Below, one piece after another: positions 1 through 64,000 of a stretch of 64,000 nt of DNA. How positions within the stretch are numbered: the first letter of the stretch is position 1; each line of letters begins with the position of its first letter. Made by a program: the position numbers and the translations under genes. The DNA comes from Terriglobia bacterium (lineage in GTDB: Bacteria; Acidobacteriota; Terriglobia; UBA7540). The stretch spans positions 1-64,000 of the forward strand of contig DASTAW010000031.1 in the NCBI GenBank assembly GCA_035712365.1, given 5' to 3'. Below the pieces are notes generated by a model. That model did not search any database, was not told the origin of the DNA, and was given only the letters and a program-made list of their open reading frames with translations.

Positions 1-972
1 CGTGCAGAGGACCACTCCGGACAAGGCGCAGACCAGGGGAATCTTGCAGCTTTGGATCGTGGAATAACCGCGCCGCGAAAGGGCATCACAAACTCGGCCT
101 CCGATCAAGCTGCCCACAACCCCGCAAGTGAAGGGAATGGCCGCGATCCAGCCGCTATTGGCGATGCTGAGATGCCATTGGATTTCGAGATACTGGGGCA
201 GCCAGGCAAAGTAGAGCCAGGACATGTACACAATGCCAAAAAACCCGCACACCATTCCCCACGTCGTGCTGAACCCAAACAGCCGCCCCCAGTCCCGCCA
301 CGCCATGGGCTGCGTCTCACGGTCTGCATTGGAAAGGTAGTCGTTCTCGGCGTCGGTCAGGCGCAGGTGTTTGGGATCACGATGCAGGGTGTAGAAAACA
401 ATCCCCACCGCCAGGCCGGCGATTCCCATGGTGATAAACATCCAGCGCCAGCCGAAATGCAGCATCAGAATGGTAAGCAGTGGAGCTGCAATCGCTGTTC
501 CCAGGCTGCTGGAGCAGTTCCAGATGCCGGTGGCCAGGCCGCGGTCCCGCGACGCAAACCAGTCCGCCACGATGCGGGCGCAGCTTGGAAACTGCGGGGA
601 CTCGCCGAGCCCCAGCAAGCCGCGCACCGCCAGAAACTGCCGGAAGCTCGTGACCATTCCTCCGAGCACCTGGGCAAATGACCACAGGGCGAGCCCAGCC
701 GAAAGCACCAGCCGCGCGCCAAACCGGTCCACCACCGCCCCGGCAGGCAGTTGGCTGAAGGCATAAACCAGAAGAAACGCCGAGAGCAGGACGCCACTGT
801 GCGCAATGGAAATTCCCAGGTCCTGCCGGATCAGCGGCAGGCCAACGGCCAGGCTGGCCCGATCAACGTAGTTGATAACCCCGCTGAAAACGAGAAGCGC
901 CAGCGCTGTCCTTTGAATCCGCCGGATGCGAATGGAAGGAGCAGGAAGCGCCGAATTGTCTACGTCGCGCAT
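1..972 (-). CDS. MFS transporter (ACS/hexuronate-like), 3' end outside window
   Basis: The minus-strand frame is open from an ATG at 972 to the window edge, giving 324 codons with no stop. It starts MRDVDNSALP and enters a first membrane helix with the motif NYVDRASLAVGLPLIRQDLG. This is typical of the anion:cation symporter branch of the major facilitator superfamily, which imports sugar acids and other organic anions across the inner membrane. The loop 2-3 signature is present as AGAVVDRFGARLV. At least seven hydrophobic segments are visible. The substrate cannot be read from sequence. The gene is cut by the window edge, so the C-terminal helices are missing. A second, broken MFS gene lies at 35508-36790. 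Confidence 0.85.
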   Translation of the reverse strand, partial: MRDVDNSALPAPSIRIRRIQRTALALLVFSGVINYVDRASLAVGLPLIRQDLGISIAHSGVLLSAFLLVYAFSQLPAGAVVDRFGARLVLSAGLALWSFAQVLGGMVTSFRQFLAVRGLLGLGESPQFPSCARIVADWFASRDRGLATGIWNCSSSLGTAIAAPLLTILMLHFGWRWMFITMGIAGLAVGIVFYTLHRDPKHLRLTDAENDYLSNADRETQPMAWRDWGRLFGFSTTWGMVCGFFGIVYMSWLYFAWLPQYLEIQWHLSIANSGWIAAIPFTCGVVGSLIGGRVCDALSRRGYSTIQSCKIPLVCALSGVVLCT

Positions 973-1233
973 TAATCCTCGTTTTTGGTTAAGGTCGATG
1001 GGTGACATTGCAAAGGCGTAGCAAGTATGAAGCTTTGCGTTGTGTAAGGCAATAAAAACCGCCAAAATCAAACCTGTCCGATGATTCCATTAGAGGTGCG
1101 TGTTTCGACCTGAAGAAGAATAGCAAGTGGCGCTCTGCCGCCGAGTTTCGAGACATCTGTTCTACGCCGCCGCCTGATATAGTTAGAGAGAGTGCAACCG
1201 GCCCCGCGCGACGCGTGGGGCTGCGATCCCATC

Positions 1234-3183
1234 ATGATTCAGCTTTCTTCAGGCGGTAAGCAGTTCGGACCCAAGGTACTGTTCGAAGGCCTCGACTGGC
1301 TTCTGACGCCGGGCGACCGCGTCGGCCTGGTGGGCGCGAACGGCACCGGAAAGTCGACCTTGCTGAAAGTGCTGGCCGGGCTTGAAACTCTGGATGTTGG
1401 CACACTCTCCACAGCCAGGGGCATCACCCGCGGATACCTTCCCCAGGACGGTCTTGAACTCGCCGGCCGCAGTGTGCTCGAAGAGTGCCTTTCGGCGTTT
1501 GGAAACCTGCTCGAAATGGAAACGGAGATTGAGGAGCTCACGCACCGCATGGCGGACCTTGACCCGGCGAGTGAGGAATACGCGCAAGTGGCCGAGCGTT
1601 ACCACGCCCTGGAGACGGAGTTCCAGCATCGCGATGGGTATTCACTGGAAGCTAGAGCGGGCGCAGTGCTCAACGGCCTGGGATTCTCGCGGGACGACCA
1701 AGCGCGGCTGACCGAGGAGTTTTCCGGCGGGTGGCAGATGCGCATCGCGCTGGCCAAGCTCCTGCTGACCAGGCCGAACCTTCTGCTGCTGGATGAGCCC
1801 ACCAACCACCTCGATCTGGAATCGCGCAACTGGCTTGAACAGTATCTCGAAGACTATCCACACGCCGTTGTTCTGGTGTCGCATGACCGCTATTTTCTCG
1901 ACGTCACGGTCAACAAGGTCGTCGAAATCTGGAACCGGCGCGCCTGGTTTTACGCGGGCAACTACGACCGCTATCTCACCCAGAAAGAAGAACGCAAAGC
2001 GCAGCTTGAGGCTGCTTACAGGAACCAGCAGGACCGTATCCATCATCTGGAAGTGTTCATCAATCGTTTCCGTTACCAGGCGACCAAGGCACGGCAGGTA
2101 CAAAGCCGGATCAAAGAACTTGAAAAGATCGAACGGATCGAGCTGCCGTCCGAGGAGAAAACCATTCGCTTTTCTTTCCCACAGCCGCCGGCAAGCGGGC
2201 GCCTGGTAGCGGAATTTCGTGAGGTCTCCAAGAGCTACGGCGATAAGCAGGTGTTCGCGGGCGTGAACTTCGCCATCAAGCGCGGCGACCGCGTGGCCCT
2301 GGTGGGCGTGAACGGAGCCGGCAAATCGACGTTGATCAAGCTGCTGGCAGGTGTGGAACCGGCGACAGCCGGCGAGACGCTCCCGGGTCACCATGTGGAA
2401 GTGGATTACTTTGCCCAGGACCAGTATAAGGCGCTCGACCCGGAAGCGCGCCTGATTGATGACATTGGGGGCGTGGCGCCGGCAGCGCTTAGCGGCCAGA
2501 CCCAACTTCGCACGCTGTTGGGAAGCTTCTTGTTTTCTGAGGACGAAGTCTTTAAGCGAGTCGGGGTGCTTTCCGGCGGAGAGCGCAATCGCTACGCCCT
2601 CGCGCGCATGCTGCTGCGTCCGGCGAATTTTCTGCTGCTCGACGAGCCTACCAACCACCTGGATCTGCGCGCCAAAGACGTTCTGCTGGAGGCGCTGGGA
2701 AAATACACGGGCACGGTGGTATTCGTTTCGCACGACCGCTACTTCATCGATCATCTGGCCACGCGCGTCTTCGAAATCGGCGGCGGAGAGGTCCACGACT
2801 ATCCAGGCAACTATGAGGACTATTTGTGGCAGAAAAATGGGCGGCCTCCACGCCCGGACGATACAAGGGCTGAAACACAGCCTGCCATGCCTGCCAATGC
2901 TAACGGAAATAAGAGCAAGGAAGAACAGGACATCGCGGCAAAAAGACTCAATCCAATCCTGGTTCGCCGAATGGCGGACCGCGGCGAGGAACTCGAAGAA
3001 GCTATCGCACGCGCGGAAGCGGAAATTGCCTCCTGCGAGCTCGAGCTGGCGAACTTCAGGAGCGCGGAGGGATCCATCCGCCTCTCGAGGAGAATTGAAG
3101 AATTGCGCCAGGCCATTGGCGAGATGATGCGCGAGTGGGGAGAGATTGAGATGTCCCTCGATGAATCCGCGGAGCAGAATTGA
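1234..3183 (+). CDS. ABC-F family ATP-binding protein
   Basis: A 649-residue soluble protein with two ABC ATPase domains and no membrane segments, the hallmark of ABC-F ribosome-associated ATPases (EttA/Uup/YheS group). Walker A motifs are GANGTGKST near residue 37 and GVNGAGKST near 357. Signature motifs are FSGGWQMR near 162 and LSGGERNR near 445, and both domains carry LLLLDEPTNHLD-type Walker B motifs. The linker is charged and helical (QDRIHHLEVFINRF). The C-terminus ends in a coiled coil of about 80 residues as in Uup/YheS. The frame stays open upstream to a GTG at 1192, but the ATG at 1234 (MIQLSSGGKQFG) starts where the family starts. ABC-F proteins rescue or tune translating ribosomes; the exact subfamily is uncertain. 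Confidence 0.9.
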   Translation: MIQLSSGGKQFGPKVLFEGLDWLLTPGDRVGLVGANGTGKSTLLKVLAGLETLDVGTLSTARGITRGYLPQDGLELAGRSVLEECLSAFGNLLEMETEIEELTHRMADLDPASEEYAQVAERYHALETEFQHRDGYSLEARAGAVLNGLGFSRDDQARLTEEFSGGWQMRIALAKLLLTRPNLLLLDEPTNHLDLESRNWLEQYLEDYPHAVVLVSHDRYFLDVTVNKVVEIWNRRAWFYAGNYDRYLTQKEERKAQLEAAYRNQQDRIHHLEVFINRFRYQATKARQVQSRIKELEKIERIELPSEEKTIRFSFPQPPASGRLVAEFREVSKSYGDKQVFAGVNFAIKRGDRVALVGVNGAGKSTLIKLLAGVEPATAGETLPGHHVEVDYFAQDQYKALDPEARLIDDIGGVAPAALSGQTQLRTLLGSFLFSEDEVFKRVGVLSGGERNRYALARMLLRPANFLLLDEPTNHLDLRAKDVLLEALGKYTGTVVFVSHDRYFIDHLATRVFEIGGGEVHDYPGNYEDYLWQKNGRPPRPDDTRAETQPAMPANANGNKSKEEQDIAAKRLNPILVRRMADRGEELEEAIARAEAEIASCELELANFRSAEGSIRLSRRIEELRQAIGEMMREWGEIEMSLDESAEQN

Positions 3184-3197
3184 CCCGGGGAAGCGGA

Positions 3198-3968
3198 TTA
3201 CCGATTGCGTAAGGCACGACGGTCTTTTCTGCCGAGAAGCCGGCTGAACCCTATTCTGAGGAAATCAAAATAGCGGTCGACCACGCGTTCCTTAAGCGGA
3301 ATGATGGCGTTGTCGGTGATGCGAATTTCTTCGGGGCACACCTTCGTGCAGCATTTCGTGATGTTACAGAATCCAATTCCCTCTGCGTTCTTCAACTCCT
3401 CCACACGATCTTCGATATCCATGGGATGCATATCGAGTGAGGCGACGTAGACAAAGAACCGCGGGCCAACGAACTGTTGATGCAGGCGATGATCGCGCAG
3501 CACGTGGCACACGTTCTGGCACAGGAAGCATTCGATGCACTTATGAAACTCCTGGATGCGGTCAACGTCCTCCTGGACCATCCGCCAGGTGCCATCGGGA
3601 AAATCCGGTTTGCGCGGCTTGAAAGGCTTGATCTTCTTCTTCACCTCATAATTCCATGAAACGTCCGTGACCAGGTCCTTGACCAAGGGGAAAGTCCGCA
3701 TGGGCTGGACGGTGATGGGCGCATCCAGCGGCAGTTGATTCAGGCGCGTCATGCACATCAGCTTCGGCATTCCGTTGATTTCCGCCGAGCACGACCCGCA
3801 TTTGCCAACTTTGCAATTCCAGCGCACCGCCAGGTCCTGCGCCTGTTTTGCCTGAATTTCATGAACCGCGTCCAGGACCACCATTCCCGGTGATATTTCG
3901 AGGCTGTAGTCCCGGAACTCCCCGCCACCGGAGTCGCCACGCCAAATCCTGAAGGTTGCCGTCGCCAT
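3198..3968 (-). CDS. sdhB: Succinate dehydrogenase/fumarate reductase iron-sulfur subunit
   Basis: A 256-residue protein that passes electrons from the flavoprotein to the membrane anchor of complex II. An N-terminal plant-type ferredoxin domain carries the [2Fe-2S] cysteines in CKVGKCGSCSAEING. The C-terminal half has CIECFLCQNVC ([4Fe-4S]) and CNITKCCTKVCPE ([3Fe-4S] plus fourth ligands). The ATG at 3968 overlaps the TAA of sdhA by one base (TAATG), so the genes are translationally coupled. It is the last gene of an sdhC-sdhA-sdhB operon on the minus strand. It converges on the ABC-F gene, with only 14 bases between the two stop codons. Confidence 0.95.
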   Translation of the reverse strand: MATATFRIWRGDSGGGEFRDYSLEISPGMVVLDAVHEIQAKQAQDLAVRWNCKVGKCGSCSAEINGMPKLMCMTRLNQLPLDAPITVQPMRTFPLVKDLVTDVSWNYEVKKKIKPFKPRKPDFPDGTWRMVQEDVDRIQEFHKCIECFLCQNVCHVLRDHRLHQQFVGPRFFVYVASLDMHPMDIEDRVEELKNAEGIGFCNITKCCTKVCPEEIRITDNAIIPLKERVVDRYFDFLRIGFSRLLGRKDRRALRNR

Positions 3969-5779
3969 TATTTCATCTCCTCGACGATCTGCTTGAGCTC
4001 TGCCGGCAATTCCGGGAGCGGCTTGCGGGCAATCTGCATTTTCCCGTCAGGCCCCTGGCGAATTATAAGATTGGATTTCCCGCTTGCATCGTCTCGGCCG
4101 GGATAATCGTCTCGGAAATGCGCGCCCCGGCTTTCTTTGCGTTCGATTGCCGCCCTGGTGATGGCTTCGGAAATCAGAAGAAGGTTCGAGAGGTCCAGTG
4201 CCGTGTGCCAGCCTGGATTGTATTCCCGATTTCCCACGACGCCCGCCCGGCGTCTTCTTTCGCCTAACTGTTCGATCACTTCCAGCGCCCGATGCATGTC
4301 TTCCTCCCGTCGCACGATTCCCACAAGGTCCTGCATGGTTTCCTGCAGGTCTCGCTGGATGAGGAAAGGACTCTCGCCTGATGGCCGGTCGAAGGGTTCA
4401 AGGGCCTGCCGCGCTGCCGCCCCCACCTCTTCGGCGCTCACTTGGCCTGCCTGATGCTCCTGGGCGAAAGCAGCGGCGTGGGCGCCCGCGCGCTTGCCGA
4501 AAACCAGCAGGTCCGAAAGCGAGTTGCCGCCCAGGCGGTTCGCGCCATGCAAGCCGGCGGCGCACTCGCCAGCGGCGAACAGGCCCGGCACCGTCGACAT
4601 CTGAGTTTCCGGGTGGACCCGCACGCCGCCCATCACGTAATGGGTGGTGGGGCCAACTTCCATGGGTTCCTTTGTGATATCGATATCTGCAAGCTGCTTA
4701 AACTGGTGATACATGCTGGGCAGTTTTCTCTTGATGTGTTCGGCCGAATGCGGCATTTTTTCCCTGATCCATGCGATATCCAGGAATACACCGCCGTGCG
4801 GACTGCCGCGGCCTTCCCGGACCTCCCGCACAATCGCCCGCGCGACGTGATCGCGGGTGAGCAGTTCCGGCGGACGGCGCGCCGACCTGTCACCCTGGGT
4901 GTATCTCCAGCCCTCCTCGGCGTTATCTGCTGTTTGATTTTTGTAGAGAGGAGGGATGTCGTCAAACATGAACCGCCGGCCGTCCTTGTTCTTGAGAGTC
5001 CCTCCTTCACCGCGGACGCCTTCGGTCACCAGAATGCCGCGCACGCTCGGGGGCCAGACCATTCCGGTGGGATGGAACTGCACGAATTCCATGTCTTTGA
5101 GTTCCGCTCCGGCACGATAGGCAAGGGCCAGGCCGTCCGCCGTATACTCCCAACTGTTGCTGGTGATCTTATAGGCGCGTCCGATTCCGCCCGTCGCCAG
5201 GACCACGGCCCTGGCATGGTAGAGCTGGAAGCGCCCCCGCTCGCGGTCATAGCCGAAGGCCCCGACGACACGGTCACCGTCTTTCAGCAGCGTGATGACG
5301 ACGCACTCCATGTGAACGTCGATCCCTTGGTGGATTCCGTAGTCCTGCAGGGTGCGGATCATCTCGAGACCGGTGCGGTCCCCCACATGCGCCAACCGCG
5401 GATATTTGTGGCCCCCGAAGTTGCGTTGCAGGATCTTGCCCTGGGCAGTCCGGTCGAACACCGCCCCCCACGCCTCAAGCTCACGAACGCAGTCCGGCGC
5501 TTCCTGGGCATGGATCTGGGCCATGCGCGGCTCATTCAAGTACTGGCCGCCGCGCATTGTGTCCGCGAAATGGACTTTCCAGTTGTCGCGCTCGTCCACG
5601 TTGGCAAGCGCCGCCGCAATTCCTCCTTCTGCCATCACGGTATGGGCCTTGCCGAGCAAACTTTTGGTGACGATCCCCACGGACACGCCCGCTGCCGAGG
5701 CTGCGATGGCCGCGCGAAGCCCGGCTCCTCCCGCGCCAATCACCAGCACGTCGTGCTCGTGAACCTGGTATTCCGGCAT
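3968..5779 (-). CDS. sdhA: Succinate dehydrogenase/fumarate reductase flavoprotein subunit
   Basis: A 603-residue FAD subunit that oxidises succinate to fumarate. The dinucleotide fold is at the N-terminus (VIGAGGAGLRAAIAAS). The likely covalent FAD site is the His in KAHTVMAEGGIAAAL, and the active-site region includes the FGGHKYPR and HPTGMVWP motifs. The frame is open 29 codons further upstream, but that part lies inside sdhC. The ATG at 5779 starts MPEYQVHEHDV and overlaps the sdhC TGA by one base (TGATG), so it is the supported start. The same one-base coupling recurs at the sdhA/sdhB junction, implying stoichiometric expression. Confidence 0.95.
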   Translation of the reverse strand: MPEYQVHEHDVLVIGAGGAGLRAAIAASAAGVSVGIVTKSLLGKAHTVMAEGGIAAALANVDERDNWKVHFADTMRGGQYLNEPRMAQIHAQEAPDCVRELEAWGAVFDRTAQGKILQRNFGGHKYPRLAHVGDRTGLEMIRTLQDYGIHQGIDVHMECVVITLLKDGDRVVGAFGYDRERGRFQLYHARAVVLATGGIGRAYKITSNSWEYTADGLALAYRAGAELKDMEFVQFHPTGMVWPPSVRGILVTEGVRGEGGTLKNKDGRRFMFDDIPPLYKNQTADNAEEGWRYTQGDRSARRPPELLTRDHVARAIVREVREGRGSPHGGVFLDIAWIREKMPHSAEHIKRKLPSMYHQFKQLADIDITKEPMEVGPTTHYVMGGVRVHPETQMSTVPGLFAAGECAAGLHGANRLGGNSLSDLLVFGKRAGAHAAAFAQEHQAGQVSAEEVGAAARQALEPFDRPSGESPFLIQRDLQETMQDLVGIVRREEDMHRALEVIEQLGERRRRAGVVGNREYNPGWHTALDLSNLLLISEAITRAAIERKESRGAHFRDDYPGRDDASGKSNLIIRQGPDGKMQIARKPLPELPAELKQIVEEMK

Positions 5780-6558
5780 CAGAAGATCCTCCAGTCCGTC
5801 CATATTCCCATCGAGCACATTCGCACGTAGAAATCCGCAAAGGCTACCCAGAACAGACTGAGCCATGCGTATCTCATGTGGTACATGTTCAGCGCGCTGA
5901 CACAGCTATAGGCTTTTCTGCGGGCCGGTGACAACGCGGCCATCAGTCCGCCGGTCAGATGGCGAAGCGAGTGGCATCCCAGCGTGTAGCCCCCCAGCAG
6001 AATCACATTGATGAGCAGCACAAGGCTCCCAACGTGGACACCGAAGTGGCCGTTGAACCAGAAGCCCCGCCAGGCGTCGGTTGCGAGGAGCACGAGGAAA
6101 AGCAACGCGAGGTAGAGAAAGTAACGATGAAAGTTCTGCAGGATTAAGGGCAACGATCGCTCGCCACGGTAGCACTTGCGCGGCTCCCCCACTGCGCATG
6201 AGGGCGGGTCAGCCCAGAAGGCCTTGTAATAGGCTCCCCGGTAGTAGTAGCAGGTGACGCGAAACCCTCCCGGCGCCCACAGGATCAGGATGGCTGCAGA
6301 AAAGGGGAACCAGCCTGGGTACCATGATGGCTTGGCGCCGAACCATGCGTGCGCGGGATCGCCGAACAATTCAGGCGAGTAGAAAGGCGAAAGATAGGGA
6401 CCGAAGCGGTAATGCGTTCCCTGGAGGGCCGCCCACGTTGCGTAAACCACAAAAGCCGAAAGGCCCAGGAACACCATCAACGGCTGCACCCACCACAGGT
6501 CCCTTCGTGACGTCTGGCCAAACCCTGCCCCGGCAATGGGCATGTTGATATCCGCCAT
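5779..6558 (-). CDS. sdhC: Succinate dehydrogenase membrane anchor, Sdh1-like single subunit
   Basis: A 259-residue membrane protein with about five hydrophobic helices, encoded where complex II anchors are expected. It is not a classical SdhC/SdhD pair nor the usual cytochrome b558 type. The block LSPFYSPELFG, the segment TCYYYRGAYYKAFWADPPSC and LILQNFHRYFLYL resemble, from memory, the single anchor of mycobacterial Sdh1. Cysteines are at 103, 121, 129, 195, 219 and 248; histidines in helices include 144, 171, 175, 196 and 200. The ATG at 6558 (MADINMPIAG) is preceded by a purine-rich GGGGGTCTTAAG. An upstream ATG at 6594 would add 12 residues and has no better support. First gene of the operon. 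Confidence 0.85.
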   Translation of the reverse strand: MADINMPIAGAGFGQTSRRDLWWVQPLMVFLGLSAFVVYATWAALQGTHYRFGPYLSPFYSPELFGDPAHAWFGAKPSWYPGWFPFSAAILILWAPGGFRVTCYYYRGAYYKAFWADPPSCAVGEPRKCYRGERSLPLILQNFHRYFLYLALLFLVLLATDAWRGFWFNGHFGVHVGSLVLLINVILLGGYTLGCHSLRHLTGGLMAALSPARRKAYSCVSALNMYHMRYAWLSLFWVAFADFYVRMCSMGIWTDWRIF

Positions 6559-6889
6559 CTTAAGACCCCCGATAAAATTGACGTTTGCGTGCATCCGCTC
6601 TTCGGGATGCCTTCAGAAGATTAGCGCAAGTGCCTCTGCAAAGAAAAGCGGACTTTCGTTCGTTGCCGCAACCTCCACGGCTTCGGGGCTGGAAATTGAT
6701 GCTGACTCATTTCGATCGCTGCTTTGTGGCGCGGCCATCGTGGCCGTGTCTTTTCAGGGAAGCACCGGCGAGGACGTCCGTGCCAGGAATCAAACTGAGT
6801 CACTGCCATAAACTTTGTAGAGTTGAAATTTCAATGCTGCGGCGGTAACATCCTGTGGGCTCTCAAAAAACAATTCAAGGTGGTGCGCC
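6559..6889. other. Divergent intergenic region between sdhCAB and a plus-strand gene
   Basis: This 331-base gap separates sdhC (minus) from the gene at 6890 (plus), so promoters for both must lie here. I could not identify a convincing -35/-10 pair, operator or structured RNA. The reading frames that cross it have no family-like sequence. Confidence 0.5.
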
Positions 6890-7246
6890 ATGCTCCGAGT
6901 GGTCCATGTTTTTGATGTCAAGCCTGGAGTGCAGGAGGCGTCGTTCATTGAGTGGCTGGACGCCCGTCTGGATGAGATCACCCAACGCTATGGATGCCTG
7001 GATCGCAAGACGTGGGTGTTCATTGACGGCATTCAGGGCAACTACGTCCAGGGCAGACCCGAGCGCCGTCCGAAATATTTGAATGAGGCTTTCTGGCCAT
7101 CACAGCAGCACGCCGATAACTTCCGGAAGTGGTTGATGTCCGACGAGGGCAAGGAGTTCAGACAAAGATGGTTCGATTCCGTCCAGAACCACACGGTGCT
7201 TCGCTACGTTAATGGCGACGCGCCACGCCCCGTTACGGATGATTAA
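6890..7246 (+). CDS. Hypothetical protein, 118 aa
   Basis: A short soluble protein starting MLRVVHVFDVKPGV. I do not recognise the family with certainty. The alternation of a strand (LRVVHVFDVKPG), an amphipathic helix (FIEWLDARLDEITQRYG), more strands and a final strand (HTVLRYVNG) looks like a ferredoxin-like dimeric alpha/beta barrel, a fold used by stress-responsive and monooxygenase-like proteins. That is an inference from pattern only. It stands alone, divergent from the sdh operon and convergent with tonB. No signal peptide or membrane segment is present. Confidence 0.6.
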   Translation: MLRVVHVFDVKPGVQEASFIEWLDARLDEITQRYGCLDRKTWVFIDGIQGNYVQGRPERRPKYLNEAFWPSQQHADNFRKWLMSDEGKEFRQRWFDSVQNHTVLRYVNGDAPRPVTDD

Positions 7247-7334
7247 GGAGCCGACCACCCGCCCCGGCTGCCGGCCATCCTCACCGCTGACTCCGCCCTG
7301 CGGAGGCTGGCGCCGGGCAATGGTTGAAGCCCTC

Positions 7335-8342
7335 CTACTGTTCCAGAGAGAAGTTTACGTCAATCTCGGTTTCCACTTCCACGGTTTGACCGTTCAGCAG
7401 TGTCGGTCGATATCGCCAACGTTCGACAGCCTCAAGCGCCGCGTGCACCAGAAGCGGATGCCCGCTCACGACCTTCAGGCCCTTGATCGTGCCGTCCGTT
7501 GCAATCAGAGCTTCCAGCCGCACAGTGCCCTGGATGCGGGCCAGTTTAGCAAGCTGGGGGTAGGCGGGCTTCGGACCATAGATCAGGTTGGCTGCTTCGA
7601 CCACGCCTCCGATCTTCATGCGTTCCGGGGTGGCAGGCTTTGCCGGAGCCGGCGGTGCGGGCGCCGTCGGGAGCATCAAGCTGCCGATCACTCCGTCCTG
7701 TCCGCCGGGCAAACCCGGAACGCTTCCAACAACCCCAACGCCGCTGGAAGGGGCGACGGGTTGGCTTCGGAATTTGGGAAGGGCCTTCGGAACCACAGCC
7801 GGCTCCTTCTCCAAATCCTCCACGGTAATTCGTTGAACTGGTACACGGGGAGCAGCAGGAGGAGGCGCGGGCGGGGGCGGAGGAAGAATGGTTACCCGGC
7901 CCAATGCAGCTTTCGGCAGCGCCTCGGAGTGAACCAGCGGGATGATCACCATGACGCCGATCGCCATCACCTCGATCATATAAGCGACCGGGAGGCTCGC
8001 ACGTTTCCAGTCGCTGGTTTTGGCCGCGCTGTAAACCAGGTAGGCGACGAAACCGCCGAGATTCAACAGGAAGGTCAGCGCCATCCACGGCCACCTGCGC
8101 AGACCCAAATGCCGCGAGTCGGCATACACATACGCCAGCATCAGCGCGGAAAAGAAAGAAATCGCCGCCACAACCCATGACTGAGTAGCCAGCGCTTTTG
8201 CTTGTGGCGCTTCCGCGAGCGGCAGCCCGAACCAGGCCAGGCAGAAGCCTGCCACAGCCGCGGTCACCGTCGTCAGCCAGTGCCGGCCATGCAGCACCGC
8301 TTCCCGGGTCGGCGATGAATCGAGCAGTGTGTCACTCAGCAT
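7335..8342 (-). CDS. TonB family energy transducer with extra N-terminal membrane helices
   Basis: A 335-residue protein. The last ~85 residues form a TonB C-terminal domain (KIGGVVEAANLIYGPKPAYP... GTVRLEALIATDGTIKGLKV... VERWRYRPTLLNGQTV), which contacts TonB boxes of outer-membrane receptors. A proline-rich periplasmic linker follows the membrane part (ILPPPPPAPPPAAP). Unlike classical TonB with one N-terminal helix, residues 20-155 contain about four hydrophobic segments, so energy coupling may differ or an ExbB-like partner contact may be built in. No exbB/exbD genes are adjacent. The ATG at 8342 is the first in frame. Confidence 0.85.
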   Translation of the reverse strand: MLSDTLLDSSPTREAVLHGRHWLTTVTAAVAGFCLAWFGLPLAEAPQAKALATQSWVVAAISFFSALMLAYVYADSRHLGLRRWPWMALTFLLNLGGFVAYLVYSAAKTSDWKRASLPVAYMIEVMAIGVMVIIPLVHSEALPKAALGRVTILPPPPPAPPPAAPRVPVQRITVEDLEKEPAVVPKALPKFRSQPVAPSSGVGVVGSVPGLPGGQDGVIGSLMLPTAPAPPAPAKPATPERMKIGGVVEAANLIYGPKPAYPQLAKLARIQGTVRLEALIATDGTIKGLKVVSGHPLLVHAALEAVERWRYRPTLLNGQTVEVETEIDVNFSLEQ

Positions 8343-8977
8343 CTCTCACCTTCCTCACCGCGAGTCGAGCTTGCATCGCGGTCTCAGCAGTGTTTGCGAT
8401 CAACGGGCCTGGCGCGGACGATCAAAGGCTGCGGTGCAAAAGCGCTCGGGCTCGCCCTCAAGGCGCAGTGCTCCTCATGCGCACCGCCTGCGATCTCCAT
8501 CAAACGCCTCGCACCGCCGGGCTCACCGGCAGTGGGGCAGCGCTTCTTAAACTTCCGGTCGATCTTCGGTTCGCGAAAAGGCGCCTTATCGCTTTTGCGC
8601 TTTCCTCTTTCTGCACATATAGACACCACCGCCCCGGCCGAAGTTCCAGAAAAGTTTTTCCAGACGCCAAGCCGACGCCCACGATTGAATGATTGAGCGA
8701 TTTACGATTGCGAGCAGGTAGCCAGGCTTTCCGTTTTGGGAACCGCTGCCTTAAGCATGGGGCAAGGGATTGTGCGCGCAGCGCACCACCTCGAGGTTTT
8801 TTGTTGGATCAACAATCGCACTTGCCGCTGGATTCCCACCCCACGATGGGCGACCGCCCCTTCTGCGCAAGACGAGACTTGGAATTTGGGTGGCCAAATC
8901 TGTCGTGCCCTGAGTAAGCGCCTCAATCCATCACGGCCCCGCCAACGAAGTCTTCTTCCGCTCAAAAGTCCCGCAGC
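8343..8977. other. Gene-less stretch between tonB and a CadC-like gene
   Basis: This 635-base stretch has no reading frame with recognisable protein character. The short frames here (for example 8384-8629 minus and 8394-8696 plus) are rich in Arg/Pro/Ala as expected of chance frames in GC-rich DNA. It must hold the tonB promoter at its left end. I see no strong terminator, repeat array or RNA gene, though a decayed gene cannot be excluded. Confidence 0.5.
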
Positions 8978-11362
8978 TCATTGCAATCGCGCAAATTCGC
9001 TCTCGGCTTGTTTGAGGACGGGAATGCCGGGGTCAGCGTCTTTCCAGAGTTTAAGGAAATCGCCGTAGGCGACCTTGGCTCTGGTGTTATCTCCGTCTAG
9101 TGCGAGCGCCCTACTGAGCTGCAAGCGCGCTATCGCACCCACAGGATCGCTGACGACAATCCCTCGATGATCGAGAATTTTCTGGAATTCCGCAGCGGCC
9201 TGAGCGCCTTGATGCAACGCTAGGAGTGCTTCTCCTCGCACGTAGACCGGATAAAGATTCCCAAAATTCCCGTGCATACTGCTCATTCGCTCGCCTAGCT
9301 CATAAGGAATCGTAATTTGCAGCAGTTCAACAGCCTTTGAAGGCTCGCCGTGGTTCAAAGCAAGTAGCGCCCGAAGCGTGGGCAGATAGCTGAACCTGAC
9401 CGATGTGTCCTCGGGATAGCGTTTTTCCAGATCATTGGCCAGTGCTTCTGATCGGTGAGAATCTCCCGAGAGAGCCAGGGCAAACGCTGCGCCATACTCT
9501 ACTTCCCGGTCTTTGGAAACTTCAATCGCTTCCTGTGCGATTCGCCCTGACGCGGATGCATTTCCGAAAAAGGATTCCCAAGCGGCTGCGCCAGCTTCGA
9601 ATAGAGCTGCTCGCTCAGGAAAGCCCGCCTGTTGAGCCAGGCTCACTGCCAGCCGTAACATCTCTTTCGCTCGCTTCAGTTGACCGGAATATGCAAAGGC
9701 AAAAGCCTCGTAGTCAGTGGTCCAATCTTCTGCTCCAGCGTTTCCCTTGGCCAAAGCCGCTTCGCGCGCCATGCCCGTCTTGTCCTCTTTAAGAAACGCA
9801 AGGGCATAGCGATGGAAAATATAATCTGGATCGATGAGGTTGCGATCGGAGGCATGCTCCAGCACTCGTTCAGCATCGTTCAGTCGGTTTAGAGATTCGT
9901 AGTCGTAGGAAAGAATGTCATAAACGGGTGCAAGGTCTGGAGCCAGCACCACAGCTTTATTGGCTTCTTCGAGCGCCCTACTATAATTTCCCAAACCAAC
10001 CAGGATGAACGCTCCCAGGTACCCGTGCGGGAGTGGATCGCGTGGATAAGCTTGGGCCCAGGCCTCACAAGTCTGTCGGGCCTTTTCCATGTTTCCCGTG
10101 ACGCGTCCTTCGTAGGAAGCTTCTATAAAGAATTTTTCTTCGTCGCTCGCCCGATCCCGCAATTTATATGCCTTGCCGGTGCTCTCAGCGGAAATAGCCG
10201 ACTCACCCAAGTGGCCATACATGAGCCCCAGGACCGCATAAGCCATCGCGAAATGGGTATCAATCGCAACGGCGCGTCTGAAAAACGGTATGGCTGCCGA
10301 TTCGCCCTTTGAGGAGAGAATTCTCCAGCCTTGGCTATAGGCTTTCAGCGCTTCGAGGGAAGGAGTGGTTGCCTCAGAGAGTGAAGTGTCGTGCTCTTTA
10401 ATCGTGGAGAGCGATTCGCCCAACCGGCTCCGCAACTCAGTCGCCATTTGGCTGAGCGCGGTCAGCACCTCTTCTTGTCTTGCCACCTGGGTCTGCTCCT
10501 CAGCGAGGACATCGCCCGTGCTGCAGCCCCTTGCGTCTAGGCCCAGCACGTACTGGCTCCCGAGCCTTGAAATCGAGCCTCCGAGAACAGCGGTGCTGGC
10601 GGTCCGCTCGCAGACTTCCTGTGCGACCGCCGGGGTCAGGCGGGTATCGGGCGGCTGGCCCATCAGGCTGAGCGTATGCTGGATTCGTTGCCCCGAGACC
10701 AGGCGAAGAAAGGGCGACTGCTCAAGCTGTACTTCCAAACCCTGCCTAAGCGTGTCATCGAAGAGAGGATCACCTGTCGTATTGGTAAAGTCAGCGACCA
10801 AGATAAAGTCCTTTTCCCCCAGGGGAGTCGGCTGATGCCTGAAAAGGAAGAAAACTGCGCCCATAATCAGCAAACCCAAAGCCGCTCCGATCGGCAACAG
10901 ACGACTCCAAGCCTTTTTGTGAAGGGGGCCCGGCGAGAGCGCGGGCAAAGTTCCGGAAGCGGTGCTTTCTGTCTGTTCAATTACCACTTGCGAACGAGAG
11001 CGGCTCGCTATCAACAAGGACTCGCTGTCATCCGTCACCGCGCGCACGTCCGCTGCGAAGCGGTAGCCTCGTCCAGGAATGGTGACAATGTAGCGGTGGG
11101 CTTCAGGGGTGTCGCCGAGGGTTTTGCGGAGCACGAAAATGTTTTGGCTCAGGTTTGCTTCCTCAACGATGGTATCCGGCCAGACGGCTTTCATGAGCTC
11201 GTCCTTGGTCACGACTTCCCGGCTGTGGCGGATCAGCGCCAACAGTGTCTCGAAGGCCTTGGGCGTCATGTCCACCGGGCAGCCTTGTCGCAAAAGCAAC
11301 TGTTTATCGGGATCGACCCGAAACGAGCCAAATTCGTAGAGGACTTTGGGTCCCGTAGCCAT
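8978..11362 (-). CDS. CadC-like membrane regulator: winged helix + TM + TPR
   Basis: A 794-residue protein from the ATG at 11362 (MATGPKVLYEFGSF); the frame is open 30 codons further up without an obvious reason to use them. Residues ~8-105 form an OmpR/PhoB-type winged helix (MTPKAFETLLALIRHS, VVTKDELMKAVWPD, HRYIVTIPGRGYRF). A single membrane helix follows at about 160-180 (LLPIGAALGLLIMGAVFF). The rest is a long tetratricopeptide-like region. Such one-component, membrane-bound regulators are abundant in Acidobacteriota. There is no receiver or kinase domain, so signal input is likely through the TPR/periplasmic part. No obvious target gene is adjacent. Confidence 0.8.
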   Translation of the reverse strand: MATGPKVLYEFGSFRVDPDKQLLLRQGCPVDMTPKAFETLLALIRHSREVVTKDELMKAVWPDTIVEEANLSQNIFVLRKTLGDTPEAHRYIVTIPGRGYRFAADVRAVTDDSESLLIASRSRSQVVIEQTESTASGTLPALSPGPLHKKAWSRLLPIGAALGLLIMGAVFFLFRHQPTPLGEKDFILVADFTNTTGDPLFDDTLRQGLEVQLEQSPFLRLVSGQRIQHTLSLMGQPPDTRLTPAVAQEVCERTASTAVLGGSISRLGSQYVLGLDARGCSTGDVLAEEQTQVARQEEVLTALSQMATELRSRLGESLSTIKEHDTSLSEATTPSLEALKAYSQGWRILSSKGESAAIPFFRRAVAIDTHFAMAYAVLGLMYGHLGESAISAESTGKAYKLRDRASDEEKFFIEASYEGRVTGNMEKARQTCEAWAQAYPRDPLPHGYLGAFILVGLGNYSRALEEANKAVVLAPDLAPVYDILSYDYESLNRLNDAERVLEHASDRNLIDPDYIFHRYALAFLKEDKTGMAREAALAKGNAGAEDWTTDYEAFAFAYSGQLKRAKEMLRLAVSLAQQAGFPERAALFEAGAAAWESFFGNASASGRIAQEAIEVSKDREVEYGAAFALALSGDSHRSEALANDLEKRYPEDTSVRFSYLPTLRALLALNHGEPSKAVELLQITIPYELGERMSSMHGNFGNLYPVYVRGEALLALHQGAQAAAEFQKILDHRGIVVSDPVGAIARLQLSRALALDGDNTRAKVAYGDFLKLWKDADPGIPVLKQAESEFARLQ

Positions 11363-11648
11363 AACTGTACGAAGCGGAGGCTTCGCTCCTAGCGGGAATG
11401 CCCCGTTAGTAACGCTGGATCGAAATTTATCATGCGGGTCTTCGTTCGTCAATGAGAGCGCATGTCTGGCCTGAGACCGCCTGCGCGCAGATTTCCTGGA
11501 ACCTGCATCCGGCGCAAGTGGTTTGCCTTGTGTGGATTAACTCGCCTTTAAATCTTTTGAGAAATTTTGAGGCTGTTCCTAAGGACTTTTGATCCGCCCT
11601 GGGGAGACGATGCGCTCAACCGAAGCCTGAGCGGGAGCGGCGACCAAA

Positions 11649-11987
11649 ATGGATCGACCCTCGGTGAGGAAGACAACCAAAATCACGATTGAGACCGAGA
11701 CGTTGATGGTCGTTGGTCATGCAAAAGTGACTCGCGGTTGGTGTCCGGTCTGTTGTGCTGATGTCGACGGAATCGCCCTCGACGACATCACTACTCTTGC
11801 GGAACCTGGCGCCACAGCCCACATCCGGGAGTGGCTCGTTTCAAGCAAGGGACATGTTTGGAAACCAGCCAATGGACCTGCCCGCATTTGCCTTCCATCG
11901 CTCCTGACATGCTTCGAGTCGGCGGAAATCAAAAGAATCCGCCGTTGCATTGAGACACAACTAGACACGAAAAGGAGGGAGCAATGA
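11649..11987 (+). CDS. Small CxxC protein coupled to a HAF-repeat protein
   Basis: A 112-residue protein with a WCPVCCADVDGIALDD segment that could bind a metal or act as a small zinc ribbon. The middle reads AHIREWLVSSKGHVW. I do not recognise a named family. Its stop overlaps the next gene's start by four bases (ATGA at 11984-11987), so the two are translationally coupled. The start is uncertain because the upstream ribosome-binding site is weak. It is predicted cytoplasmic while its partner is secreted. Confidence 0.65.
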   Translation: MDRPSVRKTTKITIETETLMVVGHAKVTRGWCPVCCADVDGIALDDITTLAEPGATAHIREWLVSSKGHVWKPANGPARICLPSLLTCFESAEIKRIRRCIETQLDTKRREQ

Positions 11988-13390
11988 AACTGAGCATTTC
12001 GAAAACGAATTTAAGTGGATTGCAAGAACAGCGTAATATGAAATCCGGATTAGTTCTTCCAGTCTTGCTAGGGGGGCTGCTGTTTGCCCTGGCAGCGTTG
12101 ATTCTAAACTGCGGGGGCGCCGGCGGAGATCCGCCGCTCCCGCGGCAGGCACATGCCTCGCCCCCTTCCAGTTACTCCGTTACAGACCTCGGCACGCTGC
12201 CGGGCGGCACTTTCAGCTCAGCCGGGTATATCAACAACAACGGTCTGATAGTTGGGAGTTCCAATGACGTTGACGGAAATTCTCACGCTGTCATGTGGGT
12301 AGGGGGCCAGATCGTGGACATCTCTACGCCCGGGCTCGGGGGCCCAAACAGCGGAGCAGTTGCAATCGGCGCAAACGGCCAGGCCGGAGGCTTCGCCGAA
12401 TCCTCTGATTCGGACCCGAATAGCGAGAATTTCTGCGGCTTTCCCACCGGACTCAAATGCCTGCCTTTCGTTTGGCAAAAAGGTGCTATGACCGCGCTCC
12501 CGCTGCTCGGGGGAAATAACGGCGAAGTCAACCTTAGCAACACCCAGGGCGAAATGGTGGGCGCTGCCGAGAATGGCACGAAGGATCCTCAATGTCTTTC
12601 TACGCCGTACCCGAACGGTGTCGGACCCCAGGTTCTCGATTTTGAAGCGGTCATATGGGGTCCCAACGTCGGCCAGATGCGCCAGTTAAATCCACTCTCG
12701 GGCGATACGATGGCCGAGGGCTTTGGGATCAACAATAAGGGACAGGCAGTAGGCACCTCGGGCTCGTGCGCAGATACCTATCCGGCTCCGTTCGCCGCGG
12801 GAGCGCACGCAGTCCTCTGGGATGCCGACGGTTCCGTTCATGACCTTGGCAACCTCGGCGGGACGTTAAACCCGGATGTGGCGGGCCTCGGAAACATCGC
12901 TTTCGCCATCAACGACCGGGGCCAGGTGACGGGCTGCTCGTCAGTTGCCCCAACGTCCGGATCTTCCGTGAGCACAGCTTTCCACGGCTTCTTTTGGACC
13001 CAAAAGACCGGAATGCATGACCTCGGCACGCTTCCCGGAGATGTTGTTAGCTGCGGCCTCAATATGAACGGCCTAGGCGATGTGGTGGGGGCCTCGTTAG
13101 ACGCCCCGCCGCCGACCGGGAATCCGAAAGCGGTTATGTGGCAGAACGGCCAGATCACCGACCTCAACACCGTCGTGCCTGCGGATACGACTTTATATTT
13201 GCTGACCGCTTTCGACATCAATAATGCCGGCCAGATTGTGGGGATTGGTTTTGACCCCGTTTCGAATGAGGTCCATGCCTTTCTGGCGAACCCGATCCCT
13301 GGGGGCGGACCTGCTGCCCGCGGCGCATCTAAACGGCCGAAATTGCCTGACGGCGTCCGCCACTTGCTGCAGCAGCATGAGCTTCACTGA
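11984..13390 (+). CDS. Secreted HAF-repeat protein
   Basis: A 468-residue exported protein with a hydrophobic segment at ~22-40 (VLPVLLGGLLFALAALILNC) ending in a cysteine, so it may be a lipoprotein. It contains repeated units of the extracellular HAF type. Examples are VTDLGTLPGGTFSSAGYINN, VHDLGNLGGTLNP, MHDLGTLPGDVVSCGLNMNG and FDINNAGQIVGIGFDP, with the recurring N-x-x-G-x-x-V-G core. The repeats probably fold into a beta-propeller-like surface structure; function is unknown. A strong AAAGGAGGGA ribosome-binding site lies 3 bases before the ATG at 11984. There is no anchor at the C-terminus. Confidence 0.8.
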   Translation: MKLSISKTNLSGLQEQRNMKSGLVLPVLLGGLLFALAALILNCGGAGGDPPLPRQAHASPPSSYSVTDLGTLPGGTFSSAGYINNNGLIVGSSNDVDGNSHAVMWVGGQIVDISTPGLGGPNSGAVAIGANGQAGGFAESSDSDPNSENFCGFPTGLKCLPFVWQKGAMTALPLLGGNNGEVNLSNTQGEMVGAAENGTKDPQCLSTPYPNGVGPQVLDFEAVIWGPNVGQMRQLNPLSGDTMAEGFGINNKGQAVGTSGSCADTYPAPFAAGAHAVLWDADGSVHDLGNLGGTLNPDVAGLGNIAFAINDRGQVTGCSSVAPTSGSSVSTAFHGFFWTQKTGMHDLGTLPGDVVSCGLNMNGLGDVVGASLDAPPPTGNPKAVMWQNGQITDLNTVVPADTTLYLLTAFDINNAGQIVGIGFDPVSNEVHAFLANPIPGGGPAARGASKRPKLPDGVRHLLQQHELH

Positions 13391-13475
13391 CCGAGATAGC
13401 TGTTTGGACTGGACCTCACTCGCCTCGGTGAGGCACGTGTTCAACACTCAACCACTAGACCCAACGAAGAAAGGG

Positions 13476-14606
13476 CTACGCAAATACGAACGCGTGCTGG
13501 CGATGCAGCGGGGCAGCCGCACTTTCTTCGAGTTTTCCGTTGAGGCCATAGCGGGCGCGCAATTCGGCGACGAGTTTGGAGATGCCGTCCTTGTATTCGG
13601 CAGGGAGATAAGCGGAGTGACGGAAGAGCTTGCGATAACGCCGGACGAGATCCGGGCGTTGCTTTTCCAGAAAAGGCATGAACTGCGCCATGGCGCTGGG
13701 CATCAGGAAGAGGACGTTGCCGAAAAGAGACTGAGCGCCGTGCTCCGAGGCCGAGCGCGCCAGGCTCTCGAGCTGCGCGGGTGAATCCGTGAGGCCAGGG
13801 ATGATGGGCGCGGCGTTCACGCCCGTGCGGATGCCGACGGAGACGAGCTGGCGCACGGCCTCCAGGCGCTTGAGCGGAGGCGGCGCTTTCGGCTCCAGCA
13901 GGCGGGCGAGACGCGAATCAACCGTGGTGACGGTGATGTGGACGCTCAAGCGGTGCCGGCGCGCCAGCGGGACCAGCAGGTCAAGATCACGCAGAATCAG
14001 AGTGCTCTTGGTGGTGATGGAAAAATCGAGACCTTCGAATTCGCCGAACACCTTGAGTATTCCGCGCGTGACTTCAAACTGCTTTTCCGCCGGCTGGTAA
14101 GGGTCCGTGGCGGTGCCCAGCGCGATGGGCAGTCCGCCATCGCGGGCACGGCGCAGTTCGGCGCGCAGCAGGTCAGGCGAACCCAGCTTGGCGAAAATCT
14201 TCCGCTCGAACTCCAGGCCGTCGTGCAGTTCCATGAACTCGTGAGTGTAGCGCGCGTAACAGTACTTGCAACCGAATTCGCAGCCGCGATAGGGATTGAG
14301 CGTCCAGGCGAAGGGCATCCGGCGGCTCGATTCCCGGTTCAGCGCCGAGCGCGCAGGCAAGGAAAAGTATTCCACGCCCGTTCGCTCGCGCACGCGGGGA
14401 CTCGACTGAGCCAGGCGAGCAATGCCGACCAGCTTGGGCGTTGTGGGAACAGCATTGCAGCATGGCGTGCTCAGAACGCTGCCTGCCTCCCGGATCGCGA
14501 GATGTAAAGATGCTTGCGTACTTTTGCTCAGGCGTGATTGATCGCCTGAAACAGCCATCCTCGGCGGCGTTAGAGTGACATCAGGCGTGCGAAGCAGGTC
14601 TTCCAT
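13476..14606 (-). CDS. Radical SAM protein (Rv2578c/PA0069 type)
   Basis: A 376-residue radical SAM protein. The cluster motif is CEFGCKYCYARY (CxxxCxxC) inside NPYRGCEFGCKYCY. The sequence matches the spore photoproduct lyase-like subgroup that includes Rv2578c and PA0069, and their function is not established. Further family-like blocks are LGTATDPYQPAEKQ, FSITTKSTLILRDLDLL, SVHITVTTVDSRLARLLEP and RTGVNAAPIIPGLTDS. The first ~75 residues precede the radical SAM fold and are poorly conserved-looking, so a later start is possible. No neighbouring gene suggests a substrate. Confidence 0.85.
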   Translation of the reverse strand: MEDLLRTPDVTLTPPRMAVSGDQSRLSKSTQASLHLAIREAGSVLSTPCCNAVPTTPKLVGIARLAQSSPRVRERTGVEYFSLPARSALNRESSRRMPFAWTLNPYRGCEFGCKYCYARYTHEFMELHDGLEFERKIFAKLGSPDLLRAELRRARDGGLPIALGTATDPYQPAEKQFEVTRGILKVFGEFEGLDFSITTKSTLILRDLDLLVPLARRHRLSVHITVTTVDSRLARLLEPKAPPPLKRLEAVRQLVSVGIRTGVNAAPIIPGLTDSPAQLESLARSASEHGAQSLFGNVLFLMPSAMAQFMPFLEKQRPDLVRRYRKLFRHSAYLPAEYKDGISKLVAELRARYGLNGKLEESAAAPLHRQHAFVFA

Positions 14607-14754
14607 AGCCCCAGCTCCTTAAGCAAAGCTGAGGCCATTTTCGCTTTTTATTCGCCTACTGTCAAGAGCCCGTAACAACTCACTTCAGGGCGACTCAAGG
14701 CCATCCAAAAAAGCCTGCATTACCAGTAGCTTACCCTGGTTCGGAAAACTGGCT

Positions 14755-17730
14755 TCAGTCGGAGCCGATCATTCGGCGGTAAACATTACGGACTTGTTGC
14801 TGCGCTTCTTTCAGCTTCTCGGCGAGAGTCGCTGATCCTGGCACGAGTCCCCAGTGTCGAACCAGGTTCTCGATGGCGTCGCGGTGGCCGACATGGGCCG
14901 GCAATCCTTCCGCTGCCTTCCCGGTCACCAGCCGGACAGCATGATCGACCGTACGCAGAAAAGCAGCTCCATGACGAAGCGACGCAGCGTCCGCGCTGCT
15001 CAGCGCGCCTGCGGAACGCAGCGCCTCAATCTGGATGGCCATGTTGGCGCCGTGTGGCGCCGGAACCCGATGCCGCAGGCGCAGGCAGGAGACCGCAAAA
15101 TCCACGTCGTAGTAGCCGCCGGGAGCGGTTTTGGTGTTGTCGGGCGGCACGTGCTTCTCCTTCTCCAGCCTGTGCCGCATCATCTGCAACTCGCCCTCGA
15201 GATCGGGGCGGTTGTGGAAGCGGTCCATCACCGCCGCCACAATATCGTCAGCCAGTTTGTCGGCGAGCTCTTCGTTCCCTGCCAGCGGACGGACCTTCAG
15301 ATACGTCAGCGCTTCCCACACCTGCGCGGATTCCCTGATATAGCCCAGCAGAGAGGAGTGCGTCGGCACGAGCTCGCCTTCCTGTCCGCGCGGGCGCAGG
15401 CGCGTGTCCACCACGAACAGAGTGCCGTCACGCGTGTAGCTTGAAATCACCTCGATGACCTTCTCGGCCAGGCGCATGCAGTGAGCGACCTGCTCACGAG
15501 AGGTATCGGACGGTGCAACAAACATCAGGTCGGCGTCCGAAGCCAGGTCAAACTCGCTCAGCCCCAGGCGGCCAAGACCGAGAATCACAAACGGCGTCTG
15601 GCTTAGACTGAGGGATCCACCATGCTCCGCGCCTTCCATTGCCTGATGGCCTATTGAGAGCGCGCTGGCCACTGATCTGCCTGCAAGCTCTGTCCAGCGT
15701 TCCAGGCGGGGATAGATGTCGCCCAGTTCTGCGAGGTCGGCAGAGCCCAGTTCCAGCACGGTGGCGCGAAAGTTCCGCCGCAGCGCAGCCATCTTTTCGC
15801 GAACGTCGAATGCCCCTTCTGTCACCCAGGCAAAAGGCTCCATGTTGACGGCCTTTTCGATTCCCATTTCCATTTCCGGCTGGTCTTGGGGCGCCGGATT
15901 CGCAGGTTGACGGCAGTCGAGGGCAGAGATATCTTCCGGGTGATGCACCAGCAGGCCGGTCAGATATTCGCTTGAGGCGCCGACTCTGATGGCCTGTTCC
16001 ACGCATGCCGGTTGCTGCCGCGCGTAACCGAAGGCCTCCGGGTGAGCCAGCAGAGCGCCGAACAATCGGGCAACGTTTTTGCGATTGCGCTCCTGAAGGT
16101 TCGCGTTCCGGATCAGTTCCGACAACTCCGGCGCCTGCGCGGCAAGATATTCCAGCAATGCTGCATAAGAATGTGGAGCGTGATCACCCACGGGCGCAAT
16201 CAACGGCATCAGAGCATAGGCCGTTCCCGGCACGGGAGTTGCATCGGGCCGCACAATGCGCTGGTGAATTTCCGTCACCGTGGCGAAGGCCTCGCGAACT
16301 TTTCGCAGCAGCCTTTTCCCCGGCGATTTGCTGCTGTCCATTCCAGTGCGGCGGGCCAGGCGGTCCAGCGCGTCGGCCTCTGCGGGCAGTCGATGCGTCT
16401 GCAAGCCCCGTTCAAACTGGACGCGGTGCTCCACGTTTCTCAGGAATTCATAGGCGCTGACGAGGGCGGCGTAATCGCGATCGGCGATCCATCCCTTGTC
16501 ATTCAGCTTGCGCAAAGCCAGAAGCGTGCCGCCCGATCTCACCCAGCGGTCCTCCCCGCCGCGCAGCCGCTGAAGGCACTGGGTGAGGAATTCGATGTCT
16601 CGAATCCCGCCCTCGTGCAGCTTGACGTCTATGGCGTTGCTTCGGCTTTGGTCCAGCTTCTTCGAAATCCTTTCGCGCGACCGCAGCACTGCTTCCACGG
16701 CTGCAAAATCGGCGGACGAACCGTAAATGTAGGGCTCCACTCCCCGCAGGAATTCGCGGGTGACACGCACCTGCCCCACCGAATGGCGGGCTTTGATCAG
16801 CATCTGCAATTCCCACTCGCGCGCGCGCCTGGCGTAATACTCGAGCGCCGATTTCAGGCTGATGGCCAGGTCTCCCATGTCACCTTCGGGACGCAGGCGC
16901 AGGTCTACGCGAAACACCTGGCCCTGCGGCGTGGACTGCGTGATGGTGCGCGTGATGGCATGCGCCAGGCGCACAAAATATTCCTTGTTGCTGATGATGG
17001 AGTCCGGCTCGCTGCCGCCCGCCGTTTCGCCGTCCTTTTCATAAAGGAAGAGCAGGTCGATGTCGGAACTGTAGTTGAGCTCATTGCCGCCCAGTTTGCC
17101 CAGCGAGACGATGCTGAAGCCGCTCCGCACAATGCGGCCCTGCGCGTCGCGATACTGCGGCTGGCCGTAACGCTTCTCGAGTTCCTGGTCGCAGAAGATC
17201 AGCGCGTTCCACAGCATCACATCCGCCAGCATGGAGAGCTCCAGCGTGGTTTCGCCCAGCGTGGAAAGACCCAGGACATCCTTCAACACGATGCGCAGAT
17301 AGTTCCGTCGCTTGAAGCGCGCCAGTTGCGCGGAGAGCCATACATCCGGATGCGTGGTGGAAAATCGCGCGTAGTCCTGCATCAGATCTTCCCGCGATTT
17401 CAGTTTGGTGAATTTGCGGTCGCGCGCAAACTGCGCAGGCAGGGAGGGATCGGCAAAAAAGCTTTCCGCCAGAAAAGTGCTGTAGCCGAAGATGGCCACA
17501 AGGTAGGTCAGGGCAGTGGGATACAGGCGCAGGTCAGAAAGCACGTCTTCGGGGGCGCCCAGAACGTAACGCTCCAGCAGGTTCAGCGCGCCGTCAGGAT
17601 CAGGCGAATGCGCCAGCAGCGATGCGGCAGGCGCCGCCAGCTCGGGCGCCAGCCGCCCTGCCAGGCGTTCCACGTTGCTCTCGGCTTTCGATGGGTCCTG
17701 AAAAGCAATCCCCGTGAACTCCGGACGCAT
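14755..17730 (-). CDS. glnE: Bifunctional glutamine synthetase adenylyltransferase/deadenylyltransferase
   Basis: A 991-residue enzyme that adenylylates (inactivates) and deadenylylates glutamine synthetase in response to PII and glutamine. Both nucleotidyltransferase domains are intact. The N-terminal deadenylylase has SLGKLGGNELNYSSDIDLLF; the C-terminal adenylylase has LGLGRLGLSEFDLASDADLM. Each is followed by a helical GlnD-UR-type region (LHEGGIRDIEFLTQCLQRLRG; GGYYDVDFAVSCLRLRH). The length agrees with the family. Its substrate GlnA at 30079-31488 keeps the target tyrosine. The start MRPEFTGIAF at 17730 is the only good one. Confidence 0.95.
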   Translation of the reverse strand: MRPEFTGIAFQDPSKAESNVERLAGRLAPELAAPAASLLAHSPDPDGALNLLERYVLGAPEDVLSDLRLYPTALTYLVAIFGYSTFLAESFFADPSLPAQFARDRKFTKLKSREDLMQDYARFSTTHPDVWLSAQLARFKRRNYLRIVLKDVLGLSTLGETTLELSMLADVMLWNALIFCDQELEKRYGQPQYRDAQGRIVRSGFSIVSLGKLGGNELNYSSDIDLLFLYEKDGETAGGSEPDSIISNKEYFVRLAHAITRTITQSTPQGQVFRVDLRLRPEGDMGDLAISLKSALEYYARRAREWELQMLIKARHSVGQVRVTREFLRGVEPYIYGSSADFAAVEAVLRSRERISKKLDQSRSNAIDVKLHEGGIRDIEFLTQCLQRLRGGEDRWVRSGGTLLALRKLNDKGWIADRDYAALVSAYEFLRNVEHRVQFERGLQTHRLPAEADALDRLARRTGMDSSKSPGKRLLRKVREAFATVTEIHQRIVRPDATPVPGTAYALMPLIAPVGDHAPHSYAALLEYLAAQAPELSELIRNANLQERNRKNVARLFGALLAHPEAFGYARQQPACVEQAIRVGASSEYLTGLLVHHPEDISALDCRQPANPAPQDQPEMEMGIEKAVNMEPFAWVTEGAFDVREKMAALRRNFRATVLELGSADLAELGDIYPRLERWTELAGRSVASALSIGHQAMEGAEHGGSLSLSQTPFVILGLGRLGLSEFDLASDADLMFVAPSDTSREQVAHCMRLAEKVIEVISSYTRDGTLFVVDTRLRPRGQEGELVPTHSSLLGYIRESAQVWEALTYLKVRPLAGNEELADKLADDIVAAVMDRFHNRPDLEGELQMMRHRLEKEKHVPPDNTKTAPGGYYDVDFAVSCLRLRHRVPAPHGANMAIQIEALRSAGALSSADAASLRHGAAFLRTVDHAVRLVTGKAAEGLPAHVGHRDAIENLVRHWGLVPGSATLAEKLKEAQQQVRNVYRRMIGSD

Positions 17731-17851
17731 GACTTGTGATTATACCAGCCCCTCCCCGCCTCGCAGGTTTACAGATGACATGGCGGATGCCGATCCCCCA
17801 CCGTTGGCATAGCGGTTGCAAAAAAGCAGTTTCTTCACTATACTTGAGGAA

Positions 17852-18187
17852 ATGGCGGCGCGGTCCCAGCTCGGGGAGTTTGAACTGATTGTCCTGCTGG
17901 CTTTGCTCCGCGCGGGCGAGAATGCCTATGGAGTCCCCATTGCGGCAGTGATCGAAGAAATCACCGGGCGCGAGGCTGGGATTGGAAGCGTCTATGCCGC
18001 GCTCGAGCGGCTGCAACAGAAGGGCATGGTTTCGTCCAGCCTCGGCGATCCGACTCCGGAACGCGGCGGCCGGGCGAAAAGATATTTCCGCGTAACCAAA
18101 GCGGGATTGCAACAGGTCAGGAAAACTCGCAAAGCCCTTGTTGCCTTGTGGCGAGGGCTTCCACAACTGGAGGGAGGCAAGGCATGA
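17852..18187 (+). CDS. PadR family transcriptional regulator
   Basis: A 111-residue winged-helix repressor: LGEFELIVLLALLRAGENAYG, a recognition-helix region (IGSVYAALERLQQKGMV), then the wing (GRAKRYFRVTKAGLQQ). The ATG at 17852 (MAARSQLGEF) matches the usual PadR start; the frame opens at a TTG 12 codons earlier. Its TGA overlaps the ATG of the next gene (ATGA), so the regulator and the membrane protein are translated together. In Acidobacteriota, PadR genes often precede FtsX-like permeases with a prefix domain. Here the permease core is absent from both neighbours. Confidence 0.9.
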   Translation: MAARSQLGEFELIVLLALLRAGENAYGVPIAAVIEEITGREAGIGSVYAALERLQQKGMVSSSLGDPTPERGGRAKRYFRVTKAGLQQVRKTRKALVALWRGLPQLEGGKA

Positions 18188-18882
18188 CAAAATCCAAACC
18201 ACCCGCGCTGGCAAGCTGGATGCTGGAACATCTATTGTGGGGTGGCCGGAACGAAGCCCTTGCTGGCGATCTGATCGAGGAATTCCAGCGGCGACGCTCC
18301 GTCGCATGGTACTGGCGGCAGGTTTTGGGGGCAATCGTGGCAAGCGTAACCGGAGAATTGCGCAAACACTGGAAGTTGTTGAGCCTGGAAGCCGTATTCG
18401 TTTTGGTCTGGACTTATTACTCGCTTCTATTCCTGCGGTTCGCCCAGGAGCGGTTCTGGGCGCTGGCGTTTGAGCCCCATGGCCGGTATCTTTATTGGGT
18501 TCTAGTGCGCTGCAGCGGAATTTTATCGTTAGTTTTACCTCTCATTGTTTATCTGGCCGTCAAAAGATTTACTCATTTTCTGCCCGCGCTTTGCGGGTTT
18601 TGCGCCGGCATCGTTGTGGCCTGGGCACTAGGCTTGCTGAGTTTGGCGTTGATATTACCAGGCGGAAGTAACATGGTGTTCCGTTGGCCGGTTATTCTGT
18701 ATAGCCTCCTTCCTGTACAAGCTGCCGGGATACTGCCCATTGCCGTATCGCTTCCGTGGTGGCGGTTGCCTTACGCTCTTGTGCGCCAGTCCGCTCCTCT
18801 TTTGTTTGCCATTTGGGCGGCTCAGTTATGGGCGAAGAACCGCCAATCCACAAGTCTGCAAAACAAAGGCGGAATTGAATAA
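18184..18882 (+). CDS. Membrane protein with permease-prefix domain only (copy 1)
   Basis: A 232-residue membrane protein starting at the ATG at 18184 that overlaps the PadR stop. Residues 1-55 match the cytosolic prefix found before acidobacterial MacB/FtsX-like permeases: KPPALASWMLEHLLWGG, NEALAGDLIEEFQRRRSVAW, YWRQVLGAIVAS. Behind it are about four to five hydrophobic segments and a basic tail, but no MacB periplasmic domain and no FtsX core, and the protein is far shorter than a full permease. It is a tandem paralogue of the next gene. The function is unknown; it may be the membrane partner or sensor for PadR. Confidence 0.75.
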   Translation: MTKSKPPALASWMLEHLLWGGRNEALAGDLIEEFQRRRSVAWYWRQVLGAIVASVTGELRKHWKLLSLEAVFVLVWTYYSLLFLRFAQERFWALAFEPHGRYLYWVLVRCSGILSLVLPLIVYLAVKRFTHFLPALCGFCAGIVVAWALGLLSLALILPGGSNMVFRWPVILYSLLPVQAAGILPIAVSLPWWRLPYALVRQSAPLLFAIWAAQLWAKNRQSTSLQNKGGIE

Positions 18883-18893
18883 GGAGAGAAGGT

Positions 18894-19562
18894 ATGACGG
18901 AATCCAAACCACCTGCGCTGGCAAGCTGGATGCTGGACCACCTGCTGTGTGGCGGCAGCAATGAAGCTCTCGCCGGCGACCTGCACGAGGAATTCCAGCG
19001 GCGGCGCTCCGTCGCATGGTACTGGCGGCAGGTTATCGGCGCTATCCTGGCGAGCTTCGCAAACGAAGTGCGTGCCGACTGGGTGATGGTCTGGACAATC
19101 CTTTTCACCACCGTATGGGCTTACAGCCTTTATGCAATTCCCATTCTCGCCTGGCCTGTTCCAACGGGAGTCCTGTCCCGGCTGGATCATTACCTCACGG
19201 CGCACGGATACTACGGTACATTCGTCTGGTATCTCGTCAGTGACGTGTTCCTGTACGCCATGCCGTTTCTGCTTCGTGTCGTTGCGCCACTCGGCATCTA
19301 CCTTGTCGGCGCGCGAAGGATGAACGTCCGGGCGTTCACGCGCGGTCTGTGCGCAGCGGTACTGCTTGCGGCGGTGTTAGCGATGGCACCCTTCCAGCCC
19401 GTTCTCGATTTTCTTTCCGTGCACGGATTGGCGTATTATTGGGTGCAGCTCTGGAAGCTGTATGAGGTCACGGTCATGCGCCAGCTTATTCCTCTGATCG
19501 CTGCGATGTGGGTGGCCCAGTCCGGAAAAAAGATTGTGCAGCCGGGCGTTATCGCAAGTTAG
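18894..19562 (+). CDS. Membrane protein with permease-prefix domain only (copy 2)
   Basis: A 222-residue tandem paralogue of the preceding gene, 11 bases downstream with a good GGAGAGAAGG ribosome-binding site. The first ~50 residues are almost identical to copy 1 (KPPALASWMLDHLL, NEALAGDLHEEFQRRRSVAW, YWRQVIGAILAS), while the membrane part is largely different in sequence. This implies that the prefix is under stronger constraint or was recently converted between copies. About five hydrophobic helices and no permease core. PadR and these two genes form one operon. Confidence 0.75.
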   Translation: MTESKPPALASWMLDHLLCGGSNEALAGDLHEEFQRRRSVAWYWRQVIGAILASFANEVRADWVMVWTILFTTVWAYSLYAIPILAWPVPTGVLSRLDHYLTAHGYYGTFVWYLVSDVFLYAMPFLLRVVAPLGIYLVGARRMNVRAFTRGLCAAVLLAAVLAMAPFQPVLDFLSVHGLAYYWVQLWKLYEVTVMRQLIPLIAAMWVAQSGKKIVQPGVIAS

Positions 19563-19639
19563 AAAGCGGCGAGGCCACGTAAATTCGCCGCCACCTCAGC
19601 GAAGCAAATTCCACGGACTGTGAGATTGGAGCACGCGCG

Positions 19640-20194
19640 GTGAGGAAAAATCAGATTGCTCCGTTGGCGGTGGTAATGCTGGCGGCCGTCGCCGGCGTTT
19701 ACCTCTTGAATCGCTACTGGATTGCACCCGCCGCCACCCGGAATCATCTGTCGTCGGCCTCAAATCATCCGTCAGCTCCCGATTTTACCGTGACCGATTT
19801 TTCAGGAAACCAAGTCCACCTCTCTGGCCTGCGAGGCAAGGTCGTTCTGCTCGACTTTTGGGCAACGTGGTGCGGACCCTGCAGGATGGAAATTCCCAGC
19901 TTCGTCCAATTCGCGGACCGTTACAGGGGCCAGGGTCTCAGCGCCTTGGGCATCGTCACCCATGACAGCCCGCGAAACGTTCCAGGCTTCTACAGGCAGT
20001 TTCGCATGAACTATCCCGTAGCCATGGGCAGCGAGCAACTGGAGGGCCTTTACGGGGTCTACGGCTTACCCACCACCGTCCTGATCGGGAGGGACGGCCG
20101 CATTTATGCCAAGCTGGTCGGCGCCGTCCAACCCGCTTACCTTGAGCGCGAGATCCAAAAGCTGCTTTCCGAAAACGCCGTCGCTGAAAGATAA
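19640..20194 (+). CDS. TlpA-like thiol:disulfide oxidoreductase
   Basis: A 184-residue membrane-anchored thioredoxin-fold protein. An N-terminal signal anchor (LAVVMLAAVAGVYLLNRYW) leads to a periplasmic domain with the active site FWATWCGPCRMEIPSF (CxxC) and a cis-proline loop (YGLPTTVLIGRDGR). TlpA/ResA proteins reduce disulfides in the cell envelope, for example in cytochrome c maturation. The start is a GTG at 19640 and is moderately sure. It follows the PadR operon by 77 bases on the same strand but has no evident functional tie to it. Confidence 0.85.
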   Translation: MRKNQIAPLAVVMLAAVAGVYLLNRYWIAPAATRNHLSSASNHPSAPDFTVTDFSGNQVHLSGLRGKVVLLDFWATWCGPCRMEIPSFVQFADRYRGQGLSALGIVTHDSPRNVPGFYRQFRMNYPVAMGSEQLEGLYGVYGLPTTVLIGRDGRIYAKLVGAVQPAYLEREIQKLLSENAVAER

Positions 20195-20323
20195 GTCGTG
20201 CGGCGGCCAATACCCTTCACGGTTTGGGATATTTTATGGCCGCCGTGGCCTTGTAAAGCTGCTGCTGGTCTCATCATGGCCCTGCCATGCTTTGCCTCGT
20301 GTTAGGATTAGGGCTGACGCGCC

Positions 20324-20599
20324 ATGCCGCCCGACGACGAACCCGTTCGCATTCCCATCACAGACGTTTTTGACCTTCACTCGGTGCAGCCGAAGGAAGT
20401 GGAAGCTGTTGTCGAGGCCTATCTGGAAGAGGCCCGCAGCCTGGGGCTGAAAAACGTCCGCATCATTCACGGGCGCGGCATTGGAGTGCAGCGCCGCATG
20501 GTGCGCGCCGTGCTGGCCCGAACTCCATTCGTTGAGTCTTATGCGGATGCTCCTGGGCAGGCGGGAGGCTGGGGCGCCACCATCGTCCTCATGCGATAG
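20324..20599 (+). CDS. Smr domain protein
   Basis: A 91-residue stand-alone Smr (small MutS-related) domain. The diagnostic motifs are present: FDLHSVQPKEVEAVVEAYL (DLH), VRIIHGRGIGVQRRMVRAVL (HGRG) and a C-terminal GGWGATIVLMR strand. Smr domains nick or cleave nucleic acid, and some act on mRNA at collided ribosomes. A single-domain form this short could work alone or as a partner. It starts at 20324 and has no operon partner within 100 bases upstream. Confidence 0.85.
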   Translation: MPPDDEPVRIPITDVFDLHSVQPKEVEAVVEAYLEEARSLGLKNVRIIHGRGIGVQRRMVRAVLARTPFVESYADAPGQAGGWGATIVLMR

Positions 20600-20703
20600 C
20601 AAGCCTGCTTCCAGTCGCAACTAGCGACAGCTACTCGGATCCATACCATCAATATTTCGCGAAGCCATCGATTCCCGCGCGAATCAAATTACTTTTCGGA
20701 GCC

Positions 20704-20730
20704 TGTCGATTTTTCCAGGGGCCAAGCGTC
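20704..20730 (+). promoter_or_regulatory. Candidate ECF42 promoter, copy 1
   Basis: TGTCGA at 20704-20709, a 17-base spacer, then CGTC at 20727-20730 (continuing GTAC). The same pair with the same 17-base spacing and the same CGTCGTAC extension occurs at 21658-21684. TGTCGA with a CGA/TC -10 is, from memory, the promoter motif reported for ECF42 sigma factors in Streptomyces, and an ECF42 gene lies at 22700. It sits about 107 bases before the first DGPF gene. Confidence 0.65.
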
Positions 20731-20836
20731 GTACTGATAGAGAACGGGATGGATCGAGCGGACTTGAGAGGGCAAAAGAACGTGCCCGAGAGCGCCGCGA
20801 GCCTGTCCGAAAATTACAAATGAGAAGGAGATGACG

Positions 20837-21172
20837 ATGCAATATCTGCTATTGATCTACGAGAACGAGAAGCGTTTCGCCAAGGGCTACCCTGAGGCTG
20901 AACTCGCTGAATACCGGGCTTTTGGAAAGGAGTTTGCCCCCGCCATCAAGGGCGGAAATGCGCTCCAGCCGACCCACACCGCCGCCACCGTCCGAGTGCG
21001 CAACGGCAATACGCAGACCACTGACGGGCCCTTCGCGGAGACCAAGGAGCAGCTTGGCGGCTTTTACCTGGTGGAAGCGCGTGACCGTGAGGAAGCTGCC
21101 GCCATGGCCGCAAAGATTCCCGGTGCACGGTTCGGCTCAGTCGAGGTACGCCCGATCATGAAGTTTTCATAA
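20837..21172 (+). CDS. YciI-like DGPF protein 1
   Basis: A 111-residue YciI-like protein with the eponymous motif [19 protein letters not shown], the mark of DGPF proteins that accompany ECF42 sigma factors. Biochemical role is unknown; YciI folds are ferredoxin-like dimers with a possible catalytic His/Asp site. The frame opens at 20831 but the GAGAAGGAG ribosome-binding site ends directly before it. The second ATG at 20837 (MQYLLLIYEN) gives a proper spacing and the family start. It is the most divergent of the three copies and lacks the C-terminal GCVEVRP cysteine block of the other two. Confidence 0.9.
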   Translation: MQYLLLIYENEKRFAKGYPEAELAEYRAFGKEFAPAIKGGNALQPTHTAATVRVRNGNTQTTDGPFAETKEQLGGFYLVEARDREEAAAMAAKIPGARFGSVEVRPIMKFS

Positions 21173-21252
21173 TCCTGATTCCGAATGCTCTGCAATCTCA
21201 TTGATGCTCCGGTACGAAAGAACTGAAGGAATTCAAATCCCAAGGAGGGTAA

Positions 21253-21624
21253 ATGCGATACATGCTTCTGATTTACAACAATGAGCACGCCAGGGAAAAC
21301 CGTTCGACTGAGGAAAGTGCCAAATCGGTTTCCCAAGCATTGAGTTACATCGAGGAGGCAACGCAGCGCGGGGTCTTCCGGGCTGCCGATCCTCTTGAGC
21401 CGACCAGCACCGCAACTACGGTGCGAACGCATGAAGGGAAAGTGATGATTACAGACGGCCCATTTGCCGAAACCAAGGAGCAGCTTGCCGGGTACTTTAT
21501 CCTGGACTGCAAGAACCTTGACGAAGCCCTCGAGTGGGCGGCAAAGATCCCGATGACCTGCGGTGGCGGCTCAGGTTGCGTTGAAGTGCGGCCCCTCCGT
21601 GAATTGGCACGGCAAGCCGATTAA
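21253..21624 (+). CDS. YciI-like DGPF protein 2
   Basis: A 123-residue paralogue of the previous gene: [11 protein letters not shown], then [20 protein letters not shown], and a C-terminal CGGGSGCVEVRPLREL. It is closer to DGPF protein 3 than to protein 1, so duplication happened in two steps or one pair was homogenised. A strong AAGGAGGG ribosome-binding site precedes the ATG at 21253. There is no promoter motif between copies 1 and 2, so both are expected from the promoter at 20704. Confidence 0.9.
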   Translation: MRYMLLIYNNEHARENRSTEESAKSVSQALSYIEEATQRGVFRAADPLEPTSTATTVRTHEGKVMITDGPFAETKEQLAGYFILDCKNLDEALEWAAKIPMTCGGGSGCVEVRPLRELARQAD

Positions 21625-21657
21625 TCGCACGACCAGTCACAAGCAATTGAAGGCGAC

Positions 21658-21684
21658 TGTCGATTGACCAGGCGGTGGAACGTC
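21658..21684 (+). promoter_or_regulatory. Candidate ECF42 promoter, copy 2
   Basis: TGTCGA at 21658-21663, 17 bases, CGTC at 21681-21684 (then GTAC). It lies 48 bases before the ATG of the secreted protein gene and would drive that gene, DGPF protein 3 and the sigma factor itself, which means autoregulation. The identity of both half-sites and of the spacing with the copy at 20704 makes chance unlikely. Confidence 0.65.
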
Positions 21685-21731
21685 GTACGAGTGAAGGGAC
21701 ATGCAAGTCAAATAAAAAAGGAGGAAGACCA

Positions 21732-22253
21732 ATGAAAAGTCTGAAACTGGCAGTGGTCGTGGCAGCATTCTTGGTTCTGGGACTGGGTAATGCGTTGAAT
21801 CTGACGGGGCAATCCACCGCTGCGACCGCGGGTTTTGAAAGGTTGAAGTCACTCGCGGGCGTGTGGGAAGGAAGGACGAACGAGGGCGGAAAAGAGGTTT
21901 CTGTGAATACATCGTTCCGCCTCGTCTCCGACGGCTCAGCTTTGATGAACGACCTTATGAGCGGAACGCCGCACGAGATGATCACAATGTTTCACCTGGA
22001 TGGAAGCGAACTGATGGCCACCCACTACTGCGCAGCTCATAACCAACCGCGTTTCCTCCTGGCGCCGTCTTCCGATACGAAGGTCATCGATTTTAAATTC
22101 AAGGATGCGACTAACCTCGCAAGCCCCGCGGTCCCGCACATGGTTGGGGTCAAGTTTACATTGGTGGATGCTAATCACCACATCGAAGACTGGACTTTCC
22201 TGGCGAACGGCCAGAAGAGCACAAGGCGGTTTGAATTCCGTCGGAAACTGTGA
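21732..22253 (+). CDS. Secreted protein in the ECF42 operon
   Basis: A 173-residue protein with a clear signal peptide (MKSLKLAVVVAAFLVLGLGNALNLTGQS). The mature part reads as a beta-rich domain (FERLKSLAGVWEGRTNEGGK, VNTSFRLVSDGSALMNDLMSG, WTFLANGQKSTRRFEFRR), similar in feel to DUF1579-type lipocalin-like domains. A GGAGGAAGACC ribosome-binding site precedes the ATG at 21732; the frame opens 19 codons earlier without support. Its position between the second ECF42-type promoter and DGPF protein 3 makes it a likely regulon member and the only exported one. Confidence 0.8.
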   Translation: MKSLKLAVVVAAFLVLGLGNALNLTGQSTAATAGFERLKSLAGVWEGRTNEGGKEVSVNTSFRLVSDGSALMNDLMSGTPHEMITMFHLDGSELMATHYCAAHNQPRFLLAPSSDTKVIDFKFKDATNLASPAVPHMVGVKFTLVDANHHIEDWTFLANGQKSTRRFEFRRKL

Positions 22254-22305
22254 ACATTCCGCGTGGAAGCGGAGCAGCAACTCTTTGATTCATGGAGAAG
22301 GAACG

Positions 22306-22677
22306 ATGCGCTACATGTTGCTGATCTACTCAAGCGAGAAATCCATGGAAGCCAGATCACCGGAGGAGCAGGACAGGATTGCGGCCGGGCACCGGGCGGT
22401 GATGGCAGAAACGGGGCGGTGCGGAATCCTGAAGGCTGCTGAACCTCTGGAGCCGACAGGCAAGGCGACAACCGTCCGCAAGGAGAATGACGAGGTCCTC
22501 GTCACTGACGGCCCCTTCGCTGAGACGAAGGAGCAGCTTGCAGGCTACTATATCCTGGACTGCGAGGACCTCGATGAAGCTCTCGAGTGGGCGGCGAAGA
22601 TCCCGACGGCCTGCGCCGGCGGCACCGGTTGCGTGGAAGTGAGGCCCACCCGCGCATTGGTGCCGCAGGCCGGTTAA
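22306..22677 (+). CDS. YciI-like DGPF protein 3
   Basis: A 123-residue DGPF protein ([56 protein letters not shown]). The ATG at 22306 has a GGAGAAGGAA ribosome-binding site; an in-frame extension to 22105 runs back into the preceding gene and is spurious. It lies 22 bases before the ECF42 sigma gene, the usual arrangement for this sigma group. Confidence 0.9.
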
Positions 22678-22699
22678 GGCCGGCAGGGCGAGCACAGCC

Positions 22700-23956
22700 A
22701 TGGATGATTTCCGAGGCGTCGTCGAAAAGGTCTTCCGCCAGCAGTCCGGGCGCATTATCGCCAGTCTTATCCGGATCTCAGGTTCGTTTGACCTGGCCGA
22801 AGAGGCGATGCAGGACGCTTTTACTGCGGCCCTCGCACGCTGGCCCATCCAGGGCATTCCTGACAACCCCGCTGCATGGATCATGACCGCAGCACATCGC
22901 AGGCTGATTGATTATGCCCGACGCGCGCGAACGCGGCGCGAAAAGGAAGAAGAGGTTCTGCGTGAGACAGAACGCGATGCCGCTGTTGATCCGGACCCCT
23001 GTGAGATGAGCTTTCCCGATGATCGCTTGCGACTGATTTTTACCTGCTGCCATCCTGCGCTCAATTCGGCGGCACAGGTGGCTTTGACACTGCGCACGCT
23101 TGGCGGACTCACGACGTCGGAAATCGCGCGCGCTTTTCTTTTGCCCGAACCGACGCTGGCGCAACGCCTGGTCCGTGCCCAACGCAAAATTCAGGACGCG
23201 CGGATTCCCTACGAAGTGCCGCCGGAAGATGTGCTGCCCGAACGCCTTGCTTCCGTCCGGGCAGTCATTTACCTGATTTTCAACGAGGGTTACGCAGCCA
23301 CTTCCGGCGACAGCCTCATCCGCCGGGAACTGTGCGCGGAAGCCATCCGGCTGGCGGGGACGCTTTGCGAATTGATGCCGCAGGATGCGGAAAACCTGGG
23401 GCTTCTGGCCCTGCTGCTGCTCCATGATTCCAGACGTGAGGCGAGAATCAGCCCGGAGGGTGAATTGGTCCCGCTCGAGGAGCAGGACAGAACGCTTTGG
23501 GATGGCGAGCGGATTCGGGAGGGTTTGGAGAAAATCGAAGCGGCCCTGCGGCTGGGAAACTCCGGGCCATACCAATTGCAGGCTGCCATCGCGGCCGTCC
23601 ATGCTCAGGCGCGGACGCCTCAGCTAACCGACTGGCGGCAAATCGCCGCCCTTTACGGCGAACTAGAACGCATCAGCCCTTCGCCTGTTGTGGCGCTCAA
23701 CCGCGCCGTTGCGGTGGCAATGGGCGAAGGGCTGGAAATCGGCTTGCAGCAGATTGATGAACTGGGCGCCAGCGGCGAACTCAAGGACTACTACCTATTC
23801 CACGCCGCACGGGCTGACCTGCTGCGCCGCATGGGACGCCGGCAGGAGGCTGCTGAGGCCTACCACCGCACTCTTGCTCTCACCGCGAACGCCGTCGAGC
23901 GCCGATATCTTCGCCGCCGCCTTCGAGAGCTGGGCGCAGCTTCGCAGCACGAATAA
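22700..23956 (+). CDS. ECF42-type sigma factor with C-terminal TPR-like extension
   Basis: A 418-residue sigma-70 family protein. Region 2 is at the N-terminus ([58 protein letters not shown]). Region 4 is near 120-170 ([35 protein letters not shown]). It is more than twice the usual ECF length because of a C-terminal helical extension of ~240 residues with TPR-like pairs ([40 protein letters not shown]). This extension and the adjacent DGPF genes define group ECF42, which lacks a classical anti-sigma factor. None is encoded next to it here. The extension is thought to control activity. Confidence 0.92.
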
Positions 23957-24108
23957 CCACCATCCGGGCTCTCCGCTGATTCTGTGAACAGCAGATCCTT
24001 CAGGGAGTTACCCCCAGCCACCAGCAGATTCCTCTCCCGCTCTGCGGGATCGGAATGACAACCGGAGGGCTTAGGATGACAGCTCAGGAAACCCTTATAA
24101 CTGAAGGC

Positions 24109-24690
24109 TCAGATAAACAGGCTGGTGCGCGACTTCAGCGAATCGGCAAGGAAGCTTGCCACGCCACCGTGCTCAAGGTCCCCGACAAGCTCGGAATCCT
24201 TGATGCCCATCACGTCGCGCGACATTTCGCAGGCGATCGCGCGCACGCCCAGCTCGCGGGCCAGCGCAATCATGTCTTCCAGCGAGCTGACGTTTTTTTC
24301 CTTCATCATTGCCCGGAGCATTTTGGCTCCCACGCCGAAGTAATTCATTTTGGAGACTGGAAGATCCAGGCTCGACGCCGGAGACATCATGGCCATAGCC
24401 TTCTGAAAGAACGTCTTGCCGGAAAGCTCCGAACCTTTTTTCAGAGCGCTGAGGCCCCAGAAGGTGAAAAACATACTCACTTCCTGGCCCATGGCTGCGG
24501 CGCCCGTGGCGATCACAAAAGCTGCCAGCACACGGTCAAGGTCGCCCGAGAAGACGACAATCGCCACCCGGTCTTCCGGCGCGCGCTCCTCCAGGCTATC
24601 AAGCCGCCGCGTCAGTTCCTGCACCTTCGCTTCGAGTGCCTGTACCCGCGACTGATCTTCGCCCGCTCTGGTATCAATGCTGGTCCCCAT
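24109..24690 (-). CDS. DsrE2-like sulfur carrier protein with coiled coil
   Basis: A 193-residue DsrE/DsrF/DrsH-like protein. Residues ~15-38 form a coiled coil (VQALEAKVQELTRRLDSLEE). The DsrE2 core follows: AIVVFSGDLDRVLAAFVIAT, GQEVSMFFTFWGLSALKKGS, KMNYFGVGAKMLRAMMKE, and the conserved cysteine block GVRAIACEMSRDVMGIKDSE. DsrE2 proteins carry sulfane sulfur on that cysteine and exchange it with TusA and rhodanese, the two genes immediately upstream on the same strand. Gap to tusA is 12 bases with a GAGGAGGTG ribosome-binding site. Confidence 0.88.
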   Translation of the reverse strand: MGTSIDTRAGEDQSRVQALEAKVQELTRRLDSLEERAPEDRVAIVVFSGDLDRVLAAFVIATGAAAMGQEVSMFFTFWGLSALKKGSELSGKTFFQKAMAMMSPASSLDLPVSKMNYFGVGAKMLRAMMKEKNVSSLEDMIALARELGVRAIACEMSRDVMGIKDSELVGDLEHGGVASFLADSLKSRTSLFI

Positions 24691-24702
24691 CGGCGCACCT
24701 CC

Positions 24703-24954
24703 TCAACTGATTCGCTTGACGTAATGGACGTACACGTTCGCGCCGTCCACGGACTCCTCTTCCTGCCCCAGCAGCTCCACGTTCTTGGCGATTTTGGCCC
24801 AGCCCTGGAAGTCGGCAACGGAACCGCGGTCCGTGGCCAGCACTTTCAGGACCTGCCCGGGCTCCATTTTGCCTGCTTCTTTTCGCGCGTTAACCAGGGG
24901 CATGGGGCAGTTCATGCCGCGAGCGTCCAAAACCTTGTCGAATGGCTGGCTCAT
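24703..24954 (-). CDS. tusA: TusA-family sulfur carrier
   Basis: An 83-residue TusA/SirA domain with the sulfur-carrying cysteine in LDARGMNCPMPLVNARK (CPMP motif). It ends in a typical strand (NVYVHYVKRIS). The ATG at 24954 overlaps the stop of the rhodanese-MBL gene by four bases (ATGA), which supports this start over the ATG six codons further upstream. TusA relays persulfide sulfur between rhodanese, DsrE-type and biosynthetic or oxidising proteins in the cytoplasm. Confidence 0.9.
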   Translation of the reverse strand: MSQPFDKVLDARGMNCPMPLVNARKEAGKMEPGQVLKVLATDRGSVADFQGWAKIAKNVELLGQEEESVDGANVYVHYVKRIS

Positions 24955-26177
24955 TCTGTTTCTCCCTTGCAAATTCCGGCATTAGCAAGGCCGCAGACAT
25001 TCTTACCCAGCTCGAGCTGGGAGGCCTCGTCCTCCGAGGGCGAAAGCAATCCGGCATTCACTCTCTTGATGTCAACATACTCAGGAAGGAACGGAGGAAG
25101 GTGCTCCAGCAGATAGCGAACGAATCCCTCCTCGCTTTCCCGCTCCAGCAACTGCAGCCCGGGATTGCTCTGCTTTAACTCACCGAGCGGCGCCGCGAAC
25201 AGCCCGGAATCATTCTGCTCCGCCAGGCTGCTGAAGTGGCCCGGCAGCACGATGATCTTTCCCGGCAGTGCTACGAGTTTCCGCAGCGACCGGCCATGCA
25301 GCGGCGCCCATGCGTCCGCCTTGCCGCCCAGATCAGGCCGCGAAATGGAGCCGATGCAGATGCTGTCGCCGGTGAAAAGATAGCGGTCACCCAGCCGCAG
25401 CGCTACCAGGCCCAGCGTGTGCCCAGGGATGTGTATCGCCGCCAGTTCCACCCGCCCCACTTTGAAAATTTGGCCGTCGCGGATTGCGTTGTAAGGAATG
25501 GTTGCCGGAAGAACATCCATGGGATGAATGGCGTCATAAGGGTGCAGGTGATAGGGAGCGTCGCTTTCGGCGGCCAGCGCCGTGCCTCCGCTGATGTGGT
25601 CTGCGTGGCCGTGCGTATCGATCACGCATTCAATTTTGAAGCCCTTTTCCCCGGCCAATTCCAGATATGGATTAAGGTGCCGCAGCGGATCGATCACCAG
25701 CGCCTTCCCGCCGCTGGCCACCATATAGCTGAGGCAGCCGCGCGCGGGCCGCCAGACCTGGTAGACGGCAAGCTCCGGCGTCTCAATCACAACGCCCGTG
25801 GAATAATGCTGGCCCCAGGCCTTCATTCCGCCCTTTAGGTGAGCGCCCGAATAGCCCAGCCGCTCCAGCCCCTGCCGGACGAATTCGGAGGTGTCGCCTT
25901 TGGCGCACACGCTCAGCACCGGCAAGTCGCGTGGAATCTGGCCGCCGAAGTGCTGCTCGACGCACGCCACCACGGAATCCACCATTTCGTCCTGGCCGCC
26001 CAATTCGAGCATTTCAAAGTACGGAACGTTCAAGGCAGGCAGCGGCTCGCGCCCTTCCAGGCGAAACCTCTCAAACTCGTCGCGGTTGCGCACGTCGAGC
26101 ACGAAGAACTTCTCGCGGCGCTCCAGCGACGAAAGGAGGTCCTCTGTCGTCCAGACCGGCTCAATCGATATTGTCAT
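24951..26177 (-). CDS. Rhodanese-persulfide dioxygenase (ETHE1-like) fusion
   Basis: A 408-residue two-domain protein. Residues 1-~125 are a rhodanese domain (FVLDVRNRDEFERF) with active-site cysteine in LSVCAKGDTSEFV. From ~130 there is a metallo-beta-lactamase fold: VIDTHGHADHISGGTALA supplies the metal-binding THxHxDH, with IHIPGHTLGLVALRLGDRYL, TGDSI and VLPGH. The similarity is to ETHE1/persulfide dioxygenases, which oxidise glutathione persulfide to sulfite. The usual order in known fusions is dioxygenase first, rhodanese second; here the rhodanese leads. It is the first gene of the operon with tusA and dsrE2. Confidence 0.85.
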   Translation of the reverse strand: MTISIEPVWTTEDLLSSLERREKFFVLDVRNRDEFERFRLEGREPLPALNVPYFEMLELGGQDEMVDSVVACVEQHFGGQIPRDLPVLSVCAKGDTSEFVRQGLERLGYSGAHLKGGMKAWGQHYSTGVVIETPELAVYQVWRPARGCLSYMVASGGKALVIDPLRHLNPYLELAGEKGFKIECVIDTHGHADHISGGTALAAESDAPYHLHPYDAIHPMDVLPATIPYNAIRDGQIFKVGRVELAAIHIPGHTLGLVALRLGDRYLFTGDSICIGSISRPDLGGKADAWAPLHGRSLRKLVALPGKIIVLPGHFSSLAEQNDSGLFAAPLGELKQSNPGLQLLERESEEGFVRYLLEHLPPFLPEYVDIKRVNAGLLSPSEDEASQLELGKNVCGLANAGICKGETE

Positions 26178-26252
26178 GGTATGCCCGCCTGCGGGCGATT
26201 ATAGCAGAGCGCGAGATGTCCAGAAAAATGATTTGGGGTGCCTGGTGATGAC

Positions 26253-27143
26253 TCAGTTTGAATCCTGGCCGCCACGGGCCTGTTGATAGACGCGCACGTA
26301 GTCCACGGTCATGAACTGCGGAAGCGCGGAATCGTCCGGCGCCAGCTCATCGGGCCCGCCGCAGGCCACATTCATGATCAGATACATGGGATGGTCGAAG
26401 GACCAGCCCGTGGCCGGGTCTTTCGTATAGGTGAGGATCTTGTCGCCATCCAGGAAAAAGTCCATATGGTCAGGGTACCAGTCAAGGCGGTAAATGTGGA
26501 ACTCGGTGTAGAGGTCGTTCACCCTCACCGACCTGGACGGCGTGGGCCCTTTGGTGCCGTGGATGTGTATAGCAACCCGGTCCGGGCGGCTTCCCCAGGT
26601 TTCCATCAGGTCAATTTCACCCTGGGAAGACTCGCCATTATTCGGACCGCGGTAGGGGCCTCGGACTTCTCCGCCACTTGACAGGCGAGGAATGGGCGGT
26701 CCGGGCACGTTCGGAGTCCGCAAAGGGCTGAGGAACCAGATAGCCGGCCAGGTGCCCTTGCCCTTCGGCAGCTTGGCCCGGATTTCGAATCGGCCGTAGG
26801 TCCACGACGCCGTGTCGCGGGTGTTGACGCTGGCCGAGGTGTACCGGTGCCAGTCATCGTTGATGGAGGTTGGCAGAAAACTCTGCGGCGTCTCTTTACG
26901 CAGCTCGATCAGCAGGTTCTGGCCGTCCACCCGGGCGTTCTCGAGCCGATTGACCGTGTAGTATTCCAGCTCATTGTGGCGCACGTAGCCTTCTTCATAA
27001 TTCCACTTGGCAGGGTCGGGATGGCCAGTGTAATTGAATTCATCTGACCAGACGAGTTTCCAGCCGGGTGCCTGGGGCGCCTGGGCGTTAGCCGTGCTGG
27101 CCAGCAGGCAGAAGAGCGCTACGGCTGCCAGGAACTTGCTCAT
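26253..27143 (-). CDS. Secreted glycoside hydrolase family 16
   Basis: A 296-residue secreted enzyme: signal peptide (MSKFLAAVALFCLLASTANA), then a GH16 jelly roll. The catalytic motif ExDxxE is visible in QGEIDLMETWG, with the two glutamates as nucleophile and acid/base. Other family blocks are KLVWSDEFNYTG, WNYEEGYVRHNELEYYTV, FEIRAKLPKGKGTWPAIWFL and FHIYRLDWYPDHMDFFLDG. GH16 enzymes cut beta-1,3/1,4-glucans, laminarin or galactans; the substrate is not determined. It stands alone, 75 bases downstream of the rhodanese gene's start and on the same strand. Confidence 0.92.
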   Translation of the reverse strand: MSKFLAAVALFCLLASTANAQAPQAPGWKLVWSDEFNYTGHPDPAKWNYEEGYVRHNELEYYTVNRLENARVDGQNLLIELRKETPQSFLPTSINDDWHRYTSASVNTRDTASWTYGRFEIRAKLPKGKGTWPAIWFLSPLRTPNVPGPPIPRLSSGGEVRGPYRGPNNGESSQGEIDLMETWGSRPDRVAIHIHGTKGPTPSRSVRVNDLYTEFHIYRLDWYPDHMDFFLDGDKILTYTKDPATGWSFDHPMYLIMNVACGGPDELAPDDSALPQFMTVDYVRVYQQARGGQDSN

Positions 27144-27248
27144 GGGAATTCTCTAACTTGTGGCACTTAGCGATCAAGGTTGTACGAGCAGGATTTCCCC
27201 ACTACCTCGGCGGCCATTCGTCCCCCATGTATGATCAACCTGGATCAC

Positions 27249-27992
27249 TCACCGCCTCTGAAATTTGGCCAGCAGGCGCAGGATTTCGAGATACAGCCAG
27301 ATCAGCGTGACCATCAGGGCGAAAGCGCCGAACCATTCCATGAATTTCGGAGCGCCGCCTGCCGCGCCGCGCTCGATGGCGTCAAAATCGAGCACCAGGT
27401 TCAGCGCGGCAATGCCCACTACCACCAGCGAAAACAGGATGCCGATAGGTCCATTGCCGAAAATTCCAGGGATCTGCACGCCGAAAAAGCCCAGCACAAG
27501 GGAGGCGACATAGAGCAGCACAATTCCGCCCGTGGCCGCGATCACGCCCACCTTGAATCTCTCCGTGGCGCGGATCAGGCCGGACTTGTAAGCCAGCAGC
27601 ATGCAGGCCAGCACGCCAAAGGTGAGCCCAACGGCCTCCAGCACGATGCCGTGATAGAGCGACTCGAAAAGCGCGGAGACGCCGCCCAGCACCAAACCTT
27701 CCAGCAGCGCATATATCGGAGCCGTGATGGGCGCCCAGGCCTGCTTAAAGACGGTGACCAGCGCCACAATCAGGCCACCGATGGCTCCCAGCAGCACGTA
27801 TGGGCCAACGGTGGAGGCGTCGCCGGAGGCATAAAGCATCCACCACACCCAGGCGGAGGTGGCAAAGGCCAGCAACAGCAGGAATCCCGTCTTGTTTACG
27901 GTTCCCTGGATGGTCATGCCTTCGCCGAGTTCGGCCGGCCGCGCGTACCCGCTGAACGTGCGCGATTGCAGAACTGGATTTCTGGTTTCCAT
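27249..27992 (-). CDS. Bax inhibitor-1/YccA family membrane protein
   Basis: A 247-residue integral membrane protein with seven hydrophobic segments and a conserved N-terminus (METRNPVLQSRTFSGYAR). The family blocks FGVLACMLLAYKSGLIRATE and LDFDAIERGAAGGAPKFMEW place it in the YccA/BI-1 group (Bax1-I), which contains pH-sensitive calcium leak channels and FtsH-related proteins. The start ATG at 27992 is preceded by GAAGGGGGATTCG. No operon partner. Confidence 0.9.
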   Translation of the reverse strand: METRNPVLQSRTFSGYARPAELGEGMTIQGTVNKTGFLLLLAFATSAWVWWMLYASGDASTVGPYVLLGAIGGLIVALVTVFKQAWAPITAPIYALLEGLVLGGVSALFESLYHGIVLEAVGLTFGVLACMLLAYKSGLIRATERFKVGVIAATGGIVLLYVASLVLGFFGVQIPGIFGNGPIGILFSLVVVGIAALNLVLDFDAIERGAAGGAPKFMEWFGAFALMVTLIWLYLEILRLLAKFQRR

Positions 27993-28125
27993 GCTCGAAT
28001 CCCCCTTCTCAGATGGCCTTTTCAGGTTAGCATGCGGCCAGACAAAAAGTCAGCCGAAGCCGCACGGCGCTGGCGACTCAGCCTGACTTGTCGCAGGGCC
28101 TCTCGCCCGTTCTTCGATGAAAAGA

Positions 28126-28144
28126 CACGGGCAAGATGCCCGTG
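28126..28144. repeat. Perfect short hairpin (REP-like)
   Basis: CACGGGCA at 28126-28133, a three-base loop, then TGCCCGTG at 28137-28144: an 8-bp perfect stem. It stands between BI-1 and the aldo/keto reductase, with no T-run on either side. It looks like a dispersed palindromic repeat rather than a terminator. Confidence 0.4.
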
Positions 28145-28216
28145 CCACATCCCTCACGCTTTTTCGTTCTCGCCCAGCCGGCCCGTGATAAGATGCGAGA
28201 AAGCGGAGGTGAGCCA

Positions 28217-29101
28217 ATGGCTGACTTTTCCCGGCGTGATTTCCTGAAATCCGGACTGGCGGCAACGGCGCTCGCGGGCGCCGGGTGTCTGGGGCTGAAA
28301 GCGGCACGCCAGTCGGCCACAGACATGGTAACGCTCGGCGATTCCGGCGTGAAAGTGACGCGCCTTGCTTTTGGCACCGGTACCTTCAGCGGACAAGTGC
28401 AGCGCGACCTGGGGCAGGCGGATTTTACGCGGCTGGTCCGCTACGCCTACGACCGGGGCATTCGCTTTTTTGAGACCGCAGAATCTTACGACGACATGCA
28501 CACCATGCTCGGCATCGCGCTCAAGGGCATTCCGCGCGACAGCTATCAGTTGATGACCAAGGTCACCACGCGCCAGGGCGCCGACCCCATGAAGAAGATC
28601 GACGAACTGCGCAAGCAGGCCAATACCGAGTACTTCGATATTTGCCTGCTCCACTACCAGCACTATGCCAATTGGCCCACGGCCAGCGCCCGCTGGCAGG
28701 ACGGCATCTCAGAAGCGCAGCAGAAGAAGATCGTCTTGGGGCGCGGCGCTTCCGTTCACGGCTTGCCGGCCCTGCGCCAGGTGCCGGGCGAAAACTGGCT
28801 CCAGATCGCCATGATCCGCATGAACCATAAAGGTGTGCGCATGGACGCCGAAAACTATGCCACCAACGGATTGGGCAATGTGCCGGAGGTGGTCGACTAC
28901 GTAGGAAAGTCCCGCCAGAAAGGCATGGGCGTCATCAGCATGAAGCTTGCGGGCGAAGGCCAGTTCACCGGTCGTGAGGACCGACAGAAGGCCATGAAAT
29001 TCGTCTTTCGCCACGCCCACGTCGATTCCGTCACCGTCGGCTATAAGAGCAGGCAAGAAGTCGACGAAGCCATCCAAAACGTGAACATGGCACTCGCGTA
29101 A
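28217..29101 (+). CDS. Tat-exported aldo/keto reductase
   Basis: A 294-residue aldo/keto reductase with an N-terminal twin-arginine signal (FSRRDFLKSGLAATALAGAG). The TIM-barrel motifs are present: VTRLAFGTGTFSG, FFETAESYDDMHTMLGIAL (catalytic Tyr), YQLMTKVTTRQ (catalytic Lys) and YFDICLLHYQH (active-site His). The C-terminal NADP-binding region is shortened. The ATG at 28217 has a GGAGGTGAG ribosome-binding site; an open frame back to 28136 is not supported. A reductase that is exported must obtain its cofactor folded in the cytoplasm, which fits Tat export. Confidence 0.87.
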   Translation: MADFSRRDFLKSGLAATALAGAGCLGLKAARQSATDMVTLGDSGVKVTRLAFGTGTFSGQVQRDLGQADFTRLVRYAYDRGIRFFETAESYDDMHTMLGIALKGIPRDSYQLMTKVTTRQGADPMKKIDELRKQANTEYFDICLLHYQHYANWPTASARWQDGISEAQQKKIVLGRGASVHGLPALRQVPGENWLQIAMIRMNHKGVRMDAENYATNGLGNVPEVVDYVGKSRQKGMGVISMKLAGEGQFTGREDRQKAMKFVFRHAHVDSVTVGYKSRQEVDEAIQNVNMALA

Positions 29102-29563
29102 CGTCTATACCCAAGTCTCGGCTTGCGCATCCATCGCTGTCGTGGAGATGTCTGTCGCCTGAGCTTCAGCCCGCGAAGCGGGGCGAAAGACTCTAGCCCA
29201 TAGCGCGAGCTATGGGACACGACGCGCACCTCAACCACCCAGCCCCGGCAGGGGCGAAAGAAACCGGGCTTGCACTCCGCGGGACCGCGGCAATCTCGCG
29301 AAGCGCGGGACCTCCTGCTGGCAGCCATTCCTAACCTCCCCCAATCAGGCCACTGTAGTCAGTAGCAGCGAAGCGCTTCAGCCGCGAGGGCATTTCACCC
29401 CATCCTTCTCTCTGATCGGAGCGCATTAGCAATCCGGATCGGCGCCAGCCTCCAAAAAGTCAGCCGAAACTCAGCCTCAGGGCCGAATGCCTGCGCAACG
29501 TCAGCTATCGGCGACGGCTCGAGCACTGACGGCAATAAACCTGCCCGGCGCACATATGGCTCA
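29102..29563. repeat. Gene-less stretch with REP-like palindromes
   Basis: This 462-base stretch has no credible gene. It contains GGGGCGAAAGA twice (29180-29190 and 29251-29261, 71 bases apart), each preceded by a short GC palindrome. Between them is a hairpin built from GCCCATAGC and GCTATGGG. This layout looks like an intergenic repeat family. No T-run follows, so a terminator for the aldo/keto reductase is not evident. Confidence 0.45.
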
Positions 29564-29776
29564 CTAGCGAGCGCCCACCGCGCGCGGTCCGCCGCCCAGC
29601 AGCCGCGCAGGAAAGGTGATTATGGCGGCCAGCAGCGCAAAAACGCCTCCGACGGCGATACCAAGGATCCGGAAGGGCAACAGAAGCAGCCACACGATTG
29701 GATAGAGCACCAGCGCCAGCAGGGCCAGCGGCCAGCATAGGACCAGCAGAATGCACCAGAGCAGGAACTTTATCAT
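29564..29776 (-). CDS. Small membrane protein, 70 aa
   Basis: The ATG at 29776 has a good AGAGGAGA ribosome-binding site and encodes MIKFLLWCILLVLCWPLALL followed by a second hydrophobic stretch (ILGIAVGGVFALLAAIITF) and a basic tail. Two membrane helices are predicted. I do not recognise a family. The longer frame (from 29863) has no support. It sits downstream of glnA on the same strand, beyond the glnA terminator, so it needs its own promoter. Confidence 0.6.
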   Translation of the reverse strand: MIKFLLWCILLVLCWPLALLALVLYPIVWLLLLPFRILGIAVGGVFALLAAIITFPARLLGGGPRAVGAR

Positions 29777-30020
29777 TGGGGAGATCTCCTCTGTCTCTAC
29801 AACCATTAATACGCACAGACGCTGGGAAAGTTCCCCCAGGTTGTGCCCCGGGGGTGCTCCCATTCCGGCGGGCCATCGCTTCTGCTGGCCGGTTGCGCCA
29901 ACAACCTCCGGGTCAGATCGAACTTCCGCACGACATATGCCAGAAATTTAGGCCAGCGGCGGAGTCGTCCCGGCAGGCCGTTTATGGAGCCGAAAGTTCT
30001 TGTGTGAAACATAAAGCCAC

Positions 30021-30055
30021 AAAAAAAAGCGCGGGCTTCGTTGCAAAGCCCGCGC
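30021..30055 (-). terminator. Rho-independent terminator of glnA
   Basis: Read on the minus strand, a 10-bp perfect stem (GCGCGGGCTT with AAGCCCGCGC, at 30046-30055 and 30029-30038) with a 7-base loop is followed at once by eight Ts (30028-30021). It begins 23 bases after the glnA stop codon. Confidence 0.92.
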
Positions 30056-30078
30056 AAGTCAGTTGGAATCGAGTTCGA

Positions 30079-31488
30079 CTAGATGTCGTAATACAGCGCG
30101 AACTCGTAAGGATGGGGGCGCATGTTTACGGCCTGGACTTCATTCTTCAACTTGTAATCGATCCAGGTTTCGATAAGTTGTTCGCTGAAGACGTCCCCCT
30201 TCAGCAGGAAGTCGTGGTCCCTCTCGAGGGAGATCAGGGCTTCTTCGAGTGAGCCGGGGAGTGACGGAACTTTCTTGAGTTCCTCGGGGCCGAGGTCATA
30301 GATGTCCTTATCGAGCGGCTCTCCGGGATCGATCTTGTTCTCGATGCCGTCGATGCCTGCCATCATCATCGAAGCAAAGGCGAGATACGGATTGCACGAC
30401 GGGTCAGGCGGCCGGAACTCCACGCGCTTCGCTTTCGGGCTGGGCGAGTACATCGGGATGCGGCAGGCCGCACTGCGGTTCCGGCGGGAATAGGCCAGGT
30501 TGACCGGAGCTTCAAAACCCGGTACCAGGCGCTTGTAGGAATTGGTTGTTGGGGCCATCAGCGCAGCAAGGGCCGGTGCGTGGTGCAACAAGCCCCCGAT
30601 GTACCAAAGGGCCATCTGGCTGAGCCCGGCATACAGGTCGCCGGCAAACAGCGGCTTGCCGTCTTTCCACAGGCTCTGGTGCGTGTGCATTCCGGAGCCG
30701 TTGTCCGCGAACAGGGGTTTGGGCATAAAGGTAACGGTCTTTCCATACTGGCGTGCGACGTTGCGAATGATGTACTTGTAAATCATCATCCCGTCGGCAG
30801 ATTTCAGCAAGGAATTGAATTTCTGGTCAATTTCGCTTTGGCCGCCTGTGGCAACTTCGTGGTGATGACACTCGATCGACAGCCCAACCTTCTCCATGGC
30901 GAGCATCATCTCGGTGCGAAGGTCCTGATAGTGGTCCGTGGGTGGCACAGGGAAATACCCTTCCTTATAACGCGGCCGGTAACCGAGGTTGTCCTTCTCC
31001 CGCGCGGAGTTCCAGCGGCCTTCTTCGGCGTCGATGTAGTAGAAGCCGTGTTGCTGGGCCTGATCAAAGCGCACGTTGTCAAAAATGAAAAATTCGGCTT
31101 CCGCGCCGAAATAGGCTGTATCGGCGATGCCGGTGAAGGCGAGATACGCTTCGGCTTTTTTCGCAATGTGGCGCGGGTCCTTGAGGTAATGTTGCTTGGT
31201 GACAGGATCAGTTGTATCGCCAATCAAAACCAGGGTAGGAACGTCGGTGAAAGGATCGAGCATAGCGGTTGCCGGATCCGGGATCAGCAGCATGTCACTC
31301 TCGTGAATGGCGGCCCAGCCTCGAATGCTGGAGCCGTCCATGCCGAACCCCTCTTCAAAGGAGGATTCCTCCAATTGGTGTATCGGAAAGGAAACGTGAT
31401 GCCACAGTCCGGGCAGGTCGGTAAACCGCACATCGACCACCTTCACGTTATTCGCTTTGGCAAATTCAAGAACTTCCTTCGGTTTCAT
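30079..31488 (-). CDS. glnA: Glutamine synthetase type I
   Basis: A 469-residue GS-I enzyme that makes glutamine from glutamate, ammonia and ATP. Diagnostic blocks: [76 protein letters not shown] and [20 protein letters not shown]. The adenylylation tyrosine is present at residue 397 ([12 protein letters not shown]), matching the classical position and the presence of glnE in this window. The ATG at 31488 has a GGAGGTTCG ribosome-binding site; the in-frame TTG at 31593 lies within the promoter. A sigma-70 promoter and a strong terminator bracket it as a single-gene unit. Confidence 0.97.
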
Positions 31489-31563
31489 CGAACCTCCATG
31501 TACAGAAATTCTGCTTTTCTCGAAACCCCAGCAGACAAGAGTAATTTCGAATGAGAGCGTGTC

Positions 31564-31593
31564 ACAATACCGTGCCTCATGGGCGATAGTCAA
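31564..31593 (-). promoter_or_regulatory. Sigma-70-type promoter of glnA
   Basis: On the minus strand, TTGACT (31593-31588), an 18-base spacer and TATTGT (31569-31564), about 75 bases before the glnA ATG. I saw no sigma-54 GG-N10-GC pair nearby. The match is fair, not perfect. Confidence 0.5.
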
Positions 31594-31719
31594 GTGCTTG
31601 AGTTAGAATGATTCTTTACCATCATGATAAACAAAACTTCTAGCGTGGAAGGGTCATGTGCCCGAGGGTAGCCTGGCTGCCAAGCTTCTCAAAACTTGGC
31701 GCTTAGAGGAGGAAGTCTG

Positions 31720-33123
31720 ATGCACCGCGTGGTCATTTTCTGGGTCATTTGCGTCACAACCGTAGCCACTCCAGCCACGGCGCAGACCAGCAATGTAGTT
31801 GTACGCCCCAGGGCGATCCACTCGGTCCTTGTGAACCCGGGAAAAGGCGTCCAGACCTTTCAGCGCTTCAACGGTCAGCCGCTCAATCAGGGTTTGAAAT
31901 GGTCGGAAGCGGGACCAACATCGCGATTGGAAGCCGCCGCGGCGCCTCCCGATTTTCCCGCAAGCTCAATCGCGTACTGCCGCTGGTTCTGGTCTGCCAT
32001 CGAGCCCGAGCATGGGCAGTTTCAATGGAACATCATCGATCTTGCGCTCGAGCAAGCGAGGCAGCATCATCAGCGCCTGGCAATTCGCATCATGCCTTAT
32101 GATGAGGCGCACCCTATTCCCGAGTGGTATCAAATCTCGGGCGCGCGCCGGGCCAACAAGCCTGGCGATAAGGATGGCAGCACCTGGCAGCCGGACTTCA
32201 GTGATCCTCTCTATCTCAAATACTGGGGTGAGCTGGTCGCGGCCGCTGGAAAACGCTACGACGGCAATCCTGATCTCGACACAGTGGACATTTCATCCAT
32301 CGGATACTGGGGCGAAGGCTGGAGCCCTTACATGCCAGAGTTCCGTTACCAGAAGGCGCTGATCGATATCTGGGTGAACGCTTTCAAACGGACGCCCCTG
32401 CTGATGAACTTCGACCAGCAGCGGGCCTTGACCTACGGCACAGAACGTGGAACAGGGTGGCGGCTGGATTGCTGGGGCGATATGCGGACCCATTCCGATG
32501 ATCCATACTTCCCGGCAGAAATGCTTGACGTCTACCCGATGCAGATTGTTCGCGCCGGAATCCAGAAGGTGTGGGAGGGAAGCCCGGTTTCACTCGAGAG
32601 CTGTTGGGTGCCCGGTTACTGGAAAAAGGAAGGCTGGAGCATTGACTACATTCTTGCGCAGGCGCTCCGCTGGCACGTGTCTTCGGTCAACATCAAGTCC
32701 TCGGCGATACCCCCGGAATGGAAACAGAAGTTCGATGAGTTCCAAAAGATGATGGGTTATCGCTTTGTACTACGCCGGCTGGAATATCCGCAGACCGCGG
32801 CGCCTGGTTCCATGGCCATGGTTCACATGTGGTGGCTCAACGCCGGCGTTGCTCCCATTTACCGCAAATACGAGCTGGCCATACAACTTGTCAACGATTC
32901 TGGCAGCGCGACGATTCCGCTGCCGGTGGACATCCGCAAGTGGCTGCCGGGAGATTCAGTTTACGATGGATCCATTTATGTTCCGACGAGTCTGAAACCT
33001 GGAAGCTATCGCTTGCGCGTGGGCATGTTGGACCCTGCGACCGGTCAACCGGCCATCCAGTTGGCCATCGAGGGCCGCCAGCCCGACGGCTGGTATGACG
33101 TGGGAAGCATCAAGTTGCAGTGA
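31720..33123 (+). CDS. Secreted DUF4832-type protein (glycosidase-like)
   Basis: A 467-residue exported protein with a signal peptide (VVIFWVICVTTVATPATAQ). The N-terminal part looks like a TIM-barrel glycosidase fold: NPGKGVQTFQRF, YCRWFWSAIEPEHGQFQW, LAIRIMPYDEAHPIPEWY and TVDISSIGYWGEGW. The C-terminal ~100 residues form a beta-sandwich typical of DUF4832 (HMWWLNAGVAPIYRKYELAI, LKPGSYRLRVGMLDP). Substrate and catalysis are not established. The ATG at 31720 follows a TAGAGGAGGAAG ribosome-binding site; the frame opens eight codons earlier. Confidence 0.75.
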   Translation: MHRVVIFWVICVTTVATPATAQTSNVVVRPRAIHSVLVNPGKGVQTFQRFNGQPLNQGLKWSEAGPTSRLEAAAAPPDFPASSIAYCRWFWSAIEPEHGQFQWNIIDLALEQARQHHQRLAIRIMPYDEAHPIPEWYQISGARRANKPGDKDGSTWQPDFSDPLYLKYWGELVAAAGKRYDGNPDLDTVDISSIGYWGEGWSPYMPEFRYQKALIDIWVNAFKRTPLLMNFDQQRALTYGTERGTGWRLDCWGDMRTHSDDPYFPAEMLDVYPMQIVRAGIQKVWEGSPVSLESCWVPGYWKKEGWSIDYILAQALRWHVSSVNIKSSAIPPEWKQKFDEFQKMMGYRFVLRRLEYPQTAAPGSMAMVHMWWLNAGVAPIYRKYELAIQLVNDSGSATIPLPVDIRKWLPGDSVYDGSIYVPTSLKPGSYRLRVGMLDPATGQPAIQLAIEGRQPDGWYDVGSIKLQ

Positions 33124-33407
33124 CTTGTGCAGGCCGTTCCAGCGAGCCGGGCCTTCTCGAATATGTCATTGTGCATTAACATGGAAAGGATGAGTTGCAA
33201 CAACGTTTCACCCCTCCCCGGAGGGTCCTTTGGCAGTCCATACCTGCCTGAGAGTTGAATGCCTTTGGCTCGAGATTGCTGCCCCAGTTGGCTTGTCAGG
33301 TTTCTTCGCCAATAAATGATGCGGCAATATCCCCTGGCTGACTATGGGGCCGGCCTGCCGCGTGCGGCTGTCCGCAAGGTTCTGAGTTGGATATCTGAGC
33401 TTTTGAA

Positions 33408-35231
33408 ATGATCAACGAATCGATCCGCAACATCGCTATCATCGCGCATGTCGATCACGGCAAGACCACGCTGGTGGACGGCATGCTCCGGCAAAGCGGC
33501 ATCTTTAAGGCCAACCAGGAAATCGTGGAGCGCGTCATGGATTCCAATGAACTGGAGCGCGAACGCGGCATCACCATTCTGGCCAAAAACACTGCCGTCG
33601 TTTACCGCGACGTCAAGATCAATATCGTGGACACGCCGGGCCACAGCGACTTCGGCGGCGAAGTCGAACGCGCCCTGAAGCTGGTGGACGGCGTGCTGCT
33701 GCTCGTCGACGCCAGTGAAGGTCCCTTGCCTCAGACGCGCTACGTGCTCCGCAAGGCGCTCGAGGCCAAACTGCCTCCCATCGTGGTGATCAATAAAATT
33801 GACCGCTCCGATGCGCGCCCGCAGGAAGTGATCAACGAGATTTACGATCTCTTCATCGACCTCGATGCAACCGAGCAGCAGCTTGACTTCCCTATTCTCT
33901 ACGCGATTGCGCGGGACGGCATTGCCAAGACCTCTCTCGACGACCCCTCGGAAAATCTCCAGCCGCTTTTTGAAGCGATCCTGAAGCACATTCCTCCTCC
34001 CGGCGGCGACCCGGCCGATGTGCTGCAGTTGCTGGTGGTCAATCTCGACTACAGCGACTATCACGGCCGCCTGGCCATCGGTCGCATTTTCTCCGGCGCT
34101 CTGAACCGCGGCGATGAGGTTGCCATCGTCAAGCTGGACGGAACCACCCAGAAGACACGCATCACCAAGCTGTACAGTTTTGAAGGGCTCACTCGAATTG
34201 ACGTTGACCACGTGGGGACGGGCGAGATCGTCGCCATCGCAGGCGTTGAGGGCATTACCATCGGAGAAACCGTCACCAGCGCGGAGACGCCGCGGGCGCT
34301 GGTCCATGTGCCGGTGGACGAACCGACCATTTCGATGGTCTTCACCATCAACACGTCTCCGTTTTCAGGCCGCGACGGCACTTATGTTACATCGCGCCAC
34401 CTGCGCGAAAGGCTTGACAAGGAGTTGCTGACCAACGTCGCCCTGCGAGTCGAAGACGGCGCACACACGGACTCCTTCAAGGTGCTGGGGCGCGGCGAAC
34501 TGCAGCTTGCCATTCTGATTGAAACGATGCGGCGCGAGGGGTATGAACTGGCGGTGGGCAAGCCGGAAATCGTCACGCGCCAGTTGAATGGCAAAGTGCA
34601 GGAACCGATGGAACTGCTGATCATTGACTGCCCCGCAGAATTCGTCGGAGTGCTCATGCAGAAAATCGGCACGCGCAAGGGCGTCAATATAAAGATGGCC
34701 GGCCACGGCACAACCGGCGGGCGCGTTCGCCTGGAGTTCGTGATTCCGTCCCGAGGGCTGATCGGGTTACGCGGCGAACTGCTGAGGGACACGCGCGGAA
34801 CGGCGGTGATGAACACCCTGTTCGAGGGTTACAGCGACTGGCAGGGAGACATTCCAAGCCGAGTCACGGGCTCGCTGATTGCTGACCGCCCCGGGCGCAC
34901 GACGGCCTACGCGCTCTATAACCTCCAGGAACGCGGAGAACTTTTTGTGGGGCCGGGCATCGACGTTTACGAGGGCATGGTGATCGGTGAAAACGCGCGC
35001 TGGGACGATATGGACGTGAACGCGGTCAAAGAGAAGAAATTGACCAACATGCGCTCTTCAACCGCCGACGAAGCCATCCGGCTGGTTCCCGCCAAGCCGA
35101 TTTCGCTCGAACAGGCTCTGGAATTTATCGCCGAGGACGAATACGTGGAGGTAACGCCAAAGGCTATCCGGGTCCGCAAGAAAATCCTGGAGTCCAACCG
35201 GCGGCCGCGGCGATCACGTCCCGGCGAATGA
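33408..35231 (+). CDS. typA: Translational GTPase TypA/BipA
   Basis: A 607-residue ribosome-binding GTPase of the elongation factor G superfamily. G motifs: [15 protein letters not shown] (G1), RGITI (G2), [17 protein letters not shown] (G3), [11 protein letters not shown] (G4). The C-terminal half carries the TypA-specific domain ([56 protein letters not shown]). TypA supports 50S assembly and growth under stress. The length is normal for the family. The ATG at 33408 lacks a strong ribosome-binding site. Confidence 0.97.
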
Positions 35232-35348
35232 ATGTGGCCCGTGCTGGAGAGGCATCCATCGCCGCTATACTGGCTGCCCGCCTCGGGGGAGTGGTAAGAT
35301 TTTACCGGAACGCGCGGTGTGCCTCGCGCTGCGTTCACCCGTAAATCC

Positions 35349-35425
35349 GGGCCCATAGCTCAGACGGTTAGAGCGGCGGACTCATAATCCGTTGGTCGCA
35401 GGTTCGAGTCCTGCTGGGCCCACCA
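35349..35425 (+). tRNA. tRNA with CAU anticodon, most like tRNA-Ile2
   Basis: A 77-base cloverleaf. Acceptor GGGCCCA pairs with TGGGCCC, the discriminator is A and CCA is encoded (35423-35425). D arm GCTC/GAGC; anticodon stem GCGGA/TCCGT with loop CTCATAA (anticodon CAT); T arm GCAGG/CCTGC with TTCGAGT loop. The anticodon arm and the TTGGTCGCAGG variable/T region resemble the tRNA-Ile2 class whose C34 is changed to lysidine by TilS, more than elongator tRNA-Met. The identity (Ile2 versus Met) is inferred. Confidence 0.85.
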
Positions 35426-35507
35426 ATGACTCCTTCGTGAAGCAAGCTCCTCGCGGATTCACGCCGATGGTATCGTCTTCCATCCGGAAGTGGGACTGTC
35501 TCCGTTA

Positions 35508-36790
35508 ATGAGCAAGGACAGATACAGATGGTATGTCGTGGGGATGCTGTGGTGCATCTCGTTCTTCAACTACGCCGACCGCGAGGCAATTTTCTCCCTC
35601 TTTCCTCTTCTTCAGAAGGAAATGCACCTGACGCCGGTCCAGCTTGGCTTGCTGGGATCCGGTTTTGCCTGGGTATATGGTCTTACCGCGCCCTTCGCCG
35701 GAAGCATCGTGGACCGCGTTCGCCGCAAGACGGCCATCCTGGGCGGGCTTTATGCCTGGAGCACGGTTGCGATCCTGACGCCGGTTTCGCGCACCTTCCA
35801 GCAATTGTTCTGCTTTATGGCGGCTGAGGGCCTGGGCGAAACTTTCTATTATCCCGCCTCGATGTCGATGATCAGCGACTACCACGGCAAGCAAACGCGG
35901 TCGCGCGCCATGGGCAGTCATCAGACCAGTGTGTATCTGGGGACCATCGGAGGGGGATTCTTTGCCGGTCTCATCGGCGAACATTATGGCTGGCGATGGT
36001 CCTTCATCATCTTCGGAAGCCTGGGGATCATCCTTGGATTTGTATTGCTCCGGCTGTTGCGCGAGCCGGAACGCGGCGCGGCCGATCTGGCTGAGTAGAC
36101 TCCTGGAACTGACCAACATGTCGGCAAGCGAATTCCGATCAGGGAATTTTTCGGAATCATTCTGAGAACGCCCAGCGCCGCGCTGCTGATGGGGGGCTTT
36201 GCCTGCGCAAATTTTGTGCGCGGGTGCTGCTGCCCTGGATGCCGAAGTTTCTCTATGATAAGTTTCACATGGGCCTGGCGATGGCGGGCCTTTCGGCTAC
36301 GCTGTTCGTCCAATTGGCGAGCATGGTGGGTTCACCGCTTGGCGGCTGGTTTGCAGACCTGCTAAGAAAGAGATCACCCGGTGGAAGGATGCTGGTCCAG
36401 GCCATCGCCTTGTTCTGTGGCGCGCCCTTCGTGTTTCTGTGCGGGGCAACAGAATCCATTGCAATGGTGGTCGCGGCGCTCACTGCCTGGGGGCTTTTCA
36501 AGGGATTGTACGATGCCAACATTTTCGCTTCCATCTTCGATGTGATTCCGGCCCAGGCGCGCGGCACAGCGGCAGGGTTCATGAACATGGTGGGTTGGCT
36601 CGGGGGAGGAGGAGTCGCGCCCGTCGCGATTGGCGTCATCACTATGCATTACAATCTGGGCATCGCAATTTCGCTTGCCGGATTTGTTTATGGTGCTGCC
36701 GGCATTCTCCTGCTGACCGCAGGAGGGCGCTTCGCGCCGAGCGATGTAGCTCGATATGAACTCTTGCTTCAGGCCGAACATAAGATGTGA
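35508..36790 (+). pseudogene. MFS transporter broken by a stop codon and a frameshift
   Basis: The first part (35508-36098) encodes helices 1-6 of an MFS protein (CISFFNYADREAIFSLFPLL, SIVDRVRRKTAILGGLYAW). A TAG at 36096-36098 interrupts it in frame, and the same frame continues with MFS sequence (PIREFFGIILRTPSAALLMG). Near 36218 the frame is then lost. Restoring one base after 36218 gives N-F-V-A-R-V-L-L-P-W and joins to the C-terminal half (VLLPWMPKFLYDKFHMGLAM) ending at 36790. With two lesions the full ~427-residue transporter is not made. Sequencing error could explain one, less likely both. It probably served the DapA-family gene downstream. Confidence 0.8.
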
Positions 36791-36891
36791 CCGTCTTTTG
36801 CGCAGGAACATGCAAGCAAAGGTCAATTGCCAGACCTTCTCGACGGCGCTGAAGCCGGAGCGCGGACGTAACCACGACAGGAGTTTGGTTC

Positions 36892-37872
36892 ATGCCCAAA
36901 AAAGAGACGAAGAACCTGCCGTTCCGGCTGGATGGCGTTGTTCCTATTATTCCTACTCCGTTTAATGAGAAACAGGAGGTTGACTGGGAAAGCCTGCGAG
37001 CGCTGGTTGACTTTGCCTGCGCCAGCGGCGCTTGTGCCATGTGCCTCCCTGCATATGCCAGCGAGTTTTACAAGTTATCGGAAGAGGAGCGGCGCCGCGC
37101 CATATCGGAAGCGGTGGAGCAAGCTTCCGGACGCCTGCCGGTGATCGGGCAGGTGAACGCCTTTTCCGCAAAGCAGGCCGCCGATACCGCGCGCGATGCC
37201 CACCGGACCGGGGCGAACGCCGTCGCCGTTTCCGTACCACGGCTGATGCCGCTCTCAGAGCACGATCTTCTCCGCTATTTCGATCGAATCCTGAGCGCGA
37301 TTGACGTTCCGTTGCTGATTCAGGACTTCAATCCTGGTGGGCCGACGGTCAGCCTGGATTTCATCAGGCGCCTGCACCGGACGCATCCGCACTTCTGTTA
37401 CATCAAGCTCGAGGAACCGATGATGGCCGCAAAGATAGAGGCCATCGTTCAGGAAACTTCCGGCGAGGTTGGAGTCCTGGAAGGCTGGGGCGGAATGTAC
37501 ATGCTCGAGCTGATTCCGGCGGGGATCTGCGGAGTGATGCCCAGCCTGGGCGCGGCGGACATTCTTGCGGTCGCGTTCCGCCTCGTGAAACAAGGCCAGA
37601 AAGATAGAGCCTTTGAGGCCTTCCGGGATGTACTGCCACAGATTGTCTTCAGCCTTCAAAATCTTGAGCTGCTCCACCACGCGGAGAAGTCGCTTCTGGC
37701 GGCCCGGGGCGTCATCAGAGAATCTGCGGTAAGGGACGCCAGCCTCGAACTCAATCCTCATGACCGGCAACACATGCTTTTCGTGAACAGCAAGGTTATT
37801 GCAGCGCTCGGCCGCCTAGGACTGCCGCGAAACCCTATTACAGCATCCGGAGCGCCTGCGTCGTGGAGCTGA
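36892..37872 (+). CDS. Dihydrodipicolinate synthase family aldolase
   Basis: A 326-residue DapA/N-acetylneuraminate lyase-type TIM barrel that would use a lysine Schiff base. The Schiff-base lysine is Lys172 in CYIKLEEP. The N-terminal block VVPIIPTPFNEKQEVDW is typical. However, the YNxP block that carries the catalytic tyrosine in most family members reads LLIQDFNPGG here, with Gln144 at the tyrosine position. Therefore it is not a normal DapA, and the reaction is unknown. It follows the broken MFS gene by 101 bases, suggesting a former sugar-acid or amino-sugar catabolic pair. Confidence 0.82.
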   Translation: MPKKETKNLPFRLDGVVPIIPTPFNEKQEVDWESLRALVDFACASGACAMCLPAYASEFYKLSEEERRRAISEAVEQASGRLPVIGQVNAFSAKQAADTARDAHRTGANAVAVSVPRLMPLSEHDLLRYFDRILSAIDVPLLIQDFNPGGPTVSLDFIRRLHRTHPHFCYIKLEEPMMAAKIEAIVQETSGEVGVLEGWGGMYMLELIPAGICGVMPSLGAADILAVAFRLVKQGQKDRAFEAFRDVLPQIVFSLQNLELLHHAEKSLLAARGVIRESAVRDASLELNPHDRQHMLFVNSKVIAALGRLGLPRNPITASGAPASWS

Positions 37873-37939
37873 CTTTACTCCCTGCTGGTGAGTGTGGGCA
37901 GCAGCTCGCTGAAGCTCTTATCAGGCCAGTCACGCGGTG

Positions 37940-39331
37940 CTATTGGACGGGGTTCGGGAAACCCAGGAGGTCCACTCGAAGGTGTCCCTCTTTGTTCCTG
38001 GTCTTGGCAACCGTATAGATGTTCTTGCTTCCAATGGCTATTGCCTCGGCGAAGAAGGGCCGCAAGCCATCTTCCAGTTGCAGAACGCCGTGGTCCACGC
38101 GCTTCCCGGACGCAATATCATAGGTCACAAAGTGGATGTCCTCATCCTCGTTTACGGCAGCGGTTTTGTCCGCGCTACTGCTTGTGGCGCGAGCGCCGCC
38201 CGTGGAAGTGAGGGGAGCGCCTGTCAGGTAATAGATTGTATGTCCGTCGGGGCCAAGAGCAAATCCCAGGTAGCCGTACGCAAAGCGATCGAACATGCCG
38301 CTCTTAAAAGTGATATCGGAAACCAGCCGGGTCACCACCTCGACCGTAGGCGCCCGTGGGTCGAACTTGAACAGGAAACCGGAGCGGCCGTGCATGCCGT
38401 AGAAAACGTGTTGGGGCGGATACCACAAGATCTGCCGCCAGTTATAACCCATGGTGCCCGGCTTGCTTGGGTCGATTTGTCCGAAGATGTCCTTCCGAAG
38501 GTCGCACTCCGTCATCTTCTTGAGCGAATCCGAGTTGTAGTCGTAATGCAAAATGTCTCCGTCGGCGGTGGTGAAGTAGACCGAGCCATCATCGGGATCG
38601 AGCGCCAGGGAGCGGCAGATTACGCGGAAAGTCTTTCCCGGAATTCCTTTCTCGCCTCCCAGGGTGTAAGGGCCGAAATTCTTAAGCTGATGTGTCGCGA
38701 TATCGTACCGGAGGAACAATCCCGACGGCCAGGTAATGCCGTAGAGTTGCCCGCGCGCAGGGTCCATCATGAAGGATATAATGCCCTCGCCCCGTGGGGC
38801 TTTTGCGAGACTCTCAAATTGGCCTGTGGCCAGGTCATACGAAAGGAAGTGGCCTCCGGGGTAGGGCTTATATCCCCGCGGCGGCGTGCCCGCCAGCTCC
38901 TGGCCGGAGGCGGTGGCAGGATTGTAGTATCCGATGTGCGTGGCGAAATAGAGCTTGCCGTTGTGTTCCACGAAAATGCTGTGCCCTTTTCCCTGCGGAA
39001 CGGCGTGCAGACCTTTTTCACCAGCGGCCTCAGTCAGGTCCGCGACATGTTCGATTTTTCCAGTGGCCGGATCGAGCGCGTACATCTGCGCGCCCGTGTC
39101 CACAGATCCGGAGCAGAGCACGTAGTACACCTTGCCATTGCTGGCGCGAAAGCAGGCATTGTAATTGTCGTCGGCCAAGGTGAAGCCGGAGTCGTAAAAA
39201 TGCGCTTGCAGGGCTTGCAGGGAATTGTTGGCCGGTGCCGCTTGTTTCTGCGGGGCAGGGGCCTGGCAGGCGATCATGGCGATCAGTGCTGCGAAAACCA
39301 GCAATTTGCACCCAGTGATTCTCATTTTCAT
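37940..39331 (-). CDS. Beta-propeller lipoprotein
   Basis: A 463-residue exported protein with an N-terminal hydrophobic segment ending in a cysteine (LLVFAALIAMIACQ), so probably a lipoprotein. The body repeats propeller-blade-like strands: NGKVYYVLCSGSVDTGAQMY, NGKLYFATHIGYYN, LYGITWPSGLFLRYDIAT, DGSVYFTTADGDILHYDYNS and VFYGMHGRSGFLFKFDPRAP. I do not recognise an enzymatic family. A GGAGGATTT ribosome-binding site precedes the ATG at 39331. It is divergent from the fucosidase gene. Confidence 0.75.
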   Translation of the reverse strand: MKMRITGCKLLVFAALIAMIACQAPAPQKQAAPANNSLQALQAHFYDSGFTLADDNYNACFRASNGKVYYVLCSGSVDTGAQMYALDPATGKIEHVADLTEAAGEKGLHAVPQGKGHSIFVEHNGKLYFATHIGYYNPATASGQELAGTPPRGYKPYPGGHFLSYDLATGQFESLAKAPRGEGIISFMMDPARGQLYGITWPSGLFLRYDIATHQLKNFGPYTLGGEKGIPGKTFRVICRSLALDPDDGSVYFTTADGDILHYDYNSDSLKKMTECDLRKDIFGQIDPSKPGTMGYNWRQILWYPPQHVFYGMHGRSGFLFKFDPRAPTVEVVTRLVSDITFKSGMFDRFAYGYLGFALGPDGHTIYYLTGAPLTSTGGARATSSSADKTAAVNEDEDIHFVTYDIASGKRVDHGVLQLEDGLRPFFAEAIAIGSKNIYTVAKTRNKEGHLRVDLLGFPNPVQ

Positions 39332-39575
39332 AAATCCTCCCGTGCAACCGCATCGTGCGGTGATGATGCGGATCGGATTCCTGCATTCGTGTTGATTACC
39401 ATGAACGGTGCCGCCGCTCGCTGGAGGGCTAGTAATAACATACCGCGTTCCGGAGATTCAACTTCATATTCTCACCGTGGTACATGCTCAATCTCTCCGA
39501 TTGGAAATAGTTTGCGCGCGTTAAAGAGCTGAGATATTTTAGGGGGCGCAATCTCACCCACGGAGAGGGAATTTC

Positions 39576-41108
39576 ATGACACGAACTTGCTCACGCAGAA
39601 ATTTTCTGAGGACAGCGATTGCCGGCGGCGCCGGATTGTCGGCGCTGGGCTCCGCCTCTCGAATAGCAAAGGCCATCACCGCGCCCTTTCCCGGGCGTTT
39701 CTCGCCCACTTGGGATTCCCTCTCGCAATATAACGTGCCTGATTGGTTTCGGGACGCCAAGCTCGGAGTATTCATGCACTGGGGCGTTTATTCGGTTCCC
39801 GCGCACGAAAACGAATGGTACCCGCGGCTGATGTATCGCAAAGAGAGCCCCGTTTTCGAATGGCACCGGCAGCACTGGGGACCGCAGTCCATGTTCGGCT
39901 ATAAGGATTTCATTCCCATGTTCCGCGGAGAGAACTGGAAGCCCGACGGGCTTGTGGATCTTTATAAGAAGGCCGGCGCGAAATATATTGTTCCGGTAGG
40001 CGAGCATCACGACGGTTTCCCCATGTACGATTCGCACCTGACGGAATGGTGCGCCGCAAAGATGGGTCCGCGCCGCGACACCATCGCTGGATGGGCGCAA
40101 GAAGTCCGAAACCAGGGCTTGAAACTCGGCATCTCTTCACACCGGGGATTCCACTTCTCTTATTACACTTTCGAGCAGGGATATGATACGGACAATCCAC
40201 TGTTCGCCGGCCTCTATGGGCCCATCCATGCACCGGCGCCGCTGATTGATAATCATCCCGGCCAGCTGGTGCAGCAGCCGTCAACAGAGTTTATGCAGGA
40301 CTGGTTCGCGCGCTGCGTGGAGATTGTGGACCTTTATCAGCCTGACCTGGTCTATTTCGACTGGGCAAACATCGCTCCGGGACTTGAACCCTATCGCAAG
40401 CAGTTTGCCGCCTACTACTACAACGTGGCTGCGGAGCGCGGACAGGGAGTGGTGATGACCTACAAGGGCGAGGCCTATCCGGAACACGCCGCCGTGCTGG
40501 ACATCGAGCGCGGGCTGGCGGGCGGCATTCGCGAACTACCCTGGCAGACGGATACTTCGGTGAGCTGGGAATCCTGGGGTTACATCGAGGGCGACACCTT
40601 CAAGTCGCCTGAAGAACTGGTACTTGAATTTGTCGACATCGTCAGCAAGAACGGAAACTTGCTGCTCAACGTGGGACCCAGGCCGGACGGAACACTCCCG
40701 CCCGAGGCCGAAGCAGTCTTCCGCGGCATCGGCCACTGGATGGACACGAACGGAGAAGCCATTTACGCCACACGGCCCTGGAAAATCTATGGCGAAGGGC
40801 CCACCACGCTGGCCAGCGGGTCTTTTGGTGAAAAGAACCTGAGGACATTGAAATTCACGCCGCAGGACATTCGCTTCACCACGAAGGGCGACGCCATCTA
40901 CGCCATCCTCATGGCCTGGCCGGAGGGTGAGGCAAGGATCAAATCGCTCGGGAAAAATTCAAGGAACGCTCCCGGCAGAATTTCAAATGTCAGTTTGCTG
41001 GGGAGTGATGCCGATCTCAAATGGCGGCAGGACGCCGATGCGCTTGTCGTCGAAATGCCCGGCGAAAAACCCGGCGACATTGCCTACGCCCTGAAGATCA
41101 CCACATAG
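39576..41108 (+). CDS. Tat-exported alpha-L-fucosidase (GH29)
   Basis: A 510-residue enzyme with a Tat signal (CSRRNFLRTAIAGGAGLSAL). GH29 blocks: FRDAKLGVFMHWGVYSVPAH, AKYIVPVGEHHDGFPMYDS, and the nucleophile region DLVYFDWANIAPG with the catalytic aspartate. A conserved NGNLLLNVGPRPDGTLPPEA follows. The last ~80 residues form the C-terminal beta-sandwich. Its closest context is the propeller lipoprotein on the opposite strand, which may share the promoter region 39332-39575. The enzyme releases L-fucose from glycans outside the cytoplasm. Confidence 0.92.
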   Translation: MTRTCSRRNFLRTAIAGGAGLSALGSASRIAKAITAPFPGRFSPTWDSLSQYNVPDWFRDAKLGVFMHWGVYSVPAHENEWYPRLMYRKESPVFEWHRQHWGPQSMFGYKDFIPMFRGENWKPDGLVDLYKKAGAKYIVPVGEHHDGFPMYDSHLTEWCAAKMGPRRDTIAGWAQEVRNQGLKLGISSHRGFHFSYYTFEQGYDTDNPLFAGLYGPIHAPAPLIDNHPGQLVQQPSTEFMQDWFARCVEIVDLYQPDLVYFDWANIAPGLEPYRKQFAAYYYNVAAERGQGVVMTYKGEAYPEHAAVLDIERGLAGGIRELPWQTDTSVSWESWGYIEGDTFKSPEELVLEFVDIVSKNGNLLLNVGPRPDGTLPPEAEAVFRGIGHWMDTNGEAIYATRPWKIYGEGPTTLASGSFGEKNLRTLKFTPQDIRFTTKGDAIYAILMAWPEGEARIKSLGKNSRNAPGRISNVSLLGSDADLKWRQDADALVVEMPGEKPGDIAYALKITT

Positions 41109-41336
41109 GTTGTAAAGGCGTGGTCGGGCCGGAACCTCACGTCGCCATCCAGACCGAAACCAGAGAATACTGTCCACCAGGGCGGCATATCCAGTCACTC
41201 AGACGGCAAAAAGCAGGCCAGGCATGCCTGCTGGTCTACCAGCGCGAATCCGCCGTCCTCACTCGAATTGACACTGCCAACTGTCACATTTCGGCGCCCG
41301 CAAGCGTTTCAGTAGTATAGACTCGGGAGGCTTTGG

Positions 41337-41933
41337 GTGGATATTTCAGTGTCGGCGGGCTTCAGCGAGGCCGGGTTGAGCGATCGAAATCGGCTGGATC
41401 GAGCGAGTTCATGCTGGACCGAAGAGGCATTTCAGCGCTTCTTCCTGGAAAATTATGTCCGGCTGTCGGGTGTGGTCTTTCGCATCGTTGGCGACTATTC
41501 GCGGGCCGAAGAACTTACGGACGAAGCCTTTTGGAGGCTCTACCGGCAGCCCTGCGGCGGCAACAATTTTAACCCGAGCGGGTGGGTTTACCGCACCGCC
41601 AGCCGCCTTGCAATCGACAGCTTGCGCGCCGAATCGAGGCGAGCGCGATTCGAGCAGGAGATAGGAACGTCGCTGGTTGCAGGCACTGGGCTGGACCCGT
41701 TGGATGCTGTTCTTGAAGCCGAGAGGCGCACGCAAGTGCGCAAGGCCCTGGCATTTCTTCGGCCTCTCCACGCGGAGCTTTTGGTCCTGCGGGCGAGCGG
41801 GTTCTCGTACCAGGAATTGGCCGAGACATTGAACGTGAAGGCAGGGTCAGTTGGCACCCGGCTGATTCGGGCGGAAGCGGCCTTTCGCAAATCCTATATG
41901 AAACTCTATATGGGAAATAAGGAGGAGTTATGA
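41337..41933 (+). CDS. ECF sigma factor
   Basis: A 198-residue extracytoplasmic-function sigma factor. Region 2: FLENYVRLSGVVFRIVGDYS, RAEELTDEAFWRLYRQP, GWVYRTASRLAIDSLRAESR. Region 4: ALAFLRPLHAELLVLRASG and FSYQELAETLNVKAGSVGTR. The start is a GTG at 41337 preceded by a weak purine stretch. Its stop overlaps the anti-sigma gene by four bases (ATGA at 41930). The pair precedes an ABC exporter on the same strand, the probable target. Confidence 0.88.
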   Translation: MDISVSAGFSEAGLSDRNRLDRASSCWTEEAFQRFFLENYVRLSGVVFRIVGDYSRAEELTDEAFWRLYRQPCGGNNFNPSGWVYRTASRLAIDSLRAESRRARFEQEIGTSLVAGTGLDPLDAVLEAERRTQVRKALAFLRPLHAELLVLRASGFSYQELAETLNVKAGSVGTRLIRAEAAFRKSYMKLYMGNKEEL

Positions 41934-43111
41934 AATGCCTTACTGACCAGGTTCTCCGAGCCCTGATTGACCAGGAGGCGCAGGACCTGGAGCGCGAAGG
42001 TGCAAACCGGCACCTCGCCGAGTGCGCGGACTGCCGCGCCCGACTGGAACGCATGTCGCGCGAGACCGCGGAAACAGGAAACATCCTGGCGTCACTGGCG
42101 CCCGGAAAACTGACGGAACCGGCGGAGGCGTTTGAGAGGTTCCAGGCACGGCTCGCCTCCGATGGCAAGGCGCCAGCCCGGCCCGGTTTTCTGAGGGGAT
42201 TCTTCTCCGTACATCCCCTTCCCGCCTGGAGCGCCCTGGCCTCGACGGCGCTTATCGTCGTGCTCCTGATGTTTGCCCCGGCGCGAAGCTGGACCCAGCA
42301 CATCCTGGCGATGCTGCGCGTCGAGAAAGTGACCGTCGTTCCCCTCGATCTTAAATTCGACAAGAACAGTGACACTCAGGAGCTCGTCCGGAAGGTTATC
42401 TCCGACGAAGTGACAGTGACACTCTCCGCGGGCAAGCCGCAGTTCGTTGGCGATGTTTCGCAGGCAACCCAAATGGCGGGCTTCCCGGTGCGCACTTTCG
42501 CCGATATGCAGGAGGCTCCGAAAATCGGAGTGGTTGGCGAGCAGTCTTACGTTATGAAGCTGGACCAGAGCCGCCTCCAGGCAATCGTCGACAGCATTGG
42601 CAAGGCGGACTTGCAGGTTCCGGAGAGCATCAACGGGCAGATGATTGCCGTGCACATTCCCAAATCCGTTTTTCTCCGCTACGGGAACTGCTCTGAGAAG
42701 CGCAACGCATCGAAGCCCGGTGCGGACGATCAGCGCAAGCCTACTGACACCTCCGGCTGCATCATGTTTGCGGAGGTCCCAAGTCCCGTTGTCAGCGTTC
42801 CGCCCGAACTGAATATCGGTCAACTTTTCCAGATCGCTCTCCAGGCGGGAGGCATGAGTCCCGAAGAAGCCCAGGCCTTCTCCTCGAAAGTGGACTGGAA
42901 ATCGACGCTTGTCGTGCCGATACCGAGACGCGCAAGCTCTTATTCTGAAGAGCTGGTGGACGGCGTGACGGGAAACCTGATTATGGGCAAGGGGTTTCGA
43001 GAGCAGCGGCCCGAATACACTCTGATCTGGGTAAAGAATGGAATCATCTATTCCATTCACGGGTCCGGCGGGCCTGAACGGGCCAAAGCCCTTGCAAGGG
43101 CTTTGAGCTAA
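41930..43111 (+). CDS. Transmembrane anti-sigma factor with zf-HC2 domain
   Basis: A 393-residue protein. Residues 1-~45 form a zinc-finger HC2 domain, NRHLAECADCRARLERMS (HxxxCxxC). A membrane helix is at ~95-115 (AWSALASTALIVVLLMFAP). The remaining ~275 residues are extracytoplasmic, with a DUF-like sensor region (VTVVPLDLKFDKNSDTQELV and others) that I do not recognise. It is translationally coupled to the ECF sigma gene, whose product it should sequester. It is unusually long for this class, so the extracytoplasmic part is a good candidate for the signal sensor. Confidence 0.85.
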   Translation: MKCLTDQVLRALIDQEAQDLEREGANRHLAECADCRARLERMSRETAETGNILASLAPGKLTEPAEAFERFQARLASDGKAPARPGFLRGFFSVHPLPAWSALASTALIVVLLMFAPARSWTQHILAMLRVEKVTVVPLDLKFDKNSDTQELVRKVISDEVTVTLSAGKPQFVGDVSQATQMAGFPVRTFADMQEAPKIGVVGEQSYVMKLDQSRLQAIVDSIGKADLQVPESINGQMIAVHIPKSVFLRYGNCSEKRNASKPGADDQRKPTDTSGCIMFAEVPSPVVSVPPELNIGQLFQIALQAGGMSPEEAQAFSSKVDWKSTLVVPIPRRASSYSEELVDGVTGNLIMGKGFREQRPEYTLIWVKNGIIYSIHGSGGPERAKALARALS

Positions 43112-43159
43112 AATCCTGGTGTCCCCCTTTCCTGTGGGACGAGCAGCGCGCATCATTGT

Positions 43160-44125
43160 GTGCGCCAGGCAGCGAATGGTTCCCCTGTGAATGCGATAGG
43201 CCCGTCATCACCCAGCCTCGCCATTGAAACCCGGATGCTGGGCAAGACCTTCGGTTCCAAGGTCGCGGTGCGCGGCCTTACGCTTGAAGTGTCGCGCGGC
43301 GAAGTTTTCGGTTTCCTTGGCCCCAACGGAGCAGGCAAGAGTACTTCGATCAAAATGATGCTCGGGCTGATCGCGCCCTCTCGCGGCGAAGCACTCGTTC
43401 TGGGTTTGCCGGCCGGCGACGTTTCTGTTCGGCGCATGGTCGGTTTTTTGCCGGAACACTTCCGCTTTTACGAATGGCTGACGGCCGAGGAGCTTCTTAA
43501 AGTACACGGACATCTCTACGGGATGTCAAAAGCAAAGCTTGGGGAGCGCATCCCCACACTGCTGAATGAAGTCGGTCTTTGCCCGCATCGCGAAAAGCGA
43601 GTGCGCGATTTCTCGAAGGGCATGATGCAGCGCCTGGGCCTGGCGCAGGCCCTGCTCAACGAACCGGAACTGATCTTTCTTGACGAGCCGACCTCAGGAC
43701 TCGATCCCGCAGGCCGAAAACTGGTGCGTGACATCATCAAGGCCCAGCGCCATCGGGGAGCCACGGTTTTCCTGAATTCACATCTCCTGGGTGAGGTTGA
43801 AGCCACTTGCGACCGCGTCGGCTTTATCAAGAATGGCGAGGTCGTCGAGACGAGGCGCCTCGGCGCGCTTATCGAAGGTGAAATCACGGTGTCAATTCGG
43901 GCCAGGAACCTCGGCCCTGATACTCTGGCCGAACTCGCACAGCGCGTTTCATCCCTGAAAACCGCCGGAGACGAAGCGAACTTTTATATACCATCAATGG
44001 ACACTCTGCCTGGCATCGTGCGTTTCCTGGTGAGCAAAAACGTGGACATTTATGAAATCACGCCGCAACGCCTTTCGCTCGAAGATCTCTTTCTTCGAAT
44101 TGTAGGCACAGACGGAGGGCTGTGA
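43160..44125 (+). CDS. ABC transporter ATP-binding protein
   Basis: A 321-residue (or 312-residue, from the GTG at 43187) CcmA/NatA-type ATPase. Walker A GFLGPNGAGKSTSIKMM, signature VRDFSKGMMQRLGLAQALL, Walker B LIFLDEPTSGLDPAG and the H-loop LNSHLLGEVEATCDRVG. The C-terminal ~85 residues form the extension of this exporter class. The start is uncertain since neither GTG has a strong ribosome-binding site. It overlaps the permease gene (GTGA at 44122-44125) and lies 48 bases after the anti-sigma gene. Confidence 0.88.
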   Translation: MRQAANGSPVNAIGPSSPSLAIETRMLGKTFGSKVAVRGLTLEVSRGEVFGFLGPNGAGKSTSIKMMLGLIAPSRGEALVLGLPAGDVSVRRMVGFLPEHFRFYEWLTAEELLKVHGHLYGMSKAKLGERIPTLLNEVGLCPHREKRVRDFSKGMMQRLGLAQALLNEPELIFLDEPTSGLDPAGRKLVRDIIKAQRHRGATVFLNSHLLGEVEATCDRVGFIKNGEVVETRRLGALIEGEITVSIRARNLGPDTLAELAQRVSSLKTAGDEANFYIPSMDTLPGIVRFLVSKNVDIYEITPQRLSLEDLFLRIVGTDGGL

Positions 44126-44949
44126 TGGGAACGCGGGTGATGGCCGCCGTAACGTTTCGGGAAGCTGCTCGTAAGAAAGTGCTCTGGATGGCCTTCGTTG
44201 CAGGAGCGGGTTTTCTTGCGCTGTTCGCGACGGGCATGCATTTTCAGGCGAAGGGTATCCACCTGAATAATGAAGCCATCCGCCGCCAGATTCTCAATAC
44301 GTCGCTCATGATGGGACTCTACACGGCGGACTTGCTGACGGTTTTGATGACGATCCTTATCGCCGCCGACACACTTTCGGGCGAAATCGCTTCCGGCACT
44401 ATTCACGCCATTGCCACCAAGCCCATAACGCGTCGCCAGATTCTCCTGGGTAAGTGGGCCGGGTTCGTTGGCATGCTGACCGTCTATATCCTGTTCCTAT
44501 TGGGAGGAGTTGCTTTGCTGGGATATGCGATCGGCGGCGCGACCGTTGAGCATCTCTGGCGCGGTCTCGGGCTGGTGTGGCTGGAAAGCATCCTGTTGCT
44601 CAACATTACTCTTCTTTGTGGCACAGGGTTATCCACCCTCGCCAGCGGCGTCGTTGTTTTGGGCATGCACGGGGTTGCCTTCCTTGGAGGTTGGATCGAA
44701 CAGATTGGCGCCGTTACCCACAGTCAGGGCGCCGTCAATGTAGGTATTGTTGCGAGTATCCTGATGCCGAGTGAAGCATTGTGGCGACGTGCGGCTTTCG
44801 AGATGCAGTCGCCCTTAGCGAGTGTTCTGAACATGTCCCCGTTCGGCAGCTTTTCGGTCCCGAGCAGAATAATGGTTGCCTATGCCATCGTCTATCTGCT
44901 GGTGGCGCTCGGCCTGGCCCTGCGCCGGTTCCGGCTGAGGGACTTGTAG
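44122..44949 (+). CDS. ABC transporter permease (ABC-2/NatB-like)
   Basis: A 275-residue membrane protein with six hydrophobic segments (LWMAFVAGAGFLALFATGM, LMMGLYTADLLTVLMTILIA, WAGFVGMLTVYILFLLGGVA). The block SGEIASGTIHAIATKPITR is typical for ABC-2 permeases of exporters. It may start at the GTG at 44122 or the ATG at 44125. The stop codon TAG (44947-44949) falls inside the left arm of the 112-bp inverted-repeat element. Confidence 0.87.
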   Translation: MMGTRVMAAVTFREAARKKVLWMAFVAGAGFLALFATGMHFQAKGIHLNNEAIRRQILNTSLMMGLYTADLLTVLMTILIAADTLSGEIASGTIHAIATKPITRRQILLGKWAGFVGMLTVYILFLLGGVALLGYAIGGATVEHLWRGLGLVWLESILLLNITLLCGTGLSTLASGVVVLGMHGVAFLGGWIEQIGAVTHSQGAVNVGIVASILMPSEALWRRAAFEMQSPLASVLNMSPFGSFSVPSRIMVAYAIVYLLVALGLALRRFRLRDL

Positions 44950-45059
44950 AGTCTGTGTGGCAACATAAGTGGGCTACTAGAAATCAATAAGTTACAAGGA
45001 CGCCTTGGCCCGCAAGTTGTTGATTCCTCGTTGGCACTTCGAGTTCTCACACAGACTCT
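44948..45059. repeat. 112-bp nested inverted-repeat element (MITE-like or structured RNA)
   Basis: The ends are perfect 12-bp inverted repeats, AGAGTCTGTGTG (44948-44959) and CACACAGACTCT (45048-45059). Inside are AAGTG/CACTT (44967-44971 with 45035-45039), AATCAATAAGTT/AAGTTGTTGATT (44982-44993 with 45014-45025; ten of 12 match, eleven with a G-U pair) and CAAGG/CCTTG (44995-44999 with 45003-45007). All are nested in the correct order, so the segment could fold into one long hairpin. TGT flanks both sides. No T-run follows, arguing against a plain terminator. It has no coding capacity. Confidence 0.6.
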
Positions 45060-45142
45060 TGTAGGCGGCCGATGGCGCAAGCGGTGGGGCTGTCTTTTCG
45101 CCACCACGGATCAAAAACGGCAGCACTCGGGCAATAACGTAT

Positions 45143-46045
45143 TCACCCCTGCAAGAGCGGAGTGATGGGACCACTCACAGCGGCCCGGGACTCCCCGCCA
45201 TTTAGGGCGGTTTGCAAGGCAGGCTCGAGCCCCTCGGCAAGCTCGCCCATTTCGTGCTGGCCGAGGTTTGAAACCACAAAACCGAAATACCCGCCCACCT
45301 GGAAGCCGGCGACACTCATTCCTTCGAGTTGCTTCTCGTAAAAATGGACGTTGCCGAGCGACTTCGCAGTCACAAATCGCCCCGTAGGCAGGTTTTCGCC
45401 ATCCCTCCTGGTAAGGATCACCGAGAGCATCGTACCCTGGCCTCGAGCGATGAAGTGCACATACTTGCGCGGGCTGCCTGGAACGCCACAGATGTGGGCC
45501 TCGAGCACCTGAAAGCCTGGAAGCTTCTTTTCCACAACCGGAAGCAATTCGGCGTATTGCGGCCCAAGCTTTTCGCGGAGCACTTCGGGCGGATTGGCGA
45601 CATCCGGATAATTGTGGCCGCGAATGGCGCAATGAAGATGGTCTGAAACGCCAAGCTGCAGGACGCTGGCCACCATTTGCCTGGCGTGTTCCAGCCTCAA
45701 CCACTGCTGGCCCGCAACACCCGCAATCACGATCATCGCAGCACCTGCCAGCGCCAGCGCCCATGTGGGTGCGCGGGCCGTCCAAAAGGGCCGTGATTGG
45801 GCTTTTTTCAGGCGCTGATGAATGGCCACGCCGAGTTGCTCCGGCGCTGACAGCCGCCCGGCGGCCCGCTGCAATGCTTCCCGGACCCGCAGGCGTGACT
45901 TCAGTTCGCTAGAGCAGGTTACGCAGTTCTCGAGGTGCCGCAGCATTTCGTCCGTTGTTTCCACCAACAATTCGTTGCTGAGGTAGGCATCCAACTGCCG
46001 GCAGGTACGCTCACACTGTCTCGAATCGAAATTCAGCACGTTCAT
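45143..46045 (-). CDS. Zinc-type anti-sigma factor
   Basis: A 300-residue protein. The N-terminal domain contains CERTCRQLDAYLSNELLVET and the zinc motif HLENCVTC (HxxxCxxC), marking a ZAS/zf-HC2 anti-sigma factor; such clusters can respond to disulfide stress. A membrane helix is at ~92-112 (PTWALALAGAAMIVIAGVAG). The C-terminal ~190 residues are extracytoplasmic and unfamiliar (LGVSDHLHCAIRGHN, FQVLEAHICGVPGSPRKYVH), with two more cysteines. The ATG at 46045 overlaps the sigma stop (ATGA). It is the last gene of the unit with the Met-rich peptide and molybdoenzyme. Confidence 0.85.
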   Translation of the reverse strand: MNVLNFDSRQCERTCRQLDAYLSNELLVETTDEMLRHLENCVTCSSELKSRLRVREALQRAAGRLSAPEQLGVAIHQRLKKAQSRPFWTARAPTWALALAGAAMIVIAGVAGQQWLRLEHARQMVASVLQLGVSDHLHCAIRGHNYPDVANPPEVLREKLGPQYAELLPVVEKKLPGFQVLEAHICGVPGSPRKYVHFIARGQGTMLSVILTRRDGENLPTGRFVTAKSLGNVHFYEKQLEGMSVAGFQVGGYFGFVVSNLGQHEMGELAEGLEPALQTALNGGESRAAVSGPITPLLQG

Positions 46046-46602
46046 GCGGGCTTCCCCTCGTCGGCGTCATTCGCGCTGTTTCCGATGCCATAAGATTTCG
46101 CCACCCCGGCCAACTCTTCACGGAGCAGTTTTCTTCCCCGGCTCAATCTTGACATCACTGTCCCCAGCGGGAGCTTCAAAGTTTCTGCAATCTCCTTGTA
46201 TGAAAATTCTTCCACGTCTGCCATGACAACAACCTCTCGAAAAGCTGGTGGAACGTTATCGAGAGCGGCGAGGATCTCTTCGTCCCTGATTTCCTGCGGT
46301 ACGGGAGTCTCGGCCGCCATGCTGTCCTGGTCTGTGAACGTTTCTTCAAGCGAAGACTTCAAGGACCGCCTGCGAAGATGGTGGAGACGATGGAAGAGGA
46401 TACTAAAAAGCCATGCCTTGCAGTTGGTGCCGGGTTCAAAACGGTGAAAGGACTTCAGCGCTTCCAGGTAGACGTCCTGCACAAGGTCCTCCGCCTCCGC
46501 CGGGTTATGAGCCAGGAACTTCGCGGTCCTGTACAGGGCCGTGAGGTGTGGCATGGCGGCGGCTTCAAAATCGCCTAAACCGGCTGTTGACTGAAAGAAC
46601 AA
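46042..46602 (-). CDS. ECF sigma factor (RpoE/SigR-like)
   Basis: A 186-residue ECF sigma factor. Region 2: LTALYRTAKFLAHNPAEAED, LVQDVYLEALKSFHRFEPGT, NCKAWLFSILFHRLHHLRR. Region 4: LDNVPPAFREVVVMADVEEF and SYKEIAETLKLPLGTVMSR. The sequence is of the type regulated by zinc anti-sigma factors, and one is encoded by the overlapping downstream gene. It is separated from the upstream Met-rich peptide gene by 78 bases that include a GC hairpin. By position it probably controls the cytochrome/molybdoenzyme/peptide genes. Confidence 0.9.
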   Translation of the reverse strand: MFFQSTAGLGDFEAAAMPHLTALYRTAKFLAHNPAEAEDLVQDVYLEALKSFHRFEPGTNCKAWLFSILFHRLHHLRRRSLKSSLEETFTDQDSMAAETPVPQEIRDEEILAALDNVPPAFREVVVMADVEEFSYKEIAETLKLPLGTVMSRLSRGRKLLREELAGVAKSYGIGNSANDADEGKPA

Positions 46603-46636
46603 TTCGACTCACCGCCGCTGCAGCTCTGATGGAAAT

Positions 46637-46657
46637 GGTGGGGCGTCGGGCCCCACC
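46637..46657. terminator. Intercistronic hairpin between Met-rich peptide and sigma genes
   Basis: GGTGGGGC (46637-46644) and GCCCCACC (46650-46657) form an 8-bp perfect stem with a 5-base loop. On the minus strand it lies 24-44 bases after the stop of the Met-rich peptide gene. Only ATTTCC follows, so termination would be partial. It could raise the peptide-to-sigma transcript ratio. Confidence 0.5.
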
Positions 46658-46680
46658 TTTCCGGGCCTGGAGTCTCCCTT

Positions 46681-46938
46681 TTACTCCTTCGGTTGGTCCA
46701 TCTTATCCTGGTTCTGCATCTTGTCGTGCTTCATTTTGTCTTTGGCCATCTTGTCTTTCTTGTGCTTCTTCTCCTTCTTATCCATCTTGTCGTGGCTCGC
46801 CATCTTTTGATCGCTCATTTTGTCGCCGGACTGCATTTTGTCGTCCTGAGGCTGTGCCAGTGCCACCCCGGTCACCCTGTTGGCGACGACCATGCTCATA
46901 CAAAGGGCCATGGCCAGAATCGTGATTCGCTTGATCAT
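46681..46938 (-). CDS. Periplasmic Met-rich MXKDX-repeat peptide (MrpX-like)
   Basis: An 85-residue precursor with a signal peptide (MIKRITILAMALCMSMVVAN) likely cleaved around ALA-QP. The mature ~57 residues are built from irregular MxxDK-type units (for example DKMAKDKMKHDKM) and contain 8 Met, 17 Lys and 11 Asp; every methionine follows a lysine. This matches the pentapeptide MXKDX repeat family. In Azospira a peptide of this kind is oxidised sacrificially by hypochlorite and reduced again by a YedY-type enzyme. The AAAAGGAGAAG ribosome-binding site is strong, and it sits 37 bases after the molybdoenzyme gene. Confidence 0.82.
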   Translation of the reverse strand: MIKRITILAMALCMSMVVANRVTGVALAQPQDDKMQSGDKMSDQKMASHDKMDKKEKKHKKDKMAKDKMKHDKMQNQDKMDQPKE

Positions 46939-46975
46939 ACTTGCTTCTCCTTTTCGATTTCTTGAAGTTCAGAAC

Positions 46976-47917
46976 CTAGAGTCCCACATACCAGTCATAT
47001 CCACGCTCGGCCCAGTAATCCGCGGGCCGATCGCTCGAATACCGAATCAATCCAATGCGCTTGATGTTCTTCACGCCATACTTCACCGGAACCACCAGCC
47101 GCAGCGGCGCGCCGTGCTCCTGGGTAAGCGGCGCTCCGTTCTGCTCGTAGCAGAGCAGGGTCTGAGGGTGCAGCATGCTTTCCATATCCAGCCCCACGTA
47201 GTAGCCGCCGTCCGGAGTTGCCATGCTGACGTAGCCCGACAGGTCCTCCACACGACCGAGGCTGAACGCGCCGCCGGTTCGCGTCCGCGGCGGGAAGGCC
47301 TTCATGAAATCGGTAAAGCGAGCGCCGGCCCATTGCACGATCACGCTCCAGCCCTCGATGCACTTCAATTCCGTCGTCATGTCTACTCTCGGAAGCTTCC
47401 GAATGGCGTCGAGGCCGAGCATCAGCGGGCCGTTGCCGAATGCGAGCCCCTCGACGCGAAGTTTCCAGGCCGCAACATCAACGTCTTCATCGAGACCAAC
47501 GTCGCCGTTCACCCGATCCGAGCTCACCTGGCTCGCGTTGAACGTCCGCGAAAGCCGGTGCTCGCTGAAAAATCCGCGGGCCAGCCGTTCATTCAACTCC
47601 AGGGTTTTACGAAATGGCCAGGGAACATCGCCTGTTTCAGGGCGGGTCGTCAGCCAGCCGAACGCTCCGATTCCGGCGGCCAGGCCGGCCCCCCACAGAA
47701 GAAAGCTGCGGCGGGATCGCTGCCGCATGCGCCGGCGTACCTGGCGGTTCCAGTCTTCAATTTCAGAGGAGTCGGGCGCAGTCAGCGCTCCCGGCGCAGA
47801 AGTCGTTGGAGTCTCTTCCGCCTTGCCCGCTTCAGGTTCCTCCGCGGCCACGTTGCCGGCGGCGTTCAGAATAGGCTCCGTCACCAACTCTTCGGGCTCG
47901 TCCTTCCCGCTATTCAT
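46976..47917 (-). CDS. Molybdopterin-dependent oxidoreductase (YedY/MsrP-like)
   Basis: A 313-residue enzyme from the ATG at 47917 (MNSGKDEPEELV). A charged cytoplasmic-type N-terminus (~60 residues) precedes a Tat-like signal (RQRSRRSFLLWGAGLAAGIG), an unusually late position. The sulfite oxidase-fold domain follows with the molybdenum-binding cysteine in TELKCIEGWSVIVQWAG and the block QEHGAPLRLVVPVKYGVKNI. MsrP enzymes repair methionine sulfoxide in periplasmic proteins. The start overlaps the cytochrome gene by eight bases. The long N-terminal extension may interact with the membrane partner. Confidence 0.85.
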   Translation of the reverse strand: MNSGKDEPEELVTEPILNAAGNVAAEEPEAGKAEETPTTSAPGALTAPDSSEIEDWNRQVRRRMRQRSRRSFLLWGAGLAAGIGAFGWLTTRPETGDVPWPFRKTLELNERLARGFFSEHRLSRTFNASQVSSDRVNGDVGLDEDVDVAAWKLRVEGLAFGNGPLMLGLDAIRKLPRVDMTTELKCIEGWSVIVQWAGARFTDFMKAFPPRTRTGGAFSLGRVEDLSGYVSMATPDGGYYVGLDMESMLHPQTLLCYEQNGAPLTQEHGAPLRLVVPVKYGVKNIKRIGLIRYSSDRPADYWAERGYDWYVGL

Positions 47918-48635
47918 AGTTCGCTTCCTTTGAGGAAACCAGTTCGTAGCCGCTGACCATCGCGCGGAAATTATTCCAGCCCGCCCGAACCACCTGGGCG
48001 ATGTGGACCACAAAGAAGAGCACGTAGCCGCAAGCCAGCAGAAAATGTTCAAAGCGCGCGGCGGAGTAACCTCCCAGTAAAGCCGTCAGCCAGCCGAGTT
48101 GCTCAGGTTTGTAAATCGCCAACCCCGTAACGACCGAGCCGACACCCATCAGGACGACGCCGGTGTATGCAATCTGCTGCGCCCCATTAAATTTGCGCGC
48201 GGGCAGATGCCCCTTCCAGAGATGCAGGTCGTGGAGGGCGACAAGTATGGCTTCACGGAACGAGCGCCTGTTCGGAACGAGCTGGCGCCATTCCCCCGAA
48301 AACACCGTATAACCGACGTACAACACCCCATTGAGAACGAAGAACCACATGAAGAAGAAGTGCCAGGCCATTCCCTTGGCCAGGTGGTAACTGACGCCGA
48401 ACGTGCTGTAAAAGCCCTCAGGAAAAAATTTGAAGAGCGTGAAGGAACCGAGGCCGACACGATAAACGTCATTGGCCCAGTAGATCCACAGACCGCTCCA
48501 GATCATCACGGCCAGCAGGGGAAAATTGACCCAATGGAACCAGCGGACGGCCAGAGAATGTTTCGCCCGCATTTCAAGCCGCCCCAAGCCCTCGTCCACA
48601 GATGGCTTGCCACCCGGATTGTTTCCTGCTCCCAT
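47910..48635 (-). CDS. Membrane cytochrome b partner (cyt b561/hydrogenase-b type)
   Basis: A 241-residue membrane protein with about four to five helices and histidines suited to bind two hemes: VRWFHWVNFPLLAVMIWSGL, YHLAKGMAWHFFFMWFFVLN, RFEHFLLACGYVLFFVVHIA. It belongs to the b-type cytochromes that feed quinol electrons to periplasmic enzymes, not to the ferric-reductase-like MsrQ family. Since its stop overlaps the molybdoenzyme start, it should be that enzyme's electron donor. The ATG at 48635 may be too far upstream; MRAKHSLAVRW at 48572 is an alternative. Confidence 0.82.
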   Translation of the reverse strand: MGAGNNPGGKPSVDEGLGRLEMRAKHSLAVRWFHWVNFPLLAVMIWSGLWIYWANDVYRVGLGSFTLFKFFPEGFYSTFGVSYHLAKGMAWHFFFMWFFVLNGVLYVGYTVFSGEWRQLVPNRRSFREAILVALHDLHLWKGHLPARKFNGAQQIAYTGVVLMGVGSVVTGLAIYKPEQLGWLTALLGGYSAARFEHFLLACGYVLFFVVHIAQVVRAGWNNFRAMVSGYELVSSKEANYE

Positions 48636-48642
48636 ATCTGGG

Positions 48643-48672
48643 TAATACCGGGCCAGGGCGAAATTATTCCCC
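48643..48672 (-). promoter_or_regulatory. Candidate ECF-type promoter before the cytochrome gene
   Basis: On the minus strand, GGGGAAT (48672-48666), then 17 bases, then GTATTA (48648-48643). GGGAAT is the -35 element of many ECF/SigR-type promoters; the -10 is weaker. It would place the transcript start next to the annotated ATG at 48635, favouring the downstream start at 48572. Tentative. Confidence 0.3.
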
Positions 48673-48824
48673 GGACGCTGATTTTCTCGCTGTGCTCTGG
48701 TTTTGCCGTCCCGAAGAGCAGGGCAGAGTCCGCAAAGGCTGTTTTTGCCTCGGAGCGCGCCGCTCGTTGACTCGCCGTGGTCCGTGTGTTAAACATGATG
48801 TCAAAGGGGAAAGGTGGTGCCGCC

Positions 48825-49721
48825 ATGGCGCAAAAAGCTGATCTGCGAATTCAACAGGGTCCGTTGAACGACCTGGAAGAATGGGACGACTTTGTCAAAA
48901 CGCGTTATCCCGAGGGCGTTCCGGCCCCCCCGCCGGTGCAGACGGAGAAACAGCAGGAAGAATTCCGGAATTATACCGATACCACGCCGCCGCGGGTACG
49001 CGAGTTCTACCGGCAGAACCATATGCACCAGACGCGGGATTTCGTGCTCGGGAAGAAGCAGGAATTCCTGGCCAAAAAACGGGCGACAATGGGTATCTGG
49101 GAAGCCATGGAATATCTGAATACGCTGGTGGATGAAAGCGATCCGGATACCGAGCTTTCCCAGATCGAGCATCTGCTGCAGACCTCGGAAGCGGCCCGTC
49201 GCGACCGCCGCCCTGACTGGTTCATCCTGACTGGCCTGATTCACGACCTGGGCAAAGTCCTCTGTCTCTGGGGCGAGCCGCAATGGGCCGTGGTGGGCGA
49301 CACTTTTCCGGTGGGCTGCGCCTGGTCCGACAAGATTGTTTTTCACGACTTTTTCTCCTTGAATGCCGATTCGAAGGTGCCGGAATACCAGACGCGCCTC
49401 GGTGTCTATCAGGAGAACGGCGGGCTCGACCACGTGGACATGTCCTGGGGACACGATGAGTATCTGTATCATGTGGCCAAGGACTATCTGCCCGAAGAGG
49501 CGCTCTACATGGTCCGCTACCACTCGTTCTATCCGGCGCACCGCGAAGGCGCGTACGATTACCTGATGAACGAGCATGACCGGGCAATGTTCCACTGGGT
49601 GCGAGAGTTCAATCCATACGATCTGTACTCGAAGGCCGAGACACGCCCGGACGTGACAAAACTTCGTCCCTACTACGAAGATTTGATTTCGAAGTATTTT
49701 CCTTCCCAGATCCAGTGGTAA
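48825..49721 (+). CDS. Inositol oxygenase (MIOX)
   Basis: A 298-residue di-iron oxygenase that cleaves myo-inositol to D-glucuronate. MIOX blocks: REFYRQNHMHQTRDFVLGKK, the metal-binding LIHDLGKVLCLWGEPQWAVV, VDMSWGHDEYLYHVAKDYLP and ALYMVRYHSFYPAHREGAYD, plus FNPYDLYSKAETRPDV at the end. Bacterial MIOX is uncommon; most bacteria use Iol dehydrogenases. The ATG at 48825 (MAQKADLRIQQ) has an AAAGGTGG ribosome-binding site; the frame opens 16 codons earlier. The next two genes encode a small membrane protein and a sugar transporter. Confidence 0.9.
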   Translation: MAQKADLRIQQGPLNDLEEWDDFVKTRYPEGVPAPPPVQTEKQQEEFRNYTDTTPPRVREFYRQNHMHQTRDFVLGKKQEFLAKKRATMGIWEAMEYLNTLVDESDPDTELSQIEHLLQTSEAARRDRRPDWFILTGLIHDLGKVLCLWGEPQWAVVGDTFPVGCAWSDKIVFHDFFSLNADSKVPEYQTRLGVYQENGGLDHVDMSWGHDEYLYHVAKDYLPEEALYMVRYHSFYPAHREGAYDYLMNEHDRAMFHWVREFNPYDLYSKAETRPDVTKLRPYYEDLISKYFPSQIQW

Positions 49722-49777
49722 AATCTCCTCCGCCACGCGGCAGGACTTTCATTACGACCACAGTATAGAGGTGTAGC

Positions 49778-49879
49778 GTGAAGCAATCGATGGCGAAAGC
49801 TATTCTTACCGACAGCCAGTTCTGGGTCCCCATCGCCGTGCTCGCCGCGGGAATCCTGCTGCTGGTCTACGTTCGTTGA
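49778..49879 (+). CDS. 33-aa single-helix membrane protein
   Basis: A short frame from the GTG at 49778, preceded by AGAGGTG, encodes MKQSMAKAILTDSQFW followed by one hydrophobic helix (VPIAVLAAGILLLVYVR). It lies 56 bases after the MIOX stop and 12 bases before the candidate start of the transporter, in the same frame as the transporter and separated from it by a TGA. A small accessory subunit or regulator is possible; a read-through leader is the alternative. No known family recalled. Confidence 0.5.
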   Translation: MKQSMAKAILTDSQFWVPIAVLAAGILLLVYVR

Positions 49880-49891
49880 GGAGCAAACCTA

Positions 49892-51181
49892 CTGGCGAGG
49901 GAACTCCATTCTTCAAAAGTTTCTCGCTCGCTGCACACGCTGGGCGTGCTGTGCGGTCTTGCTGCGGGCGCCTGGCTCGGCGCCGCTGAAGCGCCCACCA
50001 AGCTGGTGGCGCTTGGCATCTCGCCCTTCATCATTTCCCTAGGCATGGTTGCCGGGGTCTTCGTGGCCCGCTGGACCGTCCCCACCATCATGAAAGGGAC
50101 GGATTACATCTTCGCCGACCTGCGCGATAAAGCGCATCTGATAGTGTGGGCCATTCTGGCCGGAGCGATGTGGGCCGTGGCCAACACCCTAACTGTGTTC
50201 GCCATCCGCGACGTGGGGCTTTCCATCGCCTTCCCGCTCTGGAACACCAACTGCCTGGTGGGCCTGTTCTGGGGCTGGTTCTTTTTTCGGGAGTTGCGCG
50301 GAGCAGGCAAGAAAGCGCAGGGACAGGTCCTCGGCGGCGCGATCGGAATTGCAGGCGGAGCAGTGCTGCTGGCTTATGCCTCGGCCAGCGCTCCGATCAC
50401 GACGGCGGCTCACTCCACGACGGGAATCCTGGCGGCGCTTGGCGCCGGCCTGCTGTGGGGCACCATGTACATTCCCTACCGCAAGGCATACCTGAGCGGC
50501 ATGAATCCCCTTTCGTTTGTCACGGTCTTCACGGTGGGCGAGCTTGGGACTGTGGGGGCGCTGGCGCTGGTGTTTCGTGGCGGCCTGCATCCCGTGCTGG
50601 CGGAGCTCGCTGCGGCGCGCCCGGCGCTGTTCTGGCTTTTCCTGGGCGGCTTCTGCTGGGTGCTGGGCGACCTGTTCCAGCAGTACGCCGCAAAGTATAT
50701 CGGCATCGGGCGCGGCATTCCGCTCTCCAACACCAACCAGCTTTGGGGGCTTGCCTGGGGCGCTCTGGTTTTTGGCGAACTCGCCGGCCGCGGCTCGGCA
50801 GCGCAGGTGATGGTGGTGGCTGGCTCCGTGGTGATGATCCTGGGCGCGCTTGCCATCAGCCAGGCCGAAGCTCCTGCTACGGAACACGCCTCATGGAGCG
50901 AGGCCATTGAACGCGAGTGCGACCGCTACGGGCTCAATCACAATGAGGTTTTTCGCGCCCAGGCGGGAGAGGATGTGATGGCTGACCGCGCGCACGGCTG
51001 GCGGTGGTGGGATGTCGCCATCGTCGCCGCAGCCGTCGGCATCTTTATCTGGCTCGCCCACGGAACCACCCGCCCGCCCATCGAACTCAATCCTGTATGG
51101 ATCATAATCCTGCTGGCCGCTACCCTCGGCCTGTTGGTCGCCGGTGCCCTGCTGCTGTGGAAACGCACGCGATTTTCATAA
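49892..51181 (+). CDS. GRP/RhaT-like sugar transporter
   Basis: A 411- to 429-residue transporter of the drug/metabolite superfamily with ten or more hydrophobic helices: WAILAGAMWAVANTLTVFAI, LWNTNCLVGLFWGWFFFREL, AALGAGLLWGTMYIPYRKAY, RGIPLSNTNQLWGLAWGALV. The GxxWGxxFxP-like repeats are those of glucose/ribose/rhamnose porters. The first NTG start with a ribosome-binding site is CTG at 49892 (GAGGAG at 49878-49883). The GTG at 49946 starts inside the first helix and looks too late. C-terminal residues 300-345 are a cytoplasmic loop (SWSEAIERECDRYGLNHNEV). Probably exports or imports inositol-derived sugar acids. Confidence 0.8.
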   Translation: MARELHSSKVSRSLHTLGVLCGLAAGAWLGAAEAPTKLVALGISPFIISLGMVAGVFVARWTVPTIMKGTDYIFADLRDKAHLIVWAILAGAMWAVANTLTVFAIRDVGLSIAFPLWNTNCLVGLFWGWFFFRELRGAGKKAQGQVLGGAIGIAGGAVLLAYASASAPITTAAHSTTGILAALGAGLLWGTMYIPYRKAYLSGMNPLSFVTVFTVGELGTVGALALVFRGGLHPVLAELAAARPALFWLFLGGFCWVLGDLFQQYAAKYIGIGRGIPLSNTNQLWGLAWGALVFGELAGRGSAAQVMVVAGSVVMILGALAISQAEAPATEHASWSEAIERECDRYGLNHNEVFRAQAGEDVMADRAHGWRWWDVAIVAAAVGIFIWLAHGTTRPPIELNPVWIIILLAATLGLLVAGALLLWKRTRFS

Positions 51182-51266
51182 TGCTGTCTTAACGGCACGC
51201 GCTGTTTCCGCGTAGAATGGGGCAGCCCAGTTTGAGAGCCCTTCGCGAATTTCCGGAGCCACGGAA

Positions 51267-51791
51267 ATGGATGAATCAAAAAATCTCCTGAGAGAAAGAA
51301 GAGAACGAAAGGAGGCCCATGACGCCTTCGTGCGTTGGCAGGAGGTGCGGCGTGTCCAGCTTGGGCATGTGGTGAACCTAGTCCTGGTGCTTTCCACTGC
51401 GGCCCTCGGGTTTGGCCTGAAGCTTCTGACTGCTGGCACCCTGCCCGCGAGCTGTCCCAAGGGCTACGTTTTTGCGGTCAGAACCACCGTTGTCATTTCA
51501 ATGGTGTTCCTGGTTTTGGCGATTGGTTTTGCCCTTCTCGCGGACTGGACAAGACTCCTTGACTTCCGCTACACGGCGAAAGCGGCGCGGTCTCGGGAGA
51601 AGCGAGCTGAATCCACGATTAACGAGGAGCTGAAAGAGGCAGAGAAGTTTAATTCGGAGCACCAAGAGTTCAAGAATCGAGCGAGTTGCCTCGGAAGGTG
51701 GACCTGGGGACTGCTCATATCCGAGCTGATAGCCTTCTTCTTTGGTGCGATACTCCTGGCTTTCGGCCTGTGGGGTATGATTCCGAGGTAG
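51267..51791 (+). CDS. Hypothetical membrane protein, 174 aa
   Basis: A protein with three hydrophobic helices: LGHVVNLVLVLSTAALGFGL, TTVVISMVFLVLAIGFALLA and LISELIAFFFGAILLAFGLW. A charged N-terminus (KNLLRERRERKEAHDAF) and a central charged helical stretch (ESTINEELKEAEKFNSEHQE), probably a cytoplasmic coiled coil, complete it. I do not recognise the family. It starts 86 bases after the transporter gene, before an IS630 element. No sign of foreign codon use. Confidence 0.65.
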   Translation: MDESKNLLRERRERKEAHDAFVRWQEVRRVQLGHVVNLVLVLSTAALGFGLKLLTAGTLPASCPKGYVFAVRTTVVISMVFLVLAIGFALLADWTRLLDFRYTAKAARSREKRAESTINEELKEAEKFNSEHQEFKNRASCLGRWTWGLLISELIAFFFGAILLAFGLWGMIPR

Positions 51792-52010
51792 CAGGTCTAG
51801 AACCACCAATCAAGCACTTGGAAGCGCGGAGGGAGCAGGTTATAGAGCCACCGGTTGATTCAGCATTTGGGGTACGGCATTGCGTAAGATGTGCAGCTAG
51901 GCCACGCGAGGAAGGGACGCCCAAATTACGGCGCAGATATTAATGTAGAAGCCTTGGACATGGCCAGGGGCAAAGTAGGGAGTAGTTGAACCCTAAACGA
52001 GGAGCGACCA

Positions 52011-52292
52011 ATGGATATCGAGCGCCCAGACTTTGATAGGATTGTCGAGAGGATCGAAAAGCTCGAGAGGCAAAATCGGCTGCTTAGACTTGTAAACGTC
52101 AGCATTATTGTCGCCGCTTGCTTCGGTGTCTTGACTGTTTGCCAGTTTACCCCACGACAGGGTGAGATAAAGACTGGGAGAATTGTCCTCAAGGACGCGC
52201 AGGGAAGAACAAGGGCGTTCCTCGGTACGGAAGGCGATAAGACGCTGTTAGTGTTGCGTGATATAAATAGATTGACTTATATCATTTCTTGA
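52011..52292 (+). pseudogene. Small membrane protein truncated by IS630
   Basis: The first 80 codons are native: a charged helix (IVERIEKLERQNRLLRLVNV), a membrane helix (SIIVAACFGVLTVCQF) and the start of a domain with GRIVLKDAQGRTRAFLG, a motif I associate with small acidobacterial surface proteins. At 52250 the IS630 end begins, and the last 13 codons plus stop come from the element. Joining the flanks across the element does not restore the domain; the downstream side enters the tail of hipA. So more DNA than the insertion site has been lost, or the gene was already broken. Confidence 0.7.
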
Positions 52293-53379
52293 CTTAAAGT
52301 GCTCGATGATGTCGCGTCGAGCGCCCACGATTGTGCTAAGTTCCGAAGAGCGAATGACCTTAGAGAGCATGGTCCGTTCTGCTTCCGCCGCCCAGCGGGA
52401 TGTGCTGCGATCCCGTATTGTGTTGCTGGCCGCTGAAGGCCAGCGGAACGATCAAATCCAGGAGGCGCTGGGCGTCTCCAAACCCGTGGTCATCAAGTGG
52501 CGGCGACGCTTTGCCCTGGATCGCCTGCCGGGACTGGTGGACGAGCCGGGCCGAGGGCGCAAACGAAAATACGACGCCGCCCTTCGCCATCGGATTGCCG
52601 CCACCGCTTGCACGACGCCTCCCGAGTCCGTGGGGACTCACTGGAGCGTTCGCACCCTCGCCCGGCATCTGGGCGTGGGGGTGGCCGTGGTCCGGTCGGT
52701 CTTGTCGTCGGAATCCCTCCAGCCCCATCGCTTCCGATACTGGAAGGACTCTCCCGACCCGGAGTTTGTGCCCAAGATGCTGGCGGTGGTCGGCTTGTAC
52801 ATGCAGCCGCCCGAAAATGCGGTCGTGCTCTCGGTGGATGAGAAGACGTCCATCCAGGCCCTGGATCGAACTCAGCCGCGTTTGCCCCTGAAACCGCATC
52901 GCATCGAAAGGCTCAGTCACGAATACAAGCGCCACGGCACGGCTTCGCTGCTGGCCTCGTTGGAAGTTCATAGCGGCCAAGTTCGCGCTGAATCCATCCG
53001 GCGCAACAACAGCGTGACGTTCATCCGTTTTCTTCGGCGACTTCTGAACGCCTATCCGACTCAGGAGCTTTACATCGTCGCGGACAACGGCTCCTCGCAT
53101 CGGAGCAAGAAAACCCTGGCCTGGGTCGCCAAGCAGAATCGCCTTCATCTCACTTTCACTCCGACGCACGCCAGTTGGCTGAACCAAATCGAGATCTGCT
53201 TCGACATCCTGACGCGCAAGGTGGTCCGGCGCGGCATCTTCACGTCACGCCAGGAACTGGTCGAGCGGCTAATGAGCTTTATCCATGCCTACAACAAGGA
53301 GGCCCGACCTTTTCAATGGACTTACACGGGCAGCCCGCTCGCGGCATGATTAAGTCAACGCATTTGCAGCACGCAACAC
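52251..53379 (+). mobile_element. IS630-family insertion sequence, 1129 bp, complete
   Basis: Terminal inverted repeats start GTGTTGCGTG at both ends (52251-52279 and 53351-53379; 23 of 29 positions match, with TTGACTTA near the inner end). TA flanks both sides (52249-52250, 53380-53381), the target that IS630/Tc1-mariner elements duplicate. One intact transposase gene fills the interior. The element looks recent, with no internal stop codons. Confidence 0.9.
52306..53349 (+). CDS. IS630-family transposase
   Basis: A 347-residue transposase. The N-terminal ~130 residues contain two helix-turn-helix motifs (DQIQEALGVSKPVVIKWRRR and VRTLARHLGVGVAVVRSVLS). The DDE catalytic triad is visible: Asp178 in VVLSVDEKTSIQAL, Asp260 in YIVADNGSSHRSKK and Glu296 in HASWLNQIEICFDIL. 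The length is usual for single-frame IS630 elements. There is no frameshift, so it should be active. The ATG at 52306 lies 55 bases from the left end of the element; the second ATG at 52309 is equally possible. Confidence 0.93.
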   Translation: MMSRRAPTIVLSSEERMTLESMVRSASAAQRDVLRSRIVLLAAEGQRNDQIQEALGVSKPVVIKWRRRFALDRLPGLVDEPGRGRKRKYDAALRHRIAATACTTPPESVGTHWSVRTLARHLGVGVAVVRSVLSSESLQPHRFRYWKDSPDPEFVPKMLAVVGLYMQPPENAVVLSVDEKTSIQALDRTQPRLPLKPHRIERLSHEYKRHGTASLLASLEVHSGQVRAESIRRNNSVTFIRFLRRLLNAYPTQELYIVADNGSSHRSKKTLAWVAKQNRLHLTFTPTHASWLNQIEICFDILTRKVVRRGIFTSRQELVERLMSFIHAYNKEARPFQWTYTGSPLAA

Positions 53380-53411
53380 TAGGAAGAACGGCTACTCCAA
53401 TCGCGTACCTT

Positions 53412-54647
53412 TCACAACGCCGGTCGAAGGGAGAGCGACGCGCCTTTCTCCCATTCCTGAAGCATACGTTCCCCTATTTTAGAAAACTCGGGATTCTGGG
53501 CGATGTAGGAGCGTGCCTCGTTCGCAGTCTGAGAAATGGCCTCGTCGATTTGGCCAAAGATCAGCTTGATTCGGGACGGTGAGCTTCCGAGCCGAGTTTC
53601 GCCGAGCCTGTGAAGTTCCTTAGCGCTCGGCCACCGGGTTGTACCGTTAAGCGTTAGCGCCATGCTGTCTTTGGGCAAGTAGACGGAGGTGGTTACAAGA
53701 TCATAGACAGGTGACAGCCTCGCTTCACCGAGAACTTCGTCATAAATGATTCCGAAATCCTTCAAGTGCGCATCACCGTTGCGGAGGGCACAATTGACCG
53801 AAATCAGAGTGAACAGCCTTTCCATGTCTTCGTTGACGTGCGTGGAATTCGCGAACTGCTGGAAACGCTTCATGATCGACCTCTCGTAGCTTCCACGGTA
53901 CTTCTCGTCTGTCCTTCGAGCATTCAAAACACAGAAATCTTCAAAACCACGATACGTACCGTCCGGCCGAAGGTCAAAACGGTCGATCACCAGTGCCGCG
54001 CCATCCTCAGCCAGCCGGTAAGGCGGAACCTCAAGTCCGCACTTCTGCGCCACCGCCAGGCAGAACCGCTCATTCGTGGCGAGTTGCGGATATTCGACTG
54101 TGTCCCAGAGTTTCACGATGTGAGTAGCACCCAGATAGCTTTGGGAGAGCCGCGACCTTGTGTGCCTCAGGGTTGCGGAGGCTTCTTCATCGCGTATAAG
54201 AATTTTGGGCTGTACGCCACTAATGCCGGAAAATGTGGCAAACTTATCGATTAAGTAGCGAAATAGATCCCCGTCACGCCGCCGTGCCAGGATTTCATCC
54301 ACTGACTGAAACGGAACTTCCTCTTGCAGATGCTCCTTCTCGCCCGTATACCGAATGCGGCCCACCTGCGAACGGCCAACGATAGAGATCAGGTCAAAAT
54401 CGTCGAACGTGCCCGTCGCCTTCGCGAAGGCCAGGCGCAGCCGCTCGCGTAAGACACCCTCAGGCAGATTCATCTCAAAAATGGGAGGCAGACCGAAAGG
54501 AATATCCCAGGAAGGCAATCTGACGGGCATGGTGACGGACACCGCTCGCCCAGCCGGTGTGTCCGGCGAGTAAGCAAAGGAACTGCCACGATCACCAAGC
54601 CTGTCAAGCAGACCGGCTGCAGAGCCGTCGCTCCAGACCTTAATCAT
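53412..54647 (-). CDS. hipA: HipA family serine/threonine kinase toxin
   Basis: A 411-residue HipA toxin. The N-terminal domain has the usual couple region (MPVRLPSWDIPFGLPPIFEM, LPEGVLRERL). The kinase core includes the GISGVQPKILI ATP loop, LVIDRFDL, the catalytic loop NCALRNGDAHLKDFG (Asp292) and the metal-binding SPVYDLV (Asp316). Such kinases phosphorylate glutamyl-tRNA synthetase or related targets and cause dormancy. The gene overlaps hipB by four bases and runs from it. Its 3' end is only 33 bases from the IS630 element, which may have trimmed neighbouring DNA. Confidence 0.92.
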   Translation of the reverse strand: MIKVWSDGSAAGLLDRLGDRGSSFAYSPDTPAGRAVSVTMPVRLPSWDIPFGLPPIFEMNLPEGVLRERLRLAFAKATGTFDDFDLISIVGRSQVGRIRYTGEKEHLQEEVPFQSVDEILARRRDGDLFRYLIDKFATFSGISGVQPKILIRDEEASATLRHTRSRLSQSYLGATHIVKLWDTVEYPQLATNERFCLAVAQKCGLEVPPYRLAEDGAALVIDRFDLRPDGTYRGFEDFCVLNARRTDEKYRGSYERSIMKRFQQFANSTHVNEDMERLFTLISVNCALRNGDAHLKDFGIIYDEVLGEARLSPVYDLVTTSVYLPKDSMALTLNGTTRWPSAKELHRLGETRLGSSPSRIKLIFGQIDEAISQTANEARSYIAQNPEFSKIGERMLQEWEKGASLSLRPAL

Positions 54648-54901
54648 TCCGATTCTCGTTCTTTCGTGAGTTCGTCTAAAGTGGGCCGTTGCGAGGCTGC
54701 CTCTTCGAGGTTCAGGCGGAGCCCGAGGGCCGACAAAAGTCTAGCAATTTTGGAAAAGCCTAGTTCCCCACTTCGACCGTTCTCCAAGGCGTCGAGCGTA
54801 GCTCTGCTGACCGAGGCCCTTCTCGCCAGTCCAGTCTGGCTTAGGCCAAGTTTCTTGCGTCTTGCCGAGATATGCTCTCCCAAGGTGTTCAGAGTCAACA
54901 T
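54644..54901 (-). CDS. hipB: HipB-type antitoxin
   Basis: An 85-residue Xre-type helix-turn-helix protein: LGEHISARRKKLGLSQTGLA, RRASVSRATLDALENGRSGE, LGFSKIARLLSALGLRL. The C-terminal tail (RPTLDELTKERESE) is short and probably flexible. It neutralises HipA and represses the operon by binding inverted operators. The candidate operator lies 37-64 bases upstream. Its stop overlaps the hipA ATG (ATGA). The ATG at 54901 has no clear ribosome-binding site, so a leaderless message is possible. Confidence 0.88.
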   Translation of the reverse strand: MLTLNTLGEHISARRKKLGLSQTGLARRASVSRATLDALENGRSGELGFSKIARLLSALGLRLNLEEAASQRPTLDELTKERESE

Positions 54902-54937
54902 ATGAACAATATACTAGGCATTTATCGTAAAACCAAG

Positions 54938-54965
54938 CTGTTTGCCTTATATATTAGGCAAGCAG
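54938..54965. promoter_or_regulatory. Candidate HipB operator
   Basis: Inverted repeat CTGTTTGCCT (54938-54947) and AGGCAAGCAG (54956-54965), nine of ten positions paired around an 8-base AT-rich core. A further TAGGCA half-site at 54915-54920 lies 40 bases from the TAGGCA at 54955-54960, so HipB could bind both on one face of the helix. Located just upstream of hipB. Confidence 0.55.
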
Positions 54966-55023
54966 CCTTAATTTATCGTCAATCTACAGAAGGGAAGGCG
55001 GATAGGCGGGTCCACTTGTTTTC

Positions 55024-55058
55024 TACGTGGCGGCGTAAAGCCGCCGCTACGCCACGGC
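55024..55058. repeat. GC-rich hairpin downstream of gpmI
   Basis: GGCGGC (55029-55034), loop GTAAA, GCCGCC (55040-55045), plus flanking CGTGGC (55026-55031)/GCCACG (55051-55056) that can pair alternatively. It stands 26 bases after the gpmI stop. There is no T-run on the minus strand, so it is probably a dispersed palindromic repeat that could stabilise the gpmI mRNA end. Confidence 0.4.
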
Positions 55059-55083
55059 AGCTCACACAGAATAGAAAACGAAT

Positions 55084-56658
55084 TTATCGTCCGGTTTTTG
55101 CGGCCGCTGATTCCTTGAATTCGGTATCGCGGAGGTCGTGGCCGGTCATTTCAGCGGGTAGAGGGATACCCAGCAGGCCGAGTAACGTGGGCGAGATGTC
55201 GGCCAGCGCTCCGCCGTCGCGCAGTTTCGGCGGGACCTGTTCAGCAATCAGGATAAGCGGAACAGGATTGGTGGTGTGGGCCGTGTGCGGACCGCCGGTT
55301 GCGGGATCCACCATCAATTCGGCATTGCCGTGGTCCGCTGTGATCACCATCGCTCCACCCTTGGCGCGGACGGCCTTGTAAATTTCGCTCAGGCAGGCAT
55401 CGACAGTTTCCACTGCCTTGACGGCGGCCTCGAGCTTGCCGCTGTGCCCCACCATGTCAGCGTTGGCGAAATTGACGATGAGGACGTCGCGGCTGCCCTC
55501 GTTGACGGCCTTCACCACGGTTTCCATCACGCCGCGGGCGCTCATCTCGGGCTGCAGGTCGTAGGTGGCCACTTTGGGCGACGGCACCAGGATGCGGTCC
55601 TCGCCCGGGTAAGCCTTCTCCACGCCGCCGTTAAAGAAGTAGGTGACGTGCGCATATTTTTCCGTCTCCGCCACGCGCAGGTTCTTCAACTGCGCATCGG
55701 CCATCACCGCAGCCAGAATCTGGTTGAGCGATTGGGGCGAAAAGACGTACGGATTGATGAACGTCTTGTCATAGCGCGTCATCGAGAGGAAGTACAGCTT
55801 CTCGGGATAGCCTCGGCGCTCGAAGCCCTCGAGGTCGGGCTGCGTGAGCGCGCGGGTCATCTGGCGGGCTCGGTCGGCGCGGAAATTGAAGAACATCACG
55901 GCGTCGTCGCTGCGGATGGTGGCTGTGGGATGGCCCTGGGAATCCGTGATGACGATGGGAACCACAAACTCGTCGGTAACGCCCTGGTTGTAAGAATTCT
56001 TGATGGCCGCGACGGGGTCTTCTGCCTTCACGCCCTCGGCGTTGACGATGGCGTCGTAAGCCTGCTGCGTGCGCTGCCAGCGGTTGTCACGGTCCATGGC
56101 ATAGTAACGGCCGGATACGGAGGCGATGCGGCCCACGCTGAATTCGCGCATCTTCTGCTGAAGAGCCTCGACATATCCGGCGCCGTTTGTGGGTGCCGTG
56201 TCGCGTCCATCGAGGAAAACGTGGACGACGACATCGTTCACATCATTCTCGCGCGCCATCTCCAGCAGCGCGTAAAGATGCCGCTGGTGGGAATGCACGC
56301 CGCCGTCGCTGAGCAGGCCCATGAAGTGCAGGCGCGTCTTGCGCCCGGCTTCCATCAGCTTGAGCAGCGCGGGATTTTTGAAAAATTCGCCTGTGCGGAT
56401 TGCGGCGTCGATGCGCGTGATGTCCTGGTAGACAACGCGCCCGGCGCCGATGTTCAAATGGCCCACCTCAGAATTGCCCATCAGGCCGTCCGGCAGGCCA
56501 ACGCGTTCGCCAGAGGTGTAGACCAGGGTGGAGGGATATTCCTTCAGCAGCGCGGTGTAGTTGGGCGTATTGGCCAGCGCGATGGCGTTGTTCTCGCGCT
56601 CGGCACGATATCCCCAGCCATCCAGGATGATGAGTACTACGGGTTTTGGAATTTTCAT
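55084..56658 (-). CDS. gpmI: 2,3-bisphosphoglycerate-independent phosphoglycerate mutase
   Basis: A 524-residue two-domain alkaline-phosphatase-superfamily enzyme converting 3- to 2-phosphoglycerate with manganese. The N-terminal metal site is in [20 protein letters not shown] and the phospho-serine block is [20 protein letters not shown]. Further motifs are [32 protein letters not shown], and [36 protein letters not shown] closes the metal site. It lies 76 bases after enolase on the same strand, placing two consecutive glycolytic steps together. Confidence 0.96.
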
Positions 56659-56677
56659 ATTTTAGGGGTTAGGATTC

Positions 56678-56729
56678 AGGGATTGGGGATCAGGGGCTTG
56701 AGACCGGAGTCCGCGAGCCCCTAATCCCT
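56678..56729. repeat. Imperfect inverted repeat between eno and gpmI
   Basis: Arms AGGGATT...AGGGGCT (56678-56684, 56692-56698) and AGCCCCT-AATCCCT (56716-56722, 56723-56729) with further related GGGATT/AGGGG copies on both sides. It may act as a transcript-processing or attenuation hairpin between the two glycolytic genes. Confidence 0.4.
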
Positions 56730-56734
56730 GGTTC

Positions 56735-58030
<1,296 letters not shown>

Positions 58031-58175
58031 TCAGTTGTCTCCTTTACTGAATATCGAAGCTGTTCATTGTAACATAGCGACTTAAACCTGATGTGCTCCG
58101 GATCGCGCCATCCACACCCGGGCCCGGCGTTCAATCCTTGCCTTGGAGAAGCGGCGGCGGAATAATGGCACGCGG

Positions 58176-61127
58176 ATGCTCATGCACAACCTGAACCCCG
58201 AACAACGGAGGGCCGTGGAGCACGGCGAGGGCCCGCTGCTGGTGATCGCCGGTCCCGGAAGCGGCAAAACGCGCGTCATCACGCAGCGCATCACCTGCCT
58301 GCTTGAAAATGTGAGCGGGCTTCAGCCGGAAAACATCCTGGCGCTGACCTTCACCGACAAGGCCGCCGGAGAAATGAAAAGCCGCGTTGGCCATGATCTG
58401 CCCGGTCTCGACACCAGCCCGCACATTTCCACTTTTCACTCGTTCTGTTATGGGGTCCTGGGCAAACGCCACTTTGAGCGGAAACTTCTCGACAAAATCG
58501 ATGTCTGGATCTTTCTGCGCCGGAGGATGGAGCAGCTTGGGCTGGTGCATTACCAGAAGCTTGCGGAGCCAGGCGCTTTTCTTCACGACCTGAACAACTT
58601 CTTTTCGCAGTGCCAGGATGAGCTTGTGGGGCCGGATGAGTTTGACGCATATGTTCGTAGACGCGAGAGCGAATTCCAGGCGCGCGCGGCCTCGCTGGAC
58701 GTGGCCGACCGGCTGCTCCAGGAAGAAGAAATCCAAAAGCAGCAAGAACTGGCGCGGGTGTTCCGAACCAGCCGGCGGCTGATCGAAGCGGCGGGTTGCT
58801 CGAGCCTTGGCACGCTGATCAGCGAAGTGGTCCAGCTATGGGACCGCGAGCCCAAGACGCTGGAAGAATACCGAAGGCAGTTCCGCTACGTCCTGGTGGA
58901 CGAATTCCAGGACAGCAACTACGGACAGGTGCAACTCCTGAAGCGCCTGGTTGCGCCACCCTTCAATATCACCGCGGTGGGCGATCCTGATCAGGCCATC
59001 TACCGCTTCCGTGGAGCAGCGCACGGAACGTTCGACATGTTCAAGCGGGAGTTTCCAAACCCCGAGAAGATTTGTCTTAACCGCAATTACCGTTCCACCC
59101 GGAGAATCCTGCGGGCCTCGGAAGCCGTGATCGCATGCAATGAACTGAGAGATGGCGAGAAACCGCCGCTCGTCACTGAAAACCCGGAAGGCGCTAACGT
59201 CTTTCTTCTCTCTTCTCCCGACTATTCTGTAGAGGCCGGCGGGATCGCAGGCCTGGTGCAGGACCTCGCCCGGAAGCGCGCCATGACGGACATCGCAATC
59301 CTCTATCGCGCGCACAACCACCGAGACCTGCTGGTGCGCGAGTTTCGTCGAAGGCAAATTCCATTTGTGGTCCGCGGGCTCTCTCTGCTTTCCACCACCA
59401 TCATGCGCGACCTGCTGGCTTATCTGCGCCTGGTGCATTCGCCGCATGAGAACATCAGCCTGACACGGGTGCTCCTTGCGCCCCGGTGGAACTTCCCTGA
59501 CTCACTCTCGCTCGGCCTGCGCAAGCAGGCCGCGCGGAACCACTGCTCGGTTTACGACGCCATCCGGCAGAGCGAACAATCGCTGGTTAAGGCGGACTTG
59601 CAGAACACCGGCTGGCAGGAATTGAAATCGATCCTCGGCAAGCTCAGGAGAAAAGCTGAAGCCGTTCCGGTAACGCGCCTTCTGGATGAGATGACGGAAC
59701 TTCTTGAACTCAAGTTCGTCCCCGGCAGCAGGGATGCTGCATGCCTCGAGGCTTTTAAACAATTCCTGACCCAATGGGAGGAAAAAAGCGAGACGGGCAA
59801 GCTGCCTGAATTCATGGAGTATTTCGGTTATTTCATGGAAGCCGGCGGAAAAATAGAAGCGCCGGAACAGCTCGCGCCGGTGAACGCGGTGCAGATGATG
59901 ACCGTCCACGCGTCGAAGGGTCTCGAATTTCCCGTCGTCTTCATTCTAAGTGTGTCCTCGCGGCGTTTCCCTCATGGCGAGCAGAAGCCGATCATTGAAT
60001 TCCCTGATGAGCTTCGCAAAGGGCCTGTCCCGCCGATGAATCTTCACCTGGCCGAGGAGCGCCGGCTGTTTTACGTGGCGATGACGCGCGCGCGCGAGCA
60101 ACTCTACGTTTCAAGCGTGGGCGCGAAGGGGAAAAAGGCGTCTATCTTCATTGACAACTTGCTGTCCGACCCGGCGGTGCGCGCACGGGACATTGCGAAA
60201 ATTGAGTTTGAGGAGAGGACCGGCAAGACCGATTCGGCCGAGAGGGACGAAAGGGGGCCTTCAAAGAAAGCTGCGCGGGACAGCCGGCCAGCGCAGCCGT
60301 CCCTCTTTGCGGAACCCGCTCCAGCGCCGGACACGGTCCACCCACCCATCAAAGAATGGGCCCAGGGCCTTCCAGAGAATTTCTCTGACGGCAAGCTGCG
60401 ATTGAGCGCGACCACGATCGAGACCTATCTGGAATGTCCGCTGAAATTTAAATTCAGCCATCTCTATCACATTCCGACGGGCCCTCAGGCCGCGCTTACG
60501 TTTGGCAACATCATGCACCAGTCCGTGCGCCAGTATTTTAAGTTTCGGCAGGACGGCAAGGTCAATTTCGATGAGTTGAGTCAGTTTTACCTTGGCTCGT
60601 GGAAAAGCGCTGGTTTCGAAGATTTGTACCAGGAAGAAACCTACCGCAAGTCCGGGCTGGACCAGCTTCGCGAATTTGCAGAACGCCATAACGAAACGCC
60701 AATTTCCGATGGCATGCAAATGGAAGTCCATTTCGAACTCCCGATGGGAGACGTAGTGCTGGAAGGCCGCATCGACCAGATCAATCCCGTCCGGCCGCAC
60801 TACCCGCGCCTGGTGCAGTTAGTCGATTACAAGACGGGACGCCCGCGCTCCCAAAAAGACGCGGACAAAAGCCTCCAGCTTTCGGTCTATGCCCTCGCCG
60901 CGCGCGACCAGATGGGGCTTGAACCCGAAGGGCTGGTTTTCTACAACCTCACCAACAACCAGCCGGTGGCAAGCGTGAGGACCCAGAAGGAGCTGGATGC
61001 GGTCCAGCAGAAAATTCTGGCAGTGGCAGAGGAAATCCGCCGGATGATTTTTTCTCCGACGCCCGGTTTTGCGTGCAGGTACTGTGAATTTGTTCCGCTC
61101 TGCCCTGCCCACGAAGAAGATTTATAA
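58176..61127 (+). CDS. UvrD/PcrA-type helicase fused to a RecB-like Fe-S nuclease
   Basis: A 983-residue protein from the ATG at 58176 (MLMHNLNPEQRRAV). Superfamily 1A helicase motifs: LLVIAGPGSGKTRVITQRIT (Walker A), LVDEFQDSNYGQ (motif II), VGDPDQAIYRFRGAAHGTFD (III), VQMMTVHASKGLEFPVVFIL (V), LFYVAMTRAREQLY (VI). A ~250-residue C-terminal PD-(D/E)xK nuclease follows: LSATTIETYLECPLKFKFSH, LVQLVDYKTGRPRS and FACRYCEFVPLCP. The cysteine in ECPLK plus three at the end suit an AddB-like Fe-S staple. It resembles AdnA/AdnB-type end-processing helicase-nucleases. It is followed by rmuC. Confidence 0.92.
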   Translation: MLMHNLNPEQRRAVEHGEGPLLVIAGPGSGKTRVITQRITCLLENVSGLQPENILALTFTDKAAGEMKSRVGHDLPGLDTSPHISTFHSFCYGVLGKRHFERKLLDKIDVWIFLRRRMEQLGLVHYQKLAEPGAFLHDLNNFFSQCQDELVGPDEFDAYVRRRESEFQARAASLDVADRLLQEEEIQKQQELARVFRTSRRLIEAAGCSSLGTLISEVVQLWDREPKTLEEYRRQFRYVLVDEFQDSNYGQVQLLKRLVAPPFNITAVGDPDQAIYRFRGAAHGTFDMFKREFPNPEKICLNRNYRSTRRILRASEAVIACNELRDGEKPPLVTENPEGANVFLLSSPDYSVEAGGIAGLVQDLARKRAMTDIAILYRAHNHRDLLVREFRRRQIPFVVRGLSLLSTTIMRDLLAYLRLVHSPHENISLTRVLLAPRWNFPDSLSLGLRKQAARNHCSVYDAIRQSEQSLVKADLQNTGWQELKSILGKLRRKAEAVPVTRLLDEMTELLELKFVPGSRDAACLEAFKQFLTQWEEKSETGKLPEFMEYFGYFMEAGGKIEAPEQLAPVNAVQMMTVHASKGLEFPVVFILSVSSRRFPHGEQKPIIEFPDELRKGPVPPMNLHLAEERRLFYVAMTRAREQLYVSSVGAKGKKASIFIDNLLSDPAVRARDIAKIEFEERTGKTDSAERDERGPSKKAARDSRPAQPSLFAEPAPAPDTVHPPIKEWAQGLPENFSDGKLRLSATTIETYLECPLKFKFSHLYHIPTGPQAALTFGNIMHQSVRQYFKFRQDGKVNFDELSQFYLGSWKSAGFEDLYQEETYRKSGLDQLREFAERHNETPISDGMQMEVHFELPMGDVVLEGRIDQINPVRPHYPRLVQLVDYKTGRPRSQKDADKSLQLSVYALAARDQMGLEPEGLVFYNLTNNQPVASVRTQKELDAVQQKILAVAEEIRRMIFSPTPGFACRYCEFVPLCPAHEEDL

Positions 61128-61169
61128 TTCGTGTTGCAGTTCGACTGTTGAGGGACGCGGGGAGGCCTT

Positions 61170-62561
61170 ATGAATCCATTAATCCTTTTCATTGCCGGGA
61201 TAGTGATTGGGGGAGCGTTCGGCTGGCTGCTGGCCTGCCAGCGAAAGAACTCCGTACTGTCCGCTGTGCGGGTCGAGGCCGAAGGAAAGACAAAGGTCGC
61301 CGAGAGCACGGCGGACGCGCTCCGTTCTCGAGTAGGTGACCTTGAGGCCAGGCTGGCTTCCAGCGACGTGGAGGTCCGCAGCGAAGCCAATCTCCGGGTG
61401 GCCGCGGAAACCCGCCTGAAGGAAGCGCAATCCAACCTGGAAGACCAGAAGCGGCTGCTGGAAGAAGCGAGAGTTAAGCTGACGGATGCCTTTCAGGCGC
61501 TCTCCGCTCAAGCGCTCAACAGCAACAATCATGCGTTCATCCAGTTGGCGCGCAGCACCTTTGAAACCATCCAGACGCAGGCGAAAGGTGAACTCGAGAC
61601 CCGCGAGCAGGCGATCCAGGGGCTGGTGAATCCGCTGGTCGAAACTCTGAAGCGCTACGAAGCCCAAATCCAGGAAATGGAAAAGGCGCGACAGAACGCC
61701 TACGGCTCGCTGGAAGAACAGCTTCGCAGCCTTGCAATCGTAAACCAGCAGTTGCAGAAAGAAGCGGGGATGCTGACGAATACGCTCAAAGGCGGCCCTG
61801 CGGTGCGCGGCCGCTGGGGAGAAATGACGCTGCGTCGCGTGGCGGAACTTGCGGGCATGTCGGAACACTGCGATTTTTCGCTGCAGGAAAATGTTGAATC
61901 GGCGGCAGGCCGCCAGCGGCCGGACATGACCGTCCACCTGCCCAACGGACGCGAGATCGCCGTGGACGCCAAAGCGCCGCTCCAATCTTTTCTGGACGCA
62001 GCGGCGGCGCCGACCGAGGATGAACGCCGGCAAAAGCTTTCCAGGCACGCGCAACTTGTCCGTGACCGGATGAAGGAGTTGTCCGCAAAGGCTTATTGGG
62101 ACCAGTTCGATCCGGCCCCTGAGATCGTGGTGCTCTTTCTGCCGGGCGAATCCTTTTTCAGCGCCGCGCTCGAACAAGACCGCACGCTGCTCGAAGACGG
62201 AATGCAGAGGCACGTGGTGATCGCAACACCCACCACGCTGATCGCGCTGCTGCGGGCCGTGGCTTTCGGATGGCGGCAGGAGCAGATCGCACAGAACGCC
62301 CGGGAAATCAGCGCGCTTGGGAAAGATCTCTACGACCGGGTCCGGACCTTTCTGGGGCACTTCGAAGGAGTTGGCTTGTCCCTTCAACGGGCCACAGAAG
62401 GTTACAACAGGGCGGTGGGCTCGCTTGAATCGCGCGTGCTGCCCTCCATCCGCAAGTTCAGGGAGCTTGGAGCGGCCACCGGCGAGCCGATCGCGGAACT
62501 TGAACCGGTGGATGAAATCACCCGTGAACTGAACGCGCCGGAGCATGACGTCGTGGAATGA
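61170..62561 (+). CDS. rmuC: DNA recombination protein RmuC
   Basis: A 463-residue protein with an N-terminal membrane helix (LILFIAGIVIGGAFGWLLAC), a long coiled coil (~35-190) and the RmuC domain. Domain blocks: LKGGPAVRGRWGEMTLRRVA, MTVHLPNGREIAVDAKAPLQ, EIVVLFLPGESFFSAALEQD and TPTTLIALLRAVAFGWRQEQ. RmuC-type nucleases limit inversions and process DNA ends. Its ATG at 61170 is 42 bases after the helicase-nuclease stop, so the two form an operon for DNA-end handling. Confidence 0.95.
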   Translation: MNPLILFIAGIVIGGAFGWLLACQRKNSVLSAVRVEAEGKTKVAESTADALRSRVGDLEARLASSDVEVRSEANLRVAAETRLKEAQSNLEDQKRLLEEARVKLTDAFQALSAQALNSNNHAFIQLARSTFETIQTQAKGELETREQAIQGLVNPLVETLKRYEAQIQEMEKARQNAYGSLEEQLRSLAIVNQQLQKEAGMLTNTLKGGPAVRGRWGEMTLRRVAELAGMSEHCDFSLQENVESAAGRQRPDMTVHLPNGREIAVDAKAPLQSFLDAAAAPTEDERRQKLSRHAQLVRDRMKELSAKAYWDQFDPAPEIVVLFLPGESFFSAALEQDRTLLEDGMQRHVVIATPTTLIALLRAVAFGWRQEQIAQNAREISALGKDLYDRVRTFLGHFEGVGLSLQRATEGYNRAVGSLESRVLPSIRKFRELGAATGEPIAELEPVDEITRELNAPEHDVVE

Positions 62562-62620
62562 ATTTTACGAGAGCGAGGCACGAATCCCAGGGCTGCGCTG
62601 CACTGGCGTAACCCGGGCAT

Positions 62621-62655
62621 AAAAAAATTCGGGGATGCATCTCTGCATCCCCGAA
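62621..62655 (-). terminator. Rho-independent terminator of the Lys-rich peptide gene
   Basis: TTCGGGGATGCA (62628-62639), loop TCTC, TGCATCCCCGAA (62644-62655): 12-bp perfect stem. On the minus strand it is followed by seven Ts (62627-62621). It begins 28 bases after the stop codon of the 22-aa gene. It may also stop rmuC messages from the other side, but without a T-run there. Confidence 0.88.
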
Positions 62656-62683
62656 CCTTCTCTTTCAATCCGAATGAAGAGTG

Positions 62684-62752
62684 TTACCTCTTCTTCTTTT
62701 TGGCTTTTGACTTCGGCTTTGCCTTCGACTTTGCTTTCTTCTTTGCTGCCAT
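62684..62752 (-). CDS. 22-aa lysine-rich protein
   Basis: An ATG at 62752 with a strong AGAGGAGAATAAA ribosome-binding site encodes MAAKKKAKSKAKPKSKAKKKKR: 12 of 22 residues are lysine, with Ala, Ser and Pro, like a histone H1 tail. A consensus promoter lies 70-98 bases upstream and a perfect terminator directly downstream, so this is a complete transcription unit. It is likely to bind DNA or RNA through charge. I do not know a named family this short; similar KA-rich proteins occur in Acidobacteriota. Confidence 0.72.
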   Translation of the reverse strand: MAAKKKAKSKAKPKSKAKKKKR

Positions 62753-62821
62753 TTTATTCTCCTCTCAAACGTTTTGAGATCGCGTCAGTTAAAAACTGAC
62801 GGAGCGCGTGCTCAGTCACAA

Positions 62822-62850
62822 TGTATAGTGACAGTCGCTATTCTTGTCAA
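62822..62850 (-). promoter_or_regulatory. Sigma-70 promoter of the Lys-rich peptide gene
   Basis: On the minus strand TTGACA (62850-62845), 17 bases, TATACA (62827-62822). Both hexamers are near consensus with ideal spacing. The leader of about 62 bases includes a GTCAGTT/AACTGAC hairpin and a CTCAAAACG-type palindrome before the ribosome-binding site. Confidence 0.8.
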
Positions 62851-63027
62851 GAAGAAAGTGAAGCAGGTGTTCCGATGTTGAGTGCAAAAAAATTCCTGTC
62901 GCGCTTCTTCTCTTATCGCTTTGAGTGAATTTCAAGTCCGCTCGCCGGGCTTTGATGTCATCTGGAAGCGACAAAGCGCGAGCATCCTTTCCTGCATCGA
63001 AGTAAACTGAAAGTGAGGACGAATCAA

Positions 63028-64000
63028 ATGGGTCAACGGGAACGAGCAGGTCGGACCAACGGTCTGGTGGCCGCATTAACAGCGGCCCTCGTGCTTGTGC
63101 TGCTTTTCTCCACTCTGCCGGCTCCTGCGGCGCAGGAGGACCAGCAGGCAACCGGGCCGGTCCTTAAAGTGACGACGGAAGCCGTTAACGTCTATGCCGT
63201 GGTGCGGGACAAAAACCATCGGCTTGTGCCCGATCTCACCCAGGATGATTTTGAAATCAAAGAAGACAACATTCCGCAGAAGATTACCTACTTCACGCGC
63301 GAAACAGACACTCCACTCACTCTCGCGATTATGGTTGACACCAGTCCGAGCCAGGAAAGGGTCCTGGACGTGGAACAGCGCGAGGCGAAGAATTTTCTGA
63401 GGCAGGTGTTACGGCCCAAGGACCTCGCGTGCGTCATCCATTTCGATTTGGAAGTCGAACTCCTGCAGGATTTCACGGCCGAACTTCGCCCGCTGGAGAG
63501 CGCCATCGACGAAACCGTCATCAACGGCGGCGGGCATGGTGTGCTGCCTGGGCCGCTGCCTGCCAGCAATGTCGGAGGCACGCACCTTTACGATTCGATC
63601 TATCTCGCAGCCAACGAACTGATGAGCCACGAAGTTGGACGCAAGGTGCTGATCCTTCTCACCGACGGCGAGGACCAGGGAAGTAAAGAAAATCTGAACC
63701 AGGCCATCGAGGCGGCGCAGAAATCCGATTGCATCATTTACGCCGTCGACATCGTTGACCGCGCCTTTTACGGTTTCGGCGGCATGGGTTTCAATGGAGA
63801 CGCTGTCCTGCGCAAGATGTGCGAACAGACCGGGGGAGATGTCATCAAGGTGACGAAGATCCGGGACACTTCGGCGGCATTCCAAAGGATCGCCGACGAA
63901 CTTCGGACCCAGTACCTTCTTGGTTATACTCCGTCTAATCCCAGAACGGACCCCGGGTTCCGCAAGATCAAGGTCCGTGTCACTCGCGGCGACTACAAAG
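63028..64000 (+). CDS. Secreted VWFA-related protein, 3' end outside window
   Basis: The frame is open from the ATG at 63028 to the window edge (324 codons). A signal peptide (LVAALTAALVLVLLFSTLPAPAAQ) is followed by an N-terminal strand region (VNVYAVVRDKNHRLVPDLTQ, DFEIKEDN) and a von Willebrand factor A domain with the MIDAS motif DTSPS in LAIMVDTSPSQERVL and VLILLTDGEDQGS. This is the VWFA-related architecture common in Acidobacteriota; function is unknown. A GTGAGGA ribosome-binding site lies 8 bases upstream. Confidence 0.85.
   Translation, partial: MGQRERAGRTNGLVAALTAALVLVLLFSTLPAPAAQEDQQATGPVLKVTTEAVNVYAVVRDKNHRLVPDLTQDDFEIKEDNIPQKITYFTRETDTPLTLAIMVDTSPSQERVLDVEQREAKNFLRQVLRPKDLACVIHFDLEVELLQDFTAELRPLESAIDETVINGGGHGVLPGPLPASNVGGTHLYDSIYLAANELMSHEVGRKVLILLTDGEDQGSKENLNQAIEAAQKSDCIIYAVDIVDRAFYGFGGMGFNGDAVLRKMCEQTGGDVIKVTKIRDTSAAFQRIADELRTQYLLGYTPSNPRTDPGFRKIKVRVTRGDYK

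Follow-up and report, generated by a model that had tools for sequence, protein, structure and literature searches.

Oxidant scavenging by means of a rechargeable methionine-rich peptide has already been described in a small number of proteobacteria. SigF/NrsF-MrpX-YedY1/YedZ1 of Azospira suillum and BcrS/AbcS-BcrXQP of Brucella melitensis are ECF16 systems (PMC8315932, PMC4623255, PMC5748585), in which an ECF sigma factor and its anti-sigma factor, a six-helix NrsF, go together with an MXKDX-type methionine-rich secreted peptide, a YedY-type molybdoenzyme and a membrane b-haem partner. As precedents for the locus presented here, Brucella BcrS/BcrXQP (PMC8315932) is joined by sigmaE/MseR with msrAB in Neisseria (PMC2893595, PMC3240639) and RpoE2/MsrAB in Haemophilus (PMC7907618).

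In the window under study, i.e. a stretch of 64,000 nucleotides from a Terriglobia bacterium of the Acidobacteriota (contig DASTAW010000031.1), the probable function of an apparently self-activating operon of this soil bacterium is the extracytoplasmic repair of oxidised methionine. The original prediction described five packed minus-strand genes, and all the open reading frames and both overlaps were recovered in place. In order of transcription, these are a b561-type cytochrome (47910-48635), an MsrP/YedY-like molybdoenzyme (46976-47917, overlapping the former by 8 bases), a secreted Met/Lys/Asp-rich, MXKDX-like peptide (46681-46938), an ECF sigma factor (46042-46602) and an anti-sigma factor of 300 amino acids (45143-46045, overlapping the sigma gene by 4 bases). 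The three types of effector are those of the Azospira and Brucella systems, but the arrangement of all five genes in this order within a single operon is unlike ECF16. As a congener (L107) shows the same order, the set is not a chance assembly. This gene content, the overlaps and the domain architecture, as well as the conserved promoter, motif-level regulon, enzyme clade and zinc ligands considered below, are established at the level of the sequence. Between the peptide and sigma genes, a strong RNA hairpin on the minus strand (46631-46662; minimum free energy of -34.9 kcal/mol for a 91-nt stretch, z = -2.0), which is devoid of a clear U-run, is a possible attenuator or mRNA end protector; a search of Rfam with the 40-54 kb part of the window returned zero matches.

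Regarding the electron-transfer partner, the cytochrome matched PF01292 (Ni_hydr_CYTB) alone in profile searches, with no match to the PF01794 ferric-reductase-like domain of the MsrQ type, and its residues H34, H92, H197 and H211 are invariant across 21 relatives; a sequence search of the PDB with this protein gave no useful match. It is a putative quinol-linked electron donor. The annotated ATG (48635) lies only about 8 bases past the putative -10 element, so that translation may begin downstream, the real start perhaps being the GTG at 48599 or the ATG at 48572. While the cytochrome is indeed unlike MsrQ, as originally proposed, it fails as a distinguishing mark of the locus, because the same b561-type protein occurs in SigF/NrsF/MXKDX clusters of Rhizobium (L194) and Methylobacterium (L103), the two clusters on which this comparison rests.

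The molybdoenzyme carries a Tat-type signal and a PF00174 (Oxidored_molyb) domain without the Mo-co_dimer domain. Residues N109, C186, E188 and W190 are invariant, the latter three in 24 sequences, and the MsrP-like CxEGWS motif conforms to the CxE[AG]WS pattern with C186 at the position of the molybdenum-ligand cysteine. E. coli YedY (1xdy/1xdq) is the nearest fold. In the tree, the enzyme falls in the MsrP half within a clade of its own, sister to a proteobacterial set that includes L194 (SH-aLRT 89), and SoxC stands apart with a support of 100; this separation and the missing dimer domain speak against a sulfite oxidase or dehydrogenase of the SoxC, SorA or SorT kind, and the grouping with sulfite dehydrogenases that would have refuted the original prediction was not found. 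With E. coli MsrPQ, the pair shares the Oxidored_molyb fold, the Cys-x-Glu-x-Trp-Ser motif and a membrane haem partner, but the enzyme belongs to a separate clade and scores 88 bits against the MsrP model NF003767, below the curated cut-off of 207 bits, and the cytochrome is of the b561 type rather than MsrQ. No canonical MsrP above this cut-off was found in the genome of the window (G000), nor in G002, G025, G052, G059 and G121, while one is present in 87 of the 121 genomes of the class; no mutual exclusion between the operon and canonical MsrP is claimed, as relatives cluster and two genomes (G038 and G060) have both.

Of the 57 residues of the mature peptide, 8 are Met, 17 are Lys and 11 are Asp, cysteine and aromatic residues being absent. 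The peptide scores 30 bits against the MXKDX model TIGR02953 (cut-off of 41 bits) and is a candidate sacrificial oxidant sink. Methionine-rich peptides of differing sequence and type adjoin the enzyme pair in many phyla (lipoproteins in planctomycetes). Among 76 related loci, 15 of the 18 methionine-rich exported peptides lay within 250 bp of the pair and shared its strand (binomial tail of 5e-23, which overstates independence as the loci are related). Peptides in such varied phyla look independently evolved.

The sigma factor exhibits Sigma70 regions 2 and 4, and its best NCBIfam model is TIGR02947 (SigR/SigH; 144 bits vs. a cut-off of 252). The anti-sigma factor matches zf-HC2 and RsrA weakly (31 bits vs. 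62.5 for RsrA) and is not an NrsF. The nearest curated models for both proteins are thus SigR/RsrA of Streptomyces and SigH/RshA of Mycobacterium, with which the locus shares CHCC ligands at identical residue numbers and a GGAAT-type -35 element, but it scores under the equivalog cut-offs, the anti-sigma factor is membrane-bound with an outer domain, the -10 spacing is one base shorter and the targets are extracytoplasmic. As predicted, the anti-sigma factor is of the zinc type: the full ligand set of RsrA (C11, H37, C41 and C44) is invariant in 6/6 sequences, including the cysteine, Cys11, needed for redox sensing in RsrA (PMC4960319). A single hydrophobic segment (about residues 94-115) precedes a C-terminal outer domain with conserved D135, H136 and C139 (DHxxCA), H184 and C186 (HxC), and H197. 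A resemblance of this domain to RseB is suggested by structure searches with a model of pLDDT 61: Foldseek gave an E-value of 1.2e-3 and VIA-align a Z of 9.9 to RseB (rmsd of 2.3 over 96 residues), RseB/MucB filling the top six rows and the next match reaching a Z of 7.5. This one-segment CHCC protein with a putatively RseB-like outer domain differs from the NrsF of ECF16 systems, and also from the anti-sigma factor of Haemophilus, which is short and cytoplasmic.

The strongest new evidence of the analysis is a putative ECF promoter at the head of the operon (GGAATA-N15-GGTATTA, 48643-48670, minus strand), the -35 element of which fits the GGAAYR of M. tuberculosis SigH (PMC4803200). In this 13-position form, the operon site is the sole zero-mismatch match in the 4.67-Mb genome of the window, and the motif lies exact just upstream of the cytochrome gene in G000, G002 and G025. 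In further, more distant relatives, it occurs exact or with one mismatch no more than about 155 bp from the start of the sigma ORF (L148, L150, L151, L152, L154, L156, L157, L159 and L060) or at the operon head (L149); it was missing in L031, L035, L036, L155 and L158, and could not be read in L028 and L078, where the contig stops short of the upstream region. The 12-position form (GGAATA-N15-GGYATT) has three exact matches in G000, namely at the operon, upstream of an exported MsrB and an MsrA, and at C3:57054, the last of which was ruled out as a promoter as it lies within a coding frame of 1092 amino acids. In the congener G002, the two exact matches are the methionine-repair operon and msrB-msrA. 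Both proteins of this second operon score above curated cut-offs and bear export signals, MsrA as a lipoprotein. Near msrA or msrB in 14 genomes, the motif was exact only in G000 and G002, with one mismatch at the exported MsrA of G034 and at copies in G107 and G121; matches in G052 and G059 were rejected as methionine-repair sites, glucose dehydrogenase and NDH-2 lying downstream. The motif shared by the operon and msrB-msrA suggests that a single regulon, controlling its own expression, serves to repair methionine sulfoxide outside the cytoplasm, and that in this regulon the zinc-type switch appears to turn on two further exported repair enzymes. Together with the grouping of the molybdoenzyme with MsrP rather than SoxC, this promoter supports the methionine-oxidation defence first proposed. 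An ECF sigma factor, a zinc-type anti-sigma factor, exported MsrA/MsrB and a very small regulon are also found in Neisseria sigmaE/MseR and Haemophilus RpoE2/HrsE, the former sharing autoregulation of its own operon, and M. tuberculosis SigH likewise controls msrB; unlike the window, the neisserial and Haemophilus sigma operons, as described in those papers, have no molybdoenzyme or methionine-rich peptide.

In relatives, the cytochrome/molybdoenzyme pair itself is conserved across phyla (64/66 loci) and occurs with methionine-rich peptides in Acidobacteriota, Planctomycetota, Armatimonadota and others; no fewer than three regulator types are connected to it, i.e. SigF/NrsF, two-component and SigR-like with a zinc anti-sigma factor. 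A separation of the sigma/anti-sigma pair from the other three genes in relatives would have refuted the original prediction, and the outcome is mixed: a sigma gene lies within 2 kb of the pair in only 2 of 51 full-flank loci, but the linkage recurs in several genera and a second phylum (L028, L031, L035, L036, L078, L107, L108 and L155), all five parts being present in the Chthonomonadaceae locus L035, where the anti-sigma factor is a short, soluble CHCC protein resembling RsrA. In several other cases, relatives of the regulator adjoin a GH63/MGH1-like hydrolase or other genes, and the regulator is thus not devoted to methionine repair everywhere. The proposed independent assembly holds only in part: the regulator does differ, but L194 and L103 share the cytochrome family and a sister-clade molybdoenzyme with the operon, so that the enzyme core is common to proteobacterial SigF/NrsF/MXKDX clusters.

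The reading we favour, and hold to be fairly probable, is that the operon controls its own expression and belongs to a small regulon of an ECF sigma factor, the task of which is to repair extracytoplasmic methionine sulfoxide. At rest, the membrane-bound zinc anti-sigma factor would hold the sigma factor. The anti-sigma factor would be altered by an oxidant, of which hypochlorous acid or a related reactive species is a possible example; the site hit would be either the CHCC centre, by analogy with RsrA, or the Cys/His positions in the RseB-like outer domain. The freed sigma factor would transcribe from GGAATA-N15-GGYATT promoters the five-gene operon and the genes for exported MsrB and lipoprotein MsrA. 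The cytochrome would hand quinol electrons to the molybdoenzyme, which would reduce the methionine sulfoxide of both periplasmic proteins and the peptide, whereby the latter could take up oxidant and be recharged. What we infer in this scheme are the inducer and the sensing step, the flow of electrons, the substrate and the sacrificial role of the peptide. A bolder version, which we put forward tentatively, makes the anti-sigma factor a two-compartment redox sensor, in which a cytoplasmic CHCC zinc switch, one membrane segment and an RseB-like outer domain, itself equipped with conserved Cys/His sites, would read the outside oxidant directly and drive a dedicated regulon, the quinol-powered molybdoenzyme recharging the peptide while MsrA/MsrB repair other proteins. 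Against the favoured reading, the neisserial MseR has the cysteine set of RsrA, yet was unresponsive to H2O2, diamide and singlet oxygen (PMC2893595), and in anti-sigma factors anchored in the membrane the zinc motif may have a structural role (PMC7406223).

Methionine-rich motifs can bind Cu(I). An unlikely alternative is metal defence, the peptide binding copper or another soft metal, the Cys/His sites of the anti-sigma factor sensing it and the oxidoreductase pair handling secondary damage. The HGKM repeats filling the L035 peptide, the Met/His-rich peptides of some relatives and the conserved DHxxCA, HxC and H residues of the outer domain would suit such a role; in Caulobacter, moreover, a YedY is under the control of SigF, which is responsive to heavy metals, dichromate among them (PMC3511200). 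The window peptide, however, has no cysteine, only 3 His and isolated DKM units, the operon is without a metal transporter, and the second motif-bearing operon is msrB-msrA rather than a metal exporter. Slightly less probable still is that the pair acts outside the cytoplasm as a general reductase or dehydrogenase of unspecified substrate, the peptide and regulator being loosely attached accessories; the cross-phylum conservation of the pair alone, the sub-threshold MsrP score and the separate clade would agree with it, but not the recurrence of varied methionine-rich peptides beside the pair, the CxEGWS active-site motif as in MsrP or the motif-based co-regulation with MsrA/MsrB. That the locus is one of the SigF/NrsF (ECF16) hypochlorite systems whose anti-sigma factor has diverged is very improbable: despite the three shared effector types and the sister enzyme clade, membership is contradicted by the one-segment zinc anti-sigma factor, by a sigma factor nearest SigR/SigH where those of L194 and L103 match NF009188/NF009165, and by a promoter (GGAATA-N15-GGYATT) that differs from the SigF-type GTAACC-N16-CGAA (PMC3511200).

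What is new with respect to the proteobacterial systems is that a known enzyme-and-peptide kit is run by a different, zinc-type switch. Thanks to the promoter, the regulon can be predicted from sequence, and the quinol-driven route of repair comes under a single switch together with that of MsrA/MsrB. On the chimeric anti-sigma factor, it can be tested whether a protein of the zinc anti-sigma class is able to signal oxidation beyond the membrane.

The five minus-strand genes originally predicted are present with their 8-base and 4-base overlaps and, as assigned by Pfam/NCBIfam searches, encode a PF01292 cytochrome (47910-48635), a PF00174 molybdoenzyme that bears a Tat-type signal (46976-47917), a peptide whose MXKDX match is sub-threshold (46681-46938; 8 Met in the 57 residues of the mature form), an ECF sigma factor nearest to TIGR02947 (SigR/SigH; 46042-46602) and an anti-sigma factor nearest to the RsrA model (45143-46045). 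Their order is identical in a congener (locus L107). Elsewhere in the window, an unrelated second set of an ECF sigma factor and a large putative anti-sigma gene lies upstream of an ABC transporter (41337-43111, plus strand), a HipA-like kinase ORF adjoins a transposase-like ORF by inspection only (52306-54647), and positions 61-88 are identical to a stretch at G000:C33:207523 of the same genome, which suggests that the contig end holds a repeat.

Regarding the enzyme core, the cytochrome, with four invariant His, accompanies the molybdoenzyme in 64 of the 66 named relatives with enough flank. In a maximum-likelihood tree (quick method, SH-aLRT supports, no bootstrap), the clade of the window molybdoenzyme is sister to a proteobacterial clade (89), whose members likewise come with a b561-type cytochrome, and both together adjoin MsrP (89) with SoxC apart (100), which supports the proposed affinity with MsrP. 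CIEGWS is the Mo-ligand motif here, where MsrP has CVEAWS/CVEGWS. The predicted structure (pLDDT 79) best matches E. coli YedY with sulfite dehydrogenases close behind, and the fold alone therefore cannot separate the two. No MsrP above the curated cut-off was found in the genome or in the congeners G001 and G002. The molybdoenzyme is matched by many plasmid records of E. coli and Klebsiella. On enterobacterial plasmids of Rahnella (L106) and E. coli (L191, 2061-6061; IncF, conjugative), a two-component system lies divergent to an operon that encodes a cytochrome b, a molybdoenzyme and an MXKDX-like peptide.

A scan of 76 loci found 18 exported Met-rich peptides, 15 of them within 250 bp of the enzyme pair on the same strand (expected share, 2%). 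They vary widely: those of Acidobacteriota are secreted and carry DKM repeats, those of Planctomycetota are lipoproteins whose genes lie upstream, the Opitutae form (L065) has 197 residues, and the one in Chthonomonadaceae (L035) has HGKM repeats. Since only 13 of the 51 full-flank loci carry one, the peptide is an option and not a constant part; because low-complexity sequence evolves easily, no common descent is claimed and repeated recruitment would be the simpler reading. At L042, L048, L050, L051, L056, L057, L064, L070 and L084, mostly planctomycete, a Met-rich peptide with lipobox-like signal, a tethered version, lies directly upstream of the cytochrome gene. The L035 operon (5455-9106) encodes sigma factor, short RsrA-like anti-sigma factor, TlpA-like thioredoxin frame, cytochrome, molybdoenzyme and Met/His-rich peptide.

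The cytochrome, originally held to distinguish this unit from the SigF/NrsF system, does not do so, as the same kind occurs in Rhizobium acidisoli (L194: NrsF and SigF, divergent to MXKDX, cytochrome b and molybdoenzyme) and Methylobacterium (L103: MXKDX, SigF, NrsF, MsrB, MsrA, cytochrome b and molybdoenzyme). The Brucella bcr locus, as described, has the same parts as L194 (PMC8315932). The effector core is thus shared and the difference lies in the regulator.

In that anti-sigma factor, C11, H37, C41 and C44 are invariant among six relatives, and RsrA has its zinc ligands at the same residue numbers; in RsrA, oxidation-induced release requires the N-terminal Cys (PMC4960319). Neisseria MseR has the same Cys arrangement, yet did not respond to thiol oxidants (PMC2893595), and in membrane-bound anti-sigma factors the zinc motif may be structural (PMC7406223). 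By inspection, a hydrophobic segment spans about 94-115, followed by a domain with invariant D135, H136, C139, H184, C186 and H197, whose model is of low confidence (overall pLDDT 61, better in 150-280) and has its best alignments with RseB/MucB C-terminal domains (top six rows, Z 9-9.9; next, 7.5). The L028 and L035 counterparts are short, apparently soluble RsrA-like CHCC proteins.

Comparison of the regions upstream of the cytochrome gene revealed a putative promoter, GGAATA-N15-GGYATT(A) (48643-48670, minus strand), exact in G000 (the window's genome), G002 and the relative G025. In its -35 element it agrees with the SigH consensus GGAAYR, and its -10 resembles GTT with a spacing one base shorter (PMC4803200). 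It heads the sigma gene or operon at 13 of the 20 sigma loci examined, exactly or with one mismatch, as against one comparable site in about 800 kb of shuffled sequence; it is absent at L028, L031, L035, L036, L078, L155 and L158, the L028 and L078 contigs ending before the upstream region. Genome searches returned exact 12-position sites at the window operon and at msrB-msrA in both G000 and G002; these are the only two in G002, and G000 has a third that falls within a coding frame. The msrB-msrA operon (L226, G000:C59:36500-42500, 1580-3070; motif upstream, conserved in the congener locus L227) is a second predicted target of the sigma factor, and the proposed role in methionine-oxidation defence therefore rests on more than neighbourhood. 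Both products exceed curated cut-offs, MsrB with a Tat-type signal and MsrA with a lipobox. Genome G034 has the sigma/anti-sigma pair with the exact motif at the sigma gene and an exported MsrA with a one-mismatch site, and no cytochrome match.

The predicted regulon varies between lineages, as the exact motif precedes glucose dehydrogenase and NDH-2 in G052 and G059, and a GH63/MGH1-like hydrolase (about 880 aa) adjoins sigma/anti-sigma relatives or the motif at L148, L150, L156, L159, L224 and L225, the last two with glucose dehydrogenase and NDH-2 also beside it. At L111 (G059) and L113 (G052), the anti-sigma gene comes after the enzyme genes with no sigma gene between or beside. As read from sequence, the unit would join effectors and a style of control that are each already known in a combination that is new, and its regulon would be predictable from sequence.
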